DNA of 64,000 nt, from the NCBI GenBank assembly GCA_913058395.1, contig CAJXQI010000003.1:1-64000 (forward strand), in the 5' to 3' direction. Below are positions 1 through 64,000 of this stretch, piece after piece (within the stretch, counting starts at the first letter, position 1; the number at the start of each line of letters is the position of its first letter). The translations under genes were made by a program, and so were the position numbers. Under the pieces are notes generated by a model. It made no database searches. It saw nothing but the letters and a program-made list of their open reading frames with translations, and had not been told where the DNA came from. This DNA is from an uncultured Colwellia sp. (GTDB lineage: Bacteria > Pseudomonadota > Gammaproteobacteria > Enterobacterales > Alteromonadaceae).

Positions 1-224
<224 letters not shown>

Positions 225-394
225 TACAACACCCAAGTGGTTTTGTAGGTAAGTTTGACAACACTCAATAGAGTGACACGTACATAAAGAATTGAATAAG
301 AATTGTATTTATATCGTCGATAAAAACGTTCATTCATGAACATTATCGACATTAGTGCATCCGTGCACGTTGCTTTCTCAGATTGTAACTTTTT

Positions 395-512
395 TGTCTA
401 GCGACAATAGCGACATAGCCCCACCTGATCCCATTCCGAACTCAGTAGTGAAATGTGTTAGCGCCGATGGTAGTGTGGGAGTTCCCATGTGAGAGTAGGA
501 CATTGCTAGGCT
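395..512 (+). rRNA. 5S rRNA
   Basis: A 118-nt segment with the standard 5S features: a start close to TGTCTAGCGACAATAGCG, the CCCACCTGATCCCATTCCGA core, GAACTCAGTAGTGAAA, and the closing ATTGCTAGGC that pairs with the 5' end. It is the third gene of the rRNA operon. Exact ends are estimated from the terminal helix. Confidence 0.96.
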
Positions 513-554
513 TCTTTTCAGAAAATCTGGTTAAATCTGGATTTTCGGCCCTGT

Positions 555-639
555 GGAGGGGTTCCCGAGTGGCCAAAGGGATCAGACTGTAAATCTGACG
601 GCTCAGCCTTCGGTGGTTCGAATCCACCTCCCTCCACCA
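555..639 (+). tRNA. tRNA-Tyr (GUA anticodon)
   Basis: The 85-nt sequence folds as a class II tRNA with a long variable arm. The acceptor strand GGAGGGG pairs with TCCCTCC (one G-U pair), followed by A and an encoded CCA. The anticodon loop CTGTAAATC contains GTA, and the T arm holds GGTTCGAATCC. It closely resembles E. coli tRNA-Tyr. It lies about 40 bp after 5S and before a terminator, so it is probably co-transcribed with the rRNA operon. Confidence 0.96.
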
Positions 640-646
640 TCATTTT

Positions 647-678
647 AAAACCCGTAACTTATGTTACGGGTTTTTTCG
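647..678 (+). terminator. rRNA operon terminator
   Basis: CCCGTAAC (651-658) pairs perfectly with GTTACGGG (663-670) over a four-base loop and is followed by six T. This is a textbook intrinsic terminator, placed just after tRNA-Tyr, and should end the rRNA operon transcript. Confidence 0.93.
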
Positions 679-899
679 TTGTGCAAAAAATAATAAACTT
701 AGCTGAGCTCGAAATCTTAATAAACTTACAATGTGATCTAACGACCTGTGAGTTACATAACAGATACAATTATTCCTGTTTTCAGTATTGTTGTGTGAAG
801 ATAAAAGGAGGAAAATCAATATATAAACAAGTAGTTCGAAAGACTTAAAATATACATGTCTTTTGGAGGTATTTACTTGAAGGATTATGGAGCGCCATC

Positions 900-1604
900 A
901 TGAAAGAAATATTGATTATAGAAGATGATAACTTGGTGTCTCTTACTTTAAAAAATCAGTTGGAAAGTAAAGGTTTTGGGGTCACGCAAGTTTTTAATGG
1001 CTCAGCCGCTTTACGTAAGGTAATAAATACTTTTCCGGATTTGATTTTATTGGATATAGGTTTACCTGATATTAATGGCTATGAGGTCTGTAAACAACTA
1101 CGCGAATTCTACCAACGTCCAATAATTTTCATTACAGGTAATGATGACTCGTTGGCTGAAATAAAATGTTTTGAGGTTGGTGCCGATGATTTCGTACTTA
1201 AAACTGTGCCATTTGAAGTGTTATATCAAAGAATAAAACGACTGGGTGTCAGGCCTAGTAATTATGAGCCTGCTGATATTTTGGAGTTTGGCGAACTAAA
1301 GTTTGTACCAGCCTATACGGATTGTTTTTATCAAGCAAACTCATTAGGTTTAACTCAAGAAGAGTATGAATTGTTCTATTTTATTGCCACTAAGCACAAA
1401 AGTGTGGTTTCTCGTCAGGTCATACTTAAAGTTTTAAAAGGAGCAGACTACGACGGTGTAGATCGTTCTATTGATATCAAAGTAGCTAGAATTAGAAACA
1501 AACTAAAGGCCGTAGGGTTACCAACATCATTGATACAATCAGTACGATCTAAAGGTTATCAGTTCTGTTATAAAACAATGACTGAGCCAGCCTTAGCTGA
1601 ATAA
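900..1604 (+). CDS. RstA-like OmpR-family response regulator
   Basis: This is a 234-residue two-component response regulator with an N-terminal receiver and a C-terminal winged-helix DNA-binding domain. The receiver shows the acidic pair E8/D9-D10, the phospho-acceptor D52 in LLDIGLPD, T79 and K101. After K101 the usual K-P is replaced by KTVPFEVL, and the winged helix carries YDGVDRSIDIKVARIR. Both features match RstA as I remember it better than OmpR or PhoB. The C-terminal KGYQF segment is the expected wing. A GGAG-type site precedes the ATG. No histidine kinase is adjacent, so its partner (an RstB-like kinase) must be elsewhere. The assignment to RstA rather than a related regulator is inference. 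Confidence 0.85.
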   Translation: MKEILIIEDDNLVSLTLKNQLESKGFGVTQVFNGSAALRKVINTFPDLILLDIGLPDINGYEVCKQLREFYQRPIIFITGNDDSLAEIKCFEVGADDFVLKTVPFEVLYQRIKRLGVRPSNYEPADILEFGELKFVPAYTDCFYQANSLGLTQEEYELFYFIATKHKSVVSRQVILKVLKGADYDGVDRSIDIKVARIRNKLKAVGLPTSLIQSVRSKGYQFCYKTMTEPALAE

Positions 1605-1746
1605 CATACCCTTTCAGAGTTCAGTGTGATTTAGTTCTTAATTTAATATGAAGAGCGAGTACTATTATTGCACTGAGACCATCTATACTGTATTCTGCAC
1701 CGCTGTTTGACACTTGCTCAAACCCCTGCAAAAAAGAGTATATTCT

Positions 1747-3126
1747 ATGAGTTTTACCGATTTAGGCCTTTCTGCTCCAATTCAAAAAGCTATTGCTGAA
1801 AAAGGTTATACCGATCCATCACCTATTCAGGCTCAGGCAATTCCTGCTGTATTAGCCGGTAAAGATGTTATGGCTGCGGCGCAAACAGGCACAGGTAAAA
1901 CAGCTGGTTTCACATTACCTATTTTAGAAATTTTATCAAAGGGCGATAAAGTTCGTGCTAATCAAGCAAGAACCTTAATTGTTACTCCGACGCGCGAACT
2001 TGCAGCACAAATAGCTGAAAATGTGGAAATGTACGGTAAGCATTTACCGCTTAAGTCGACAGTAGTGTTCGGTGGGGTGAAAATTAATCCTCAAATGACA
2101 CGTCTGCGTCAAGGTGTCGATATTCTAGTAGCAACACCTGGTCGTTTGTTAGATTTATACAATCAAAATGCTATTCGATTTAATCAACTAGAAATACTTG
2201 TACTAGATGAAGCCGATAGAATGTTAGATATGGGCTTTTTACGTGATATTAAGAAAATTTTATCGTTGCTACCAAAGAACCGTCAAAACTTACTTTTCTC
2301 CGCAACATTTTGCCCGGATATTCGTGAACTAGCTAAAGGCTTAGTAAATAATCCTGTAGAAATATCTGTTAGTCCAAAAAATACGACAGCAGAAACTGTT
2401 GAACAGCTAATCTACTCGGTAGATAAAAATAAAAAAGCGCCATTGTTAACGCACTTGATTAAAACTCATGATTGGCAACAAGTTATTGTGTTTATGAAAA
2501 CAAAGCATGGTGCGAATAAATTAACCAAACAATTAGATGCGTCAGGCATAAGCGCGGCAGCTATTCACGGTAATAAAAGCCAAGGTGCCCGAACCAAAGC
2601 ATTAGCGAACTTTAAAGACGGTACTATTAGCGTTTTAGTCGCTACTGATATTGCTGCACGTGGCATAGATATTGACCAGTTACCTCAAGTTGTTAACTTT
2701 GAGTTGCCTAATGTCCCAGAAGATTATGTGCATCGTATTGGTCGTACAGGCCGAGCTGGAGCGAGTGGTCATGCAGTATCATTGGTTTGTGGAGATGAAA
2801 TAGATTTATTAAATGATGTCGAACATGTGATCCAAACACATATACCACGAGAAATTGTTGAAGGCTTTGAACCGGTGCATGCGCTGCCAGCATCTCGTAA
2901 ATTACGAGCATTAAAAGCTAAAAAGCCGAAAAAGTTTAAAACTGATAAGCCTGAACATAAAGATGGTCAACGCTCGGGTGATAATGCACGAGGCCATAAA
3001 CCTACAGGTAAAAATAGACGCCATACGGGTAATAGCAGTAGCAGCAACCCTTATGCGAATAGTCCCGGAAAACCAAGTGGTAACAGTGGCGGCGGTCGTC
3101 GTATTAATCCAAGCCCAGCTAAGTAA
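1747..3126 (+). CDS. rhlE: DEAD-box RNA helicase, RhlE type
   Basis: This ATP-dependent RNA helicase (459 residues) probably acts in ribosome assembly or RNA unwinding in the cold. Motifs appear in order: the Q motif region (SFTDLGLS, then [10 protein letters not shown]), motif I AQTGTGKT, Ia [20 protein letters not shown], the helicase C domain with [11 protein letters not shown], and [12 protein letters not shown]. The tail is basic and low-complexity (Lys, Ser, Gly, Asn), typical of RhlE. The longest frame opens 33 bases earlier, but the protein aligns from MSFTDLGL, so the ATG at 1747 is used. A second RhlE-type gene lies only 1.5 kb downstream. Confidence 0.93.
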
Positions 3127-3134
3127 TACAACCA

Positions 3135-3166
3135 TAAAAAATGCCAACCTAGAGTTGGCATTTTTG
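3135..3166. terminator. Bidirectional terminator between rhlE and yaiI
   Basis: AAAAAATGCCAAC pairs with GTTGGCATTTTTG across a five-base loop. A-tracts on the left and T-tracts on the right make it usable from both directions, as expected between the convergent helicase and YaiI genes. Confidence 0.85.
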
Positions 3167-3168
3167 TT

Positions 3169-3612
3169 TTAGCGTTGAGCTAGCAGTTTATCAAGGTTAT
3201 TAGCAAAGGCTTGTCGATCAGCTTGGCTGATTGGTGGAGCACCACCTGTATCTACGCCGCTTGAACGCATAGTATCCATAAAATCACGCATATTGAGTCG
3301 TTGACGAATATTACTTTCTGTATAGAGTTCGCCTCTAGGATTAAGTGCCAAACAGCCTTTTTCAACAACTTCTGCAGCTAATGGAATATCGGCGGTGATC
3401 ACTAAATCTTTTGGCGCAGCTCGTTTTACTATTTCATCATCAGCAACATCAAAACCTGAAGTTACCTGTATAAAACTGATTACTTTGGACGGTGGTGTTT
3501 TCAAATAGTGATTGGCTAATAAGGTCGTTGGTGTTTGTGTACGTTCTGCTGCACGAAATAATATCTCTTTTATTACCACTGGACAGGCGTCAGCATCAAC
3601 CCAAATTTTCAT
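3169..3612 (-). CDS. yaiI: YaiI/YqxD family protein (DUF188, UPF0178)
   Basis: This 147-residue cytosolic protein belongs to the YaiI/YqxD family, whose fold is related to PIN-type nucleases but whose biochemical role is not established. Family marks are the N-terminal [12 protein letters not shown], the central [22 protein letters not shown] and the C-terminal [15 protein letters not shown]. The conserved aspartates in the first, second and third of these could form a metal site. It is a single gene, convergent with the helicase and sharing its terminator, with a short upstream spacer. Confidence 0.92.
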
Positions 3613-3736
3613 GGTTTACCTTTATAATTTTAACTATGACATAACAGATGGTAATGTACCTCTAAACACTAGGTATTGTAAGCTTCGAGCTCTATTGATT
3701 AGACTTCCCTAGTAAATTAATTTAATAGGAAAATAA

Positions 3737-4213
3737 ATGAACCAACCTCAACGCGATATAACGCTTCGATTCTTAGCTGAACCACAAGATGTTAATTTTG
3801 GTGGTAAAGTGCATGGTGGTGCAGTAATGAAGTGGATAGATTTAGCTGCTTACGCATGTGCTGCCGGTTGGAGTGGCAGATATTGTGTAACAGCTTATGC
3901 AGGTGGTATTCGCTTTGTTGCGCCAATTCATGTTGGAAGCCTAGTGGAAGTAGAAGCAAAAGTTATTTATACCGGAAATTCTTCTATGCATATTGCATTA
4001 GAAGTTAATGCTTGTGATCCGAAGTCATTAAATCGCCGCTTAACCACGCACTGTATTGTTATTATGGTTGCTGTTGATCAAAATGGTCAGTCTGAACACG
4101 TACCACAGTGGGTTCCTGAGACTGAAGCTGATATAAAGCAGCATGAAAGTGCGAAAAAATTAATGGAAATGCGCAAACAAATCGGCGAAGAGATGCAAAT
4201 TTTTGTAGAATAG
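3737..4213 (+). CDS. Acyl-CoA thioesterase, hotdog fold (YciA-like)
   Basis: This 158-residue hotdog-fold protein is predicted to hydrolyse acyl-CoA thioesters in the cytosol. The pattern VNFGGKVHGGAVMKWIDLAAYACA is the family's signature around the active-site helix; it is followed by the FVAPIHVGSLVEVEAKV strand and the VAVDQNGQ turn. A purine-rich site (AGGAAAAT) lies just before the ATG. It is followed after 39 bp by a DUF2750 gene and then by a helicase, all on the same strand, so the three may be one operon. The chain-length preference cannot be read from sequence. Confidence 0.88.
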   Translation: MNQPQRDITLRFLAEPQDVNFGGKVHGGAVMKWIDLAAYACAAGWSGRYCVTAYAGGIRFVAPIHVGSLVEVEAKVIYTGNSSMHIALEVNACDPKSLNRRLTTHCIVIMVAVDQNGQSEHVPQWVPETEADIKQHESAKKLMEMRKQIGEEMQIFVE

Positions 4214-4252
4214 ACTTACTATTACCTAGTTTCATTTTTCATAGGAAAAACC

Positions 4253-4639
4253 GTGTTAGAGCAAGCAAGAATAAAGCAAATACTGCAGATGGATGATGCA
4301 CAACGCGCAACATACTTTTTAAAAGAAGTCGTTGAGAATAATCAACTGTGGATACTAACTGATGAACACGGCTGCGTTATGCTCAACACGGAAGAAGAAG
4401 ACTGTGTACCTGTATGGCCAAACCAAGAGTTTTCCGAAGCTTGGGCAACAGATGAATGGCAAGAGTGCAAGCCAGAAGCTATTTCGCTCAATAAGTGGTT
4501 TAGCCGCTGGTCGCATGGCCTAGCAGATGACGAACTTGCTGTGGTAGTTTTCCCAAGTCAGAATGAGCAAGGATTAGTGTATTATCCTGACGAACTTGAG
4601 CATGATCTTAAACAGCAACAATCGAAAAAGAAGCGATAA
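4253..4639 (+). CDS. DUF2750 domain protein
   Basis: This 128-residue acidic cytosolic protein of the DUF2750 family has no known function. Recognisable features are the N-terminal helix (RATYFLKEVVENNQLWILTD), the tryptophan-rich core VWPNQEFSEAWATDEWQ and the closing DELAVVVFP strand; the last residues are basic. It begins with GTG, with AGGA about 7 bases upstream. It sits between the thioesterase and the second helicase, ending 6 bp before the helicase start, which suggests co-transcription. Confidence 0.8.
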   Translation: MLEQARIKQILQMDDAQRATYFLKEVVENNQLWILTDEHGCVMLNTEEEDCVPVWPNQEFSEAWATDEWQECKPEAISLNKWFSRWSHGLADDELAVVVFPSQNEQGLVYYPDELEHDLKQQQSKKKR

Positions 4640-4645
4640 ATTACG

Positions 4646-5893
4646 ATGAGTTTTTCTTCATTAGCCCTAGATAAATCGCTTACTGATGTTGTTAAAGCAT
4701 TAGGTTACGAACAACCAACTCCTATTCAGCAGCAAGCAATCCCCGCAATTCTTGCCAATAAAGATATTATGGCCGGAGCACAAACAGGTACTGGAAAAAC
4801 AGCGGCCTTCGCTTTACCCATTTTACAGCGCTTAGGCGAGAATATTCCAGCTCAAAGGCCCATTCGTGCATTAGTATTAACGCCAACCCGCGAGCTTGCA
4901 CAACAAGTATATAAAAGCTTTGTACGCTATGCGGAAAATACAGAACTCAATATTGCTGTTGCATACGGTGGTGTTAGCATTAAACCGCAAATAGCAGCAA
5001 TCGAACAAGGCGTAGATGTTTTAGTTGCGACGCCAGGAAGGCTGTTAGACCATATCATTAATGGCAGTGTTTTATTGATTCACCTTGAAACCATCGTATT
5101 TGATGAAGCCGATAGAATGCTAGATATGGGCTTTAAAGATGAAATAGATCGAATTCTTAATAGATTGCCACCAACAAGGCAAACACTATTATTTTCAGCG
5201 ACTTTTGATGATGCAATATTTAAGCTAAGCAAAACCTTACTTAATGAACCTGAACTTATTGAAGTAAGTGAAAGAAATACAGTTGCCGCCAAGGTTGAAC
5301 AAATAGTTTATACCGTTGATAGTGACCGAAAACGTGAATTGACCTCATTTCTTATCGGTTCAAAAAATTGGCAGCAAGTGCTTATTTTTACTCGTACAAA
5401 GCAAGGTGCGGACGAGCTAGCAAAGGAAATGTGCAAAGACGGTGTTAAAACTCAGTCAATACATGGTGATAAATCGCAAGGGGCGCGTGATAAAGCACTT
5501 GCTGAATTTAAAGCCGGGAAAACTCGGGCGTTAGTGGCTACAGATGTTGCTGCACGTGGTATTGATATTAGTGACTTACGTTACGTAATTAACTATGAAC
5601 TACCTTATATTGCTGAAGATTATATTCATCGTATTGGACGTACGGGCCGCGCAGGTAATGATGGCTTAGCGATTTCGCTAATGAGCCCATCAGAAACATG
5701 GCTGCTTGAAGCCGTAGAAGAAGTGCTTGATAACCGTTTAATGCAGCAATGGTTTCCTGGCTATGAACCTGATTTAACAAAAACAGATGCCCCGGTACGC
5801 AAAAACACCTTAGGTCGACAAAAGAAGCACGGTCGACAACAGGCATTTGGTGATAAAAAGAAAGCTAAGCCTAACAAGCCTCATCGCCGTTAA
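4646..5893 (+). CDS. DEAD-box RNA helicase, RhlE type (second copy)
   Basis: This is a 415-residue DEAD-box helicase of the RhlE group, paralogous to the gene at 1747-3126. Visible motifs are the Q-motif region PTPIQQQAIP, motif I AQTGTGKT, Ia PTRELAQQ, II DEAD, III SAT, V ATDVAARGIDI and [12 protein letters not shown]. Its tail is shorter and rich in Lys/Arg, consistent with RNA contact. It starts 6 bp after the DUF2750 gene and ends before an intrinsic terminator. The two helicases differ across much of the C-terminal half, so this is not a recent duplication. Confidence 0.92.
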   Translation: MSFSSLALDKSLTDVVKALGYEQPTPIQQQAIPAILANKDIMAGAQTGTGKTAAFALPILQRLGENIPAQRPIRALVLTPTRELAQQVYKSFVRYAENTELNIAVAYGGVSIKPQIAAIEQGVDVLVATPGRLLDHIINGSVLLIHLETIVFDEADRMLDMGFKDEIDRILNRLPPTRQTLLFSATFDDAIFKLSKTLLNEPELIEVSERNTVAAKVEQIVYTVDSDRKRELTSFLIGSKNWQQVLIFTRTKQGADELAKEMCKDGVKTQSIHGDKSQGARDKALAEFKAGKTRALVATDVAARGIDISDLRYVINYELPYIAEDYIHRIGRTGRAGNDGLAISLMSPSETWLLEAVEEVLDNRLMQQWFPGYEPDLTKTDAPVRKNTLGRQKKHGRQQAFGDKKKAKPNKPHRR

Positions 5894-5906
5894 TTTACTA
5901 TCGCTG

Positions 5907-5933
5907 AAATTAAAATTAAAATTAAAATTAAAA
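5907..5933. repeat. Short tandem repeat of AAATTA units
   Basis: Four-plus copies of the hexamer AAATTA run head to tail between the helicase stop codon and its terminator. It is a simple-sequence tract likely to vary in copy number by slippage. It lies outside any coding frame. Confidence 0.8.
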
Positions 5934-5935
5934 CT

Positions 5936-5966
5936 GAAAAAGCCGAATTATTATTCGGTTTTTTAT
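5936..5966 (+). terminator. Terminator after the second helicase
   Basis: AAAAAGCCGAAT pairs with ATTCGGTTTTTT around a short AT loop and ends in a T tract. The left-hand A tract could also let it work for the minus-strand DsbA-like gene that converges on it. Confidence 0.85.
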
Positions 5967-6013
5967 ATTTCTGACAATAACTAATATCAGATAACGTGTA
6001 AGTTATATCGGAG

Positions 6014-6661
6014 TTAAAGAGTAAATAAATACGCGACTAACTCATTGTATTCAGAAAAGAAGTTGTTTTTATCTAGTGACTTACTGTCGATCAAATACTT
6101 ACCATTAACGACCATAGTTGGCACGCTAGTAAGTTGACGATTCTTTGAAAGCTTATCTTGTATTTTTTTCTCTCTTTTAGCTTGTCCAATGATAGAAAAG
6201 TTCTTCATACCTTGATCAAACTTTTTGGCGTCACCACCGCTTAAAACAAAAATATTACGAATGTCTTTTTCATTGTTAATTGTTGCTCTATCGGTTTGTA
6301 AATATTTAAAAACAGCAGGAGAAAACTTACTATCAACGCCTGTTTTTTCAGCAATGATGAGCGCTTTACTTAGCATGAATTGAATTTCAGCTGAGGTTTG
6401 GCTCATAAAATCTACATGAACTTTGTTGAAGGTTGCTTGCTCTGGCATTACTTTTTTAAAACTCTCAAGGTACGGTTCATATGCACGACACGAAGGGCAA
6501 TAATAAGAAAAGTATTCACTTAGCTCAGGCGATAAGGTTTTCTTTTCAGCAACGACGGTATAGTGTTTGCCTTCCTCAAATTTCATTGCTTGACTGGGAA
6601 GTGCAAACGTAAATATGAGTGTTGTTACTAAGCCTATTATTAATGTTGTTATTTTTGACAT
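6014..6661 (-). CDS. DsbA-family periplasmic thiol-disulfide oxidoreductase with CPSC site
   Basis: This 215-residue exported protein should oxidise or shuffle disulfides in the periplasm. Residues 1-25 form a signal peptide ending ALPSQA. The thioredoxin-fold active site reads YYCPSCRAYEP, giving C55-P-S-C58, whereas E. coli DsbA has CPHC. The cis-proline loop is SVPTMVVNG near residue 180. The insert between these is helical, as in DsbA. The His-to-Ser change in the dipeptide should lower the oxidising power, by analogy with DsbA mutants, though this is inference. The gene stands alone; no DsbB lies in the window. Confidence 0.88.
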   Translation of the reverse strand: MSKITTLIIGLVTTLIFTFALPSQAMKFEEGKHYTVVAEKKTLSPELSEYFSYYCPSCRAYEPYLESFKKVMPEQATFNKVHVDFMSQTSAEIQFMLSKALIIAEKTGVDSKFSPAVFKYLQTDRATINNEKDIRNIFVLSGGDAKKFDQGMKNFSIIGQAKREKKIQDKLSKNRQLTSVPTMVVNGKYLIDSKSLDKNNFFSEYNELVAYLFTL

Positions 6662-6861
6662 GCTATGTACTTCCTGATCTTCATGTTAAAAAGCTTTGCA
6701 GCTTTATATGGATATTCAATGAGTTGAATTATAGACAGTTTATAAATAAAAATGTTCACTGATAAATGTAAAAATTCATGTCTAATATGAGCCTTTACTA
6801 GCCAATAGAGCAGTAATTTGCTTTGATAGTACTTTATGTTTGCAATCAACAAGGAAAGACA

Positions 6862-7611
6862 ATGAGAAGCCATGAGATAGATTATAAAATTATTGGTCAG
6901 TCAATGCAGATGGTAGAAATTGAGCTAGACCGAGATGAAACTGTCATTGCTGAAGCTGGCGCGATGAATTACATGGAAGATGGCATTGAGTTTGAAACGA
7001 AAATGGGTGACGGCTCAGACGCTAACCAAGGCATAATGGGTAAGCTGTTTTCGGCAGGAAAACGTATGATGACGGGGGAGTCAGTATTTATGACTCACTT
7101 TACTAACCATGATAATAACCGCAAAACCGTAGCATTTGCTGCACCATACCCTGGGTCTATTATTAGTGTCGATCTTGCTGATATTGGTGGTGGTGTTACC
7201 TGTCAAAAAGATGCTTTTCTATGTGCGGCATTAGGTACAAAAATAGATATTACGTTTAATAAGCGCTTAGGTAGCGGTTTTTTTGGTGGTGAGGGCTTTA
7301 TTTTAGAACGACTTGAAGGTGATGGTTTAGCATTTTTACATGCAGGTGGTACTATCATTGAAAAAGAGCTAAATGGTGAAATCTTGCGAGTTGATACCGG
7401 ATGTTTAGTCGGCTTTAGTGATGGTATTGATTATGATATTGAAATGACCAAAGGTTTAAAAAGTATGTTGTTTGGCGGTGAAGGGATGTTTATTGCGACA
7501 CTATCTGGCCATGGTAAAGTTTGGTTGCAGAGTTTACCGTTTTCTCGCTTAGCTGATCGTATTATTCAGCACGCACCAAAAATAGGCGGTAGTAATACTG
7601 GAGAATCTTAA
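6862..7611 (+). CDS. AIM24 / TIGR00266 family protein
   Basis: This 249-residue protein of the AIM24-like family (TIGR00266, formerly DUF124) is found in many bacteria and, as a mitochondrial relative, in yeast; its molecular role is unknown. The family pattern is visible as [21 protein letters not shown], a Gly-rich middle ([17 protein letters not shown]) and a second near-repeat ([22 protein letters not shown]), consistent with a beta-rich double-repeat fold. The longest frame begins 39 bases upstream, but AAGGA sits just before the ATG at 6862 and family alignment begins there. Confidence 0.88.
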
Positions 7612-7676
7612 ACTCCAAGCCTTAAATGAAAAAATAGTGTTATATGAGTTCTTGGTAAAGTAAAAGGCAGTTGGTT

Positions 7677-9068
7677 GTGAAGTTATTATTAATAATACTA
7701 AGTGTATTCGTCAGCTTTCCCTCTTTTGCGAGTGAACCACTAACTCAAGCTATTTCATTAACCTCGCACTGGGTTGGTTTTGCTGCGTTAGCGATATTTG
7801 CATTAGCATATGTGTTCGTGATCTTTGAAGAAAAGTTTCACATGCGAAAGTCTAAACCCGTGTTACTTGCAGCAGGGCTTATTTGGTTATTAATTGCTGC
7901 GGTATACCAGCAAATGGGTGATACCCATTCAGCTGAAGTGGCGATTAGGCACAACTTTTTAGAATATGCTGAGCTATTCTTCTTTTTGCTCGTTGCCATG
8001 ACTTACATAAACTCTATGTTAGAACGGCAAGTATTTGATGCTCTGCGGGATGTCTTAATTATTAAGGGCTTTAGTTATCGAGCATTATTTTGGTTAACAG
8101 GGATTTTAGCTTTTTTCATTTCGCCAATTGCCGATAATCTAACAACTGCATTAATTATGTGCGCGGTGATACTTGCTGTCGGGCAAGGTCAACCAAAATT
8201 CATTGCCATTGGTTGTGTAAATATTGTAGTTGCGGCAAACGCTGGCGGGGCATTTAGCCCGTTTGGTGATATTACAACGCTAATGGTTTGGCAAAAAGGT
8301 CTTATTGAGTTTGAAACATTTTTTAAATTATTTATACCTTCGATAGTTAACTTCTTAATACCAGCATTGATTATGCAATTTGCTTTGCCACCGGGGAAAC
8401 CTGATGCGATTTCCGCCGAACAAGTTAAAATTAGAAAAGGTGGTTTGGTTATTGTTGGCTTATTTTTAGCGACAATAGTTACCGCTGTGAGCTTTCATAA
8501 CTTCCTCCATTTACCACCAGTATTCGGCATGATGACAGGGCTCGCTTACCTTAAATTTTATGGCTATTATCTGCGCAAGTTTGGTAATACACATATTGAT
8601 AAATCAGACATCCCCACAAGTCATGAAGTAGAAGATGATTTTGATATTTTTGATAAAATTGCTAAAGCTGAATGGGATACCCTATTCTTTTTCTATGGTG
8701 TTATTCTTGCGGTTGGAGGTTTAGGCTTTATTGGTTATTTATCACTTACCTCTAGCTTTATTTATGGCGAACTAGGACCAACAACAGCGAATATCCTCGT
8801 TGGTATACTATCGGCTATTGTTGATAATATTCCGGTGATGTTTGCTGTATTGTCAATGCAACCAGATATGAGCCAAATGCAGTGGTTATTAGTAACATTA
8901 ACTGCAGGTGTAGGCGGAAGTTTGCTTTCGATAGGCTCTGCAGCTGGCGTAGCTCTTATGGGACAAGCACGCGGCCAGTATACCTTCTTCAGCCATTTGA
9001 AGTGGACGCCAGTAATAGCGTTAGGTTACTTTGCCAGTATATGGGTGCACTTTCTCGTTAACGGCTAA
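7677..9068 (+). CDS. nhaD: Na+/H+ antiporter NhaD
   Basis: This inner-membrane sodium/proton antiporter of the NhaD type (ion transporter superfamily) has about 463 residues. It exports Na+ or Li+ in exchange for protons and is common in marine bacteria. It begins with a signal-like segment (MKLLLIILSVFVSFPSFA), as many NhaD proteins do, followed by about a dozen membrane helices. Conserved stretches include FFISPIADNLTTALIM, AANAGGAFSPFGDITTLMVW and SAIVDNIPVMFAVLSM, whose Asp/Asn residues are the likely ion site. The TTG at 7671 is only 3 bases from AAAAGG, while the GTG at 7677 is 9 bases away, so GTG is preferred. Confidence 0.92.
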   Translation: MKLLLIILSVFVSFPSFASEPLTQAISLTSHWVGFAALAIFALAYVFVIFEEKFHMRKSKPVLLAAGLIWLLIAAVYQQMGDTHSAEVAIRHNFLEYAELFFFLLVAMTYINSMLERQVFDALRDVLIIKGFSYRALFWLTGILAFFISPIADNLTTALIMCAVILAVGQGQPKFIAIGCVNIVVAANAGGAFSPFGDITTLMVWQKGLIEFETFFKLFIPSIVNFLIPALIMQFALPPGKPDAISAEQVKIRKGGLVIVGLFLATIVTAVSFHNFLHLPPVFGMMTGLAYLKFYGYYLRKFGNTHIDKSDIPTSHEVEDDFDIFDKIAKAEWDTLFFFYGVILAVGGLGFIGYLSLTSSFIYGELGPTTANILVGILSAIVDNIPVMFAVLSMQPDMSQMQWLLVTLTAGVGGSLLSIGSAAGVALMGQARGQYTFFSHLKWTPVIALGYFASIWVHFLVNG

Positions 9069-9101
9069 TGTCGTTGGTAATGGTTTGTGGCTCTATTTAA
9101 A

Positions 9102-9136
9102 AAAGCCAAGTTTCAACTCTTAAATTACTTGGCTTT
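9102..9136. terminator. Bidirectional terminator after nhaD
   Basis: AAAGCCAAGT (9102-9111) pairs with ACTTGGCTTT (9127-9136) across a 15-base loop, between the convergent nhaD and DUF900 hydrolase genes. The flanking A and T runs make it plausible for both strands. Confidence 0.75.
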
Positions 9137-9151
9137 CATCTAAATATAAAC

Positions 9152-10273
9152 TTATGTTAAGCGCCAACTTTGTGCTGAGTGTACTCTCCTTTTTCGAGTA
9201 CCGTCGTCGTTTGCAACGCCATCAATACTTTGTCTTATGTCATCATTAACCGTTGCCCATAAGTAATAGCTATGCTCGGTAATACCGCCAACAACATCTG
9301 AACAATTGATTTGTTTAATTTTGTTATGTAATTGCTGTGGTCTAGCGGCACCATTGTGACCTAATCGGTCAATATTGCCTTTGGTGTAGTCAGAAATATA
9401 CATCGCCATATCGCCGTTGTTATAGTAAACAGATATTTGCTTTGCTAATTGCTGCACATTCGCCATCGATTGTTCAAGTTCAAAAACATTATCATCAACA
9501 TCGGGTGCACACATAAAAATATGCTGGAATAATTGCGGTAAATGTTTCTGGTTATTAAGCTCATATAATGATGCCAGCGTATGCTGTAAAACATAATTTC
9601 CCATTGAGTGACAAAGTAGATGTAGTTGCTGGCCACATTCGGCTAATGCTGGGTCATGGTGTTTTGGTCTTAATGTCATTAAAAAGTCACGCAACTTTAA
9701 TAAGCCTCTTGCAACTGCAATGCTTGAGTCACGCGCATCTCTGCGGTCTGATAGGTAGGCTTTATTCTTTAGCATATCGCCATTTGATGGCCATGAAAAA
9801 AGAAAAACACTGGTATCTTTTATATTCGATTGGTCTGATGAATTTCGATTTAACATCAGTTCTAATGACATGGCAGAAGCAACTGCTTCAACCCAGTCAA
9901 CATTGAAGCCATGAATGAAAACAACAACGTCACGTTGTGCTTCCATTTGTATTTTTAATGCTTGAAAAGCGGCGGTTGAGGCAAGTGGCTTATCGGTTGA
10001 TGAAGAAGAGGGCTCTTCATAAGCGGTAATAGAATTTTTCTTACGCAACTTATCTTCAATATAACCCGATAGCCCTTCACCATCGCCAATACGGTTATTA
10101 ACTTTATTGTTAAGGAATTCTTTTATTTTGTTGGCACTAGCTTCAACAGTTATATGGCCAAAACGTAGGTTGTTGGCGCGATCTGCACTGAAGTTTTTTC
10201 CGTAACTATCTGGAGTCCAACGTTGACCAATATGGTTTCTATTGGTCGCAAAGTAAAGTGTTAGCGTTATCAT
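9152..10273 (-). CDS. DUF900-type alpha/beta hydrolase
   Basis: This 373-residue predicted serine hydrolase has an alpha/beta fold and belongs to the DUF900 family, with unknown substrate. The oxyanion strand reads DVVVFIHGFNVDW, and the nucleophile elbow LLCHSMGNYVL gives the Gly-like x-S-x-G pattern with H-S-M-G. A later aspartate (APDVDDNVF) and the histidine in ITEHSYYL are candidates for the rest of the triad. No signal peptide is evident. The longest frame starts earlier, but CAGGA lies 8 bases before the ATG at 10273. It is the last gene of a minus-strand run after the CWC and hypothetical genes. Confidence 0.82.
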   Translation of the reverse strand: MITLTLYFATNRNHIGQRWTPDSYGKNFSADRANNLRFGHITVEASANKIKEFLNNKVNNRIGDGEGLSGYIEDKLRKKNSITAYEEPSSSSTDKPLASTAAFQALKIQMEAQRDVVVFIHGFNVDWVEAVASAMSLELMLNRNSSDQSNIKDTSVFLFSWPSNGDMLKNKAYLSDRRDARDSSIAVARGLLKLRDFLMTLRPKHHDPALAECGQQLHLLCHSMGNYVLQHTLASLYELNNQKHLPQLFQHIFMCAPDVDDNVFELEQSMANVQQLAKQISVYYNNGDMAMYISDYTKGNIDRLGHNGAARPQQLHNKIKQINCSDVVGGITEHSYYLWATVNDDIRQSIDGVANDDGTRKRRVHSAQSWRLT

Positions 10274-10349
10274 TTGAACATCCTGTGAGCTTGAAGTCCT
10301 GAACAATAATTGTAGCTTAGTTGTCGCGGCTAACAAGCGAGTTTCGGGC

Positions 10350-10781
10350 TCAATTCATCTTATTACGATTGAATAATTTGGCGAATAAACTTGCTCGAGC
10401 TTGCTGAAGGTCTGCTTCGCTATAAGTAATATCTAATACTTTTATTCGCATAGAATAGGTTGCGCCATGACCCCAAGGCCACCAAATTAGAGCAAGGGCT
10501 GGTGTTTCATTAGAAGCAGGGCGAGTAAATATTAGTTGTTCTTTGCTTAGATGAGTGAGTTCACCTAGTTCATCTTTCAATGGTGAAGGTGCTTTTTTGA
10601 TAGTTTTCTTATTCCACTCTTCACTGAATAGTTCACGTAATGTGATTAGAATACGGTCTTTTTTTTCCCAAGAAAACTCAGTTAATAAAGCTGACATTTT
10701 CTCTTCCCAACGCCATGTTAGTTGGTCGCCGAGCGGCGTAGTGATGATATTAAATACCACGTCTTGTTGAGTATGTGACAT
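10350..10781 (-). CDS. Conserved-looking hypothetical protein
   Basis: I do not recognise this 143-residue protein. It has no signal peptide or membrane segment. It shows a tryptophan-rich strand region (ALALIWWPWGHGATYSMRIKVLDI), a mixed-charge helical N-terminal half and a basic C-terminus ending FNRNKMN. The GGAG at the fifth to eighth bases of the longest frame is a ribosome site for the ATG at 10781, so the first four codons of that frame are left out. It lies 76 bp upstream of the DUF900 hydrolase on the same strand, which suggests a shared transcript. Confidence 0.65.
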   Translation of the reverse strand: MSHTQQDVVFNIITTPLGDQLTWRWEEKMSALLTEFSWEKKDRILITLRELFSEEWNKKTIKKAPSPLKDELGELTHLSKEQLIFTRPASNETPALALIWWPWGHGATYSMRIKVLDITYSEADLQQARASLFAKLFNRNKMN

Positions 10782-10843
10782 AGAACACTCCATGTTTGAA
10801 GCAGCTTACTGAACGAATAATACTAACACTTTCACAGTACTTG

Positions 10844-11053
10844 TTAAGTCTTATTGATAATTTCTACGGCATTGAATTTATCAATACATTGCTGGCAAAC
10901 ACATGATTTCCCCGAGAGTTCTTCAGGTACTTGCGCCAGTAGTTCGCGTTTAATATCACTACTTACACACCAACACGCTTCTTTGCCATTAACGCCACAT
11001 AAATTGCTTTGTTGGCATAATGGGCATTGGCTCTGATCGACAGGTGTATTCAT
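10844..11053 (-). CDS. Cysteine-rich CWC family protein
   Basis: This 69-residue cytosolic protein of the cysteine-rich CWC family contains eight cysteines: C10-x2-C13, C19, the defining C27-W-C29, C51-x-C53 and C56. The arrangement suggests a zinc-binding knuckle; the biological role is unknown. It starts 23 bp after the LacI-family gene ends on the same strand and precedes the hypothetical gene at 10350-10781, so it could be read from the sugar-locus transcript or from its own promoter. Confidence 0.85.
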   Translation of the reverse strand: MNTPVDQSQCPLCQQSNLCGVNGKEACWCVSSDIKRELLAQVPEELSGKSCVCQQCIDKFNAVEIINKT

Positions 11054-11076
11054 AGCATGAAGCCTAACAAGTACAT

Positions 11077-12081
11077 TTAGCGGTTAATTAATTGCGTAGA
11101 TTCGCGCACAATGAGTGAAGGTTTAAATACCTGCTGAATTGTTTGTTCTTTGGTTTGGTATATCTGTTTTAATACCAATTTAGCTGCCATTCGACCCATC
11201 TCATTGACTGGATTTAATATGGTGGTTAATTTCGGGTGTATATAGCGAGCAAAAATAACATCATCAAAACCAACAACAGAAAGATCTTCAGGTAGCGATA
11301 AACCGCGTTCACGGGCAAAGTTCATTGCACCAGAGGCCATTTCATCATTACCACATACTAAGCCGGTAAATTTTTGCTGTTGCGCCATTAAATGTGCGAT
11401 ACCTTCACTACCACCGGTTTCTTTAAAGTCGGCGCTATAAAAAAGCTCTTCATTGAAAGTGATATTATATTCTGCCAATGCTCGCTTATAGCCATCAAAG
11501 CGAGCTTTCGCATCAAACTTGTACTGTGGCCCGGCAATACAAGCAATGTCGGTGTGGCCTAAATCTAACAACGATTTTGTTGCCAAGTATCCGCCTAATT
11601 CATTGTCTAAACTAATACATTGTTCGGCAAGGTTTTCGACATAGCGGCTGATGATAAAAATGGGTGTTTTACCCTTGCTTAATTCTTCTAAGTATTCATC
11701 TGAAACGGCTTCAACATGTAAGATAATAGCATCGCAATTTCTACTAATAAGAAATTCAATACCTTCTTTTTCTTTTTCTTCAATGCTGTGACCTGTAGTA
11801 ACAATAATGTGCTTACCGGCCGACCTAAGCTCACTTTCAACACCGGCCATCATTTCGCCAAAAAAAGCACCATGCAGTTCTGACACTAATAAGCCAATAC
11901 TATTGCCTCGGCTAGATGCCAATGACTGAGCAATGGAATTTGGTCGATAACCAAGTTCTTTCATTGCCAATAAAACTTTTTCTCGCGTTTTATCACTGAC
12001 TTTCGCATTACCATTCATCACCCGTGAAACGGTGGCAAGTGATACCTTTGCTAATTCAGATACTTGGTAAATGGTCGCCAT
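11077..12081 (-). CDS. LacI-family transcriptional regulator of the beta-glucoside locus
   Basis: This 334-residue regulator has an N-terminal helix-turn-helix (residues 3-24, IYQVSELAKVSLATVSRVMNG), a hinge helix (SIAQSLASS) and a periplasmic-binding-protein-like sugar-sensing domain (SIGLLVSELHGAFFGEMMAG through GFDDVIFARYIHPKLTTI). The canonical start follows AGGAAAATC at 12081; the longer frame has no family match. It is the third gene of a run with the GH1 glucosidase and the GPH symporter. It is the obvious reader of the five TGWAAGCGCTTWCA palindromes at 15146-15218 and 25928-26188, which have the LacI-type half-site. The effector is unknown; glucose or a beta-glucoside is likely. Confidence 0.92.
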   Translation of the reverse strand: MATIYQVSELAKVSLATVSRVMNGNAKVSDKTREKVLLAMKELGYRPNSIAQSLASSRGNSIGLLVSELHGAFFGEMMAGVESELRSAGKHIIVTTGHSIEEKEKEGIEFLISRNCDAIILHVEAVSDEYLEELSKGKTPIFIISRYVENLAEQCISLDNELGGYLATKSLLDLGHTDIACIAGPQYKFDAKARFDGYKRALAEYNITFNEELFYSADFKETGGSEGIAHLMAQQQKFTGLVCGNDEMASGAMNFARERGLSLPEDLSVVGFDDVIFARYIHPKLTTILNPVNEMGRMAAKLVLKQIYQTKEQTIQQVFKPSLIVRESTQLINR

Positions 12082-12174
12082 GATTTTCCTTTCGTTTCTC
12101 AGACTCAGTGTCAAAACTAAGCTTTGAATAATATCATATATAGTTGGACTTTAAATCTCTAGACCCGTTAATGA

Positions 12175-13710
12175 TCAATTGTTTACTCGATTTTTTCGGC
12201 GCAATTCAAGCTCATCACCGATTTGGCTATTTGTTTCACTACTCAGTGGGTAGAACAATATTAACAACGCGCTGAGTACAGCAAAAGCTGCAGGTATCCA
12301 GCTCATTAGTAATTTCATCCCTTGTAGTGATGCTGCTATGGTGCTTGAGTCCATGCCATCGTAGCCATAACCAGCTAAGACTAATAATACTAAGGCTCCA
12401 GCAAAGCCTCCACCGGTCTTTTGTACAAAGGTTCCTGCTGAATAAATTAACCCTGTAGCTCTGCGTTTATTTTTCCATTCAGAGTAATCAGCAGAATCAC
12501 CCAACATAGTGAAATATAGCGTTGGAATCATAGCGGCAAAAAACTCTGCACAGCAGCCTAAAATGAAGATGGCAGTTATTTGATCGCTTTCTAACCAAAA
12601 GAAAGGAATGGTAAATAATGTACTGGTCAGCAAGGCGATAATTAATAGTTGGGGTTTACCCCAGCGCTTAGCAAGGTAATTAGTGCAAAGCGCACCTAAA
12701 ATAGACACGAGCAATAGCGCCACAAAATATTGTCCGGTCATCAATTCGTCGCCAATGTAATATTTGAAATAATACGCGATAACGCCGTATTTAATGCCGT
12801 TGAACATCATAGTGAGAAAGCCAAGCGCTAGCAGTATTAGCCAAGGTTTATTGGTGAGTAAGTCAACCATATCAAGCTGAGTACTTGATAATTTGTCAGT
12901 TGGTGTTTTGATAAAACGTTTGATAATGAACCACATTGTTGCCATCACTAAAACGAAAAATGCCCCGCTGATAATGTTGCGATAATAGAAAAATAAACTC
13001 ATGGCTAATAATGGTAAAACAATCAAAGGTAAGTTTTTCATTAAGTCTTTGAGTTCTTGAGATAACCCTAAAGATTTTTGCTGTGGCGTGGTAATTCTTT
13101 CTTTTGTGCTGGCGAATGTAATCACCAACAAAAATACCAAGGTGGCAGCAAACAAATACATGGTAGTTTGATAGCCGACAGCATCATTACCTTGACCAAA
13201 ATATGCAACTAATTTTGGTAAAAAACCCATGACTAATAAGCCACCAGCGAAAGCCCCAGCAAAGCGAAAGCCAGATAAACTGGTTCTTTCTGTATCAGAA
13301 GTGGTCATCACTCCCATTAATGCAGAATAGGGAACATTGTTGATGGTATAGGCTAACGTTAGCCCAATATAAGTAAAATAAGCGTAAGCAAGTTTGCCGT
13401 TTTCGCTCAGGTCTGGAGTGCTAAAACAAAGCACCATAAACAAACCTAAAACCGGGGCAGAGAACAAAATCCACGGACGAAACTTCCCCCATCGGGTTTG
13501 TGTTCTATCAGCAACCATCCCCATAATAATATCGGTGACACCATCCGATAAACGCACAACTAAAAATAACATTGCCGTTGCTGCTGCGGTTATGCCAAAA
13601 GTATCGGTATAGAAAACAGCTAAGTACGCAAGAGCGCCACGCCACACTAAATTTGCAGCGGCATCTCCAACGGCATAACCAACTTTTTCAGAAAATGGGA
13701 GTTTAGTCAT
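12175..13710 (-). CDS. GPH-family sugar:cation symporter
   Basis: This 511-residue inner-membrane carrier of the glycoside-pentoside-hexuronide family (MFS clan) probably brings beta-glucosides or related oligosaccharides into the cell with Na+ or H+. The N-terminus FSEKVGYAVGDAAANLVWR, the loop GMVADRTQTRWGKFRPW and the later DSADYSEWKNKRRATGLIYS are all GPH signatures. About 12 membrane helices are visible. An extra hydrophobic/basic insert near residues 215-270 makes it longer than the second GPH carrier at 26314. It starts 15 bp after the GH1 gene, so the two should be co-transcribed. Confidence 0.9.
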   Translation of the reverse strand: MTKLPFSEKVGYAVGDAAANLVWRGALAYLAVFYTDTFGITAAATAMLFLVVRLSDGVTDIIMGMVADRTQTRWGKFRPWILFSAPVLGLFMVLCFSTPDLSENGKLAYAYFTYIGLTLAYTINNVPYSALMGVMTTSDTERTSLSGFRFAGAFAGGLLVMGFLPKLVAYFGQGNDAVGYQTTMYLFAATLVFLLVITFASTKERITTPQQKSLGLSQELKDLMKNLPLIVLPLLAMSLFFYYRNIISGAFFVLVMATMWFIIKRFIKTPTDKLSSTQLDMVDLLTNKPWLILLALGFLTMMFNGIKYGVIAYYFKYYIGDELMTGQYFVALLLVSILGALCTNYLAKRWGKPQLLIIALLTSTLFTIPFFWLESDQITAIFILGCCAEFFAAMIPTLYFTMLGDSADYSEWKNKRRATGLIYSAGTFVQKTGGGFAGALVLLVLAGYGYDGMDSSTIAASLQGMKLLMSWIPAAFAVLSALLILFYPLSSETNSQIGDELELRRKNRVNN

Positions 13711-13725
13711 ATTTTATTCTTATTA

Positions 13726-15063
13726 TTAGTCTGCTCTTGAGGCTATCAAATTACGAAAGGCTAAACCACTGGCTTTAATAGTTCGAATTTGGGTTTTATA
13801 ATCAACATGCACAATACCAAAGCGTTTTAAATAACCTTCAGCCCATTCAAAATTATCCATTAAACTCCAAGCAAAGTATCCTCGCACATCAACTCCCTGA
13901 GAAATTGCACTGGCGACCGCATTAAGGTGTTGATTGTAATAATCGACTCGCCCTTGGTCGTTAACTTCACCATTTATGCAGTGGTCATCCATTGCTGCAC
14001 CATTTTCTGTAATGTAAATTGGCGGCAGGGTATAACGAGCATCTAACGATATTAATAACTCGGTAAATGCTTGCGGATAAATTTCCCAACCAATATCAGT
14101 ACGCGCAACATCAGGTATTTGTACTTCTTCAAATCCACTGTCTAAGTTGTGTCGATATACTGCTCGGGTGTAAAAGTTTATCCCTAAAAAATCGAGCTCT
14201 TGCGAAATTATTTCCATATCACCGGGTAAAATATCAGGTTGCTGTTGCTTAGGTAATTGTTGATTGATGGCTGGATATGTACCATCCATGATTGGTTTGA
14301 CGTACCACTGGTTAAAATAGTCATCGGCGTATTCAGCAGCAATCTTGTCTTTAATTGAGTCTGTTTCTGGGTAAGCCGGCGTAAAATTTAGCACTATGCC
14401 ATTTTGTGTATTAGGGCTGTGTTTCTTGAGTGTCTCTATCGCTAAACCATGTGCTAGCAATAAATGGTGTGCGGCTTTTTTACCATAATTGATATCGGCG
14501 TGACCTGGCGCATGAATACCGGCTTCATAGCCAAGGTAAGCGCTACAAAAAGGTTCATTTAGTGTTGCGTAAGAATGCACTCTGTCGCCGAATGCTACGA
14601 CTGTTTTTTTCACATAATCTTGAAATTTATAAGCAGTATTACGATTCAACCAACCACCTTCATCTTCTAAGTGTTGTGGTAAATCCCAATGGTAAAGAGT
14701 GACATAGGCTTTAATGCCTCTCGCTTTTAGTCGGTCTAAAATGGCAATGTAATAGTTAATACCCGTTTGGTTTAGATTACCATCTTGTTTAATAATTCTT
14801 GGCCATGACAATGACAAACGGTAAGCGTCAACACCTAGTGAAGCAATAAGCTCGATATCATCTTGCCAGCGATTGTAATGATCACAGGCAACATCACCAT
14901 TTGAATTATCAACAACTTTGCCGGGCGTTGCGCAAAAGGTATCCCAAATACAAGGCAGTCTGTCAGCGACACCGCCTTCAATTTGAAAAGCAGCCGTTGC
15001 TACGCCGTAGGTAAAATTTTTACTGCGCATTGGCGAATTTACGGGGAGAGATAAGTTCATCAT
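13726..15063 (-). CDS. GH1 beta-glucosidase
   Basis: This cytosolic family-1 glycoside hydrolase (about 445 residues) releases glucose from beta-glucosides with retention. The N-terminus FTYGVATAAFQIEGG is typical. The acid/base glutamate lies in ATLNEP (about E170) and the nucleophile in YITENG (about E353); the substrate-binding WDLPQHLEDEGGW and the C-terminal SLMDNFEWAEGY are also present. There is no signal peptide, so the substrate must be imported, most simply by the adjacent GPH carrier. The start is one of two adjacent ATGs after a weak AGAAG site; the longer frame adds 11 unconserved residues. A LacI-type operator lies 83 bp upstream. Confidence 0.92.
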   Translation of the reverse strand: MMNLSLPVNSPMRSKNFTYGVATAAFQIEGGVADRLPCIWDTFCATPGKVVDNSNGDVACDHYNRWQDDIELIASLGVDAYRLSLSWPRIIKQDGNLNQTGINYYIAILDRLKARGIKAYVTLYHWDLPQHLEDEGGWLNRNTAYKFQDYVKKTVVAFGDRVHSYATLNEPFCSAYLGYEAGIHAPGHADINYGKKAAHHLLLAHGLAIETLKKHSPNTQNGIVLNFTPAYPETDSIKDKIAAEYADDYFNQWYVKPIMDGTYPAINQQLPKQQQPDILPGDMEIISQELDFLGINFYTRAVYRHNLDSGFEEVQIPDVARTDIGWEIYPQAFTELLISLDARYTLPPIYITENGAAMDDHCINGEVNDQGRVDYYNQHLNAVASAISQGVDVRGYFAWSLMDNFEWAEGYLKRFGIVHVDYKTQIRTIKASGLAFRNLIASRAD

Positions 15064-15145
15064 TTTTACATTGTCTTCTTTTAGTAAAATCAACACATTG
15101 ATAATTAGCGTCGCTAAGTCATTTTCTTAACGAGCAACTCTTTTC

Positions 15146-15159
15146 TGTAAGCGCTTACA
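15146..15159. promoter_or_regulatory. LacI-type operator (GH1 side)
   Basis: A perfect 14-bp palindrome, TGTAAGCGCTTACA, sits between the divergent GH1 and FHS-transporter genes, nearer the GH1 start. The same word appears twice more in front of the TonB-dependent receptor. Its TGxAA-CG-TTxCA layout is that of LacI/GalR-family operators. Confidence 0.85.
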
Positions 15160-15165
15160 TTTCAC

Positions 15166-15194
15166 TTGAAAAAAATTTGAGCTTCTGTAAGAAT
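15166..15194 (+). promoter_or_regulatory. Candidate sigma-70 promoter of the FHS transporter/GH3 unit
   Basis: TTGAAA (15166-15171) and AAGAAT (15189-15194) are separated by 17 bases. The LacI-type palindrome at 15205-15218 would then cover the start of transcription, fitting repression by blocking initiation. The -10 match is weak, so this is a candidate only. Confidence 0.4.
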
Positions 15195-15204
15195 GAAATT
15201 CAAA

Positions 15205-15218
15205 TGAAAGCGCTTACA
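15205..15218. promoter_or_regulatory. LacI-type operator (FHS side)
   Basis: TGAAAGCGCTTACA differs from the perfect palindrome at 15146-15159 by one base in the left half-site. The centres of the two sites are 59 bp apart, so one regulator could bind both, possibly by looping. Confidence 0.8.
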
Positions 15219-15323
15219 TTTGAAATGTTAGTGGCTAATAACTAAAAGGTCAACTGGTTTTTATTTAATCATTCTTATTTAAAGCTATGACCAAAATCAA
15301 CAGGTATCAGCTAAGGGGGCATG

Positions 15324-16586
15324 ATGGTAAATCTATCAACACCATCGACAACACTAAATAATGATAGCGATGAAAAAGGTAAAGATTACCGTTTTGCGTT
15401 GACATCATTAACGACGCTATTTTTTCTTTGGGGCTTTATAACCTGCCTGAACGACATATTGATCCCGCATTTAAAGGCGGTGTTTGACTTATCTTATGGT
15501 CAAGCGATGCTAATCCAATTTTGCTTTTTTGGCGCATACTTTCTCGTGTCAATTCCTGCTAGCAAAATTGTCTCAAAGCATGGTTTTCAAAAAGGTATTG
15601 TGATTGGACTTGTTGTTGCCGCTATAGGTTGTGCGATGTTTTACCCTGCGGCCTCATCCCATAGCTATCCGGTATTTTTAGCTGCTTTATTCACTTTGGC
15701 AAGTGGTATTACTATTTTGCAAGTTTCTGCCAATCCTTACGTAAGTACGCTTGGCCCAACAGAAACTGCCTCTTCTCGTTTAACTATGACACAAGCATTT
15801 AATTCGCTAGGCACAACGATTGCCCCTTTCTTTGGCGCCTATTTAATTTTAGATCAAGCTGCTAGTGCTATGTCGGCGGCAGAGTCTGCGCAATCAGTAC
15901 AATTACCTTATTTATTATTAGCTGCGCTTTTGTTGCTGTTAGCGGCAATATTTTCATGGTTGAAACTACCAGCAGTTGAACAAGTAGACCTTGCTGATGC
16001 AACCGAAGAAAAAGCAAAAGGCAGCGCTTGGCAACATCGACATTTGTCTTTAGGGGCATTCGCTATTTTTGTTTATGTGGGTGCTGAAGTGGCAATTGGC
16101 AGCTTTTTAGTAAGCTTCTTGTCGCTAGAGAATATTGCTGGCTTAGTAGAATCTGAGGGAGCTAAGTATATTGCATATTACTGGGGCGGCGCACTGGTTG
16201 GTCGTTTTGCTGGCGCAATTGTTATGCAAAAAATAGCGGCCGGCAAGGTACTAGCCTTTAATGCCTTTGTTGCGGTTTTTCTATTGGCAGTTGTTATATG
16301 TAGTAATGGCGACATTGCCATGGTAGCTATTTTGTTAATTGGTTTATGTAACTCAATTATGTTTCCAACAATCTTCAGTTTAAGCCTAAGTGGTTTGGGC
16401 AGGTTGACTAGCCAAGGTTCTGGCATTTTGTGTTTGGCAATTGTTGGCGGCGCCATAGTGCCTTTAGCGCAAGGGTTTCTAGCCGATGAAATTGGTGTTC
16501 ATACCGCATTTATTCTGCCGATGTTCTGCTATCTCTATATTGCTTATTACGGCGTTAATGGTCACAAAATTAATATACAAAAATAA
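15324..16586 (+). CDS. FHS-family sugar:H+ symporter (GluP/FucP type)
   Basis: This inner-membrane MFS carrier of the fucose/glucose/galactose (FHS) family has about 420 residues. The first helix region [30 protein letters not shown] is the family signature, followed by [15 protein letters not shown] and [15 protein letters not shown]; about 12 helices are present. Glucose is the likely substrate given the glucosidases around it, but the sequence alone does not settle this. Two ATGs overlap the AAGGGGG site; the second, at 15324, gives the better spacing. It is followed after 28 bp by the GH3 gene and is probably controlled by the operator at 15205-15218. Confidence 0.9.
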
Positions 16587-16614
16587 AATTTATATCATTT
16601 ATTTCGGGAAAGTA

Positions 16615-19218
16615 ATGACGATGAAAATTAATAAAAAACATGCTGTTAATAGTAAAGCATTTAAAAGTAACAAGTTTCAAAGTGTAGTGGTGAAGCTTAC
16701 TATGAGCTTGATTTTAGCGGGTGCTCTGGGGTGTGCTGATAACGAAAAAAAAATTGATAAAAGTAACATTAAAACTGTTGATGAAGTTGCAGAGTTTTGG
16801 CCGAAATTACCTCAAGCATTACCCTATGATGAAGCACTTGAGCTCAAGGTTACGAACTTAGTTGCTGAAATGACCTTGGCGCAAAAAGTTGCGCAAATGA
16901 TCCAGCCTGAAATAAGAGATATCACCGTTGAAGACATGCAAAAGTATGGCTTTGGCTCATACTTAAATGGTGGCGGGTCTTTTCCTAACAATAACAAACA
17001 GGCAACACCACAAGACTGGATAAAACTTGCAGAAGATATGTACCAAGCGTCTATTGATAGCAGTATTGATGGCTCAGCTATTCCAACTATGTGGGGTACC
17101 GATGCGGTTCATGGTCATAACAATGTTATTGGCGCGACGCTATTTCCTCACAATATTGGTTTAGGTGCAGCTAATAATCCTGACTTAATAGAAAAAATTG
17201 CTGCTATCACCGCGGCAGAAGTTATGGTGACCGGAATAGATTGGGTTTTCGCTCCAACCGTTGCTGTAGTGCAAGATGACCGCTGGGGAAGAACATATGA
17301 AGGCTATTCAGAAGACCCCACTATAGTGAGAAATTATGCCAGCGCAGTGGTTAAAGGTTTACAAGGTTCACCTGATAAAGACTTTTTATCTGACGACCGT
17401 GTTATTAGTACCGTAAAACATTTTCTAGGCGACGGTGGCACAGTTGCTGGTGATGACCAAGGAGATAATATTTCAACCGAAAAACAACTATTTGAACTTC
17501 ATGCTCAAGGCTATATTGGCGGTTTAAATGCTGGTGCACAGTCAGTTATGGCGTCATTTAACAGCTGGCATGGTAAGAAAAACCACGGTAATAAATATTT
17601 ACTCACTGACATTCTAAAAGATCGCATGGGCTTTGATGGTTTTGTGGTCGGAGATTGGAATGGACACGGGCAAGTTAAAGGTTGTACTAATGAAAGCTGC
17701 CCGCAATCAGTCAATGCTGGCCTAGATATTTTTATGGTACCAACCGATGCATGGAAGCCACTTTATGAAAATACTATTGCGCAAGTTAAGTCAGGTGAAA
17801 TTTCGCAAAGCCGAATTGATGATGCAGTAAGTCGAATTTTACGAGTGAAATTACGTGCGGGCTTATTTGAAAAACCAAGCCCGGCAACACGTAAGTTATC
17901 AGGTAAAACGAAATTAATTGGCCAAACAAGTCACCGTGATGTTGCTCGTCAAGCCGTGCGAGAATCACTGGTTTTATTGAAAAATAATCACAATATTTTA
18001 CCGATTTCGCCAAAGAGTCATATTTTGGTTGCTGGTGATGCGGCAAATAATATTGGCAAGCAGTCAGGTGGCTGGTCGGTTACATGGCAAGGTACAGGTA
18101 ATAAAAACTCTGATTTTCCTGGTGCTCAGTCTATTTTTGACGGTATTAATCAACAAACATCTTTAGCTGGCGGAAGCGCGACACTGAGCGTTGATGGTAG
18201 TTTTGCTAAAAAACCTGATGTTGCAATTGTCGTCTTTGGCGAAGAGCCTTATGCCGAAGGCCATGGCGACCGAGATAATTTAGAGTTTCAACGTGGCAAT
18301 AAAAAAGACTTAGCGCTTTTGAAGCGTCTTAAGCAACAAGGTATACCCGTTGTAGCCGTATTTATTAGTGGTCGACCTATGTGGGTAAATGCTGAGCTGA
18401 ATGCTTCTGAAGCTTTTGTCGCAGCATGGTTACCAGGTACAGAAGGTCATGGTGTTGCAGAAGTATTGCTTAAAAATAGTGAAAATGAAGTTAACCATGA
18501 CTTTTTAGGTCGCTTATCTTTTTCTTGGCCAGCAACGGCTGATCAAACGGCAACTAATCATTATGATGTGAATTATCAGCCGCTATTTAAATTTGGTTAT
18601 GGTTTGAGTTATCAAGATAGGGTGATGGTAAGCAATGATTTTGATGAAACATCACAAGTTTCTCATGATCAATTACCGAATTTAGCCTTGTTTGTTGGTG
18701 CAGCAAAAATGCCATGGAAAATGCAATTAAAGTCGGGAAATGAAAGTGCTGATATCACTTCTAGCGTGCAGTCGCTCGGCGCGGTTACATTACAAACATT
18801 AGATAAAACGGTGCAAGAAGATGCTAGAACAGTGTCTTTTGATGGTAGCAAACAGGCTAGCGTGGTGTTAACGAGTAACTTTCCTGAAGATTTACGCGCC
18901 TATAAAGAAGCTAATGCGACATTAACATTCTCGGTGAAAGTCAATTCTGTGAGTAATGCGCAAATTTTATTGTCTATGGCTTGTGAGCAGCAATGCCCCG
19001 GCTCAGTAAATCTGACAAAAGTTCTGCATTCGATGGCGTTAGATAGCTGGGAAAACATCTCCATTGATTTGCAATGTTTTGAAGATGCTGGCGTAGACTT
19101 TTCACAGGTAACTAGCCCATTTCAGATAAGTACTACTGGGGCGGAGAGTTTGAGTTTTGCTGATATGATTATTGAGCCTAACTCCGCTGAAACCGCGACT
19201 ATAAGTTGCCAAAAGTAG
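16615..19218 (+). CDS. GH3 beta-glucosidase/exo-beta-glucanase, exported
   Basis: This is an 867-residue family-3 glycoside hydrolase. The N-terminal signal segment (MSLILAGALGC) ends at a cysteine near residue 40 that could carry a lipid anchor, although the lipobox (A-L-G-C) is not ideal. The catalytic nucleophile is the aspartate in FVVGDWNGH (about D347), and the substrate-binding KHFLGDGG precedes it at about 268. The (alpha/beta)6 sandwich domain follows (KNNHNILPISPK, then PDVAIVVFGEEPYAEGHGDR). A C-terminal beta-rich extension of roughly 180 residues recalls the marine exo-1,3/1,4-beta-glucanase ExoP. The longest frame reaches into the transporter gene; GGGA before the ATG at 16615 decides the start. 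Confidence 0.92.
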   Translation: MTMKINKKHAVNSKAFKSNKFQSVVVKLTMSLILAGALGCADNEKKIDKSNIKTVDEVAEFWPKLPQALPYDEALELKVTNLVAEMTLAQKVAQMIQPEIRDITVEDMQKYGFGSYLNGGGSFPNNNKQATPQDWIKLAEDMYQASIDSSIDGSAIPTMWGTDAVHGHNNVIGATLFPHNIGLGAANNPDLIEKIAAITAAEVMVTGIDWVFAPTVAVVQDDRWGRTYEGYSEDPTIVRNYASAVVKGLQGSPDKDFLSDDRVISTVKHFLGDGGTVAGDDQGDNISTEKQLFELHAQGYIGGLNAGAQSVMASFNSWHGKKNHGNKYLLTDILKDRMGFDGFVVGDWNGHGQVKGCTNESCPQSVNAGLDIFMVPTDAWKPLYENTIAQVKSGEISQSRIDDAVSRILRVKLRAGLFEKPSPATRKLSGKTKLIGQTSHRDVARQAVRESLVLLKNNHNILPISPKSHILVAGDAANNIGKQSGGWSVTWQGTGNKNSDFPGAQSIFDGINQQTSLAGGSATLSVDGSFAKKPDVAIVVFGEEPYAEGHGDRDNLEFQRGNKKDLALLKRLKQQGIPVVAVFISGRPMWVNAELNASEAFVAAWLPGTEGHGVAEVLLKNSENEVNHDFLGRLSFSWPATADQTATNHYDVNYQPLFKFGYGLSYQDRVMVSNDFDETSQVSHDQLPNLALFVGAAKMPWKMQLKSGNESADITSSVQSLGAVTLQTLDKTVQEDARTVSFDGSKQASVVLTSNFPEDLRAYKEANATLTFSVKVNSVSNAQILLSMACEQQCPGSVNLTKVLHSMALDSWENISIDLQCFEDAGVDFSQVTSPFQISTTGAESLSFADMIIEPNSAETATISCQK

Positions 19219-19374
19219 CGAAAACTTAAGGTTAGTGTATATCGGGTTTCAGTTGAAGTTACCTGTCACCCGATTACAATTTGTTGCAGTATCTGTTCAT
19301 TTTTACAACAGTTTGCTTTTCTGGTTTAGTTAAAATAGCGCTATTATTTATGCTTAACTATACAGGGAATAGCC

Positions 19375-19620
19375 ATGTTGACTTCTGTAACAGCAGACTC
19401 AAGAGCTAGAGAGGTAACTATTATTTACTATGGCGAACAGTCACTTGAACTGCAGCATAGTGTCGAGGTTTTCCCGCAGCTTAATAATGGTCGTGTAGTT
19501 ATTCCAGAAAGTTACAAAGAAGGTAAGTCTATTATCGCTGTATGTAACGGGCGAGTAGAGATATTAAATAAATTTGGTGAACGTATTGAGTTTCCATCAA
19601 AAAACTCTCAAGCAATGTGA
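19375..19620 (+). CDS. TIGR02922 family small protein
   Basis: This 81-residue cytosolic protein looks like a member of TIGR02922, a small family of unknown function known mainly from Colwellia and Shewanella. The recognised pattern is an N-terminal strand VTIIYYGEQ, a middle FPQLNNGRVVIPESYKEGKSIIAVCNGRVEILNKFGERI and an amide-rich end. A GGGAA site precedes the ATG. It sits between the GH3 gene and a terminator, 156 bp after GH3, so it may be transcribed separately. Nothing links it functionally to sugar use. Confidence 0.72.
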   Translation: MLTSVTADSRAREVTIIYYGEQSLELQHSVEVFPQLNNGRVVIPESYKEGKSIIAVCNGRVEILNKFGERIEFPSKNSQAM

Positions 19621-19634
19621 TTATTTTTATCATT

Positions 19635-19663
19635 AAAAAAGCAACCAAATGGTTGCTTTTTTT
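19635..19663. terminator. Bidirectional terminator
   Basis: GCAACC (19641-19646) pairs with GGTTGC (19651-19656) around AAAT, with six flanking A on the left and seven T on the right. It separates the small plus-strand gene from the convergent halogenase gene and can serve both. Confidence 0.85.
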
Positions 19664-19686
19664 GTGTCTTAAATCTGCGCTAACAC

Positions 19687-21171
19687 TCAGTTCGAAGGGC
19701 AGTAATGCTTAATGAAGTCATCATGTTCGGGCAATTTCTCAACAGCTTGAGTAATGGCTAATTTCATACTTGCTAAAAACTTCTGAAGTTCATCATCGCT
19801 CATAACATTGGCTATTTGGTGATACTGCGTAGGCATTAAACCTTGGCCAAACATCACTTGTGTCCAAGAATCAACGCGGAAAATATCACCGTCATCTAGA
19901 AATACACGTCCTGTTTCTTTAAATAAAGCTATTTTATGCGCAAGTGATTCTGGTATTTCCATGTGCTGGCAGTGTTGCCAAAATTCACTGTCTTGGCGTT
20001 GGTTAACCTTATAGTGCAAAACAATAAAGTCGCGTACGGCATTTAATTCTGAATCAAATTTACTGTTGTATTCCTTAATGCCTGATTCTGTAACGCCGTT
20101 ATATGGAAACAAACGTAGCAAACGTACAATAGCGGTCATGATCAGGTGAATACTGGTTGATTCCAACGGCTCAATAAAGCCGCTAGACAAACCTATGGCA
20201 ACACAGTTTTTATGCCAGCCCTTTCTTCTACGTCCGGTTTTGAATTTTATTACTCTAGGTTCAGTGATCGTTTCACCGTCAACGTTATCAAGTAATAAGG
20301 TTTTAGCATCATCATTAGATAAATACTTACTGCAAAAAATTAAACCGTTACCGACCCTATGTTGTAGCGGAATTTGCCACTGCCAGCCTGCCTTGTGCGC
20401 AATAGAGCGGGTATACGGCCTAGGTTTTGACACCGACTTTGTTTGTACGGCAATAGCGCTGTCACAAGGCAACCAGTGTGACCAATCGTCATAACCGGTA
20501 TGCAATGCTTGCTCTATTAATAGACCTCTAAAGCCTGTGCAATCAATAAATAAGTCAGCTGATATGGTTTTACCTGAAGCTAAAGTGATTGCGCTAATAT
20601 TACCTGTTGAAGGGCATTTATCGACTTGAGAAATTTTCCCTTCAACGCGCTCGGTGCCTAACTTCTCGCTAAATTTGCGCAAGTATTGTGCATAAAGTGT
20701 CGCATCTAAGTGATAGGCATAATTAATCGGCATATCTTTGCTAAGTGCGAATTTATTCTGCTTGGCAGCTTGTAATTCATAACAATATTCACCAAATTCA
20801 TCTTTATGACCGCGCATTTTCCCATGTAGCCAAAAGTGATGAAACTCGCCAGCCCAACATTCCTTGCCGGTAACACCAAATGAATGAATATATTCATCGT
20901 CCACTTGCCCCCAGTTTTCAAAACTAATGCCTAGCTTAAAGGTTGCATGTGTTGCTTTCATGACTTCTTGTTCATTAATACCGAGCAATTTATGAAAGTT
21001 TTTGATCGGTGGTATGGTTGCTTCACCCACACCAACGGTACCAATCTCGTCAGACTCAACTAAGGTAACTTTAATGTTATTGCCAAGTAGCTTTGAAAAG
21101 GCGGCGGCTGTCATCCAACCTGCGGTACCTCCACCGGCAATGACAACCTGTTTTATTGCAGTATCACTCAT
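19687..21171 (-). CDS. Flavin-dependent tryptophan-halogenase-family protein (copy 1)
   Basis: This 494-residue FADH2-dependent halogenase-family protein (PrnA-like) has the GGGTAGW nucleotide-binding loop at residues 13-19, the catalytic lysine K79 (ATFKLGISFENW), the diagnostic WQWQIP at 263-268 and the flavin-binding SSGFIEPLESTSIHL. All residues expected for hypohalite formation and relay are present, so it could be active. Homologues of this kind often sit beside TonB-dependent receptors in Caulobacter, Xanthomonas and Alteromonadales, where the substrate is unknown. It follows a paralogue with a 13-bp gap and ends at a terminator. Confidence 0.88.
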   Translation of the reverse strand: MSDTAIKQVVIAGGGTAGWMTAAAFSKLLGNNIKVTLVESDEIGTVGVGEATIPPIKNFHKLLGINEQEVMKATHATFKLGISFENWGQVDDEYIHSFGVTGKECWAGEFHHFWLHGKMRGHKDEFGEYCYELQAAKQNKFALSKDMPINYAYHLDATLYAQYLRKFSEKLGTERVEGKISQVDKCPSTGNISAITLASGKTISADLFIDCTGFRGLLIEQALHTGYDDWSHWLPCDSAIAVQTKSVSKPRPYTRSIAHKAGWQWQIPLQHRVGNGLIFCSKYLSNDDAKTLLLDNVDGETITEPRVIKFKTGRRRKGWHKNCVAIGLSSGFIEPLESTSIHLIMTAIVRLLRLFPYNGVTESGIKEYNSKFDSELNAVRDFIVLHYKVNQRQDSEFWQHCQHMEIPESLAHKIALFKETGRVFLDDGDIFRVDSWTQVMFGQGLMPTQYHQIANVMSDDELQKFLASMKLAITQAVEKLPEHDDFIKHYCPSN

Positions 21172-21184
21172 GTTTTATCTCTTA

Positions 21185-22729
21185 CTATTGTTGTTGGCAG
21201 TAATGGTTTATCAGCTCGCGATTACTTGGCAAACCTTGCTGAAACTGTTGTTTTTGTTGTTGTACTTTTGTGAACAATTGTTCAGCTATTTGGTTATTTT
21301 CAAATAACGTTTGATGTTGGTGTGACTTGGTATGGTAGCCCATGCCGTAAAGTACATATTGATAACTTGCTGACGGAAATACTTCTTCATTTTCAATAAA
21401 GTCATAGCGACTAGGGGGCTGATATTTCCACAATTGTATTAATTCAGCGAGTCGATCGGGAATACTTGCTGCCTCTTGATTATCACGCCAATAATCACTA
21501 TCCCGTCTTTGGCTAAGCACATAGTGTAATTTTAGAAATTCGATCACTCGCTGCCAGCGGTAACTAAAACGACTGTTGAAGCGTTTAGCGGTAATATCCA
21601 TTTGCTGGCGTGTTTGCGGTAATTGTTCGCTGATCATGGTGATTGATAGCTCAATCATGGCAAGTGCCGAAGCTTCGAGTGGTTCAATAAAGCCAGCCGA
21701 CATACCCACGGCAACACAGTTTTTATGCCAGAACTTTTCCCGATAGCCAGGCATAAATGCCAGTTTTCGTACGCTAAGCTTTCCACTCTCTTCATCACCT
21801 ATTGAGCTGGCGATATATTGGCGAAGCTGCTGCTCAGCTTCATTGTCATTAGTGTGAGCACTAGAATAGGTATGACCAACACCACGACGAGAAGGTAAGC
21901 CAATATCCCAAATCCAGCCACTAGTTTGCGCAGTGGATAATGTTGCAGAAGCGATATTGTTTTGTTGAAAGTAGGGGACTTGTGTTGCTAATGCACAATC
22001 ATTAAACAGTATATTGTCTTGCTTGATGAGCGGGATATTAAAATGTTTATTAATCAATAAACCCACGCTACCAGAGCAGTCGATAAATAAATCACCTTCA
22101 ATCATTTGGCCATCTTGCGTGACCAACTTCTCAATATCGCCAGATGGAGAAGAAACTATCCTTTCTATATGGGCAACTAGGTGTTTAACCGCTAACTTTT
22201 CGGTACAGTGCTTTTGTAAAAGAGTGGCAAACTTTCCAGCATTGAGGTGATAGCCATAGTTAGTAACTGCGGCATAAGGTGGCGTGGCAATTTGTTTTGG
22301 CGCTAAGCCCATTTCACAGGTGTGATATTGAGCATTAATGGTATCGGCAAAAGCTTGCTGGGAATGTGTTGCTTGCCAATGTTTTTGTAAGTCGATTTGG
22401 CTATAGCCTTCAGGGGTCATAAAGGGATGATAGTAAAACTCACCATCTTTCCCTGTTTGCCAATTGATAAACTTTGAGCCTTGCTTAAATGAAGCATCGC
22501 ACTGTTGAATAAATTCGAGTTCAGTAATGCCTATTTTGTCTAACGTGTTGCGCATTGACGGCCAAGTGCCTTCACCAACGCCAATGGTTTTAACATTGGG
22601 AGATTCAACCAGTGTAATTTCAAGTGATTGTTGCTGCGCAATTTTATGCTCTGCGGCAATAACTCCTGCCGTTAACCAACCGGCACTACCACCGCCAACA
22701 ATGATTATTTTTTTAATTGCTTTATCCAT
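21185..22729 (-). CDS. Flavin-dependent tryptophan-halogenase-family protein (copy 2)
   Basis: This 514-residue paralogue of the neighbouring halogenase has the GGGSAGW loop (12-18), the lysine K82 (ASFKQGSKFINW), a WIWDIGLP motif at 272-279 (the canonical W-x-W-x-I-P has an extra residue here, with Pro two places later) and SAGFIEPLEASALAM. The two copies share the same domain order but differ clearly in sequence, so they may act on different partners. It lies downstream of the TonB-dependent receptor, separated by a weak terminator, and 13 bp before copy 1. Its substrate is unknown; tryptophan itself is not implied by the context. Confidence 0.86.
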   Translation of the reverse strand: MDKAIKKIIIVGGGSAGWLTAGVIAAEHKIAQQQSLEITLVESPNVKTIGVGEGTWPSMRNTLDKIGITELEFIQQCDASFKQGSKFINWQTGKDGEFYYHPFMTPEGYSQIDLQKHWQATHSQQAFADTINAQYHTCEMGLAPKQIATPPYAAVTNYGYHLNAGKFATLLQKHCTEKLAVKHLVAHIERIVSSPSGDIEKLVTQDGQMIEGDLFIDCSGSVGLLINKHFNIPLIKQDNILFNDCALATQVPYFQQNNIASATLSTAQTSGWIWDIGLPSRRGVGHTYSSAHTNDNEAEQQLRQYIASSIGDEESGKLSVRKLAFMPGYREKFWHKNCVAVGMSAGFIEPLEASALAMIELSITMISEQLPQTRQQMDITAKRFNSRFSYRWQRVIEFLKLHYVLSQRRDSDYWRDNQEAASIPDRLAELIQLWKYQPPSRYDFIENEEVFPSASYQYVLYGMGYHTKSHQHQTLFENNQIAEQLFTKVQQQKQQFQQGLPSNRELINHYCQQQ

Positions 22730-22823
22730 TGTTCCTACCTAGTGAGAACACGTTTTTCAGTATTTGTTTTTGGACATCAGTCTTAAAATGACTAACACCT
22801 TATTTGATATTGTCATTAAAAAC

Positions 22824-22849
22824 AAAAAGCCGCAATTATGCGGCTTTTT
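22824..22849 (-). terminator. Terminator/attenuator after the TonB-dependent receptor
   Basis: AAAAAGCCGC and GCGGCTTTTT form a ten-pair stem around AATTAT. It lies just past the receptor stop codon and before the two halogenase genes, so partial read-through would set the receptor above the halogenases in expression. Confidence 0.8.
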
Positions 22850-22864
22850 CATTTTTACATTAGG

Positions 22865-25800
22865 TTAGAAAGTATAGCGAGCACCAATTGCATAGCGTGC
22901 ACCTAAATCTTCTAAGCGCCAAAGCTGCGCTTGTGTTCTACCATGAGTACGAGAAGACTCCTCGGTAACATTAATCCCTTCAAAGAATACTGACAATTCA
23001 TCGTTAACTTGATAAGCAACGTTAAAGTCGATTTGAGAATAAGATTCTGTATAACCGGGCTCATTAATATATTGTGCTTGAGTATTTAAGAACTTATCAC
23101 GCCAGTTATAGGCGATACGCGCCTGAAAGCCGTCTTTTTCATACATGGCAACAAGGTTAGCAGTATCACTTAAACCTACCAAAGCGAACTGTGTAACGGT
23201 TGGGTCGCCATTATCGTCAAAGCCAATATCACCATTTACTGTGGTGTAGTTTGCTTGAAAGCCAAAACCACTATCGCCAAAGAAGTGTTGAATGGCGAAT
23301 TCCATACCGTAAACGTTAGCTTCTTTATTGTTAACATACTTTGAAACGGTGAAGTCCATTAATGGATCGTCAGCGTTAGGCGAAATATCGTAGGCCTGTT
23401 CAAATTGGTCTCCGGTCATAGAGTTAAAATCAACACCGTTTTCCATTGCGGCAACCATAGAAAATAAATTGGTATCAGTTACCTGTAAGCCAAGTGCTTC
23501 TAAAGCCGCTTGTGCAGCTAAAGCGCGAGGGCCTGCGGTAGCGTCTCGTAAACCGTAAACATTTTCTGTAACTGGCTGGCGCCCAGCAAAATTACTCACA
23601 CGTTTGTCGTAAAAACCTAATGATACATAGCTTGTATCTTCGAAATACCATTCGGCAGAAATATCGACATTATCTGATTCAAGCGGTGCTAAGCTAGGGT
23701 CACCACTTGCTGCTGTACCAAGTTGAGCGCCTGATAAAATAGTTGGGTTACTTGGCCCGCTAACGCTGCCCGGTGCCGCACTTAATTGGTCATAACGTGG
23801 GCGTGCAATAGTTTTGCTATAAGAAAAACGTGCTTTAACATTTTCAACTACTTCAAGGTCAAAATCGAAGCTAGGTAGCAGGTGGTCATAACTTGAAGAG
23901 CCTGTAAATATTTGTGCAGCACCACCATTTTTAACATTAAAGTCATTATTACCTTCCCAAAGAACTTCTGTTGGTAAAGCAATGTTATCGGTAGAATCAA
24001 CATCGGTACTAGCGTATCGTAAGCCAGCACTTAAGTTATATGGCATGCCACCAAGTTCGCCCGCTAATTCAAACTGGAAAAATACTGCAGTAACATCTTC
24101 TTTAATTTTTCGGTTAGTGTTGTATGGGTCATGTGCTAAGAAGTCAAAACCATAATTATCACCAGCCCAAGCACCAATGCGAGAAGCACTACCCGTAACA
24201 CCACCAGAATAAACGCCGGAGGTACTGAAATCATCAATTAAACTTGGAATATTTACTGGCGTTAAGAAATCTTCAGGTAATTCACCTGGGTTTTCAACGC
24301 CCCAGTTACCCATCGTATGGCGAGTATCTGATTGTAAGGCATGACTTTCCATAGAACGTGATTCAATACCAAACTCAATACTACCTTCATCGAATTCATA
24401 AAGGCCACTTAAGCGTACTTGGTCAATTTCAGTTTTTTGCGAAGCACGAGTTTTATCTAAAATTGAGGTGCCTATATCGGAATTATCTAATTGGTTATTA
24501 CAATTTAGCCTTTGAACCATATTGCCATTGCCGTCATCAACAAGGTAACAATCATCAAAAGTCATGAGTAATGCTGGTAAACCATTATTGAAGTTTACCC
24601 CTTGTGCAGCAGCAACATTAGCGCCTAAACCTGCATTCACCCAGCTACCATATTTTGCGCCTGGGCGACTATCAGCAGAAGAGCTATGGCCGTCGAAGGT
24701 CACGGTGAACTGATCATTCACTTCGTACTGTAGATTCAAACCAATAGATTTATTTTCATTAATTTGATTAAGTTCTTGTTGGGCAAGTCCTAAATCACGA
24801 GGATTTTGATCTCGACGTTCTTCGCTATAGCCAATTGGCGTTTTAACGGTATTGTCATCAAACGTTAATGCCGATTTATAAGTGTCCATCCAAATAGACT
24901 GTTCCGCGCGGTTTGCGTGAATGTCTTGTTTTGAATACGTGTAATCAAGCGTTGCGGTTAAGTTATCAACAGGGCGATATTGTAACGTTACTTGGGCATT
25001 GGTACGTTCACGCTCATTGTCTTGAACAAAGTAACGTAAATCTGAAGGCAAAGAGAATAACTGCCCAGCCGAAGGCGCATTTGTTAATACGGCAGGCGTT
25101 CCGTCTTGTTGCTGTGGGATGCTTGAAATATCTTCGTATGCATTGGTACGCCATTGGTTAACAAAGGCACCTGCAACCGAGCTATCGCGACGTTGAAAGT
25201 TCGCTGAAATAGAAGCACCAAAGCGCTCATCGTCATCAGTCCAACTTAGTAAACCCGAAAGTTCAGGCGTTACATCGCTACCTACGCGGTTGGTGGTATC
25301 GTGTAAGGCTTTTGCACCAAAACTAGCTTGTGTGCCTGGGTTATCTAAAGGTTTGCCAGTTACAATATCAATGGTTGCACCAATGCCACCAGTTGCGATA
25401 TTTGCTCGGCCAGTTTTATAAACTGATACAGACTTTATAGCGTCTGAAGAAAGGTTGGCAAAATCAAATGCACGTGTACTTTGATCACCTAATGATGCGC
25501 CCGGCATAGTACGACCATTAAGCGTGATCATATTAAAGTCAGGGCCAAAACCACGCACGGTAACTTTACTGCCTTCGCCGTTAGAACGGTCTATTGATAC
25601 ACCCGTAATACGTTGTAGTGATTCTGCTAGGTTAGTATCAGGAAATTTACCAATATCTTCTGCTGAAATAGCATCAACAACACCACTCGCATCTCGTTTT
25701 AATCTTGTTGATTCTTTGATACTTGAGCGCATTCCTGTTACTTGAATGACTTCTATTTCTTTTTCTGCGTTACTCGCTTCTTCCGCATATATTGGTGCAA

Positions 25801-25870
25801 CAGTGCTAACGCCTAATATTAGCGATAAGCTTGTTGCTATGCGTGACTTTTTATATGTTGTGTTATTCAC
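22865..25870 (-). CDS. TonB-dependent receptor for oligosaccharide uptake
   Basis: This outer-membrane receptor of about 1001 residues has a signal peptide (SLSLILGVSTVAPIYA), a TonB-box-like segment with EIEVIQVTG, the plug domain (KFPDTNLAESLQRITGVSI, then GSKVTVRGFGPDFNMITLNG) and a 22-stranded barrel ending in YAIGARYTF, whose terminal Phe is the usual barrel-assembly signal. It belongs to the large receptors found in carbohydrate loci of Caulobacter, Xanthomonas and Alteromonadales. GGGGAG lies 6 bases before a GTG at 25870, so that start is chosen over an ATG 21 bases upstream. Two perfect LacI-type operators lie 58 and 114 bp upstream. Confidence 0.92.
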   Translation of the reverse strand: MNNTTYKKSRIATSLSLILGVSTVAPIYAEEASNAEKEIEVIQVTGMRSSIKESTRLKRDASGVVDAISAEDIGKFPDTNLAESLQRITGVSIDRSNGEGSKVTVRGFGPDFNMITLNGRTMPGASLGDQSTRAFDFANLSSDAIKSVSVYKTGRANIATGGIGATIDIVTGKPLDNPGTQASFGAKALHDTTNRVGSDVTPELSGLLSWTDDDERFGASISANFQRRDSSVAGAFVNQWRTNAYEDISSIPQQQDGTPAVLTNAPSAGQLFSLPSDLRYFVQDNERERTNAQVTLQYRPVDNLTATLDYTYSKQDIHANRAEQSIWMDTYKSALTFDDNTVKTPIGYSEERRDQNPRDLGLAQQELNQINENKSIGLNLQYEVNDQFTVTFDGHSSSADSRPGAKYGSWVNAGLGANVAAAQGVNFNNGLPALLMTFDDCYLVDDGNGNMVQRLNCNNQLDNSDIGTSILDKTRASQKTEIDQVRLSGLYEFDEGSIEFGIESRSMESHALQSDTRHTMGNWGVENPGELPEDFLTPVNIPSLIDDFSTSGVYSGGVTGSASRIGAWAGDNYGFDFLAHDPYNTNRKIKEDVTAVFFQFELAGELGGMPYNLSAGLRYASTDVDSTDNIALPTEVLWEGNNDFNVKNGGAAQIFTGSSSYDHLLPSFDFDLEVVENVKARFSYSKTIARPRYDQLSAAPGSVSGPSNPTILSGAQLGTAASGDPSLAPLESDNVDISAEWYFEDTSYVSLGFYDKRVSNFAGRQPVTENVYGLRDATAGPRALAAQAALEALGLQVTDTNLFSMVAAMENGVDFNSMTGDQFEQAYDISPNADDPLMDFTVSKYVNNKEANVYGMEFAIQHFFGDSGFGFQANYTTVNGDIGFDDNGDPTVTQFALVGLSDTANLVAMYEKDGFQARIAYNWRDKFLNTQAQYINEPGYTESYSQIDFNVAYQVNDELSVFFEGINVTEESSRTHGRTQAQLWRLEDLGARYAIGARYTF

Positions 25871-25927
25871 TTGTATCTCCCCTCGAGACATTTAATCACA
25901 TTCAACCTAGTTATTCATAAGTAATTT

Positions 25928-25941
25928 TGTAAGCGCTTACA
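25928..25941. promoter_or_regulatory. LacI-type operator (receptor-proximal)
   Basis: A perfect TGTAAGCGCTTACA palindrome 58 bp upstream of the TonB-dependent receptor start. It is identical to the operators at 15146 and 25984. Confidence 0.85.
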
Positions 25942-25983
25942 TTTTGAGTTTTTTTAAAAAGCCAGTGATTGTAAGCTTGTATT

Positions 25984-25997
25984 TGTAAGCGCTTACA
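25984..25997. promoter_or_regulatory. LacI-type operator (receptor-distal)
   Basis: A second perfect TGTAAGCGCTTACA palindrome, centred 56 bp from the first. The spacing nearly equals that of the pair at 15146/15205, suggesting cooperative or looped binding. Together with the site at 26175 it fills the 443-bp region between the receptor and the GPH symporter; the rest of that region is AT-rich and shows no gene. Confidence 0.85.
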
Positions 25998-26174
25998 TAA
26001 AGTTAGATGAAAAAAATATTTACGTCAATATTTTTTTGTTCATAAAATAAGCTTTATATTTTATCTTGTTGATTTTTAGTGTATTAAATGTGCATTGTGT
26101 GTAACTGAAATGTACGTTAGTTAGGCTTTATTTAAGAAAATTAGCGTGATTGTAATCGTGTAAATTAATTTTAA

Positions 26175-26188
26175 TGAAAGCGCTTTCA
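26175..26188. promoter_or_regulatory. LacI-type operator (GPH/GH94 side)
   Basis: TGAAAGCGCTTTCA is a perfect palindrome with the TGAAA half-site on both sides. It lies 125 bp upstream of the GPH symporter and is the natural control point for the symporter-GH94-gluconokinase-CBM9 unit. Confidence 0.8.
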
Positions 26189-26313
26189 TTTTTTGCAATT
26201 ATGTGATTAAACTAAAAAGCATAGTCAGCTCTCTTGATGCATTGAAACTTTGGCAATCAAGATTTACCTAGAAAATAGTTATCTATTGTTTACTGGATGC
26301 TAGGAATATAGTT

Positions 26314-27663
26314 ATGCAAGTCATTAAATTAAAAGAAAAAATATCATATGCCTGTGGCGACGTTGCCTCTAATTTCTATTGGCGAGTGTTCGATGTGTTT
26401 CTATTCATTTTCTATACCGACGTCTTTGGTCTGCACCCAGCTGCTGTTGGAACCATGATGTTAGTAACGCGTTTAATTGATGCATTTTCAGATCCCATTA
26501 TGGGCGCATTGGCTGATCGCACCCAAACACGATTTGGCAAATTTAGACCATATCTACTTTGGGGAATAATCCCGTTAGTGGCAGCCGGAGTACTAGTATT
26601 TACCGTGCCTGATTTAGACAGTGACGGTAAGCTAATTTGGGCTTATGCCACCTATATTTTTATGATGCTGGCGTACACTTTTATCAACGTCCCATACGGT
26701 GCACTACTTGGCGTGATGACTGGAGAAAGCCAAGAGCGAACAACACTAACGAGCTTCCGTTTTATTGGTGCATTCTCTGGTGGTAGTTTAGTCGCTTACT
26801 TTACGCCAACTTTGGTCACTCAACTTGGCCAAGGCGACCAAGCACTGGGTTGGCAACTAACGATGGGGTTATACGGCATTATTTCTGCAATTTTGTTCAT
26901 GATTAGCTTTTATAACACCCGCGAACGTATTGCGCCGCCGCAAACAACTCCCACGCCTATTCGTACCGATCTTAAAGACTTACTCAATAACAAACCTTGG
27001 TTAATTCTGTTTAGCTTAGCGCTAATCGTGATGATGACAATTACGCTCAGAGCAAGCTCTGGCACCTTTTATTTTAAATACTATGTTGGCCGAGAAGACC
27101 TTATTGGTAGCTTCTCATTTGTTTACATGATCGCACTGGCTCTAGGTGCTGCGTGTACACCGTTAATGACTAAATTCTTTGATAAACGAACACTGCTAAT
27201 GATACTGATGATTATTGTTGCCGTGCTTTCCAGTGCATTTTATTTTTTGGATAAAAGCCAAGTTAACTTGATGTTTGCTTTGCAAATTATTATTGGCTTT
27301 TGTTTGGGACCAAAATCCCCACTGGTTTTTTCTATGTATGCCGATACCGCTGATTATTCTCAATGGAAAAATGGCCGCCGAGCAACTGCCATGGTTTTTT
27401 CAGCGGCTGCCTTTGCACAAAAACTCGGCGGTGCTTTTGCTGGTGCCATGATGGGCTGGCTGCTTGGCTCGTTAGGGTATGTGGCAAACCAAGTGCAATC
27501 GTCTGACTCATCCCATGGCATTGTGTTGTTAATGACCTTAATTCCCGGAGTTTTTGCTGTTATTTCAGTGTTCATAATTCGGTTCTATTCATTATCAGAC
27601 GCTGCCGTTATCAAGTTGCAAGCTGACTTAAAGCAACGTACGTCATTTGGAGAAGCGAGTTAA
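26314..27663 (+). CDS. GPH-family sugar:cation symporter (second copy)
   Basis: This 449-residue inner-membrane carrier of the GPH family has about 12 helices. It shows KEKISYACGDVASNFYWR at the N-terminus, GALADRTQTRFGKFRPY in the first cytosolic loop and DTADYSQWKNGRRATAMVFS in the later loop. It ends with the stop codon immediately before the GH94 start, so the two are translationally close. Because it is encoded with a disaccharide phosphorylase and a gluconokinase, its substrate may be an aldobionate such as cellobionate; this is inference from context. It is shorter than the GPH protein at 12175-13710 and lacks that protein's insert. Confidence 0.9.
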   Translation: MQVIKLKEKISYACGDVASNFYWRVFDVFLFIFYTDVFGLHPAAVGTMMLVTRLIDAFSDPIMGALADRTQTRFGKFRPYLLWGIIPLVAAGVLVFTVPDLDSDGKLIWAYATYIFMMLAYTFINVPYGALLGVMTGESQERTTLTSFRFIGAFSGGSLVAYFTPTLVTQLGQGDQALGWQLTMGLYGIISAILFMISFYNTRERIAPPQTTPTPIRTDLKDLLNNKPWLILFSLALIVMMTITLRASSGTFYFKYYVGREDLIGSFSFVYMIALALGAACTPLMTKFFDKRTLLMILMIIVAVLSSAFYFLDKSQVNLMFALQIIIGFCLGPKSPLVFSMYADTADYSQWKNGRRATAMVFSAAAFAQKLGGAFAGAMMGWLLGSLGYVANQVQSSDSSHGIVLLMTLIPGVFAVISVFIIRFYSLSDAAVIKLQADLKQRTSFGEAS

Positions 27664-30072
27664 ATGATGAATAGTAAACAACAATCGGCAACTCAAGTAT
27701 TACCATATCAGCATGACGTGGTGACTAAGCGAATAAACTGCTTCGACCCTGTAACAATGAAATTTGCTAGTGGCTTTTTATGGAACAAAACCATGATGGT
27801 GCACATGAATTGTCGAGGCTATGCCGTAAGCCAATTTATGCAGCCTGAGCCAAGTAAGTACTCAGGTGCACCTAATATGGAAGCAAAAACTTTCATGCAA
27901 CCAGAACAAGGTTACTTTGCTCATCACCCTGGTCGATTTTTTTATGTTAAATGCCATGATTCTGGTCAGGTATTTTCCATACCTTACGAGCCGATGCGTA
28001 AATCGCTAGATAAGTTTACTTTTTCTATCGGCATGGCTGATATTGTTTGGCGTATTGAGCAGTTATCAATTGAGTTTATTTTAACTTTGTCGCTACCTGT
28101 AGAAGGTTGTCATGAGTTGTGGCAACTAGAAATTAAAAACCTCACTAATGAGGCAAAAAACATCAGCATTTATCCGTGCTTTTCTATTGGCTATAAATCT
28201 TGGATGAATCAGTCGGCAAGTTACTATCCGGAAAGTAATGCCATTATTGCTAGCAGTATTACGCCTTATCAAAAGCTTGAAGATTATGATAAATATCAGC
28301 AGTTAAAAGACGATACCTTTTTACTTGCCGACCGAAAGCCTAGTAGTTGGACAACCAGCCAGCAATTATTTGAAGGCGAAGGCTCAATACAATTTCCTGA
28401 TGGCATAAAGGCGAAAAAACTAGCACGTGATGAAGCTTGTTATGAAACCGCTATTGCTGTTATGCAGTATGATATTGAGTTATCTGCCCAAGAGAATCAG
28501 CAATTTAAGTTTGTTTTTGGTGCCTGTAAAGGGCAAAAAGAAGTGGCAGAAATTAGAGGTCGCTACTTTGCTAATGAGCAAACATTCGAAGTAAGCCATG
28601 GTCATTATCAAGACTATATTCAGCAATCTCAGCAAAATTTTAGCCTTGAAAGTGAAGACAAAGCGCTCGACCAATTTGTTAACCACTGGCTACCAAGACA
28701 AGTGTTTTATCATGGCGATAGCAATAGATTAACCACAGATCCACAAACGCGAAATTACCTACAAGATGCAATGGGCATGTGCTTTCTCGCGCCAGAAAAA
28801 ACCAAACATGTTTTGCTAACCACACTTTCTCAACAAAAGCGTGATGGTTGTTTGCCTGACGGCATTCTTTTACATCCTGATGCGGAAATTAAATACATTA
28901 ACTTAATTCCGCACAGTGACCATTGTGTATGGCTACCGCTTTGTTTGAAACTTTATTTAGATGAAACGAACGACGTTAGTATTCTGCAAGAAAAAATAGC
29001 TTTTAGTGACGATACAACACTTTGTACTGTTGCCCAACACGTTGAACTTGCACTTGATTACTTATTGAATGCTACCGACGACAGAGGTTTAAGTTTTATT
29101 GAACAAGGGGATTGGTGCGACCCACTAAATATGGTCGGCCATAAAGGCAAAGGCGTATCCAGTTGGTTATCACTTGCCACGGCTTATGCACTAAAACAGT
29201 GGTGCAGCATTAAAGAAAATTACGGCTTATCTGGCGATGAAAAACTGGCTGAATATCAATACGCAGCGCAAGCCTTGAATAACGCAGTGAACAAACATTT
29301 GTGGGATGGTAACTGGTATGCCAGAGGCATTACTGATGACAATAAATGTTTTGGTATTGCTGATGATGTCGAAGGGCGAATCTTCCTTAATCCACAAAGT
29401 TGGGCAATGTTAAGTGGTGCTGCCGACCAAGTAAAAACCGATAGCTTACTGTGCGAAATTGAACAGCAATTGTCGACGCCATTTGGCCCTATGATGCTAG
29501 CGCCAAGTTACACAAAAATGCGTGAAGATATTGGCCGTTTAACGCAAAAATATCCTGGTACGGCAGAAAATGGCTCGGTTTATAATCATGCTAGTGCATT
29601 CTACGCTTACAGTTTGTTCCAAATTGGCGAATCAGACAAAGCGCTGAAAATTCTTCAACAAATGTTAAGCAGCGAAAATGATGTTTTAGTTCGTCAGCAA
29701 TTACCGGGTTTTATTCCCAATTATTATCGAGGTGCATTTCAACAGTTTCCTGAAATGGCAGGGCGCTCAAGTCAGTTATTTAACACAGGAACGGTAGCGT
29801 GGGTATATCGTTGTATTATTGAAGAATTATGCGGGTTAAAGGGCGAAGCGGGTTGTTTAGTTGTTACGCCTAAAATGCCGTCTCATTGGCAAAAAATGAC
29901 CGTGAAACGTAAATTTTTAAATGCCGATTTTACCGTGAAAATAAACCGTGATAATAAAGCTAAACAACAAGTTATGTTTGTTAATGGTGTACGTGTTATC
30001 GGTAACAAAGTTGAAAACATTCAGTCAGGAAAGTACTACCAGTTGGATGTGACTTTACCATTGAGAAATTAA
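27664..30072 (+). CDS. GH94 disaccharide phosphorylase, probably cellobionic acid phosphorylase
   Basis: This 802-residue GH94 inverting phosphorylase has an N-terminal beta-sandwich (FASGFLWNKTMMVHMNCRGYAVSQFMQPEP), a helical linker and the (alpha/alpha)6 barrel. The general-acid aspartate probably lies in EQGDWCDPLNMVG, and the phosphate-site region includes TAENGSVYNHASAFYAYSLF. The length (about 800) and the FMQPEP/YFAHHPGRFFYVK stretch recall the cellobionic acid phosphorylases of Saccharophagus and Xanthomonas more than the chitobiose or laminaribiose types. The gluconokinase 47 bp downstream would handle the gluconate product. If it is instead cellobiose phosphorylase, the products are glucose and glucose-1-phosphate. 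There is no signal peptide, so it is cytosolic. Confidence 0.85.
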   Translation: MMNSKQQSATQVLPYQHDVVTKRINCFDPVTMKFASGFLWNKTMMVHMNCRGYAVSQFMQPEPSKYSGAPNMEAKTFMQPEQGYFAHHPGRFFYVKCHDSGQVFSIPYEPMRKSLDKFTFSIGMADIVWRIEQLSIEFILTLSLPVEGCHELWQLEIKNLTNEAKNISIYPCFSIGYKSWMNQSASYYPESNAIIASSITPYQKLEDYDKYQQLKDDTFLLADRKPSSWTTSQQLFEGEGSIQFPDGIKAKKLARDEACYETAIAVMQYDIELSAQENQQFKFVFGACKGQKEVAEIRGRYFANEQTFEVSHGHYQDYIQQSQQNFSLESEDKALDQFVNHWLPRQVFYHGDSNRLTTDPQTRNYLQDAMGMCFLAPEKTKHVLLTTLSQQKRDGCLPDGILLHPDAEIKYINLIPHSDHCVWLPLCLKLYLDETNDVSILQEKIAFSDDTTLCTVAQHVELALDYLLNATDDRGLSFIEQGDWCDPLNMVGHKGKGVSSWLSLATAYALKQWCSIKENYGLSGDEKLAEYQYAAQALNNAVNKHLWDGNWYARGITDDNKCFGIADDVEGRIFLNPQSWAMLSGAADQVKTDSLLCEIEQQLSTPFGPMMLAPSYTKMREDIGRLTQKYPGTAENGSVYNHASAFYAYSLFQIGESDKALKILQQMLSSENDVLVRQQLPGFIPNYYRGAFQQFPEMAGRSSQLFNTGTVAWVYRCIIEELCGLKGEAGCLVVTPKMPSHWQKMTVKRKFLNADFTVKINRDNKAKQQVMFVNGVRVIGNKVENIQSGKYYQLDVTLPLRN

Positions 30073-30119
30073 CCACAGAACAATTAACTACCGAAAAATA
30101 GGTTTTATACAGTAGCAAT

Positions 30120-30656
30120 ATGGCAAATTTATTTATAATTATCGGCGTAAGTGGCAGCGGTAAATCAACGGTTGCTGAGCAGCTGGCAGAAAAAATCGGC
30201 TACAGTTTTATTGATGCCGACGACTTTCATAGCGATAACGCAAAAGTAAAAATGGCGGCAGGCGAAGCGCTTACCGACGAACTTAGATCACAATGGATGC
30301 AGCACTTACAGCGCTTTTTAACAATTAAAGCTAAGCAAAGAGTATCGATTGTTTTGGCTCATTCTGGCTTAAAGAAAGTGCATCGAGATATGCTAAGAGT
30401 GCTAGGTTTCAAGCCGTACTTTTTCTTTTTAGAAGGCAGTGAAAGTGTTATTGCGCAACGTATGCAAAAACGTTCAGAGCACTTTTTTCCTGTGGATTTA
30501 TTACATAGCCAGTTTCAAACGCTTGAACACCCGAAACTATCACAACAAAAAGGTGAAGAGCTAGATGTTAATATTATTAGCATTGAGCAAAGTATTAATG
30601 CGATAGTGACGCAAGTTGAACATGCCGCGATAAAGTTTATTACAAGTGGCGCATAG
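30120..30656 (+). CDS. gntK: Gluconokinase (GntK type)
   Basis: This 178-residue P-loop kinase should convert gluconate and ATP to 6-phosphogluconate. It shows the Walker A motif GVSGSGKST (8-16), then DADDFH, the NxxKM-like segment DNAKVKMAAGEALTD, and ALKK-like SGLKKVHRDMLR in place of the usual CSALKxxYRDxLR. The segment HFFPVDLLHSQFQTLEHP matches GntK, and its ending is consistent with the family length of 160-180. The drift around the substrate loop may mean a related polyol acid rather than gluconate. It lies between GH94 and CBM9 on the same transcript, the expected place for using the phosphorylase product. Confidence 0.86.
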   Translation: MANLFIIIGVSGSGKSTVAEQLAEKIGYSFIDADDFHSDNAKVKMAAGEALTDELRSQWMQHLQRFLTIKAKQRVSIVLAHSGLKKVHRDMLRVLGFKPYFFFLEGSESVIAQRMQKRSEHFFPVDLLHSQFQTLEHPKLSQQKGEELDVNIISIEQSINAIVTQVEHAAIKFITSGA

Positions 30657-30690
30657 CATTAATGATGCAGGTGAAATTCAGGATTTTAGT

Positions 30691-31479
30691 ATGAAAACAA
30701 ACAAAATTAGTCGTTTAACCAAGGCGTTATTGCTTAGTGGTTTGTCAATATTCGCCACAACAGGGCAAGCGCTTGAAGCTAAGCAAACCCAAGTAGCGCC
30801 TGCTATTGATGGCGTGATGGACTCATTATGGAAAACCGCAACATGGCAACCACTTAATCATCATATTTTAGGTGCAATGCCCAGTGCTGAAGACTTTTCA
30901 GGGCGCTTTAAAGTGATGTGGGACAAAAACAAAATTTATCTTTTAGCTGAAATTCAGGACGATGTACTTTTTGATAATCATCCAGATCCATTGAAAGCCT
31001 ATTGGGATGACGATTGCCTAGAAATTTTTATTGATGAAGACAGATCCGGTGGCGAGCACCAATTTAACTTCAATGCCTTTGCCTACCATGTGGCACTCGA
31101 CAACCAAGCGGTTGATATTGGCTATAAAACTAAAGATGGCCAGCCTGATTTTATGCTGCTCAATGACCACTTAACCAGTGCATGGAAACGCCAAGCCACA
31201 GCTCCACATAAACTTATATGGGAAGTGGCTTTAGATGTTTACGATGATAGTTTTGATTACGTAACCACTAAAACAGGTACTAAAAAGCTTAATGACGCGA
31301 AACCAGTGACATTAACCACCAATAAAGAACTCGGTTTTATGCTCGCTTATTGCGATAACGACGGTAGTGCTAGTCGAGAGCATTTTATCGGTTCAGTGGC
31401 TATAGAGCCTAAAAATGGTGATAAAAACTTGGGTTATAAAGATGCGGGTGTTTTTGCACCGTTAACTTTAGTTGAGTGA
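30691..31479 (+). CDS. Exported CBM9-like carbohydrate-binding protein
   Basis: This 262-residue secreted protein has a signal peptide (LTKALLLSGLSIFATTGQA) followed by a single family-9-like carbohydrate-binding domain: APAIDGVMDSLWKTATW at the start, the central YLLAEIQDD and the conserved WDDDCLEIFIDEDRSGGEHQFNFNAF. No catalytic module is attached. In related operons such proteins are thought to bind sugar ends in the periplasm; this role is inference. The ATG at 30691 follows AGGA by 7 bases, and the longer frame overlaps gluconokinase. It is the last gene before an inverted repeat. Confidence 0.83.
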   Translation: MKTNKISRLTKALLLSGLSIFATTGQALEAKQTQVAPAIDGVMDSLWKTATWQPLNHHILGAMPSAEDFSGRFKVMWDKNKIYLLAEIQDDVLFDNHPDPLKAYWDDDCLEIFIDEDRSGGEHQFNFNAFAYHVALDNQAVDIGYKTKDGQPDFMLLNDHLTSAWKRQATAPHKLIWEVALDVYDDSFDYVTTKTGTKKLNDAKPVTLTTNKELGFMLAYCDNDGSASREHFIGSVAIEPKNGDKNLGYKDAGVFAPLTLVE

Positions 31480-31495
31480 TTTGGAATAAGGTTAT

Positions 31496-31569
31496 TTTAA
31501 GCGGTAAGTAGTAGCTGTCTATAATGTGTGTTTGGCACGAATAACAGCTAGCTACATTTGTTCGCTTAA
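31496..31569. repeat. Imperfect inverted repeat between convergent genes
   Basis: TTTAAGCG (from 31496) pairs with CGCTTAAA (to 31569), and further in AGTAGCTGT pairs with ACAGCTAGCT, giving an interrupted ~74-nt hairpin just after the CBM9 gene. It has no clean T tract, so a terminator or RNA-stability role is only a guess. Confidence 0.5.
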
Positions 31570-31585
31570 ATGCTTTCTCGGATGA

Positions 31586-32176
31586 TTATTTCCAATACTT
31601 TTGGCTTTTCAAGTCATTTTTCCAACGGCGGTAACCTCTGAGAAAACTTTCAACATCGATGCTTTCATTAAATATGGCATCATTATCTTCTGTACAATGT
31701 AATAAATATTGCTCTGCAACCACTTGTAATGAATCATTTTTTTCTTTAACCCACTTAACTTCAAAATCCATGTACTTCATGAATTTAGGAACATCAAATG
31801 AATGCTCGTATTGCTTATCTTTTCCGAAGAAAACCTCAGATAAATTAGTTTTTCCACCACTAATTATATGTGCCCTAAAACAACTTGCGATAACGATTAA
31901 TAATTCAGGAGGAGGAAAAAAGCCTGACTCTATACACCAAAGGAAAAAGTCTATCGGTGAACTTTGTATTTGCTCGCGTTCAATAATATTGTGATTTGAA
32001 TTTTGTTCGAGTAAGTTCCAGCTTTGCTCAAATTCTGAATAATAAGGAAACTCTTGATGTTCATAGGAGGCTTTTAATATTGACCGTACCTCCGCCACAT
32101 CTTCAGGTGTATTTTTATAAGCACCTGAAAAAACGGCTTTACCCTTAACTAATTCATATAGCTCATCTACGTTCAT
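31586..32176 (-). CDS. Hypothetical protein of unknown family
   Basis: I do not recognise this 196-residue protein. It is soluble-looking, acidic and rich in aromatic residues, with a helical N-terminal half (AEVRSILKASYEHQEFPYYSEF), a short hydrophobic stretch (PPPELLIVIASCFRAHII) and a basic C-terminal end (YRRWKNDLKSQKYW). GGTGA just before the first ATG points to the second ATG of the frame (32176). It is a single gene, convergent with the sugar locus and flanked upstream by ~390 bp without genes. Its context suggests an accessory insertion but gives no function. Confidence 0.6.
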   Translation of the reverse strand: MNVDELYELVKGKAVFSGAYKNTPEDVAEVRSILKASYEHQEFPYYSEFEQSWNLLEQNSNHNIIEREQIQSSPIDFFLWCIESGFFPPPELLIVIASCFRAHIISGGKTNLSEVFFGKDKQYEHSFDVPKFMKYMDFEVKWVKEKNDSLQVVAEQYLLHCTEDNDAIFNESIDVESFLRGYRRWKNDLKSQKYWK

Positions 32177-32565
32177 TTTCATTCACCCTAGTTTAAATAC
32201 TAGTAAAACTAGACAGATACATACAGTAACAGTTGAAATGTTTTCAACTTTAACGCCAACTAATAATTTAATAATAAATTTTTCCATAACTAATTAACCC
32301 TTTATATATTTGTTTGGTTGCTATTATGGTTGCTAGTGAATTATTGTCACGGACACAAAGTTTAAACGTTGTCCGAGTAGTTATTCGCAGAATGTTGCAG
32401 GTTCCCGCTAATAGCTTATTATGGAGATTTTTATACAATATAAAAACAAGTAAAACACATCATATTGATTTCACGCCTATTTCATCTAATACTCGCATCT
32501 TGACCCTAAGTACTTAAATCCGCTACTGTTACTGGCAATTATATCTATACGAATGCAGGAACATT
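32177..32565. other. Intergenic region without a supported gene
   Basis: This AT-rich stretch separates the orphan gene from the SRPBCC-glpK pair. It must hold the divergent promoters of both. A 67-codon open frame on the plus strand lacks a ribosome site and any recognisable sequence. I see no repeat or RNA gene. Confidence 0.6.
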
Positions 32566-33003
32566 ATGATTAATGTTGATGTGGTACAAACAATTACCGC
32601 CGTGCCAAGTGAAGTGAGTAAAATACTACTCGATCATCAAAATGCCGGGCAGTTTTTTGATGCCAAATTTTCAATTGCTAAAACTGCCGATGAAGGTGAA
32701 GTTTTTGGTGGCAAAGGCGCTATTCGTAATTTAAACGTTGCCGGTGTTAAGTTTTCTGAGCAAATATTGATCGCTAACGATAACCATATTCGCTACGCCA
32801 TTGTGGGTGACCGTCCGCTGCGTGGTCATCAAGGTAATATCTACCTTGAGGAACAAAGCTCTTCCTCTACTTCGGTTCGCTATACTATTGTATGTGAAGC
32901 ACCTAAATGGCTGCCTGATAAATTGGTTGAGTTTTTATTGTCACAAGCGATGAAAAAAGCCTTAGTTAAAATCAACAAACATTTTGTAGCGCTGGCGAAT
33001 TAA
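32566..33003 (+). CDS. SRPBCC (START-like) family protein
   Basis: This 145-residue protein has the SRPBCC helix-grip fold. The N-terminal strand-helix (VDVVQTITAVPSEVSKILLDHQNAGQFFDA) and the long C-terminal helix (LPDKLVEFLLSQAMKKALVKINKHF) enclose a beta sheet able to bind a small hydrophobic ligand. No specific function is known. It ends 13 bp before glpK on the same strand, so co-transcription with glycerol kinase is likely. That pairing is unusual and may be chance. Confidence 0.78.
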   Translation: MINVDVVQTITAVPSEVSKILLDHQNAGQFFDAKFSIAKTADEGEVFGGKGAIRNLNVAGVKFSEQILIANDNHIRYAIVGDRPLRGHQGNIYLEEQSSSSTSVRYTIVCEAPKWLPDKLVEFLLSQAMKKALVKINKHFVALAN

Positions 33004-33016
33004 GAGAAAATTTGTA

Positions 33017-34501
33017 ATGAAAACATCCTACCTGCTAGCAATTGACCAAGGCACAACAAGTAGCCGTGCTATTATTTTTAATGCTGCTGGCGACTTAATT
33101 GCCAGTGCTTCAGAAGAGTTTGCACAAATATTTCCTGACGATGGCTGGGTTGAACATCAGCCCAAGGCAATTTGGCAAACTACGCTTGCAACCTGTCGAA
33201 AAGTGATAGAAAAAAGCGCATTGCAGGCGGAAGATATTCTAGCCATTGGCATTACTAATCAGCGTGAAACCACCTTAGTGTGGGATAAAACTACTGGCGA
33301 ACCGATTTACAATGCCATTGTTTGGCAAGACCGACGCACAGCAGAGCGCTGCAAAAACCTAAAGAAAAGTGCTGACATTGTTACTAAGGTAAAAGATAAA
33401 ACAGGCTTACTGCTAGATCCTTATTTTTCAGCCAGTAAAGTCGAATGGTTATTAGATAATGTTGCTGGCGCTCGCGAAAAAGCAAAAGCTGGAAAATTAT
33501 GTTTCGGTACGGTTGATACCTTTTTACTTTGGCACTTAACCAAGGGAAAAACCTTCGCCACCGATGCCACTAATGCGTCTCGTACCATGTTGTTTAATAT
33601 TATTGACAACTGCTGGGATGACGAGCTATTAACCCTATTTAATATTCCTAAAACCATGCTGCCAGAAGTAAAAAATAGCGCCGATGACTTTGGTTTGACT
33701 GATGTTGAACACTTTGGTCAGCCAATTGCCATTAGTGCGATGATTGGCGATCAACAAGCAGCGTTAGTTGGCCAAGCGTGTTTTGAAAAAGGCATGATGA
33801 AAAGTACCTATGGCACGGGGTGTTTCGTGATGGTAAATACCGGCAAACAAGCGCAATACTCACAACATAAAATGCTAACCACAATAGCGTATCGTTTAGC
33901 AGGTGAAATAACTTATGCGCTTGAAGGCAGTATTTTTATGGCTGGCGCCACCATGCAATGGATACGCGATGGTATAAAACTGATTGATAATGTTGAACAA
34001 AGCCAAGCCATTGCCGAGTCGATGACAGCGGAAAATCATGTTTATCTTGTACCTGCGTTTACTGGCTTAGGCGCGCCACATTGGCAACCTGATGCTCGCG
34101 GCGCCATTGTTGGGCTAACACGAGATTCTGGCATTACTGAAATTGTTACCGCGGCTTTAGCTTCTGTTGCTTATCAAACACGAGATTTATTAGTTGCACT
34201 ACAGCATGATGGTATCGACACCACACAATTGCGCGTTGACGGTGGTATGGTGGTTAACGATTGGCTATTACAGTTTCTTAGCGATATTTTAAACCTAGTG
34301 ATTGAGCGACCGAAAGTCACGGAAACCACTGCGCTAGGTGCTGCATTGCTCGCTGGCTTACAGCAAGGTTTGTTCGAAAATGTTGAACAAGCGGCTGAAT
34401 ATTGGCAAGTTGAAGGTAAGTTCTGTCCTAAAATGAGCGAGGAAAGTCGCGCTCGTCATTATCAAGGTTGGTTAACGGCTCTGGATAAAGTGCTCGATTA
34501 G
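33017..34501 (+). CDS. glpK: Glycerol kinase
   Basis: This 494-residue FGGY-family kinase makes sn-glycerol-3-phosphate from glycerol and ATP. The ATP-binding start LAIDQGTTSSRAIIFN, the glycerol-binding region WVEHQPKAIWQTT and NQRETTLVWDKTTGEPIYNAIVWQDRR, and GALLAGLQQGLFE near the end match GlpK along the full length. AAGAGAAA precedes the ATG. No glpF, glpD or glpR lies in the window, so the rest of the pathway must be elsewhere. Confidence 0.96.
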   Translation: MKTSYLLAIDQGTTSSRAIIFNAAGDLIASASEEFAQIFPDDGWVEHQPKAIWQTTLATCRKVIEKSALQAEDILAIGITNQRETTLVWDKTTGEPIYNAIVWQDRRTAERCKNLKKSADIVTKVKDKTGLLLDPYFSASKVEWLLDNVAGAREKAKAGKLCFGTVDTFLLWHLTKGKTFATDATNASRTMLFNIIDNCWDDELLTLFNIPKTMLPEVKNSADDFGLTDVEHFGQPIAISAMIGDQQAALVGQACFEKGMMKSTYGTGCFVMVNTGKQAQYSQHKMLTTIAYRLAGEITYALEGSIFMAGATMQWIRDGIKLIDNVEQSQAIAESMTAENHVYLVPAFTGLGAPHWQPDARGAIVGLTRDSGITEIVTAALASVAYQTRDLLVALQHDGIDTTQLRVDGGMVVNDWLLQFLSDILNLVIERPKVTETTALGAALLAGLQQGLFENVEQAAEYWQVEGKFCPKMSEESRARHYQGWLTALDKVLD

Positions 34502-34604
34502 CACTCATTTATCTATGGCAAGATGTCGCACTGTATAAATAAACAGTTTTAGCTGCTATGCTAAGAAAAGATATTACTTTTAACTGTTTAGATACCGTAT
34601 TGCT

Positions 34605-36560
34605 TTGAAATTATATATTGCTGAAAAACCCAGTTTAGGCCGCGCTATTGCCGCGGCATTACCAAAACCACAGAAAAACCAAAAAGGCTATATTGAGCTA
34701 AGTAATGGTGACGTGGTGAGTTGGTGTATTGGTCATGTGCTAGAACAAGCTGATCCTGAACAATATGATGAGCAATATAAAAAATGGCAAATGCAGCATT
34801 TACCTATTATCCCCACGCAATGGCAGTTAAAACCGAAAACCCAAACTCGCTCGCAGTTAACGGTTTTACGAAAATTAGTTAAACAAGCGGATGAAATTAT
34901 TCACGCTGGTGATCCTGACCGAGAAGGGCAATTACTGGTTGATGAAGTAATTGATTTCTTAAAAGTATCGAAGACGAAAAAACAGCAAATTAAACGTTTG
35001 TTAATTAGTGATTTAAACTTGCCGGCGGTAAAAAAATCTTTAGCAAACTTGCGCAGCAATCAAGACTTTATGTCTTTGTCTATTTCTGCGCTAGCACGTT
35101 CTCGGGCTGACTGGTTATATGGCTTAAATTTAACTCGCGCCTATACTTTGCAAGGCCAAAAAGCGGGCTTTAATGGCGTACTTTCAGTTGGCCGTGTACA
35201 AACACCTATTTTAGGTTTGGTGGTTAGGCGTCAGCAAGAAATCGACAACTTTATCGCGAAAGACTTTTACGATGTTCATGCCCATTTACAAACCGCCAAC
35301 CAGCAGGCATTTATTGCCAAGTGGCAACCGAGTGAAGCGTGTAAGCCTTATATGGATGAAGAAGGGCGTGTGCTTAATCGTGCACTGGCTGAAAATGTGG
35401 TTAGCAGAATTGAAAACCAACCCACAGAAGTGACTTCGGTTAGCGAACAAGAGAAAAAACAAGCCGCGCCGCTACCTTATAACTTATCTGCCTTGCAAAT
35501 TGATGCAGCAAAAATCTATTCGTTAAATGCAAAATTGGTGTTAGATGTGTGTCAGTCACTGTATGAAAAACATAAGTTAATTACTTACCCGCGCTCTGAT
35601 TGTCGTTACTTACCGACTGACCACCATAGTCAGGCGAAAAGTATTATTTCAATGTTGGCGAACTCCAATGAAAGCTACGGCGCATTTGCCAAAAATGCTA
35701 ATACAGCGCTGAAAAGCAAAGCATGGAATAATGCTAAAGTAAGTGCTCATCACGCGATAATTCCCACCGAAAAATCAGCTACTAATATTTCCTTAAATCC
35801 GTTTGAGAAGAATGTTTATTTTCTGATTGTTCGTCAATACATTGCTCAGTTTTATCCTGCTTATGTCTTTAATCAATCTAAGGTGGAAGTGCTAATTGCT
35901 GGTGGTACATTTTCAGCCAATGCCAAAACGCCAATAGCGCAAGGTTGGAAAGTACTGTTTCAACGTGCGAAAAGTAAAAAAGTGCAAGCCGATGATTCTA
36001 ATCATGGTGCCGAGCAACAGTTAACAGAACAATCATTACCTAAATTAACGCAAGGTGAGCAACTGCATTGTCATCGTGGTGAATTAATTTCGCGGATGAC
36101 ACAAGCGCCTAAGCACTTTACTGATGCCACTATACTGGCGGCGATGACAGGTATTGCCCGTTATGTTACCGATACCAGCATCAAAAAAATGTTACGTGAA
36201 ACTGATGGTTTAGGTACGGAAGCAACCCGCGCTGGCATTATTGATTTATTATTCAAACGTGGCTATTTAGAGCGCAAAGGTAAAAGTATTCATGCAACTG
36301 CTATCGGGAAGTCGTTGATCAACGCACTACCTGTGGCGGCAACGTTGCCAGATATGACCGCACACTGGGAAGCAACGCTGACTAATATTAGTGAAAAAAC
36401 CAGCCGTTATGATGATTTAATCACACCGTTAACTGAAACACTGCACGGCATGATTGCGCAATCAGAACAGCAGTCGTTTGCTGGCCTACCCAAAGTGCCA
36501 TTTAAGCGTAAATCAAAAGCTAAAAAGCGTGTTAGCCGTGCAAAAACTGCTGCAAAGTAA
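34605..36560 (+). CDS. topB: DNA topoisomerase III
   Basis: This 651-residue type IA topoisomerase relaxes and decatenates DNA and helps resolve replication intermediates. The Toprim start KLYIAEKPSLGRAIAAALPKP and HAGDPDREGQLLVDEV, and the catalytic tyrosine in LITYPRSDCRYLP (about residue 327), align with E. coli TopB. The C-terminus is basic (FKRKSKAKKRVSRAKTA). It begins with TTG, with no upstream ATG in frame. It is transcribed alone or with glpK about 100 bp upstream. Confidence 0.95.
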   Translation: MKLYIAEKPSLGRAIAAALPKPQKNQKGYIELSNGDVVSWCIGHVLEQADPEQYDEQYKKWQMQHLPIIPTQWQLKPKTQTRSQLTVLRKLVKQADEIIHAGDPDREGQLLVDEVIDFLKVSKTKKQQIKRLLISDLNLPAVKKSLANLRSNQDFMSLSISALARSRADWLYGLNLTRAYTLQGQKAGFNGVLSVGRVQTPILGLVVRRQQEIDNFIAKDFYDVHAHLQTANQQAFIAKWQPSEACKPYMDEEGRVLNRALAENVVSRIENQPTEVTSVSEQEKKQAAPLPYNLSALQIDAAKIYSLNAKLVLDVCQSLYEKHKLITYPRSDCRYLPTDHHSQAKSIISMLANSNESYGAFAKNANTALKSKAWNNAKVSAHHAIIPTEKSATNISLNPFEKNVYFLIVRQYIAQFYPAYVFNQSKVEVLIAGGTFSANAKTPIAQGWKVLFQRAKSKKVQADDSNHGAEQQLTEQSLPKLTQGEQLHCHRGELISRMTQAPKHFTDATILAAMTGIARYVTDTSIKKMLRETDGLGTEATRAGIIDLLFKRGYLERKGKSIHATAIGKSLINALPVAATLPDMTAHWEATLTNISEKTSRYDDLITPLTETLHGMIAQSEQQSFAGLPKVPFKRKSKAKKRVSRAKTAAK

Positions 36561-36612
36561 AATCATTTTTTATCTACGTAATACAGGACTTTAGTTCTAT
36601 TCAAAATATCGG

Positions 36613-36650
36613 TAAGCTGTTAGTTGACCATTTAATAAGTTAACAGCTTA
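36613..36650. repeat. Inverted repeat upstream of the transglutaminase gene
   Basis: TAAGCTGTTA (36613-36622) is perfectly inverted as TAACAGCTTA (36641-36650) with an 18-base loop. It lies between topB and the next gene. There is no T tract, so it could be a weak topB terminator or a regulator site. Confidence 0.55.
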
Positions 36651-36677
36651 ACGTGTATTACGAATAAGGAAATCAGC

Positions 36678-38873
36678 ATGGTGTTACGCGGCATTATCAC
36701 GATATTTTTGGGCTTTTTTTGCCTTTCACTGCCAGTTTTTGCACAAACGACGAGTATTGGACCCAGTGTTGAAGAGTTATTAGTAAAGCGGGAACTAGCA
36801 ACTAAATCTTTCTCTAGCAGTGCCATTATTTTAAGTCGCCGCGGTGAACTGACTATCGATAAAAACGGTTTTGAAAAGAGCCACTTTTATAACGCTATTT
36901 ATATCGTTGATGAAACAGCTGTTAAAGACTATTCCAAATTAACCAGTGCCTTTAATTCTTACTATCAAGAAAAACAAATTGATTTTGCTCGTGTGATTAC
37001 GCCAGACGGCAAGGTAATTGAGATGCAAGAAGATGCAATTACCCTTGTTTCGTCTAATAACGATGATTATTTTGATGAAGGTAAGCAGTATGAATTTGCC
37101 TTACCTCAGTTAAAAGCTGGCAGCATTATTGAATACCAAGCAACCACACAGCAAATAAAACCCTACATCGATAAAGAGTGGTTTTCGAGTATTAGTTTCC
37201 ATTTTGTTAAGTTTCTACCTAGCGTTAACTGGTTGAGAATTGATCCGGTATTAGAAACGATTAACACCATTACATTACCGAAAGAAACTGACCTTGCTAT
37301 TGTTAATCACAATATTGAAATAACGCCAGAAGTTACACAAAATGCCAACAGTAAAACCTATAAATGGCAATCGAAAAATCAACCAGGCTTAGTGTTAGAA
37401 ATGGAAATGCCAAGCTTAGATGATATTTTGCCGTCAGTGCATTTATCAACGATGAAGCAATGGAGTACGGTGAATAACTGGTTTAACGAACTTTACTTAC
37501 CAACACAAAAAGCAGACTCAAGCGTTGAAGCACTAGCAGCAACTATTTTCAAACCAGGAATGACTGATTTTGAAAAAGTTAAAGGAGTGTTTGAGTATAT
37601 TCAGAAGAATGTTCGCTATATTGGCGCCCATGTTAATCGCGGAGGGTACCAACCTCATTTAGCCAGTGAAGTGCTAAGCCAAGCTTACGGTGATTGTAAA
37701 GACCAAACCGTACTGATTATTGCACTATTAAAACAAGCGGATATTAAAGCGTATCCGGCGATGATTAATACCTATCCGGGTGCAAAATTTAATGACGACT
37801 TACCGATGTTAAATTTTGATCATATGATCACTTACGTAGAAACGAAAACTGATAATTACTGGCTTGATACCAGCGGACAAACCGGAACATTCCCTGGTAT
37901 TAGTCTGAATTTAGAAGATAAAAAAGCCTTTGTTGTTACCGAAGAGTCAGGTGAAATTTTAACGCTACCAGCCACCACCAGTGCTGATAATATTGCAACG
38001 GTAAATATTGGCTTTTCAGTCGATGAAACAGCATTGAATGCCCGTGTTTCGCTTGATTTGGTTGGCCACGTTGAAACCAATTTAAGAAACTTTATGCAGT
38101 TTTCACCTAATGCGTTATCAGCAGCCGAGCAAATTATTTCTCCGCTACTTTTTAATAAACGCATTAGTGATTTTGAAAATTCAGACCCGCTTGATATTGC
38201 TAAACCTTTTACAATGTCAGCCAATTTTAATGACGTTGTTGAAATTACTCCTGAGATAGATAATTTTAGCTATAGCTATGATTTTAGTGCGATATTAAGT
38301 GTATTCACGTCGTTGAATAATCTTGCTCCGGTGGCATCTCGACAGTTCGATTTTTCAATTCTACAGCCGATTACCGTAGTGATTAATTCATACTACCCAC
38401 AAATTTGGACAGGGGCGAAAGTAGGGTTTAGCCAGCCGGCAAAGAATATCGAAAATAAATTCTTTGAATTAACCCACAAAGTAGATGAGAAAAGCGATGG
38501 CGTATACTTAACTTCAACATTTGTTTTACCTAAGCAAGTAATAAAAGTTGATGATTATGCTGACTTTTATCAACAGGTAAATGACTTCTCTGGCCATTCA
38601 CAAAGCTTATTTGTTTATCAAAAACCATCTAAATTAAGTGTTGATAACATAGCCGCTGGGTCTGACACTGCAGGAAAAATTCAGCAAACCAAAAGCTTAT
38701 TAGAAAGCTCACAGTTTGATGAAGCCCTTATTGCTATTCAGGAGGTTATTGCTTCAGATGACAGTAATGGCGAAGCACAGTATTTATTGGGCCTAGCACT
38801 AGGCTTTACTGGTGACGATGCAAATTCTGAATTGGCGTTTGAACGTGCCGAGCAACTTGGCTATCAATTTTAG
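36678..38873 (+). CDS. Exported DUF3857/transglutaminase-like protein with TPR tail
   Basis: This 731-residue protein has a signal peptide (FLGFFCLSLPVFA), a DUF3857 beta domain (about residues 50-250) and a transglutaminase-like core. The core triad is visible as C in YGDCKDQTVL (about 340), H in NFDHMITYVET (about 381) and D in YWLDTSG (about 396). A TPR-like helical hairpin ends the protein (SSQFDEALIAIQEVIA onward). Such proteins occur in many proteobacteria; the substrate is unknown. It is followed after 10 bp by a TPR lipoprotein gene, with which it probably works. Confidence 0.88.
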   Translation: MVLRGIITIFLGFFCLSLPVFAQTTSIGPSVEELLVKRELATKSFSSSAIILSRRGELTIDKNGFEKSHFYNAIYIVDETAVKDYSKLTSAFNSYYQEKQIDFARVITPDGKVIEMQEDAITLVSSNNDDYFDEGKQYEFALPQLKAGSIIEYQATTQQIKPYIDKEWFSSISFHFVKFLPSVNWLRIDPVLETINTITLPKETDLAIVNHNIEITPEVTQNANSKTYKWQSKNQPGLVLEMEMPSLDDILPSVHLSTMKQWSTVNNWFNELYLPTQKADSSVEALAATIFKPGMTDFEKVKGVFEYIQKNVRYIGAHVNRGGYQPHLASEVLSQAYGDCKDQTVLIIALLKQADIKAYPAMINTYPGAKFNDDLPMLNFDHMITYVETKTDNYWLDTSGQTGTFPGISLNLEDKKAFVVTEESGEILTLPATTSADNIATVNIGFSVDETALNARVSLDLVGHVETNLRNFMQFSPNALSAAEQIISPLLFNKRISDFENSDPLDIAKPFTMSANFNDVVEITPEIDNFSYSYDFSAILSVFTSLNNLAPVASRQFDFSILQPITVVINSYYPQIWTGAKVGFSQPAKNIENKFFELTHKVDEKSDGVYLTSTFVLPKQVIKVDDYADFYQQVNDFSGHSQSLFVYQKPSKLSVDNIAAGSDTAGKIQQTKSLLESSQFDEALIAIQEVIASDDSNGEAQYLLGLALGFTGDDANSELAFERAEQLGYQF

Positions 38874-38883
38874 GAGCGCAGCA

Positions 38884-40263
38884 ATGAAAGTTATTTATAG
38901 CAGTTTATTGATAGCGTTACTTAGCGCTTGTGCGAATACCGAAAAAGCGCCAATGACGGCTTTTCCAAAAATGAATACGCCGCAAATGCAACTTGCTAAT
39001 AAAGCACAATTGTATCCGAAAGACACTGTTGCGCTAACTCAGTTAGCTGCTCTGCATCTTAAGCAGTATGAAGCGAGAAAAAACTTATATTCTCTAAATT
39101 TAGTTATTTCTTCTTATGAAGAATTGTTGAAGCGACAACCTTATAACCATGATGTAGTGCTGCAGTTTTACCGTTTAAATCTTTTTAAAGGCATTGCTAC
39201 TAATCGTTATGATATTGAGCACTGGCAAGAGTTTTATCAGCAGCATGCATTCCTAAAAAGTGTTGATTTAGCACCACCTGAATATATGGCAATATTGCTC
39301 GCACCGAGCAATAGTTTGAGCAAAAAGGCTCGTATTAACATACTGAAAGAAACGTTAAAGGCTAACCCTAACTTTGTTAATGGCTACCTTGATCTTATGG
39401 CTATGTATTCACAGCAAGACAAACCTGAAATGTCGTTGTTTTTATTGGAAACGGCTAACAAATACAGTCCTAAAAATATCGACGTTATTGCACCGCTGAA
39501 TGCGTATCGAGTGGAGAAAATATTTGACCAACTATGTGACGCTAATGTTAGTAAACCACTAAATCAAGCATTTGAAGATTATAAATTGTTAGTGAAAAAT
39601 GCCCCTGAAAATCCTTATTTTCATATGCAATTAAGCACTGTTTTACGCTTAATGGGCCGCACGCGTATGTCGTCATTTTCTGCCAAAAAAGCAGCATCGT
39701 TAGCGGAAGATTTTCAAGGACAGTTCGTGGAAGCTCAATTTTGGACAGGTAACAACAAAGCCCTGACAGAATATTTTTCAAGTAAAGAAATGGCAAAGCT
39801 TAATATTGACGATTTGTATCTTGAAATGCTGTTTAATTTAACTAATTTTAATTGGCAACCTGCGGCCAATTTAGTGGATGAATACGTAACTCGCAATGAT
39901 CTGAGTTTTTATGGCGTATTGTACGGTGCATATGCCTATAAGATGTTAGATCAAGAAGAGAAGGCTAAACAGGTTTTATCGAAAGGTATGAGTAAAGTGA
40001 CCATTGAGCCTTGGCAACAGCACATGCTAGATTTTGCTAACCAGAATATTTCTGCCGAAGCTCTTATGAACGCTAGTGAAAATAAATGTAATCAATCAGA
40101 AGCTTACTTCATACAAGGCTTAAGTCAGCTGCAGGCAGGTAAAAATAGCGATTTTCAAAAAAGTATGGAATCAATCGTTAAGCTAAATGTTTATCCATTT
40201 TATGAATATGCTGGTGCAAAAAATATTGTGAAGCGGCTGAAGGCCGCTTCACCTAAAACCTAA
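38884..40263 (+). CDS. TPR-repeat lipoprotein
   Basis: This 459-residue lipoprotein has a signal peptide and a good lipobox, LLSAC, with Cys about residue 14, followed by many helical TPR-like repeats and a few tryptophans. The longest frame opens inside the upstream gene, but AGGAG 8 bases before the ATG at 38884 and the lipoprotein signal fix the start. It is the partner of the DUF3857 gene 10 bp upstream. It probably scaffolds an envelope complex. The family is not named with confidence. Confidence 0.82.
   Translation: MKVIYSSLLIALLSACANTEKAPMTAFPKMNTPQMQLANKAQLYPKDTVALTQLAALHLKQYEARKNLYSLNLVISSYEELLKRQPYNHDVVLQFYRLNLFKGIATNRYDIEHWQEFYQQHAFLKSVDLAPPEYMAILLAPSNSLSKKARINILKETLKANPNFVNGYLDLMAMYSQQDKPEMSLFLLETANKYSPKNIDVIAPLNAYRVEKIFDQLCDANVSKPLNQAFEDYKLLVKNAPENPYFHMQLSTVLRLMGRTRMSSFSAKKAASLAEDFQGQFVEAQFWTGNNKALTEYFSSKEMAKLNIDDLYLEMLFNLTNFNWQPAANLVDEYVTRNDLSFYGVLYGAYAYKMLDQEEKAKQVLSKGMSKVTIEPWQQHMLDFANQNISAEALMNASENKCNQSEAYFIQGLSQLQAGKNSDFQKSMESIVKLNVYPFYEYAGAKNIVKRLKAASPKT
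40230..40250 (+). repeat. Hairpin inside the end of the TPR lipoprotein gene
   Basis: GAAGCGGC (40230-40237) pairs with GCCGCTTC (40243-40250) over a five-base loop, within the last coding codons. It has no T tract after it and lies 18 bp before the convergent DUF885 gene, so it is at best a weak bidirectional terminator. Confidence 0.5.
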
Positions 40264-40267
40264 CTTG

Positions 40268-42133
40268 CTAGGGTTGTAGTGCGAGTGTTTCAGCAATGTA
40301 GTTTTCAACGACCGTTGTTAAAACATTTAGCGGCATAGAGCCATTGCCAATAACTACGTCATGAAAAGCTTTAATATCATAAGCGTCACCAAGCTCATTT
40401 TGAGCTTTTTGGCGCAACTCTAGTATTTTAAGCATACCAGTCATATATGCTGTTGCTTGCCCTGGCCAAACACTATAGCGCGCAATTGCACCAGCAAAGC
40501 CAACATTTTCAATATGAAATTGGTCTGCTTGATTATAACTCCAAGCTTTACTATGAATGCCGGTATCAATTACTAATCTAGCTGCTCTCATTGCTTCAAA
40601 TTGCAAGCGACCTAAGTCACCAATAGCGTCATTTGCGTACCAATTGGCATCTTTTGCTAAACGCTCTGCGTACAAGCCCCAACCTTCAATGAAAGAAGTG
40701 AAGTTACTCTTTTTTCGAAATATAGGTAGGTCGAGTTCATTGGCTAAAGCAATTTGTAAGTGATGTCCGGGCACTGCTTCGTGATAAGCCAGTGTTGGCA
40801 TGGTGGTGTAAGGAGAATTTTGTGATGTATTCGCATAAAAAGCGCCAGGGCGTGAACCGTCATCAGAGCCGGCAATATAATAACCACCAGAAGTACCGCC
40901 AACAACAATGACCTCTTGTTGAGGTAGTACATTAAAAAGCTTGGGAAGTTCAAGATAGGCATTGGCAATTAATGATTCATAAACGGCTTTAGTTTGATTG
41001 GCTGGAATAAGCTCTGCGTCGTTATCTACTCGCGCATAGAGTTGTGCAATGGTTTCGTTTTGTGGGTAGCCCAGTTGATCAAATAAAACTCTCATCTCGC
41101 TATGAATTCTTGATAATTCATCAATGCCTAGTTGATGAATTTGATCTGCGGTTAAATGACCAGAGGTATAATAGTTAAGCGTGAAGTCGTAAAAAGCCTT
41201 ACCACCTGAAAATTGTCCAAAGCCTATTTGGCTTGGCGCTTCATTGGCAAGCGCTGACATTTTACTTGCCAAGCTAGCATATGCCGGAATAACTTTTTCA
41301 TTAATTGTTAGTAGTGCCGTTTTTCGCAAAGTAGCTTTATCAGCAGTGGAAATACTATCTAAAGCAGATAATTGTTGATTAAATGCTTGATAATAGCTAG
41401 TTGCACTTGCGGCTGAATTTGCAATGCTAGCAACTAAACCTTGCGAATAATTCAGTGTTACCGTTGGCTCAATTATACCTGCAGCCTTACGAGCATCGAG
41501 TAACGCTTCTATTTGTTTAAAGCGTCGGTTGAGTTGATTTAACAACGTTAGATAAATATCAGCTTGGGCTTTGTCATTGAATGTGAATGCTTGGGTGAAA
41601 AAGGTTTCTGTACTACCTGGCCAACCGAAAAAGCCATAAGTGGCAGGGTATTCAAAGTCTTTAAAGTCTATCCATTGAATTTTTGATGTTATTTCGGCTT
41701 GATAAACGTCATAAGAAATTTGCTGGCTTTGTGATAGTAATGCCCGATCATAACTTTCTAGTTGCTGCAAAATGACTTGGTATATTGCTTTTGATTGCTC
41801 ATTAAATACGTCTGAAATATTGCTAAGTTGTACGGTGTCGTTATTAATTAAATCGAATAAGCCGTCAGAAATTGAATTCTCGATATTACGTGCACTGGTG
41901 ATCGTAAAAGCTTGCGAGAAAAAATCATCAATGTTGCTAACTTGCAATTGGCTAGTGATTTGCACCAATAGCGTGGCGGTGTCATCTAAAACATAGTCGT
42001 TAACTATTGGCAAGGTTATGCTAGGAGGCGTCACTGTAACCGGTGGTGTAACGGCTACACTATTGCTTGAATTAGAGCCACCACATGCTAATTGTGCCAG
42101 TGAAATCGCTGTTACGAATAATATTTTTTTCAT
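40268..42133 (-). CDS. DUF885 family putative metallopeptidase, exported
   Basis: This 621-residue DUF885 protein has a short signal sequence ending near LAQLACGGS, which may be a lipoprotein site, followed by a threonine/proline-rich linker. The zinc motif HEAVPGHHLQ (about residues 448-457) is the family's HExxPGHH, and the downstream glutamate in FIEGWGLYAE is the expected third ligand. DUF885 members are thought to be dipeptidase- or carboxypeptidase-like, but few have been tested. It is convergent with the TPR lipoprotein and ends four bases from it. Confidence 0.88.
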   Translation of the reverse strand: MKKILFVTAISLAQLACGGSNSSNSVAVTPPVTVTPPSITLPIVNDYVLDDTATLLVQITSQLQVSNIDDFFSQAFTITSARNIENSISDGLFDLINNDTVQLSNISDVFNEQSKAIYQVILQQLESYDRALLSQSQQISYDVYQAEITSKIQWIDFKDFEYPATYGFFGWPGSTETFFTQAFTFNDKAQADIYLTLLNQLNRRFKQIEALLDARKAAGIIEPTVTLNYSQGLVASIANSAASATSYYQAFNQQLSALDSISTADKATLRKTALLTINEKVIPAYASLASKMSALANEAPSQIGFGQFSGGKAFYDFTLNYYTSGHLTADQIHQLGIDELSRIHSEMRVLFDQLGYPQNETIAQLYARVDNDAELIPANQTKAVYESLIANAYLELPKLFNVLPQQEVIVVGGTSGGYYIAGSDDGSRPGAFYANTSQNSPYTTMPTLAYHEAVPGHHLQIALANELDLPIFRKKSNFTSFIEGWGLYAERLAKDANWYANDAIGDLGRLQFEAMRAARLVIDTGIHSKAWSYNQADQFHIENVGFAGAIARYSVWPGQATAYMTGMLKILELRQKAQNELGDAYDIKAFHDVVIGNGSMPLNVLTTVVENYIAETLALQP

Positions 42134-42495
42134 GCAAACCTATCTTATTGGTATTTTATTATTTGTATATAAGTTCTATTAATCATAGATTGATTTTGTA
42201 CTAATTTAATAACCAGCTATAGAAAAGAGGGTGGTGACGATATTCAAAGATATAGTTGAAATTACTCCATCATTAATACTCAGAGCTAGTACATTGTTTT
42301 TACTTGTTAATATATCAATTTCGCCTCTGAAAATGAAATTGAGTGCGACATGTTATCCTCAAATAAATTGTATCAATTCATGACGAATGTCAGTTGCTCT
42401 TTATAGGTGTATGTAAGCAACATTTATCATTGGCACTCGTTATTTCGAAATATTGGCATAGTATTAAGGTAGTGGTAACAACAACTTTATTGATT
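42134..42495. other. Intergenic region without a supported gene
   Basis: About 360 bp of AT-rich sequence between the divergent DUF885 and solute-binding genes. An open frame extends upstream from the solute-binding protein but has no ribosome site or conserved residues. Promoters for both neighbours are expected here; I cannot place them. Confidence 0.55.
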
Positions 42496-43206
42496 ATGCG
42501 TACTATATTATTGTTATGTTTTTGGTTTTTTATTGTTAGTAGTAAGACTTGTAGTGCCAGTGTTGAGCGGCTTTCTTTTTGTTATGAAAGTTGGCGCCCA
42601 TTTGCCTATACAAATGCGTCGGGTAAGATTGCCGGTTTACATATAGAGGCTATTAATCAGGCGCTAGCGCCGTACAATTACCAGCTAACATTTATTGAGT
42701 TGCCATATATGCGCTGTTTAAAAGAAGTGCAAGCTGGAAAAATTGATTTTGCTCTTCATGTAGACGAAACGGATGATGTTTTGTTAATAGATTATCCTAT
42801 TGGTAGTTGGGATTTATTACTCGCATATCAAGCGAAACCTCAAAATGAAGTGATAGCCAAAAAAAGTAAAGACTTAGGTAGGGTCTTAATTGCCCGCGAC
42901 TATAATTACCCACAAGCAGTACTTGATATTTTGTATGAAAATTCAGCGCAAATTCTCAAAAGATCTTATTATATTCGTAACCTACAAGAGGTTAAAAACT
43001 TCTTTTCTTTACTCGAAAAAGGTTTTGTTGATGCTATTTTAATCGATAAAGCATGGGCACTTCATGAAATGTCGCGACAACCCTTAGCCATAGCTTTAAG
43101 TGATCAGGTGTTGTTCTCACAAGCTCAATATATTGGTTATATTGAACAAAATAGTGCCGCCGCCGAAAAAATATTAGATGCGTTGACGGCACATAACAAT
43201 CAATAA
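42496..43206 (+). CDS. Solute-binding-protein-like periplasmic protein (SBP_bac_3 type)
   Basis: This is a protein of about 236 residues with a signal peptide (ILLLCFWFFIVSSKTCSA) and the type-3 solute-binding fold: SFCYESWRPFAYTNASGKIAGLHIEAINQAL, then MRCLKEVQAGKIDFALHV. No ABC permease or kinase domain is attached or nearby, so it may act as a free sensor of amino-acid-like ligands rather than a transporter part. No clear Shine-Dalgarno precedes the ATG at 42496; an upstream start in the same frame cannot be excluded, but the signal peptide supports this one. Confidence 0.7.
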   Translation: MRTILLLCFWFFIVSSKTCSASVERLSFCYESWRPFAYTNASGKIAGLHIEAINQALAPYNYQLTFIELPYMRCLKEVQAGKIDFALHVDETDDVLLIDYPIGSWDLLLAYQAKPQNEVIAKKSKDLGRVLIARDYNYPQAVLDILYENSAQILKRSYYIRNLQEVKNFFSLLEKGFVDAILIDKAWALHEMSRQPLAIALSDQVLFSQAQYIGYIEQNSAAAEKILDALTAHNNQ

Positions 43207-43233
43207 AGAGTTAGTTAGTCGTTATTGATTGTT
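43195..43233. terminator. Candidate bidirectional terminator built from the two stop regions
   Basis: AACAATCAATAA (43195-43206) is perfectly inverted as TTATTGATTGTT (43222-43233). The left arm codes the last residues and stop of the solute-binding protein; the right arm codes the last residues of the GNAT gene. The stem is AT-rich without a long T run, so the terminator role is inferred. Confidence 0.5.
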
Positions 43234-43850
43234 GCAGGGCTAGTTACGAATACCTTAAAAGGTAATGGCTCTTCAAGTGCGCTGTCATCAATGGCGACAT
43301 TGATAAAACCAGACTGTGTAAAGAAGTTGCTTAATGCTTCTTGGTTATTATCCGTTTCAGCTAAATTAAGCGCTTGATAATAAGCTTTGTTTTCTTGCGT
43401 TTCACAATCATCCGCATCAACAAATAAGTGCATAGACATGCTTAATACCGAGATAGATTGTGCTTTCGCGTAATGGTGAGCAATTTCATTGAGTAAAAAT
43501 TTTGCCACACCTTGTTTGCGGAACTCAGGTAGTACACTTATTGCTTCAATCAAGATGTGACTTTTAGCTTTGGCGTCAGTTTTTACTTGTAGCTTTTCTA
43601 CTAAATCAGCAGCAATATTTTGCTTTTTAAAATAAACATTAAGCGGCACTTCCCAGTCAGTTTCACCTTCTTGAGCAAGTAATTCATAGCTTTCGTCAGC
43701 ACCGCGGTGCTTGTTTAATGTAATGATATCAATTTCGGCTTTGGCAATAATTTGGCCATCGTCATTTTTCACATTGATTTCTTGCATCAACTGCCAATCA
43801 AATGCGCTTTTAATTTCTGCTTTGCTAAATTCGGTTGTTAAATTCATCAT
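43215..43850 (-). CDS. GNAT-family acetyltransferase
   Basis: This 211-residue GNAT protein transfers an acetyl group from acetyl-CoA to an unknown acceptor. The acetyl-CoA loop is visible as VLPEFRKQGVAKFLLNEIAHHYA (R/Q-x-x-G-x-A type), preceded by a strand with HILIEAIS and followed by SMSMHLFVDADD; the later NFFTQSGFINV strand completes the fold. There is no signal peptide. It stands alone and converges on the solute-binding gene, whose end it nearly touches. The substrate cannot be inferred. Confidence 0.8.
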   Translation of the reverse strand: MMNLTTEFSKAEIKSAFDWQLMQEINVKNDDGQIIAKAEIDIITLNKHRGADESYELLAQEGETDWEVPLNVYFKKQNIAADLVEKLQVKTDAKAKSHILIEAISVLPEFRKQGVAKFLLNEIAHHYAKAQSISVLSMSMHLFVDADDCETQENKAYYQALNLAETDNNQEALSNFFTQSGFINVAIDDSALEEPLPFKVFVTSPATINND

Positions 43851-44035
43851 ATTTCAGTGCTCTGCTTCACGGTGCAATATCACGTGGCAAAAGCAACTGC
43901 CTTTAGTTTTTTGGAGTAGAAAGTTAAATTTCTGCTCATTGAAATATTATGGCGGCTTTATACCATTACTGTGTCTTGCATGCCAGAAATTGATTTATTT
44001 TTAGGCGTTATGAGGGATACTTTCTATAGGAGGAA

Positions 44036-44890
44036 CTAATGCTTAATAAAATAATCATGGTAGTACTGCTGAAATAACTTACTGCTACGTTCATTTTCAC
44101 GCCAAGTAGTTAATGCTTTTTGATATGCGACAGTAGGCTTAATTTCTTTAAGTATTTTATTCACTTGCTGAGTGATTTTTTTACCCCATGCATTATTAGG
44201 GCACGCAATAGAGCCAATATCGTAAGGTGCCATATCCGCAATAGAATATGCCTGCAGTTGTTTAGCAGTTTGCGGTGATTCATTTAAGTAATGTTGGATT
44301 TCAAATGGATAGGCAATAGTTAAATCAACCCTACCAACTTCAATCATCTTAAAAACACGAGTTAGGTCAATATTTTGCAGCGGCACGAAGTTTTTAGTTT
44401 GCTGGTACTTTGTGAATATTCCATCAATAACATTGCCGTAAGAACGATTTTCAACATGTCCAAATGACAAGATATCTTGCTGTAAAATATGCTCTAAATC
44501 TATCGCGCCATTTTTTAAAAATGGCGCGATGGTTTCAGGTTTTGCAATGATGCGATTGTTGGGGTTAAGAATTGAAGCATCAGAAAACACCATATGTTTT
44601 CTACGCTCAGGTGTTATATAAAGGGCAGGATGGCAAACATTATTGCCTGCTTCAATATCTGAAATAGCTCTTGCTAATGTTGTTACCGGCATTTCATGTT
44701 GGTATTCCGGCATTTTATCAATAATCAGCTGCAAGGTTTTTTGTACAAAACCTTGGCCTTTATTTACGCCGTAATTAAAAGTGCCAGGAGGGCGATGATA
44801 GGTTTGCCATAAAATAGTGTCTTTTGCGCTAGCAAAATTCGGCAGCATTAGCGCAATGGCTAAAGCAAAACTAAGAACTATTTTAAACAT
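44036..44890 (-). CDS. TIGR02285 family periplasmic protein
   Basis: This 284-residue exported protein has a signal peptide (FALAIALMLPNFASA) and appears to belong to TIGR02285, a group related to solute-binding proteins with no defined ligand. The pattern ILWQTYHRPPGTF, MVFSDASILNPNNRIIA and IACPNNAWGKKITQQVNKIL fits that fold. It lies 89 bp downstream of the RND adaptor on the same strand, with its own ribosome site (GGTAA), and no ABC partner is present. It could sense a compound expelled by the pump, but this is speculation. Confidence 0.75.
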   Translation of the reverse strand: MFKIVLSFALAIALMLPNFASAKDTILWQTYHRPPGTFNYGVNKGQGFVQKTLQLIIDKMPEYQHEMPVTTLARAISDIEAGNNVCHPALYITPERRKHMVFSDASILNPNNRIIAKPETIAPFLKNGAIDLEHILQQDILSFGHVENRSYGNVIDGIFTKYQQTKNFVPLQNIDLTRVFKMIEVGRVDLTIAYPFEIQHYLNESPQTAKQLQAYSIADMAPYDIGSIACPNNAWGKKITQQVNKILKEIKPTVAYQKALTTWRENERSSKLFQQYYHDYFIKH

Positions 44891-44979
44891 TTACCTTACC
44901 ATTAAGTGCTAACCCTATGGCGTACTATACCGATAACTACTTCAGTTAATCAAATCAATGAGAATAGATTTATGTTTAT

Positions 44980-46035
44980 TTATTGTACAACAACCTTTTG
45001 ACCTTCATTTAGCCTTTCTGCACCGCGAATAGCGACTTTATCACCATGCTTTAACTCACCTTCAATACTTACTCGCTCAAATGTACCGTTACCAACAACT
45101 ACAGGTAAGCGATGTACGATATTTTCCGTATCAATTTTTACCACATAGGTGCCGTCTTTACGTAAAATAAGTGCATCGCGATGAACCGTTAAGCTGCGGT
45201 TGCTTGCTTGAATAGGTACGGTAACTTTTACTAATTGTCCGCTTGCCCATGATTCATTTAAGTGTGATGGAATATTAATTCTCACTTCAAACGTTTGCGA
45301 TTTTGGATCGGCACTAGGAATGAGAGAGGTGATTTCGGTATTAATTAACTGGCCGTTAGCACTAATATCTAAGCCATGACCTTTACGCACATACGCGAGG
45401 TATTTAATTGGTACATATAAGCGTACTTCTAATTGTTCGGTGTCTAATATTTTCAGCAATAAATCACTGCGATTAACATCGCCGCCTGCGCGCACAAGAC
45501 GTTCGGTGATCACGCCAGAAAATGGTGCGGTTACGGTGGCACGTTGAATTTGGTCTTCTATTTGTTGTAATTTTAAATCAGCAATTTCAATGTCTGTTTG
45601 TGCTAAATCGTATTGAGATTGGGTTTGATCTAATTGAAATTGTGATGCTGAATTACTTAGCTTAAGTTTCTGTAAGCGTTGCACTTCATTTTCTAAATAA
45701 CGAACATTAATTTTTGCGCGTTTTAACTGAGCCTTTTGTTCAAGCTGCATTAACTTTAGTGGTAATAAATCCATTTTCACTAATGTATCGCCTTGCTGAA
45801 CTAAAGTGCCGGGTTCTGCTAGCCATTCAATGCGACCATTAACACCTGCGGTTATTTGAATGTGTGAACGGCTGTAAACAGTTGCCATTAAATCAGTGGT
45901 TGCGCTGAGATTCATTTCAGTGACTTGATCAACTTTTACTGGCTTAGCTGGCGGCTCCTGTGCAGCCATACTGTTATTAGCAAATAAAATCGCGACACTA
46001 AGTAAACTGGCGGTGATTTTCTTCATTTTTAACAT
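44980..46035 (-). CDS. RND efflux periplasmic adaptor (membrane fusion protein)
   Basis: This 351-residue adaptor of the HlyD/AcrA type joins the inner-membrane pump to an outer-membrane channel. It has a signal peptide (ASLLSVAILFANNSMA), a biotinyl-lipoyl-like half domain (ITAGVNGRIEWLAEPGTLVQQGDTL), a coiled-coil hairpin (QLKRAKINVRYLENEVQRLQKLK onward), the second half (RATVTAPFSGVITERLVRAGG) and a beta-barrel region. AAGGA lies 7 bases before the ATG. It follows the pump gene by 10 bp, so the order is pump then adaptor, the reverse of most AcrAB-type operons. No TolC-like gene is present. Confidence 0.9.
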   Translation of the reverse strand: MLKMKKITASLLSVAILFANNSMAAQEPPAKPVKVDQVTEMNLSATTDLMATVYSRSHIQITAGVNGRIEWLAEPGTLVQQGDTLVKMDLLPLKLMQLEQKAQLKRAKINVRYLENEVQRLQKLKLSNSASQFQLDQTQSQYDLAQTDIEIADLKLQQIEDQIQRATVTAPFSGVITERLVRAGGDVNRSDLLLKILDTEQLEVRLYVPIKYLAYVRKGHGLDISANGQLINTEITSLIPSADPKSQTFEVRINIPSHLNESWASGQLVKVTVPIQASNRSLTVHRDALILRKDGTYVVKIDTENIVHRLPVVVGNGTFERVSIEGELKHGDKVAIRGAERLNEGQKVVVQ

Positions 46036-46045
46036 GGAATATTCC

Positions 46046-49000
46046 TTAGTGATTACTTGCTAATGGCGCAGGCTCAGCATTGAGCTTTGCAACATTGTCT
46101 TTATTGTTTTGTTGATCATTGTCTTGTTGAGTGTTGTCTTGTTTGGTATTACTTTCACCAAGTCGTAATAAACATGGAAATAATACTAAGGTGAAAATGG
46201 CACTAATAGTCATACCGCCAACAATTACTGCCGCTAAACCGCGATAAATTTCACTCCCCACACCCGGCATTAACATTAGTGGCAACATACCAAATAAACT
46301 GGTTAATGTACTCATGTAAACTGGTCTTGCGCGAATACGTACGGCTTGCGCTACCGCTCTGCGCGTAGGCAAGCCTTGGCGTTCACCTTCACGGGTTTGG
46401 TCGACTAGTAAAATGGCATTGTTTACGACTAAACCGAGCAAAATTATAAAGCCAATCATGGTCATTAAGTCGAGTGACTGAAAGGTGAAAAGGTTGAGCA
46501 AATTCAGTGCTAGTACACCGCCAGCTACTGCCATTGGCATCACCAATAATACGAGTAGGCTATCTTTAGCTGATTTAAACAAGGCGGTCATCAAAAGAAA
46601 TAAAATGACTAAAGCTAAAATAAAGTTTTTTAGCATATCATTAATGGCAGCAGCCATTTCGTTGGCATTACCACTCAATAAAATTGAAGAGTCTTCAGGT
46701 AATAACGCATTCATTGACGGCATAACATTTTCTTGAATAGCGGTCAGTGCTTCTTCAAGTGACATATTTGCAGGCGGTGATACTTGTAAACTAATAGTCC
46801 TTTTCCCATCGACACGGCGTAATTGTGTTGGGCCAGCGGTACGGGTAATTTCAGTCAGTTCGCCGATGGTTTGCACTCCAGCAAGTGGTGAGTGAATAGG
46901 TAATGAAGCCAACTCGTCAGGGGTGTCCCATTGCTCGCCACGCAAAATGACATTAACGCGTTCGTTACCGTCAAAATACTCACTAATAAACAGACCACTA
47001 GTATAAGCGCGCACGGCATTTGCTAAATCTCTGCGTGTTAAGCCAGCTTGAGAAATTCGTTGATCATTAGGCACTAGTTTTAATTCAGGCTCTGACAAGC
47101 TCAAGCCCGGATTAGGGAAAGCGGTTGTATCAGCCATGTTTTTATTTATTGCATCAATACCCGCCTGAGCGACAGCCATTAAGCTTTCAATATTCGGCCC
47201 TTTAATATCAATATCGATAGTGCGACCGTTGCCGCCACCTGAAACATTGATCATTGACCCTCGGAATAAAAACACTTGTGTGTCAGGCAGATTGGAAAAA
47301 ACATTGGCTTTTATTTCTTGCATTAACTCTTCAACACGCGTCGGGTCATCGGAATATATAAAGCCGCCAGTTGAGCCTGAGCCAAAAGAATAGAAATTGT
47401 AGCTTTTAATTTTCGGCATTTTTTCGCCAGATAAATAAGGCGCTAAACGCTCTTTTACCAAGCTAGAAAACTCGTGCTCAATAAAATCAACATTGCCGCC
47501 TGGTGGCATATTCAGGCTATAAAAGAAGCCATCAGTCGGTGCTCGTGGCATGAAGTCAGTTTTTGGCATCATTAATACGGTCACCAATATTGATCCGCCT
47601 AATAGAACTGCTATCCAGGTAATACGCTTAGCGACTGAGTTGGTTAATCGCATCACCAAGTTCGTTAATCTTTCCCAATAGTGAGCAAATGGGTCGACAG
47701 TTTGATCCGTTTTTAGCCAATACTTGCTGGCAATAGGGATAATGGTAATAGCCGATACTAGTGAAGCAATGACCGCAATAGAAAGTGTCAGTGCTAAATC
47801 AGAAAATAGTTGTCCTTCAATACCTTTCATAAACAGAATAGGTAAAAATATCGCTACGCTAGTTGCAGTTGATGCAAACAAAGCCCCCGTAACTTGTAAT
47901 GCACCGCGCATAACGGCTTTGCCGTTGTCCATACCTAGACTGCGCAGCCGCACTATATTTTCTTGAACAATAATCGCTGCATCGAGTACTAAGCCAACAG
48001 AAAATGCTAAACCGGCTAATGAAATAACATTTAAACTACGCTCGAACGCTGCTAGCGCGATAAAAGATACCATCAGTGAAATAGGAATAGTTGCAGCAAT
48101 TATGAGAGTGTTTCGGATACCGCGTAAAAATAACCAAAGAATAATTAGTGCTAATAACACACCTAAGCCTAGGTTGTTTTGCACCAGTTCAAGGGCATTT
48201 CGAATATGTACAGAAGCATCAAAGCTGAGATCAATAACTAACCCTGCGGCTTTCATTGGGCCGGCGTTAAGTTCTTTAATCGCGATATTTATTTCATCTA
48301 GCAGAGCAACTGTATTCGCGTCATTTTGTCGTTTTAAGGTGAAGTAATACGAAGGCTGACCGCTGCGCAAGTTAAAACCAAAACGGTCAACTAAGGTATT
48401 TTCAACCGTGGCAACATCTTTCAGATAAATAGGGCGGTCGCCACTGAAACTGATGATCATTTCTGAGAGATTTTCAACGCTGTATTGGCCGGAAAATCGC
48501 ACGGTATATTGGCGTCGACCAACATCAGCAACACCTGCTGAAACGTCACTGGCGCGAGAAATTGTCGCGCCAATATCGGCAATAGACAATCCTAACGAAG
48601 CGGTGCGTAGAGGGTCGAAAGTAATACGTAATTCTCTTGGGCGCGAGCTATTTAAATTAACTTGCCCCATACCGGGAATACGAGCAAAACGCGGTTTAAC
48701 CACGTCCTCAATCAGTTTTTGATACATTCCTAAATCAGAATTAGGGTTATCAGGTAAGGTTTTTATCATTAATGAAGCGGTATTTGGGCCGCCTCTGCCA
48801 CCGCCAGCTGAAACGACTGGTTCAATGGCATCTAGCGGCAATGGTGGTGCTTGATTTAGGTTATTAATAACATCGAGCATCGCACGCTGCATATCAGCGC
48901 CAACGTCAAATGTTAAGGTAATATTGCCGAAACCTCGTTGAATATTAGTGGTGACTTTAGTGACGCCTTGGGTATTTTTTACTACGTTTTCAATCGGTTC

Positions 49001-49192
49001 AATAATTACCGATTCCATTTCCGCTGGTGCGGCGCTGCGCCAGCCCGTAGAAATAGTAATTTGTGGTTGTTCAATATCGGGGGTTAACTGAATGGGAAGC
49101 TTAAAAACACTCATTAGACCAAATACCATCACCAAAGCGACTATCACGATAATGGCGGCTGGATTCTTTAAAGCATTACGCGTTAAATTCAT
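46046..49192 (-). CDS. RND efflux transporter permease
   Basis: This 1048-residue inner-membrane pump of the RND superfamily has two six-helix halves with large periplasmic loops. The docking region is intact and the C-terminus is Gln/Asn-rich. In transmembrane helix 4 the proton-relay motif reads GLVLDAAIIVQEN around residue 404, where AcrB has two aspartates (VDDAIVVVEN); in helix 10 AcrB's essential lysine is replaced by Asn (VVNNAILLVDQ). This resembles metal-type RND pumps, though the rest looks like the AcrB/MexB group. It is the first gene of the pair with the adaptor. The exported compound is unknown. Confidence 0.9.
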   Translation of the reverse strand: MNLTRNALKNPAAIIVIVALVMVFGLMSVFKLPIQLTPDIEQPQITISTGWRSAAPAEMESVIIEPIENVVKNTQGVTKVTTNIQRGFGNITLTFDVGADMQRAMLDVINNLNQAPPLPLDAIEPVVSAGGGRGGPNTASLMIKTLPDNPNSDLGMYQKLIEDVVKPRFARIPGMGQVNLNSSRPRELRITFDPLRTASLGLSIADIGATISRASDVSAGVADVGRRQYTVRFSGQYSVENLSEMIISFSGDRPIYLKDVATVENTLVDRFGFNLRSGQPSYYFTLKRQNDANTVALLDEINIAIKELNAGPMKAAGLVIDLSFDASVHIRNALELVQNNLGLGVLLALIILWLFLRGIRNTLIIAATIPISLMVSFIALAAFERSLNVISLAGLAFSVGLVLDAAIIVQENIVRLRSLGMDNGKAVMRGALQVTGALFASTATSVAIFLPILFMKGIEGQLFSDLALTLSIAVIASLVSAITIIPIASKYWLKTDQTVDPFAHYWERLTNLVMRLTNSVAKRITWIAVLLGGSILVTVLMMPKTDFMPRAPTDGFFYSLNMPPGGNVDFIEHEFSSLVKERLAPYLSGEKMPKIKSYNFYSFGSGSTGGFIYSDDPTRVEELMQEIKANVFSNLPDTQVFLFRGSMINVSGGGNGRTIDIDIKGPNIESLMAVAQAGIDAINKNMADTTAFPNPGLSLSEPELKLVPNDQRISQAGLTRRDLANAVRAYTSGLFISEYFDGNERVNVILRGEQWDTPDELASLPIHSPLAGVQTIGELTEITRTAGPTQLRRVDGKRTISLQVSPPANMSLEEALTAIQENVMPSMNALLPEDSSILLSGNANEMAAAINDMLKNFILALVILFLLMTALFKSAKDSLLVLLVMPMAVAGGVLALNLLNLFTFQSLDLMTMIGFIILLGLVVNNAILLVDQTREGERQGLPTRRAVAQAVRIRARPVYMSTLTSLFGMLPLMLMPGVGSEIYRGLAAVIVGGMTISAIFTLVLFPCLLRLGESNTKQDNTQQDNDQQNNKDNVAKLNAEPAPLASNH

Positions 49193-49339
49193 TCTACGAT
49201 CCCAAAAAATTACATTAGCGAGATTATAAAATATTCATTCTATTTTACGTCTTGGCTTAGGCTAAAGTGCAGAATTTTTGCGATAGAAAGCACTTTAGAT
49301 ACATTTATTTACATTCATTATTCTTAAAAAGAAAGGAAC

Positions 49340-49370
49340 GTACGAACTATACAAATTTTATAGTTCGTAC
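49340..49370 (-). terminator. Strong hairpin after the SDR gene
   Basis: GTACGAACTATA (49340-49351) is perfectly inverted as TATAGTTCGTAC (49359-49370) over seven bases, starting 9 bp past the SDR stop. Downstream on the minus strand the sequence GTTCCTTTCTTTTT is pyrimidine-rich, so it probably ends SDR transcription. Confidence 0.7.
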
Positions 49371-49378
49371 TACGTAGG

Positions 49379-49978
49379 CTAAGCGTAGTCTGTAACCGCA
49401 AGTGTTTTACCACTCATAGTACCCGTAACAGCTGCAACATATGCTTTGGCTGTGTCTTTAGCAGATAAACCATCTTTTGTATCCATGCCCATCATTGCCA
49501 TAGTTTCTTTAACAAAAATAGGTGCTACGGCGTTGATACGCATGTTGTTTAACTCTAAATTTGCCGCTTTAACAAAGCTTTCTAAAGCGCCATTTGCCAT
49601 GCTGATAACGCTACTGCCTTGCATGGGCTCTTGAGATAACACGCCAGAAGTCACGGTAACTGAACCATTTTCATTAAGATAGTTTTTACCTATGCGCATT
49701 AAGTTAATTTGTCCCATCAATTTATTATTCAGTGCAAGGTCGTAATCTGCGTCAGTTAACTCAGCTAAGGCTGCAAAGTTTGCTAAACCTGCGGTAGAAA
49801 CAATAGCGTCAATGTTTCCTACTTGTTCAAACATTGCTTTGATAGAGGCTTGATTGCCGATATCAACACTAACATCACCGCCTGAATAATTTGCTGCTAT
49901 CACTTCGTGTTGGTTTGCTAATGCTGTCGTTACTGCTTTACCGATAGTACCGCTTGCGCCAATAAGTAAAATTTTCAT
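49379..49978 (-). CDS. Short-chain dehydrogenase-like protein lacking the usual catalytic Tyr/Lys
   Basis: This 199-residue Rossmann protein of the SDR superfamily has the cofactor loop LIGASGTIGKA near residue 8 and the NNK-like LALNNKLMGQ. The active-site segment reads SVISMANGALESFV, so the canonical Y-x3-K is absent: Ile and Asn take those places. This fits the Lin1944-like SDR subgroup, whose members lack the catalytic residues. GGAG lies just before the ATG at 49978. It is divergent from a LysR gene with a 98-bp gap, the usual layout for a LysR target. It may bind NAD(P) without the standard reaction. Confidence 0.82.
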   Translation of the reverse strand: MKILLIGASGTIGKAVTTALANQHEVIAANYSGGDVSVDIGNQASIKAMFEQVGNIDAIVSTAGLANFAALAELTDADYDLALNNKLMGQINLMRIGKNYLNENGSVTVTSGVLSQEPMQGSSVISMANGALESFVKAANLELNNMRINAVAPIFVKETMAMMGMDTKDGLSAKDTAKAYVAAVTGTMSGKTLAVTDYA

Positions 49979-50076
49979 CTTTATCTCCAAATGTTTTAAA
50001 GAATTAGGTTTTCAATAATTAAGCTTGAAACAAGTATATTTAATATGTTTAATGAGATAAATAATGACAAAAAGAA

Positions 50077-50982
50077 ATGATTGTTCTCATGAAAAGAAAA
50101 ATAGACTTACTTAAAGCCATGAATACTTTTGTTATGGTGGCTGAAAAAGGCAGTTTTAGTGCGGTTTCAAGAGAACTTAATATTGTTACCTCTGCGATCA
50201 GCCGTCAGGTTTCGGACCTTGAAGCGCACTTTTCATGTCAATTTTTATACCGTACCACCAGAGCTATGCACTTAACGGCCGAAGGAAATCGTTATCTTGA
50301 AGAATTTAAAGAAGTATTAGGCCGAATATCTACTCTTGAAAATAGTACCCAACAGTCAGATGCTGAATTATCTGGACAACTTACTATTTCAGCGCCACGA
50401 GGTTCAGTGTCACTTGGTTTTTTAAAAGTAGCCAGCGAGTTTATGGCAATACATCCAGAAGTTAAAATATCTTGGTTGTTTCTCAATCGTTTCGTCAACA
50501 TGGTGGAAGAGGGAGTTGACTTAAGCGTCAGAATTGGTGAGTTGCCAGATTCAAGTTATATCGCCAGACGATATAGCGATATCAAAGTACACTTTGTTGC
50601 TAGCCCTGATTATTTAGCGCGCTATGGTGAGCCAACACACCCGAAAGAGCTTGCAGATCATAGATGCATTACCGACAGTTCAAATCGCTTACCCAAACGC
50701 TGGCGATATCAAGAAAATGGCAAAGAAGCGAATGTAGCGGTAACGAGTCATAATGAAGCGAATGATGGTGACATTGTCGCGCAATTGGCAGCATATGGTA
50801 ACGGCATTGCCTATTTACCCACGTTTTTAATTCAAAGTTATTTAGACTCTGGGCAGTTAATACCGATACTTAAAAACTATGAATTTGATAGCGTGCCGGT
50901 GTCGTTGGTTTATCCGGCAAATTTGATGATGAATAGGGCGCTAAAGAGTTTTGTGAATTATTTGCTTGAGAATAAAACGTAA
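50077..50982 (+). CDS. LysR-family transcriptional regulator
   Basis: This 301-residue LysR-type regulator has the N-terminal winged helix-turn-helix (KAMNTFVMVAEKGSFSAVSRELNIVTSAISRQVSDLEAHF) and the C-terminal inducer-binding domain (LSGQLTISAPRGSVSLGF through FLIQSYLDSGQLIP). It belongs to the group that controls nearby oxidoreductases. It is divergent from the SDR gene and most likely regulates it. Two ATGs (50077 and 50089) are possible; neither has a strong ribosome site. Confidence 0.9.
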   Translation: MIVLMKRKIDLLKAMNTFVMVAEKGSFSAVSRELNIVTSAISRQVSDLEAHFSCQFLYRTTRAMHLTAEGNRYLEEFKEVLGRISTLENSTQQSDAELSGQLTISAPRGSVSLGFLKVASEFMAIHPEVKISWLFLNRFVNMVEEGVDLSVRIGELPDSSYIARRYSDIKVHFVASPDYLARYGEPTHPKELADHRCITDSSNRLPKRWRYQENGKEANVAVTSHNEANDGDIVAQLAAYGNGIAYLPTFLIQSYLDSGQLIPILKNYEFDSVPVSLVYPANLMMNRALKSFVNYLLENKT

Positions 50983-51115
50983 GGGTATTGTGCGTAAAAT
51001 GATTTTAAAAGTTATATATCTAAGCCACAGAGTTAATTGAAAGGTAAGTTATCATTACAATTAATGATAACTAAATTCAGTTCGCTTAATTTATAGTTAC
51101 AGTGACTTAACGTTT

Positions 51116-51286
51116 TTAATCTGTTTTTTTGATCGTTATTTCAATGTTTTTACTATTTCCAGCGAACCACTTCTGAATGTAAATACTACCAATAATTGGT
51201 GGCATTCCTTCTTCAGGTACTTCTTTATATCGAATACTATTTTTATTTTGTTTTTCAAACTCAAATTTTACTTTCTTTTCAGACAT
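51116..51286 (-). CDS. Small conserved-looking hypothetical protein
   Basis: This 56-residue basic cytosolic protein is of unknown function. Its pattern, an early FEFEKQNKNSIRYKE, a turn EEGMPPIIGSIYIQKW and a late KNIEITIKK strand, looks like a small beta-strand family I have seen annotated only as hypothetical. AAGG lies 8 bases before the ATG at 51286, which removes six codons of the longest frame. It is flanked by AT-rich spacers and is probably monocistronic. Confidence 0.6.
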   Translation of the reverse strand: MSEKKVKFEFEKQNKNSIRYKEVPEEGMPPIIGSIYIQKWFAGNSKNIEITIKKTD

Positions 51287-51364
51287 TGAAGCCGCCTTGA
51301 TCATTAAAGTTATTACTGTTAAATCACTTTAAATTATTTTGTTTCTAATAATTTAAAGAATAAA

Positions 51365-52549
51365 TTAAACCGCCTGCCCACAGGCAGCACCGCTGCTCCA
51401 GGCAAACTGGAAGTTATAGCCTCCAAGCCAGCCGGTAACATCAATCACTTCACCAATAAAGAATAAGCCTTTAGCTTTTTTAGCTTCAAAAGTTTTTGAT
51501 GATAATTCGTCGGTATTAACGCCACCTAAAGTTACTTCGGCCGTGCGGTAGCCTTCAGTGCCGTTGGGTTTGATTTGCCAATGGTGTAGGTATTGGCTGA
51601 GATAAGTGACTTCGTCATTGCTGATTTGGTTAATGGCTTTATCTGAAATGTCTTTTTGTTTTATTAATGCCTCAATAAAGCGCTTAGGTAACACCGTAGT
51701 TAGCATATTTTTAAGTGATTTTTGCGGACTAGTTTCTCGCCATTCTGCGATCAAATTGTCGATAGAGGCTTCTGGAAGTAAGTTAATAGTTACGGCTTGG
51801 CCTGCTTGCCAAAATGAAGATATTTGTAATACGGCAGGGCCAGATAAGCCGCGATGGGTAAACAATATATTCTCTTTAAATGTTGTGCCGTCTTCACTGG
51901 AAATTTCAGTGAAAATACTGATGCCAGACAAGCCATCAAACTTTTGTTTGTCGTGGTCATGTAAAGTAAAAGGCACTAATGCAGCAGTGGTGGGCAGAAC
52001 ATTTAAGCCAAACTGTTCTGCAATTTTATAACCCATAGGGCTAGCACCAAGTTTTGGCATAGTTAAGCCACCAGAAGCGACTACTAAAGATTCACATTGA
52101 TAACTTTCGCCACTGGTTTGTACTAGGTAACCAGTATCATTTTTACTGATGGCAATAACTTCGCTGCGCATGGCGATATTTACACCTGCCCATTCACATT
52201 CGGTCATCAAAATATTAACAATGTCTTGAGCGCTATCATCACAGAATAATTGCCCTAAGGTTTTATGGTGATAGTTAAGGCCATGACGGTCGACAAGTTC
52301 GATAAAGTCTTGTGCGCTATAACGGCTAAGCGCTGATTTAGTAAAATGAGGGTTTTGGCAAAGGTAGTTTTCTGGGCCAGCGTTTTCGTTAGTAAAATTA
52401 CAACGTCCGCCGCCTGAAATTAATATTTTACGACCAGGCTTTTTACCCATATCTACCACGGTAACGCTGCGTCCACGATAACCTGCAGTTGCTGCTGCCA
52501 TTAAACCTGCGGCGCCTGCGCCTATGATAACTACATCTGAAAATATCAA
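51365..52549 (-). CDS. yhiN: HI0933-like flavoprotein (YhiN family)
   Basis: This 394-residue FAD-binding protein of the HI0933/YhiN family has an NAD(P)/FAD Rossmann start (VVIIGAGAAGLMAAATAGYRG), the family-specific GRKILISGGGRCNFTN (about residues 38-53), SLVVASGGLTMPKLGASPMGY and the C-terminal GLFFIGEVIDVTGWLGGYNFQFAWSSG. The reaction is not known, although the fold suggests an oxidoreductase. It is a single gene with its start near the divergent cytochrome b561 promoter region. Confidence 0.93.
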   Translation of the reverse strand: MIFSDVVIIGAGAAGLMAAATAGYRGRSVTVVDMGKKPGRKILISGGGRCNFTNENAGPENYLCQNPHFTKSALSRYSAQDFIELVDRHGLNYHHKTLGQLFCDDSAQDIVNILMTECEWAGVNIAMRSEVIAISKNDTGYLVQTSGESYQCESLVVASGGLTMPKLGASPMGYKIAEQFGLNVLPTTAALVPFTLHDHDKQKFDGLSGISIFTEISSEDGTTFKENILFTHRGLSGPAVLQISSFWQAGQAVTINLLPEASIDNLIAEWRETSPQKSLKNMLTTVLPKRFIEALIKQKDISDKAINQISNDEVTYLSQYLHHWQIKPNGTEGYRTAEVTLGGVNTDELSSKTFEAKKAKGLFFIGEVIDVTGWLGGYNFQFAWSSGAACGQAV

Positions 52550-52700
52550 CGAAATAACCTAACTTATGCTTTAAAGGTGGGCATTATACGTGAGATGGAA
52601 AATTAGCGCGATAAGATAAAAACAGCTAATTATTTTAACCCGAGCTTAACCTTTATATTGCTATAATGGCGTTAAGTTAGAATTCTGGAGGGAATTTACC

Positions 52701-53249
52701 ATGAACCACACACAATCAACCTTATCGGGCACAACCAAGTTATTACATATTATCATTGCGCTAGGCATGATTACTTTGCTGGCAGTCGGCATAATCATGA
52801 GCGAATTTGAAATATTTGCTCTTTACGATTTACACAAATCTTTTGGCGCAATACTGTTTGTTTTAGCGTTAGCCCGTGTTTTATGGCGAGTTAAAAAAGG
52901 CTGGCCAAGTGCCGTTGGTGTTATGAGTAAAATTCAGCATGCTATTGCTAAGGCTATTCACTGGATTTTGATTATTGCTACTGTGCTTTACCCATTATCA
53001 GGGTTGATGATGTCAATTGGTGGCGGACATGGCTTAGCTATTTTCGGCTTAGAAATCGTAGCTGAAACAGTAGATGCAGCGGGTGAAGCTATCCCAGTTA
53101 ATGGTTTCATAGGTGGTTTAGGTCATGATATTCATGGTTTGATTGTTTACTTTGTTATTGCCGCAATTGTTCTACATGTTGTTGGCGCCTTGAAGCATCA
53201 CTTAATCGATAAAGATGAAACAATTACGCGTATGTTTTCTCTGAAATAG
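52701..53249 (+). CDS. cybB: Cytochrome b561
   Basis: This 182-residue inner-membrane diheme cytochrome b of the prokaryotic b561 type has four helices. Probable heme-ligand histidines lie in KLLHIIIALG, YDLHKSF, KAIHWILI and VLHVVGALKHHL. It carries electrons from quinol to an unknown partner; CybB in E. coli can oxidise ubiquinol with superoxide. A GGAGGG site lies 9 bases before the ATG, and a terminator follows the stop. It is monocistronic. Confidence 0.88.
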   Translation: MNHTQSTLSGTTKLLHIIIALGMITLLAVGIIMSEFEIFALYDLHKSFGAILFVLALARVLWRVKKGWPSAVGVMSKIQHAIAKAIHWILIIATVLYPLSGLMMSIGGGHGLAIFGLEIVAETVDAAGEAIPVNGFIGGLGHDIHGLIVYFVIAAIVLHVVGALKHHLIDKDETITRMFSLK

Positions 53250-53282
53250 TATTGTTTATACGATAATCACAGATATTGTTTT

Positions 53283-53316
53283 GAGTGACAAAAGTTAGTT
53301 TTTGTCACTCATTTTT
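53283..53316 (+). terminator. Terminator after cytochrome b561
   Basis: GAGTGACAAAA (53283-53293) pairs with TTTTTGTCACTC (ending 53310) and is followed by ATTTTT. It lies about 35 bp after the cytochrome stop codon and should end its transcript. Confidence 0.85.
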
Positions 53317-53659
53317 CGTTTTAACCCGTTTACATTACTCAGCAAAACTCCTTATTACTTCTTTCAAACTTAACTAATCATCGTTAGTTGTTTCGCCCTA
53401 AAAATTTTTGATTCTATATAGCCAATATAGCGAGTTATTCTCTGCATCTTTTTTGCCTGTTATCTGCAGCCCTTAATTTTAAAGGTCTGTAAAGAAAAGT
53501 ATAGTTAAGTAAAGAAATGCAAAGATGGTGTGAATTGGAGAACTTATTCATAAAATGCTGCTCTACAACATGCACATTCAGCCGTTTTTGGCTGAGGGCG
53601 CTGATTAACTGCCAGTATTTTCTGTGCAGTGATGGCAATTAATTTTAATGGAAAATAAT
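53317..53659. other. Intergenic region upstream of the poly-Asp lipoprotein
   Basis: About 340 bp without a supported gene; a 67-codon minus-strand frame has no ribosome site and no recognisable sequence. The region probably carries the lipoprotein promoter and possibly a leader; I see no clear structure. Confidence 0.5.
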
Positions 53660-55189
53660 ATGAGTTCTAAATCCTGCGTATTTTCATATATATCAACTTC
53701 AAGAATACTAGTTCTTGCATCGGCAATTGCATTTGTTGGTTGTGGCGGTAGTGATAGCAAAGACCCTGGTTATGTAAAATTTTATAATAGTTCGAAAAAT
53801 GCCCCAGAAATTATCCTCACTCTTGATGAAGACTTAGAATCTGACGACGACGATGATAAGGATAACTTTGAAGTGACTTTTAGTGGTATTGAGTACACTA
53901 ATGCACTCAGTAACTTTGAAATCGATGATGACACCTATTTCTATGAGATGGGATATCAAGATGAAGATAGTGCAGATAGAGATGATTTAGAGTTAGTTGC
54001 AGAAGGCCAAGTTGTTGTAGAAAAGGAAATGATCCAGTTATTGGTATTAATGGATGACATTAATTCAGCAAAAGTTGAAACCTACAATATTGAAATGATC
54101 GACGACGATGATGATGAAGATGATGATTTGTTCAATCTGCGTTTTTTAAATTTACACCCAGACTCATCAGGTGTTGATGTTTATATGTCTGAAGCTGATG
54201 AAACATTTAATGAAGCAAACTTAGTTGGAACATACAACTATACCCAATTGTCAGATAATCAAAAATTTGACCAAGACGAATATATTTTTTATATCACAGA
54301 GGCGGGTAGTGAAGAGGTATTGTTTACTTCAGATGACATTGATTATGCCTACCCATCACAGTACGTGATGATAGTACGTGAAAATACTGGTTCAGGTACT
54401 TCTCCTTATGCGATAGACAGAATGTCTAACTCGTCAATTATTGAGTATTTAGATACTCAGTCTGAAGCTCGATTTCGCGCATATAATGCGATTAAAGAAC
54501 ATGAATTAATTCCTAACTATTCTGGTACATTCGACATTTATGTAAATGGCGTCGATGATTCAGCAGAAATAACAGCGCTTGAGCGTGGCAACTACAGTGC
54601 AACGCTTATACAAGAAAAAGGTGATTATAGTTTAGATTTATTGGTTCCTAGCACATCGGAGCCACTATTAAGTAATCACTTGTTGGGCCTTGCTGAAAAT
54701 ACCAATAAAACCGTATTCTTTTACTTAAATGAAGAAGATGTTGATCATGATGGTGACGGAGATGTTGATGAAGACGGTGACGGTATTGTTGATGAAATTG
54801 AAGTGGAAATTCATTCTTTAGTTGTTGAAAACAGTACTCGCGAAAGTATTTATGACCATCAAATTACCATGATCAACTTAGTGGATGACGATGACGATGA
54901 TATCGACTTCAACGTTGTAACTTTCTACTTTGTTCGTAATGATGAAACCATAGAAACCGCGTTATACAAACGTAGTGCGGTTTATACTCAACCTGAGTCT
55001 ATTAATCTACAGAACAATACTTATCAAGTGTTTGCGATTGCGGAAGTTGATAGTAGTGAAATTATTTTATCTAGTTTTGAGTTGGTGCTAGATGAAGACT
55101 CTGATGAGCTGTTCTTTGTTGTTGAGGATGATAAAGATGCGCCAACAGGTTTTAGAGTAGAAGTTGTTAAGCAAACAGAAGACGAATAA
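53660..55189 (+). CDS. Acidic DUF4397-like lipoprotein with poly-Asp and DxDxDG tracts
   Basis: This is a 509-residue lipoprotein with a signal peptide ending at a lipobox (FVGC, Cys near residue 28). Strand-rich repeats follow, one with the DUF4397-like pattern LRFLNLHPDSSGVDVYM and one with FDIYVNGVDDSAEI. Aspartate runs interrupt it (DDDDDK, DDDDDEDDD, DDDDDD), and a thrombospondin-type calcium motif, HDGDGDVDEDGDGIVDE, lies near residue 362. The whole protein is very acidic, so Ca2+ or Mg2+ binding at the surface is likely. GGA lies before the second ATG of the frame, which is preferred. It is monocistronic, before a terminator. Confidence 0.8.
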   Translation: MSSKSCVFSYISTSRILVLASAIAFVGCGGSDSKDPGYVKFYNSSKNAPEIILTLDEDLESDDDDDKDNFEVTFSGIEYTNALSNFEIDDDTYFYEMGYQDEDSADRDDLELVAEGQVVVEKEMIQLLVLMDDINSAKVETYNIEMIDDDDDEDDDLFNLRFLNLHPDSSGVDVYMSEADETFNEANLVGTYNYTQLSDNQKFDQDEYIFYITEAGSEEVLFTSDDIDYAYPSQYVMIVRENTGSGTSPYAIDRMSNSSIIEYLDTQSEARFRAYNAIKEHELIPNYSGTFDIYVNGVDDSAEITALERGNYSATLIQEKGDYSLDLLVPSTSEPLLSNHLLGLAENTNKTVFFYLNEEDVDHDGDGDVDEDGDGIVDEIEVEIHSLVVENSTRESIYDHQITMINLVDDDDDDIDFNVVTFYFVRNDETIETALYKRSAVYTQPESINLQNNTYQVFAIAEVDSSEIILSSFELVLDEDSDELFFVVEDDKDAPTGFRVEVVKQTEDE

Positions 55190-55232
55190 ATATTAAACGC
55201 TAATTATCAGCGTTAACTTTTTGGTAGAAATG

Positions 55233-55268
55233 AAAAAGGCTTGCAGCTGATCCCGGCAAGCCTTTTTT
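55233..55268. terminator. Bidirectional terminator before ferritin
   Basis: AAAAAGGCTTGC pairs with GCAAGCCTTTTTT over a loop of about 12 bases. It lies between the convergent lipoprotein and ferritin genes and has A and T tracts on the two sides. Confidence 0.85.
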
Positions 55269-55338
55269 ATGTTCAAGATGAACGGTATGACGCGATCACA
55301 TCGATGTGACAAAGCGTTGATGTTCAACAGAACGAATT

Positions 55339-55872
55339 TTATTGAGCTGCTACATCGGTCATAATGCTGCCACCGCTACCGACTTTTGCCATTTCAGCTA
55401 AATCTTTATCAACAAAGAATAATGCATGGCCGTCATGACCAACCAAGTTAATTTTATCTAAAACACTCTTAAACAAGGTTTCTTCTTCGTGCTGTTCAGC
55501 AACATACCATTGTAAAAAGTTAAAAGTAGAGTAATCCTGATTAGTAAATGCTTGATGGGCTAGTGCATTGATGTTTTCAGTAATTTCACACTCATGCTGA
55601 TAGGTTTTCTCAAATACGTCAGCTAATGATTCAAATTCATGTGGCGGCGCATCAATCGTACCTAAAATAGGTAAAGCACCAGTTTCACTTACATAGGTAA
55701 ATAAACGGGTCATATGGTCCATTTCTTCTGCGGCATGCTTGCGCATAAACATTGCAGCACCTTCAAAACCTTGTTCTTCACACCATGCGCTCATTTGTAA
55801 GTACAAGTTAGAAGAATAAAACTCTAAGTTAATTTGTTTATTTAATTGCTTAACCATTTCAGGTTTTAACAT
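55339..55872 (-). CDS. ftnA: Ferritin (FtnA, non-heme)
   Basis: This 177-residue bacterial ferritin subunit oxidises and stores iron in a 24-mer shell. The ferroxidase ligands of E. coli FtnA are present in register: E17, E50 and H53 in AAEEMDHM, E94, Q127 and E130 in AEQHEEE. It has a four-helix bundle with a Gly-rich C-terminal end. No bacterioferritin-type heme methionine pair is needed or seen. The gene is monocistronic with its own terminator; iron regulation is likely, but I could not find a clear Fur box upstream. Confidence 0.93.
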
Positions 55873-56075
55873 TGTGCTACTCCGTTGTGCGTTTTATCAC
55901 ATAATTTATGTGCGCAGTATGCGCGATTCTTAGCGGACTTTCAAATTATATATTATTAAATCCCTTATAAAACAAGGGCTGCAGACAAACGATAATGGTT
56001 TTTATTTATGTTACTTTAACTATTTAATTGTGCAGGAGCGTGATTGAAAGTAATTATGAAATGATTTCAAATGCT

Positions 56076-56097
56076 AAAAAAGGGAGCATATGCTCCC
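56076..56097 (-). terminator. Terminator after peroxiredoxin
   Basis: On the minus strand GGGAGCA pairs with TGCTCCC with almost no loop and is followed by six T. It lies about 20 bp past the peroxiredoxin stop codon. Confidence 0.85.
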
Positions 56098-56116
56098 ACA
56101 CAGGTTTAAATAAAAC

Positions 56117-56590
56117 CTATAACTGATTTAGAATTGTTTCAGCTTTACTGACTTCAAATTCTTTAGGCTTTTCAACATTCAAGTTTGTTACGACACCATT
56201 GTCGATGATCATTGAATAACGCTGTGAACGTAGGCCACCAAATGCAGCTGTTTCCATGTCTAAACCAAGTGCTTTGGTATAGCTACCATCGCCATCAGCA
56301 AGCATCATTAAGTTTTCAGCATTTTGTGCTTCGCCCCATGCTGCCATTACAAAAGCATCGTTTACTGAAATACAAATAATCGCATCAATACCTTTAGCTT
56401 GCAGTTCATCGGCAGAAACCACATAGCCTGGTAAGTGTGCAGCTGAACACGTTGGTGTGAACGCACCAGGTACCGCAAACATCACCACTTTTTTGTTAGC
56501 AAAAAGTTCAGCAGTATTGTGAGTGGTCATTTCACCATTTTTTAATTCTTGTAATTGCCCAACTGGCATTGTGGCGTTTTCTTGGATCAT
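56117..56590 (-). CDS. Peroxiredoxin (Prx5 type)
   Basis: This 157-residue thiol peroxidase of the Prx5 (AhpC/TSA) group reduces peroxides. The peroxidatic cysteine C48 lies in VPGAFTPTCSAAHLPGYV; a second cysteine C73 (IICISVND) is present, but the usual C-terminal resolving cysteine of Prx5 is not. The arginine in GGLRSQRYSMIIDNG completes the active site. The reductant, often glutaredoxin or glutathione for this group, is not fused here. It is followed on the same strand by a terminator; the next gene upstream is the small cysteine protein. Confidence 0.9.
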   Translation of the reverse strand: MIQENATMPVGQLQELKNGEMTTHNTAELFANKKVVMFAVPGAFTPTCSAAHLPGYVVSADELQAKGIDAIICISVNDAFVMAAWGEAQNAENLMMLADGDGSYTKALGLDMETAAFGGLRSQRYSMIIDNGVVTNLNVEKPKEFEVSKAETILNQL

Positions 56591-56612
56591 GTTATTTCCA
56601 TTTTAGTTGCGG

Positions 56613-56777
56613 TTAATTAGATAAGGGCAGTTTGACAGGTTTACACAAGTAATTTTTATCATGTGCCGCACGCGCACAATCTTTACAGAGAAACCTCGGT
56701 TTATCGACAATATGAGCAAGTTCGTGCAAACCTTTCTCAATTTCTTTCTTTTTCCATTTACATAAAGATTTTGCCAT
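56613..56777 (-). CDS. Small four-cysteine protein
   Basis: This 54-residue basic protein, short enough to be missed by length filters, was found by translating the minus strand. It begins MAKSLCKWKKKEIEK, continues with a Cys pair in RFLCKDCARAAHDKNYLCK and ends KPVKLPLSN. The cysteines are C6, C31-x2-C34 and C45, which suggests a zinc knuckle. GGAG lies 5 bases before the ATG. A similar short protein with the same cysteine spacing occurs in other gammaproteobacteria as far as I recall. It is 22 bp upstream of the peroxiredoxin start and may be co-transcribed. An overlapping 61-codon frame is a shadow. Confidence 0.75.
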   Translation of the reverse strand: MAKSLCKWKKKEIEKGLHELAHIVDKPRFLCKDCARAAHDKNYLCKPVKLPLSN

Positions 56778-56872
56778 GCAGACTCCACCCTAATAGCTCT
56801 TCTATTGATTCTAGAATAATGCTGAGCTCAGCGCACGTGAATGTATAAAAAATTCATTGAAAATGAATAAAG

Positions 56873-58813
56873 TTAACTTGCCTGCTTAAGTGTTTCACTG
56901 ATACCAGAAACATGATTATTAACGTCATGTGCGATAGTTTCTGCGAGTTGTTGTGATTGGTTTACCTCTTGATCGACATTGCTCATGGCGGTTTCAAAAG
57001 TAATGAAATGCTCTCGTTGTAAGGTGATTTGCTCTAAGGTATTTAACGCCACTTCAGCGGAAACCTTAGCTTGTCCGGTAACTTCAATCGCAGTTTTTTG
57101 TAATTCGTCAGCAATGCTGCGTTGATTTGCTGAAGCGCTTTCTATGTCAATAATTGTTGCTTGAATTGAGTTAGTTGCACTTTGTAGTTGTTCTAGTTTT
57201 GCAGATATTTGCTGTAACGATTCTTGAGTTTTCCCTGCAAGCTGCCTTACTTCGTCAGCCACCACAGAAAAGCCTCGGCCATGTTCGCCAGCCCTTGCTG
57301 CTTCAATAGCAGCATTTAAGGCAAGTAAGTTAGTTTGATCAGCAATAGCAGCAATAACGTCAACAATTGAAGTCACGCTATTAACTGACTGTGAAAGCGA
57401 GGTGATTGCTGTTTTACTTTGCTGTGCAGCGATATTGGTTGACTCACTTGCTTCAAGTACCTGTACAACGCGGCTTTGGCTAGCTTCCATCGCCTGTTGA
57501 GTAGCTTGCGCATTGCCGACCACTTGGCTTGATAAGTCATTCACCGTTTCCGTTGCTTGTCCAAGTGCTAACATGATGGCTCGTGCGCCTTGTACATGCT
57601 CACTGGTGCTGGTTGATGACTGATAAATGTTTTTTACTTGGCTGTCCATTGCTTGCAGCGCCTTGGCAACTAAATCTAATTGATGAGATTTTTGGCGATC
57701 ATCATTGGCCAACTTATTAACCATTTGATTAAAACTTGATGATATTTCACCTAATTCAGTTTTTATCGAAATTCCTTCGATATTATCTACTTTCCCTTGT
57801 TCAACTAAGTCGACAAAACTGTCGCGTAACTTACGTAGTGGATTTAAAATTACCGAGCGCTGTAACCAGTAGTTGGCAATTAAAAATACAATTAAAAAAG
57901 TCGTTAATGAAATTACAATTACCGTTAATTGTTGATTTAATGCTTCTTGTTGCTTAATTACACGGGTTTCACCGGTGAGAATTATTTGTTCGAGCTCAGC
58001 AACATCATTAACTAACTGTTTGATACCAGCTTTGTTACTACTCGCTAATGCTAAGGTGTTTTCCAATTCACCAATATAGCGAGTTGCCAAGGAATTTATT
58101 TCATTAATCGCTTCTTCTGCGAGGTTGTCATTATCTTCTTCGTCAGCAAAAAAGTCGTCTTCATCTACGGCAGCATAAATGGCTAAATTTGGCAGTTGGC
58201 TTAGCTGCCTAGTTAGTGAATTTAACTCTATTGATATGGTATTCATCCGACTTTTATTATTGGCGTTGCCTAAGAAGTAATTTTCACGTGCATTCGTTAA
58301 TTCATTTAAACTCGCTGAAATTTTATGAGACAGAGCGAGATAGGAAATTTGTTCTTCTGTGTTAATTTTCTTACTTTGCTGGGCATATTGTGCAATTGCA
58401 TGGTTGACTGACAACATGCTTTGTTCGGCATTGCGAACAAGTGCTAACGGGTCGCCACTGAGCTTTCCTAAAGCACGATATTTTGTGTTGATATCATTTC
58501 TTAAATTTGCGGTTTTTTGCTCAATACTTTGACTGAGTGTTGGCAGGTTTAGCTGTTTGGCAAGTTCATCAATATTGCTTAATTGTTGCTGAGCAGGGGT
58601 TAATAAACCGGCATCACCCGACTGTAAATACTGCGCGATAGTACGGTAGAACTTCACCGTGGTAGCGGACTTGAGTGCTTGATAGTTAGCTAAAAGAGTT
58701 CGGCTTGCGGTTAACGAGTTACCGACCTGATACATGGTAGTTAAAAAGACCACTGCAAATAGGCTAATGGCGATCACAGAAATTCTTGAAAAACTTGAAA
58801 CTCGCACTGGCAT
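56873..58813 (-). CDS. Methyl-accepting chemotaxis protein
   Basis: This 646-residue chemoreceptor has an N-terminal membrane helix (residues 10-28), a periplasmic helical sensor of about 265 residues, a second membrane helix (about 295-315, [19 protein letters not shown]), a HAMP linker and a cytosolic signalling domain. The tip hairpin is the conserved [35 protein letters not shown]. The sensor contains an acidic stretch ([14 protein letters not shown] near 217). No cheA/W/R/B lies in the window. The ligand is unknown; the sensor is all-helical, so a four-helix-bundle type is likely. Confidence 0.92.
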
Positions 58814-58943
58814 CCAACCCTGTCACTAACGCATTCAAAAGATGCTGAATTTTCACGTTTTTATGTGACAGTTAAGTTACGGTTGCATGACACTAATATG
58901 ACAACTTTATTGCCAGTGCTAATAAATTAATACAGGTAAGTGA

Positions 58944-59735
58944 TTAACTTTTCTTTGGGATCGCTTGATTAACATAAACATCAAAACGGTTCTTTTTCAT
59001 GTTAATACTGGTTGATGGTTTCTTGCCGTCTAATGGTGGGGCGTAACTTGGGCGTTTTACGACTACGCGATATTTAGCTAATGCTATAGCTGGCGCGAGT
59101 AAGTTATCGGCATCAAGATCTTCACCGACAAGCGATTGAAATACGCGCATTTCTTTTTTAACTGCGGCAGATTTTTCTCTGTGTGGATACATAGGGTCGA
59201 GGTAAATAACGTCAGGCGCTGTTGCTAAATTCATATTCTCGATAGAAGAAGAATTAATTAAACTCATTCTGTCGGTAATATCATTAATTTCTGTGCTTAG
59301 CTTTGCTCTTGCTAAGCCATCTTCAAGCAATGCTGCGACAATGGGCATACGTTCCATCATGGTGACATTACAGCCTAAAGTGGCCAATACAAACGCGTCT
59401 CGCCCTAAGCCTGCGGTGGCATCGAGCACGTTAGGGGTGAAACCATGTTTTAAGCCGACAGCTTTGGCAATGTCTTGACCACGGCCACCACCAAATTTGC
59501 GACGATGGGCGGTTGCTCCATCAACAAAATCTACACAAATTGCGCCTAATTTTGGCTCGTCTAGTTTACTTAGTTCTAAGCGTTGCATATTCACCTGCAA
59601 AGCAAATAACAGCTCGGGATGATTTTTGATTGCTGCAATATCGCCGATATAGTTTAGTTGCCATTGTTTGGCTATTTTTTTAGCTTTTTCTGTATCAACG
59701 GAATCAACATAGGCAACGGCAATATTATTTATCAT
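58944..59735 (-). CDS. rsmJ: 16S rRNA m2G1516 methyltransferase RsmJ
   Basis: This 263-residue SAM-dependent RNA methyltransferase makes N2-methylguanosine 1516 in 16S rRNA (formerly YhiQ). The SAM motif is [16 protein letters not shown], the catalytic motif [13 protein letters not shown], and [16 protein letters not shown] precedes them; the tail contains [11 protein letters not shown]. The chosen ATG at 59735 overlaps the end of the tag-like gene by 11 bases, so the two are translationally coupled. Confidence 0.93.
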
Positions 59736-60438
59736 TAGCAACTTCTTCTACATGAACATAGTTATCACCAGTAGCATAGGCAATAAGGCGGCTTAACTGC
59801 CCGAGTGATAAGTCACATTGCTGTTGCCAGGTATTAAAGCTGTTTTGAATAGCTGATAAGCTAGATTTAGTTTGAATACCACCACTGATAATATCATGGG
59901 CACGAAAGTAGGCTTCAACATCGCGGCTTAAAATAAAGGTGTCTTTACCCAAAGTTCTTAAGGCATAAGGGCCAGTATTACCGCCAAGGCGTTGTCCGTG
60001 CTTTTTCAAGTGCGCCCATAAACCAATAATGTTATCGCTTGGCCATTGGGCAATAAATTCAGCAAAGCTATGACCATTCTGGCTTTCCTCAAATATCATT
60101 TGGCCGTTAGCTTTAATGGTTTTTACTTTATTAAAGTTACGAATTATTGCCGGATCGCTAGCTTTACGTTCCATCATTTCTTCTGGCATCATCAATATTT
60201 TTTCAATATTGAAATTGAAAAAGCTGTCTTCAAAGTTTGGCCATTTATTTTCTACCACGCGCCAAACAAAACCAGACTGGAATATTTTTTTAGTGAATTC
60301 CGCTAATATTCTATCGTCGCTAAGTTCAGGCAACAAATGATCTTGCTTGCCTTCACCCAGTAACAAGTTGAGTTTCGCTACGCCACCCTTACGAGCAGCA
60401 GCGCGTTGATAAATGTCATCAACCTTTTCTAAAGCCAT
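59725..60438 (-). CDS. DNA-3-methyladenine glycosylase I-like protein
   Basis: This 237-residue helix-hairpin-helix glycosylase-superfamily protein is related to Tag, which removes 3-methyladenine from DNA. Family features include [49 protein letters not shown] and [26 protein letters not shown]. The zinc-binding Cys/His of classical Tag are not evident, so this is a divergent group. AGGA lies 8 bases before the ATG at 60438. The gene is 5 bp past the prlC stop and overlaps rsmJ. Confidence 0.82.
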
Positions 60439-60443
60439 CAATA

Positions 60444-62486
60444 TTATCCTGTGATACCGCTGTGGCGTAATAATGCATCAATTTCTGGTTCGCGGCCTCT
60501 AAAGGCTTTGAAAAGTTCGCTTGGCTCTTTTGAACCACCCATTTCTAACACGTTAGTTAAAAAGTCGTTGCCAACTTGTTGATTGAATATACCTTCGTCT
60601 TCAAAGCGAGAAAAAGCATCACTTGATAATACTTCAGCCCATTTGTAGCTGTAGTAACCTGCTGAATAACCACCACCAAATATATGGCCAAAGCTATGCT
60701 GAAAGCGATTAAATTCTGGCGCTTTTACTACTGAATAATCATCGCGTACTTGGTTGAGTACTTGTTGAATTTCGTCGCCTTTTTCTGGTGAATATTGCGC
60801 ATGCATTTTGAAATCAAATAAGCTGAATTCAAGTTGACGGATCATTTGCATGGCAGATTGGAAATTTTTCGCCGCTAACATTTTGTCTAGCATGGCTTGC
60901 GGTAATGCTTTACCTGTTTGGTAATGACCAGAAATAAAAGCCAGTGCTTCTGGCTGCCAGCACCAATTTTCTAAAAACTGGCTTGGTAATTCAACAGCGT
61001 CCCATGGCACACCGTTTATACCCGAAACACCCGCAGCATTTATCTGCGTTAGCATGTGGTGAATACCATGACCAAATTCATGAAATAGGGTAACGACTTC
61101 ATCGTGAGTGAATAATGCCGGTTTATCACCAACAGGGCCGTTAAAGTTACAGGTTAAGTAGGCAACAGGATATTGAATGTCGCCATTGCTTAGCTCGCGT
61201 CGGCCAACACAATCGTCCATCCATGCACCGCCACGTTTCTTTGAACGAGCGTATAAATCTAGGTAAAAGCTACCGCGCAATTGCTGGTTTTTATCAAAAA
61301 CATCAAAGAATTTTACATCTTTATGCCAGGTATCTATGTCTTGTCGTTCGCTAATATTCAAGCCGAATAAGCGATGTACAACTTCAAATAAGCCCGCCAC
61401 AACTTTGTTTTCTGGAAAGTAAGGGCGTAGTTCTTCATCAGAAATAGCGTAGCGTTCTTGCTTTAATTTTTCGCTGAAATAAGGTAAATCCCAGGCTTGT
61501 AAATCACTTTGCTGAAACTTTTCTTCAGCAAAAGCTCGTACTTCAGCTAAATCTTGCTGGCCTTGTGATTTAGACTTTACGGCAAGGTTTTCTAAAAAGC
61601 CGATAACCTCACTAGTATTGTTAGCCATTTTTGTTGCTAATGACTTTTCTGCAAAGTTATCAAAACCTAGCAGTCGAGCGAGTTCGTGACGTAGTGACAA
61701 TAGCTCAGCCATAATTGGGCTATTGTCGTATTCACCACCATTTGGGCCAATATCTGAAGCACGTGAAACAAAGGCGCGATACATTTTTTCACGTAATTCG
61801 CTATTGTCGCTATAAGTCATTACTGGTAAATAGCTTGGAATATCTAAGGTAAATAACCAGCCTGTTTTTTCTTGTGATTGTGCCAATGCTTTTGCAGCTT
61901 CTTTAGCGCTTTCTGGCAAGCCAGATAATTCAGCTTCATCTGTTACATTGATGCTAAAAGCTTCAGTGGCATCAAGTAAGTTATTACCAAATGTAGAGCT
62001 TAAATCGGATAAGCGTGTGGCAATTTCACCGTATCGTTTTTGGTCTTGCTCGTTAAGTGCAATACCTGATAACTTGAAATCTCTTAAGGCGTTGGTGATA
62101 ACTTTTTGTTCAGCAGTCGTTAATGCTTTAAATTCATTACTTTCACTCAATTGTTGGTAGGCAGCAAATAACCCAGAATGCTGACCAACAAAAGTGCCGT
62201 ATTCAGATAAAAGTGGTAAACATGATTCATAAGCTTCACGCAGTTCATCACTATTGACCACTGAATTCATATGTGAAACCGGAGACCAAAGTTTACCTAA
62301 TACATCATCAACTTCATCAATAGGTGCAACTAAGTTTTCCCAAGTAAATTGAGTGTTGCTAGCAAGTACATCAGCAATAGCTGTTTTACAGTTTGCTATA
62401 GCTTCTTCAACCGCAGGCTTGATATGTTCTGGTTTGATTTTAGAAAATTGCGGAAGTTGGGTGTTTTGTAGTAATGGGTTTGTCAT
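60444..62486 (-). CDS. prlC: Oligopeptidase A
   Basis: This 680-residue cytosolic M3 metallopeptidase degrades peptides, including cleaved signal peptides. The zinc motif HEFGHGIHHML lies near residues 466-476, with the third ligand E in the following helix. The N-terminal helical cap (QLPQFSKIKPEHIKPAVEEAI) and the C-terminal GYYSYKWAEVLSSDAFSRF match PrlC. An alternative GTG lies 9 bases upstream. It is the first gene of the prlC-tag-rsmJ run. Confidence 0.95.
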   Translation of the reverse strand: MTNPLLQNTQLPQFSKIKPEHIKPAVEEAIANCKTAIADVLASNTQFTWENLVAPIDEVDDVLGKLWSPVSHMNSVVNSDELREAYESCLPLLSEYGTFVGQHSGLFAAYQQLSESNEFKALTTAEQKVITNALRDFKLSGIALNEQDQKRYGEIATRLSDLSSTFGNNLLDATEAFSINVTDEAELSGLPESAKEAAKALAQSQEKTGWLFTLDIPSYLPVMTYSDNSELREKMYRAFVSRASDIGPNGGEYDNSPIMAELLSLRHELARLLGFDNFAEKSLATKMANNTSEVIGFLENLAVKSKSQGQQDLAEVRAFAEEKFQQSDLQAWDLPYFSEKLKQERYAISDEELRPYFPENKVVAGLFEVVHRLFGLNISERQDIDTWHKDVKFFDVFDKNQQLRGSFYLDLYARSKKRGGAWMDDCVGRRELSNGDIQYPVAYLTCNFNGPVGDKPALFTHDEVVTLFHEFGHGIHHMLTQINAAGVSGINGVPWDAVELPSQFLENWCWQPEALAFISGHYQTGKALPQAMLDKMLAAKNFQSAMQMIRQLEFSLFDFKMHAQYSPEKGDEIQQVLNQVRDDYSVVKAPEFNRFQHSFGHIFGGGYSAGYYSYKWAEVLSSDAFSRFEDEGIFNQQVGNDFLTNVLEMGGSKEPSELFKAFRGREPEIDALLRHSGITG

Positions 62487-62726
62487 TGCAGGCACAACTT
62501 ATCAATAAATATTGTTAATAGAGGTAGGGACAAATTTACTAAATTCAAGTGCAGTTTCTGATACTAAGTACATCATGCGATTGAATAGTTTACTAAGCAC
62601 TCAAAAAAAGGAGAGATAGATGTCACTTTTTCAATATTGTTACACTATTTTAACATTTAAAGTGCCATACTCAGTTTTGACGTATTTTGTTACATATAGA
62701 TTAAATCAGCGGTATAAGGTCGATAT

Positions 62727-64000
62727 TTGATAGCTAGTAAATGTAGTTTTCTGTACTTTTCAGTTTTATTATTAATGGCTTGCTCTTTTTTAACAGAAGC
62801 AAAGCCTAATAACACTGTTCTGGAAAGGATTACGGTTGAAGATGGTTTGTCACAAGCAAGTGTTTTGGCTATTGCACAAGATAAACAAGGTTACCTGTGG
62901 TTTGGCACCGAAAATGGGATTGATATTTATGATGGTTATACAATATCTCCAGTTGCTGGTCCTGACGGCGATTTTAATAAGTTCACAGCAAATAGCATTT
63001 ATACCGACAGCCATGGTTTGGTTTGGATCGCATTATTTGGTAAAGGATTATATACCTACGATCCGGCAACAAATACTTATCAAAAAATAATTAAAAATGA
63101 CCCAGAAAATCAAGACCTTAATATTTGGCAGGTTGTTGAAGATAAATCACGCGACTTATACTGGTTTATTACTGAAAAATCAGCACTTAGTTATGATTTA
63201 TCTTCGAAAAAAGTCCAAGGACGTATAGATTTCTCTAAATATTTCAATAATATAGATGTGCTGTACAATGTTAAAATGCTCCATGGAAGGCTGGTGTTTC
63301 TAACGCGTGTGGGTACTTTTATTTATGATGCTAACCTTAAGCAGTTAACGCAACTCCCTAGGCTGAAAGAGTCCGATATTCCTGAATATAAATTTAACGC
63401 GACAGAAAGCGCTAAGACGTATGATATCGTACTTGTGGGCGATGATTACTTCCTTGGTACCAATGATGGCGTATTTAATTTCACTGAGCAAAACTTAGCT
63501 AAATTCCTGCAAAATCAATCGACGGATATTCCATACAATATCGCGATCGAAAACATTTCTATTTGGCAGTTAAAGGTGTTAGAAGATATCGTCTATGCCG
63601 CTAGTACTCATGGGCTTTATCGATATAATAAGATAACGAGCACTAGTGAATATTTGTTTAAATTTGGAGAGTATTTTAATACGGTTGCTGATGCTAATAT
63701 TGTTAGTATTTTGTCAGATAACAATGGCCAACTATGGTTAGGTTCACAAAGTTCAGGGGTATACCGTTGGGATCCAAAGACAGAAATAGTTAAAACATTT
63801 ACTTATGACAGTTTCGATAAAAATAGCCTGTCAAACGGGAACATTAGTTCGATTGTTTCAGGTAAAGATAGTCAGTTTTGGGTTGGAACAGGTCAAGGAC
63901 TTAATTTAGTTGATATTAAAACTAATTCTATTAAGCGTTTTTTAGAAGATAAAGAGCAAAAAACTACTTTTACAACCAGCAATATTTATGAGATAGCAAA
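62727..64000 (+). CDS. Propeller-type sensor protein, N-terminal part (runs off the window)
   Basis: An open frame of 424 codons continues past the window end. It starts with TTG after AAGG (7-base gap) and has a signal peptide (MIASKCSFLYFSVLLLMACS). It then shows repeats of the two-component-regulator propeller type: ERITVEDGLSQASVLAIAQDKQGYLWFGTENGIDIYDG, GLVWIALFGKGLYTYDPAT, GQLWLGSQSSGVYRWDPKT and QFWVGTGQGLNLVDIKT. Proteins of this layout usually continue into a Y_Y_Y domain, a membrane helix and a histidine kinase or GGDEF output, none of which is visible here. It is divergent from prlC. Confidence 0.8.
   Translation, partial: MIASKCSFLYFSVLLLMACSFLTEAKPNNTVLERITVEDGLSQASVLAIAQDKQGYLWFGTENGIDIYDGYTISPVAGPDGDFNKFTANSIYTDSHGLVWIALFGKGLYTYDPATNTYQKIIKNDPENQDLNIWQVVEDKSRDLYWFITEKSALSYDLSSKKVQGRIDFSKYFNNIDVLYNVKMLHGRLVFLTRVGTFIYDANLKQLTQLPRLKESDIPEYKFNATESAKTYDIVLVGDDYFLGTNDGVFNFTEQNLAKFLQNQSTDIPYNIAIENISIWQLKVLEDIVYAASTHGLYRYNKITSTSEYLFKFGEYFNTVADANIVSILSDNNGQLWLGSQSSGVYRWDPKTEIVKTFTYDSFDKNSLSNGNISSIVSGKDSQFWVGTGQGLNLVDIKTNSIKRFLEDKEQKTTFTTSNIYEIA

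Follow-up and report, generated by a model that had tools for sequence, protein, structure and literature searches.

Which sugar is shared by a GH94 phosphorylase and a gluconokinase encoded side by side in a β-glucoside locus, how does it enter the cell, and where does it come from? These questions are raised by four genes at positions 26314-31479 of the window, the 64,000-nucleotide stretch of DNA from an uncultured Colwellia species that was analysed. We consider it quite likely that this operon catabolizes cellobionate through import, phosphorolysis and gluconate phosphorylation, the acid being scavenged and the genes placed under LacI-type co-control. The chemistry is already known and, judged by sequence, the operon would be a well-supported further example of cellobionate phosphorolysis as described elsewhere. 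The new angles are the occurrence of that pathway in genomes without matches to three main cellulose-attacking families, and a carrier residue that can be tested. Our literature search, with most subscription journals outside its reach, found no description of such a bacterial operon.

All four genes lie on the + strand, with the order and positions of the preliminary description, and each passes the curated thresholds for its family. The first (26314..27663, +) encodes a GPH symporter of 449 residues (TIGR00792, 412.9 bits, cut-off 231.35), followed by an 802-residue GH94 enzyme, the predicted cellobionic acid phosphorylase (CBAP; 27664..30072, +), a GntK/IdnK-type gluconokinase of 178 residues (30120..30656, +; TIGR01313, 144.4 bits, cut-off 113.75) and a protein of the CBM9 fold whose N-terminus looks like a signal (30691..31479, +). 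They run head-to-tail with 0, 47 and 34 bases between successive genes, the last figure counted to the ATG at 30691. Terminator-like sites in the interval 25800-33000 number 7, against 6.9 expected by chance, and the promoter and terminator scan gave nothing above chance, so a single transcript for the four genes is something we can only infer. Directly downstream there is an ORF of 198 residues (31586-32182, −) with no Pfam or NCBIfam match at an E value of 0.001.

The β-glucoside setting recognized earlier also stands, in two groups of genes at 11077-15096 (−) and 15321-19218 (+). The first comprises a LacI-family regulator (11077..12114, −; PF00356, 66.2 bits), a second GPH carrier (12175..13710, −; 43% identity to the first) and a GH1 β-glucosidase-family enzyme (13726..15096, −; PF00232, 499.6 bits). 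The second holds a gluP-type MFS sugar carrier (15321..16586, +; TIGR01272, 387.7 bits, cut-off 202.55) and a GH3 enzyme with an Exop_C domain (16486..19218, +; PF00933, PF01915 and PF18559), the ORF of which overlaps gluP and has an uncertain start. A TonB-dependent receptor (22865..25891, −; TIGR01782, 653 bits) is divergent from the operon. The genome (G000) is of 4.39 Mb and 99.96% complete.

The identity of the phosphorylase is central. It is the single GH94 in the genome, with domain scores of 204.9 bits for PF17167 (cut-off 27) and 75.6 bits for PF06165, and its closest named relative, at 90% identity, is that of Cognaticolwellia mytili, a member of the Colwelliaceae. Comparison with solved structures gives a full-length match of 975 bits to the Saccharophagus degradans enzyme (4zle). 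The next PDB sequence, a chitobiose phosphorylase, scores 189 bits, cellobiose phosphorylases 97-145 and laminaribiose phosphorylase 41; by bit score among solved structures a characterized CBAP is nearer than the other GH94 enzymes. In the S. degradans enzyme the carboxylate is reportedly bound (Nam et al. 2015) by Arg609 and Lys613 together with Gln190 from the partner subunit, and we take these three positions of 4zle to be the carboxylate-binding ones. The letters at 190, 609 and 613 of 4zle are indeed Q, R and K, and they align with Gln203, Arg625 and Lys629 of the window enzyme. Gln347 is also named for the S. degradans enzyme in a passage of PMC5309861. All three acid-site residues are present, and their equivalents, with Gln347, are identical in 103 of 103 sequences, namely the window, 22 relatives from the order and the best 80 of 528 named-genome loci, sets in which organisms may overlap. 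Five GH94 proteins of the order from another clade (L025, L026, L027, L029 and L030) all display Ile, Phe and Val at the positions of Gln190, Arg609 and Lys613, and carry the motif seen in the chitobiose phosphorylase 1v7v. In one relative (G052, L003) a translated search reported a TGA within the CBAP match, yet an uninterrupted ORF of 797 residues is present there.

On the scores and the acid residues together we reject identity as a cellobiose or laminaribiose phosphorylase. A locus for β-glucosides would be a natural setting for such an ordinary enzyme, with the kinase adjacent by chance, but we regard this reading as highly improbable given that disparity in score, the conserved acid residues, the recurrence of gluconokinase linkage among relatives, and the inactivity on cellobiose of the Neurospora crassa homologue, as stated in the part of PMC4537572 consulted. 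That the window enzyme would convert cellobionate and phosphate to glucose 1-phosphate and gluconate is, by contrast, strongly supported by the sequence comparisons.

The adjacent kinase offers a fate for the second product. GntK phosphorylates gluconate to 6-phosphogluconate. The window protein scores 97.5 bits against the E. coli gluconate kinase 1knq, and falls short of both equivalog cut-offs for E. coli but exceeds that of TIGR01313. An edd gene is found elsewhere in the genome (994.9 bits, cut-off 708.25). Around the phosphorylase genes of 22 relatives in the order, the fetched stretch contains a GntK-like gene in 18, a GPH carrier in 12, a dehydratase of 601-603 residues in eight and a CBM9 protein in six; GntK was not found in the stretch fetched for the remaining four (L033, L037, L041 and L051). 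The dehydratase was scanned in two of its eight loci (L040 and L048) and proved to be edd both times (852.4 and 815.1 bits, cut-off 708.25). Among the best 80 of 528 named loci, taking five ORFs on each side of CBAP, with some loci stopping at contig edges, the counts are 37 for GPH, 26 for GntK, 17 for LacI, 15 for CBM9 and 11 for a TonB receptor in the same position. This recurrent linkage of GntK, GPH and edd supports gluconate as a product, and the pathway put forward previously, with GPH uptake, phosphorolysis of cellobionate and phosphorylation of gluconate, draws strong support from sequence and linkage as a prediction.

Linkage takes other forms as well. A second operon layout occurs in eight relatives in the order (L040-L043 and L045-L048), where the dehydratase adjoins CBAP, with GntK between them in seven of the eight; at most of these loci a LacI gene takes the opposite flank and GPH is missing from the labelled genes. 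A cluster of oxidoreductases (c19), labelled GFO/IDH/MocA from a Pfam run on the L035 copy, lies near CBAP in three of the 22 relatives (L035, L041 and L043) and could act on oxidized or keto sugars. Many Paenibacillus (L071-L073 and others) carry close CBAP homologues of about 52-54% identity without these partners; no GPH, GntK or CBM9 gene was found near the Paenibacillus loci among the best 80 of 528, where other kinase families were sought coarsely. This hints at gene transfer and at the use of other carriers.

Might the same enzyme logic serve a different acid disaccharide, laminaribionate or a glucosyl-glucuronate? The S. degradans enzyme also accepts glucuronate, and the locus and genome contain the GH3 enzyme with Exop_C, the GH1 enzyme and one GH16 protein, so that β-1,3-glucans may matter. 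Set against this, the gluconokinase next to it and edd suit gluconate rather than glucuronate, and a review table that names the closest solved enzyme (4ZLE, Sde_0906) cellobionic acid phosphorylase gives D-gluconate as its acceptor and a 1,4-linked product (PMC8950772). We judge another acid to be an unlikely true substrate, and continue with cellobionate.

The route by which cellobionate enters E. coli growing on it is described as unknown in a passage of PMC4403981; the window offers a concrete candidate for a bacterial carrier. The GPH protein is, on sequence and position, the proposed importer, and among solved carriers MelB comes closest (138.8 bits). Lys334 is lysine in all 50 CBAP-linked carriers (the window, 12 from the order and 37 from named genomes) and in none of eight other GPH proteins, namely the second GPH of the window, which has isoleucine there, its homologues L067 and L070, and UidB, YagG, YicJ, YihO and YihP of E. 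coli. It aligns with MelB Phe341, beside Trp342, in an alignment that may be off by one and in which MelB Arg149 likewise slips by one. Trp342 of MelB contacts the sugar, with a hydrogen bond at C1′-O of the second ring, according to the part of PMC8329300 cited here. This proximity to a sugar-contacting position suggests that Lys334 may be an acid-binding lysine of a putative cellobionate carrier. The window carrier shares the TIGR00792 family with MelB and UidB, and Lys334 is particular to the CBAP-linked carriers against the eight compared. The linked carriers may form one clade, in which case ancestry alone could explain the pattern. UidB carries acid sugars. It has no lysine at this position, which counts against the role proposed for Lys334, as does the small size of the control set (eight). 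Two other candidate signs of acid transport were discarded: loss of Asp19 and Asp124 (MelB numbering), as asparagine stands at both positions in the window's second GPH too, and Arg246, a weak signature given that arginine also occurs in YagG and YicJ.

The last gene was described earlier as encoding a secreted CBM9-like protein, and family and fold assignments agree with CBM9. The ORF (30646-31479) spans 277 residues from a GTG; the ATG at 30691 is the more likely start, giving 262 residues and an N-terminus that by eye resembles a signal peptide. The CBM9_1 family PF06452 matches with 142.3 bits (cut-off 23.4). In a Foldseek search with a structure model built from seven sequences (pLDDT 77.6), CBM9 structures match best, led by the cellobiose complex 1i82 (E value 3.1e-12), which is also the best PDB sequence match. 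Trp105 is invariant across the seven sequences. 1i82 is the CBM9 of Thermotoga maritima Xyn10A; the fold is the same, and the protein here is free-standing, without a catalytic domain. Cellobionate as its ligand is a guess. In the scheme we favour cellobionate, 4-O-β-D-glucosyl-D-gluconate, would pass the outer membrane, perhaps by way of the divergent TonB receptor and aided by the CBM9 protein. The GPH symporter would then take it into the cytoplasm, where after phosphorolysis the 6-phosphogluconate produced by GntK could enter an Entner-Doudoroff route by way of the edd gene.

How might the operon be controlled? The palindrome TGWAAGCGCTTWCA, of LacI-operator type, has five exact copies in the window, confined to two intergenic regions between divergent genes. 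Three (25928-25941, 25984-25997 and 26175-26188) lie between the TonB receptor and GPH, and two (15146-15159 and 15205-15218) between GH1 and gluP/GH3. Allowing up to two mismatches there are six sites in the window, a number reached in none of 100 shuffles. In the 37 GPH-linked loci from the best 80 of 528 named loci, up to 600 bases upstream of GPH were searched where that gene precedes the phosphorylase, and these 21,647 bases contain 36 exact sites spread over 17 loci, as against a single exact site in 614,926 bases elsewhere. Since the two regions have operators in common, the operon is probably under joint control with the GH1 and gluP/GH3 genes, and we infer that the LacI-family protein at 11077-12114 reads them.

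There remains the source of the acid. Products of LPMO action had been suggested as substrates for this bacterium, a suggestion that the genome does not support: the family search gave no match to AA10 LPMO (PF03067), GH9 or GH5. Nor does CBAP follow AA10 in a sample of 197 genomes of the order, 23 of which carry CBAP (at least 812 bits), since AA10 is present in 5/23 carriers and 43/174 others with no co-occurrence (Fisher p = 1). These two results indicate that the acids eaten by this cell are probably made by others or by some other oxidase. GH9 does co-occur with CBAP (15/23 carriers against 33/174 others, p = 1e-5), in a test that ignores kinship while CBAP carriers cluster in few families, and GH5 is found, in some cases weakly, in 16/23 carriers, a search that covered carriers only and has no control. 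Scavenging cannot therefore be the rule for all, and in other parts of the order many carriers are likely to attack β-glucans themselves. Six of the 23 match none of the three families (G000, G015, G093, G134, G160 and G165, the last 80% complete), and in the six CBAP genomes sampled from the window's own family AA10 is absent, GH9 occurs once and GH5 three times, one of these weak.

For G000 scavenging of aldobionates released by other organisms is the simplest reading, and a rival to be taken seriously is that the cell oxidizes cellobiose itself. An oxidase in the periplasm or outside the cell would then make cellobionate that is subsequently imported, feeding the same pathway. The genome encodes one GSDH-family protein (contig 7; PF07995, 427 bits), an example of such a candidate, and four GMC proteins, one of which (L058) belongs to no named NCBIfam family, and the operators common to the operon and the β-glucoside genes would suit such a scheme. 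Yet the GSDH protein falls far below the NCBIfam glucose/sorbosone cut-off (128.8 against 434.55 bits), and two of the GMC proteins are choline-dehydrogenase-like, in a scan that took in three of the four, all but L057. Inspection of the CBAP loci, in which a minority of neighbours was scanned, turned up no adjacent oxidase gene. We hold self-feeding to be improbable, though deserving of attention, and scavenging to be the better account of this cell.

More tentatively, and with rather less than even confidence, we propose that a group of marine gammaproteobacteria, certain members of which are devoid of GH5, GH9 and AA10, live partly on aldobionates leaked by organisms that degrade polysaccharides oxidatively, using a dedicated co-regulated system with a GPH cellobionate carrier in which Lys334, on helix X, binds the carboxylate. 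If so, aldobionates would be a public good, harvested by bacteria of the sea that lack the customary enzymes for attacking cellulose. The carrier also offers a single residue to probe.

Comparison with known systems places the operon. SdCBAP (Sde_0906, PDB 4ZLE, EC 2.4.1.321) is matched over its full length with the same acid-site letters, but here the gene occurs in a genome without AA10, GH9 or GH5 and is joined to GPH, GntK and CBM9; Saccharophagus was compared by the enzyme alone. In N. crassa cellobionate is imported by CBT-1 and phosphorolysed by CAP, and the gluconate is phosphorylated by a gluconokinase, as set out in the part of PMC4537572 consulted. The three-step logic is the same, whereas here the carrier is different, CBT-1 being set apart from GPH by description, not sequence, and the genes form one bacterial operon. 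Finally, we note that two adjacent Trp_halogenase-family proteins (19687-22729, −) follow the TonB receptor gene, and that one relative (L031) displays the same Trp_halogenase neighbourhood together with a SapC protein.
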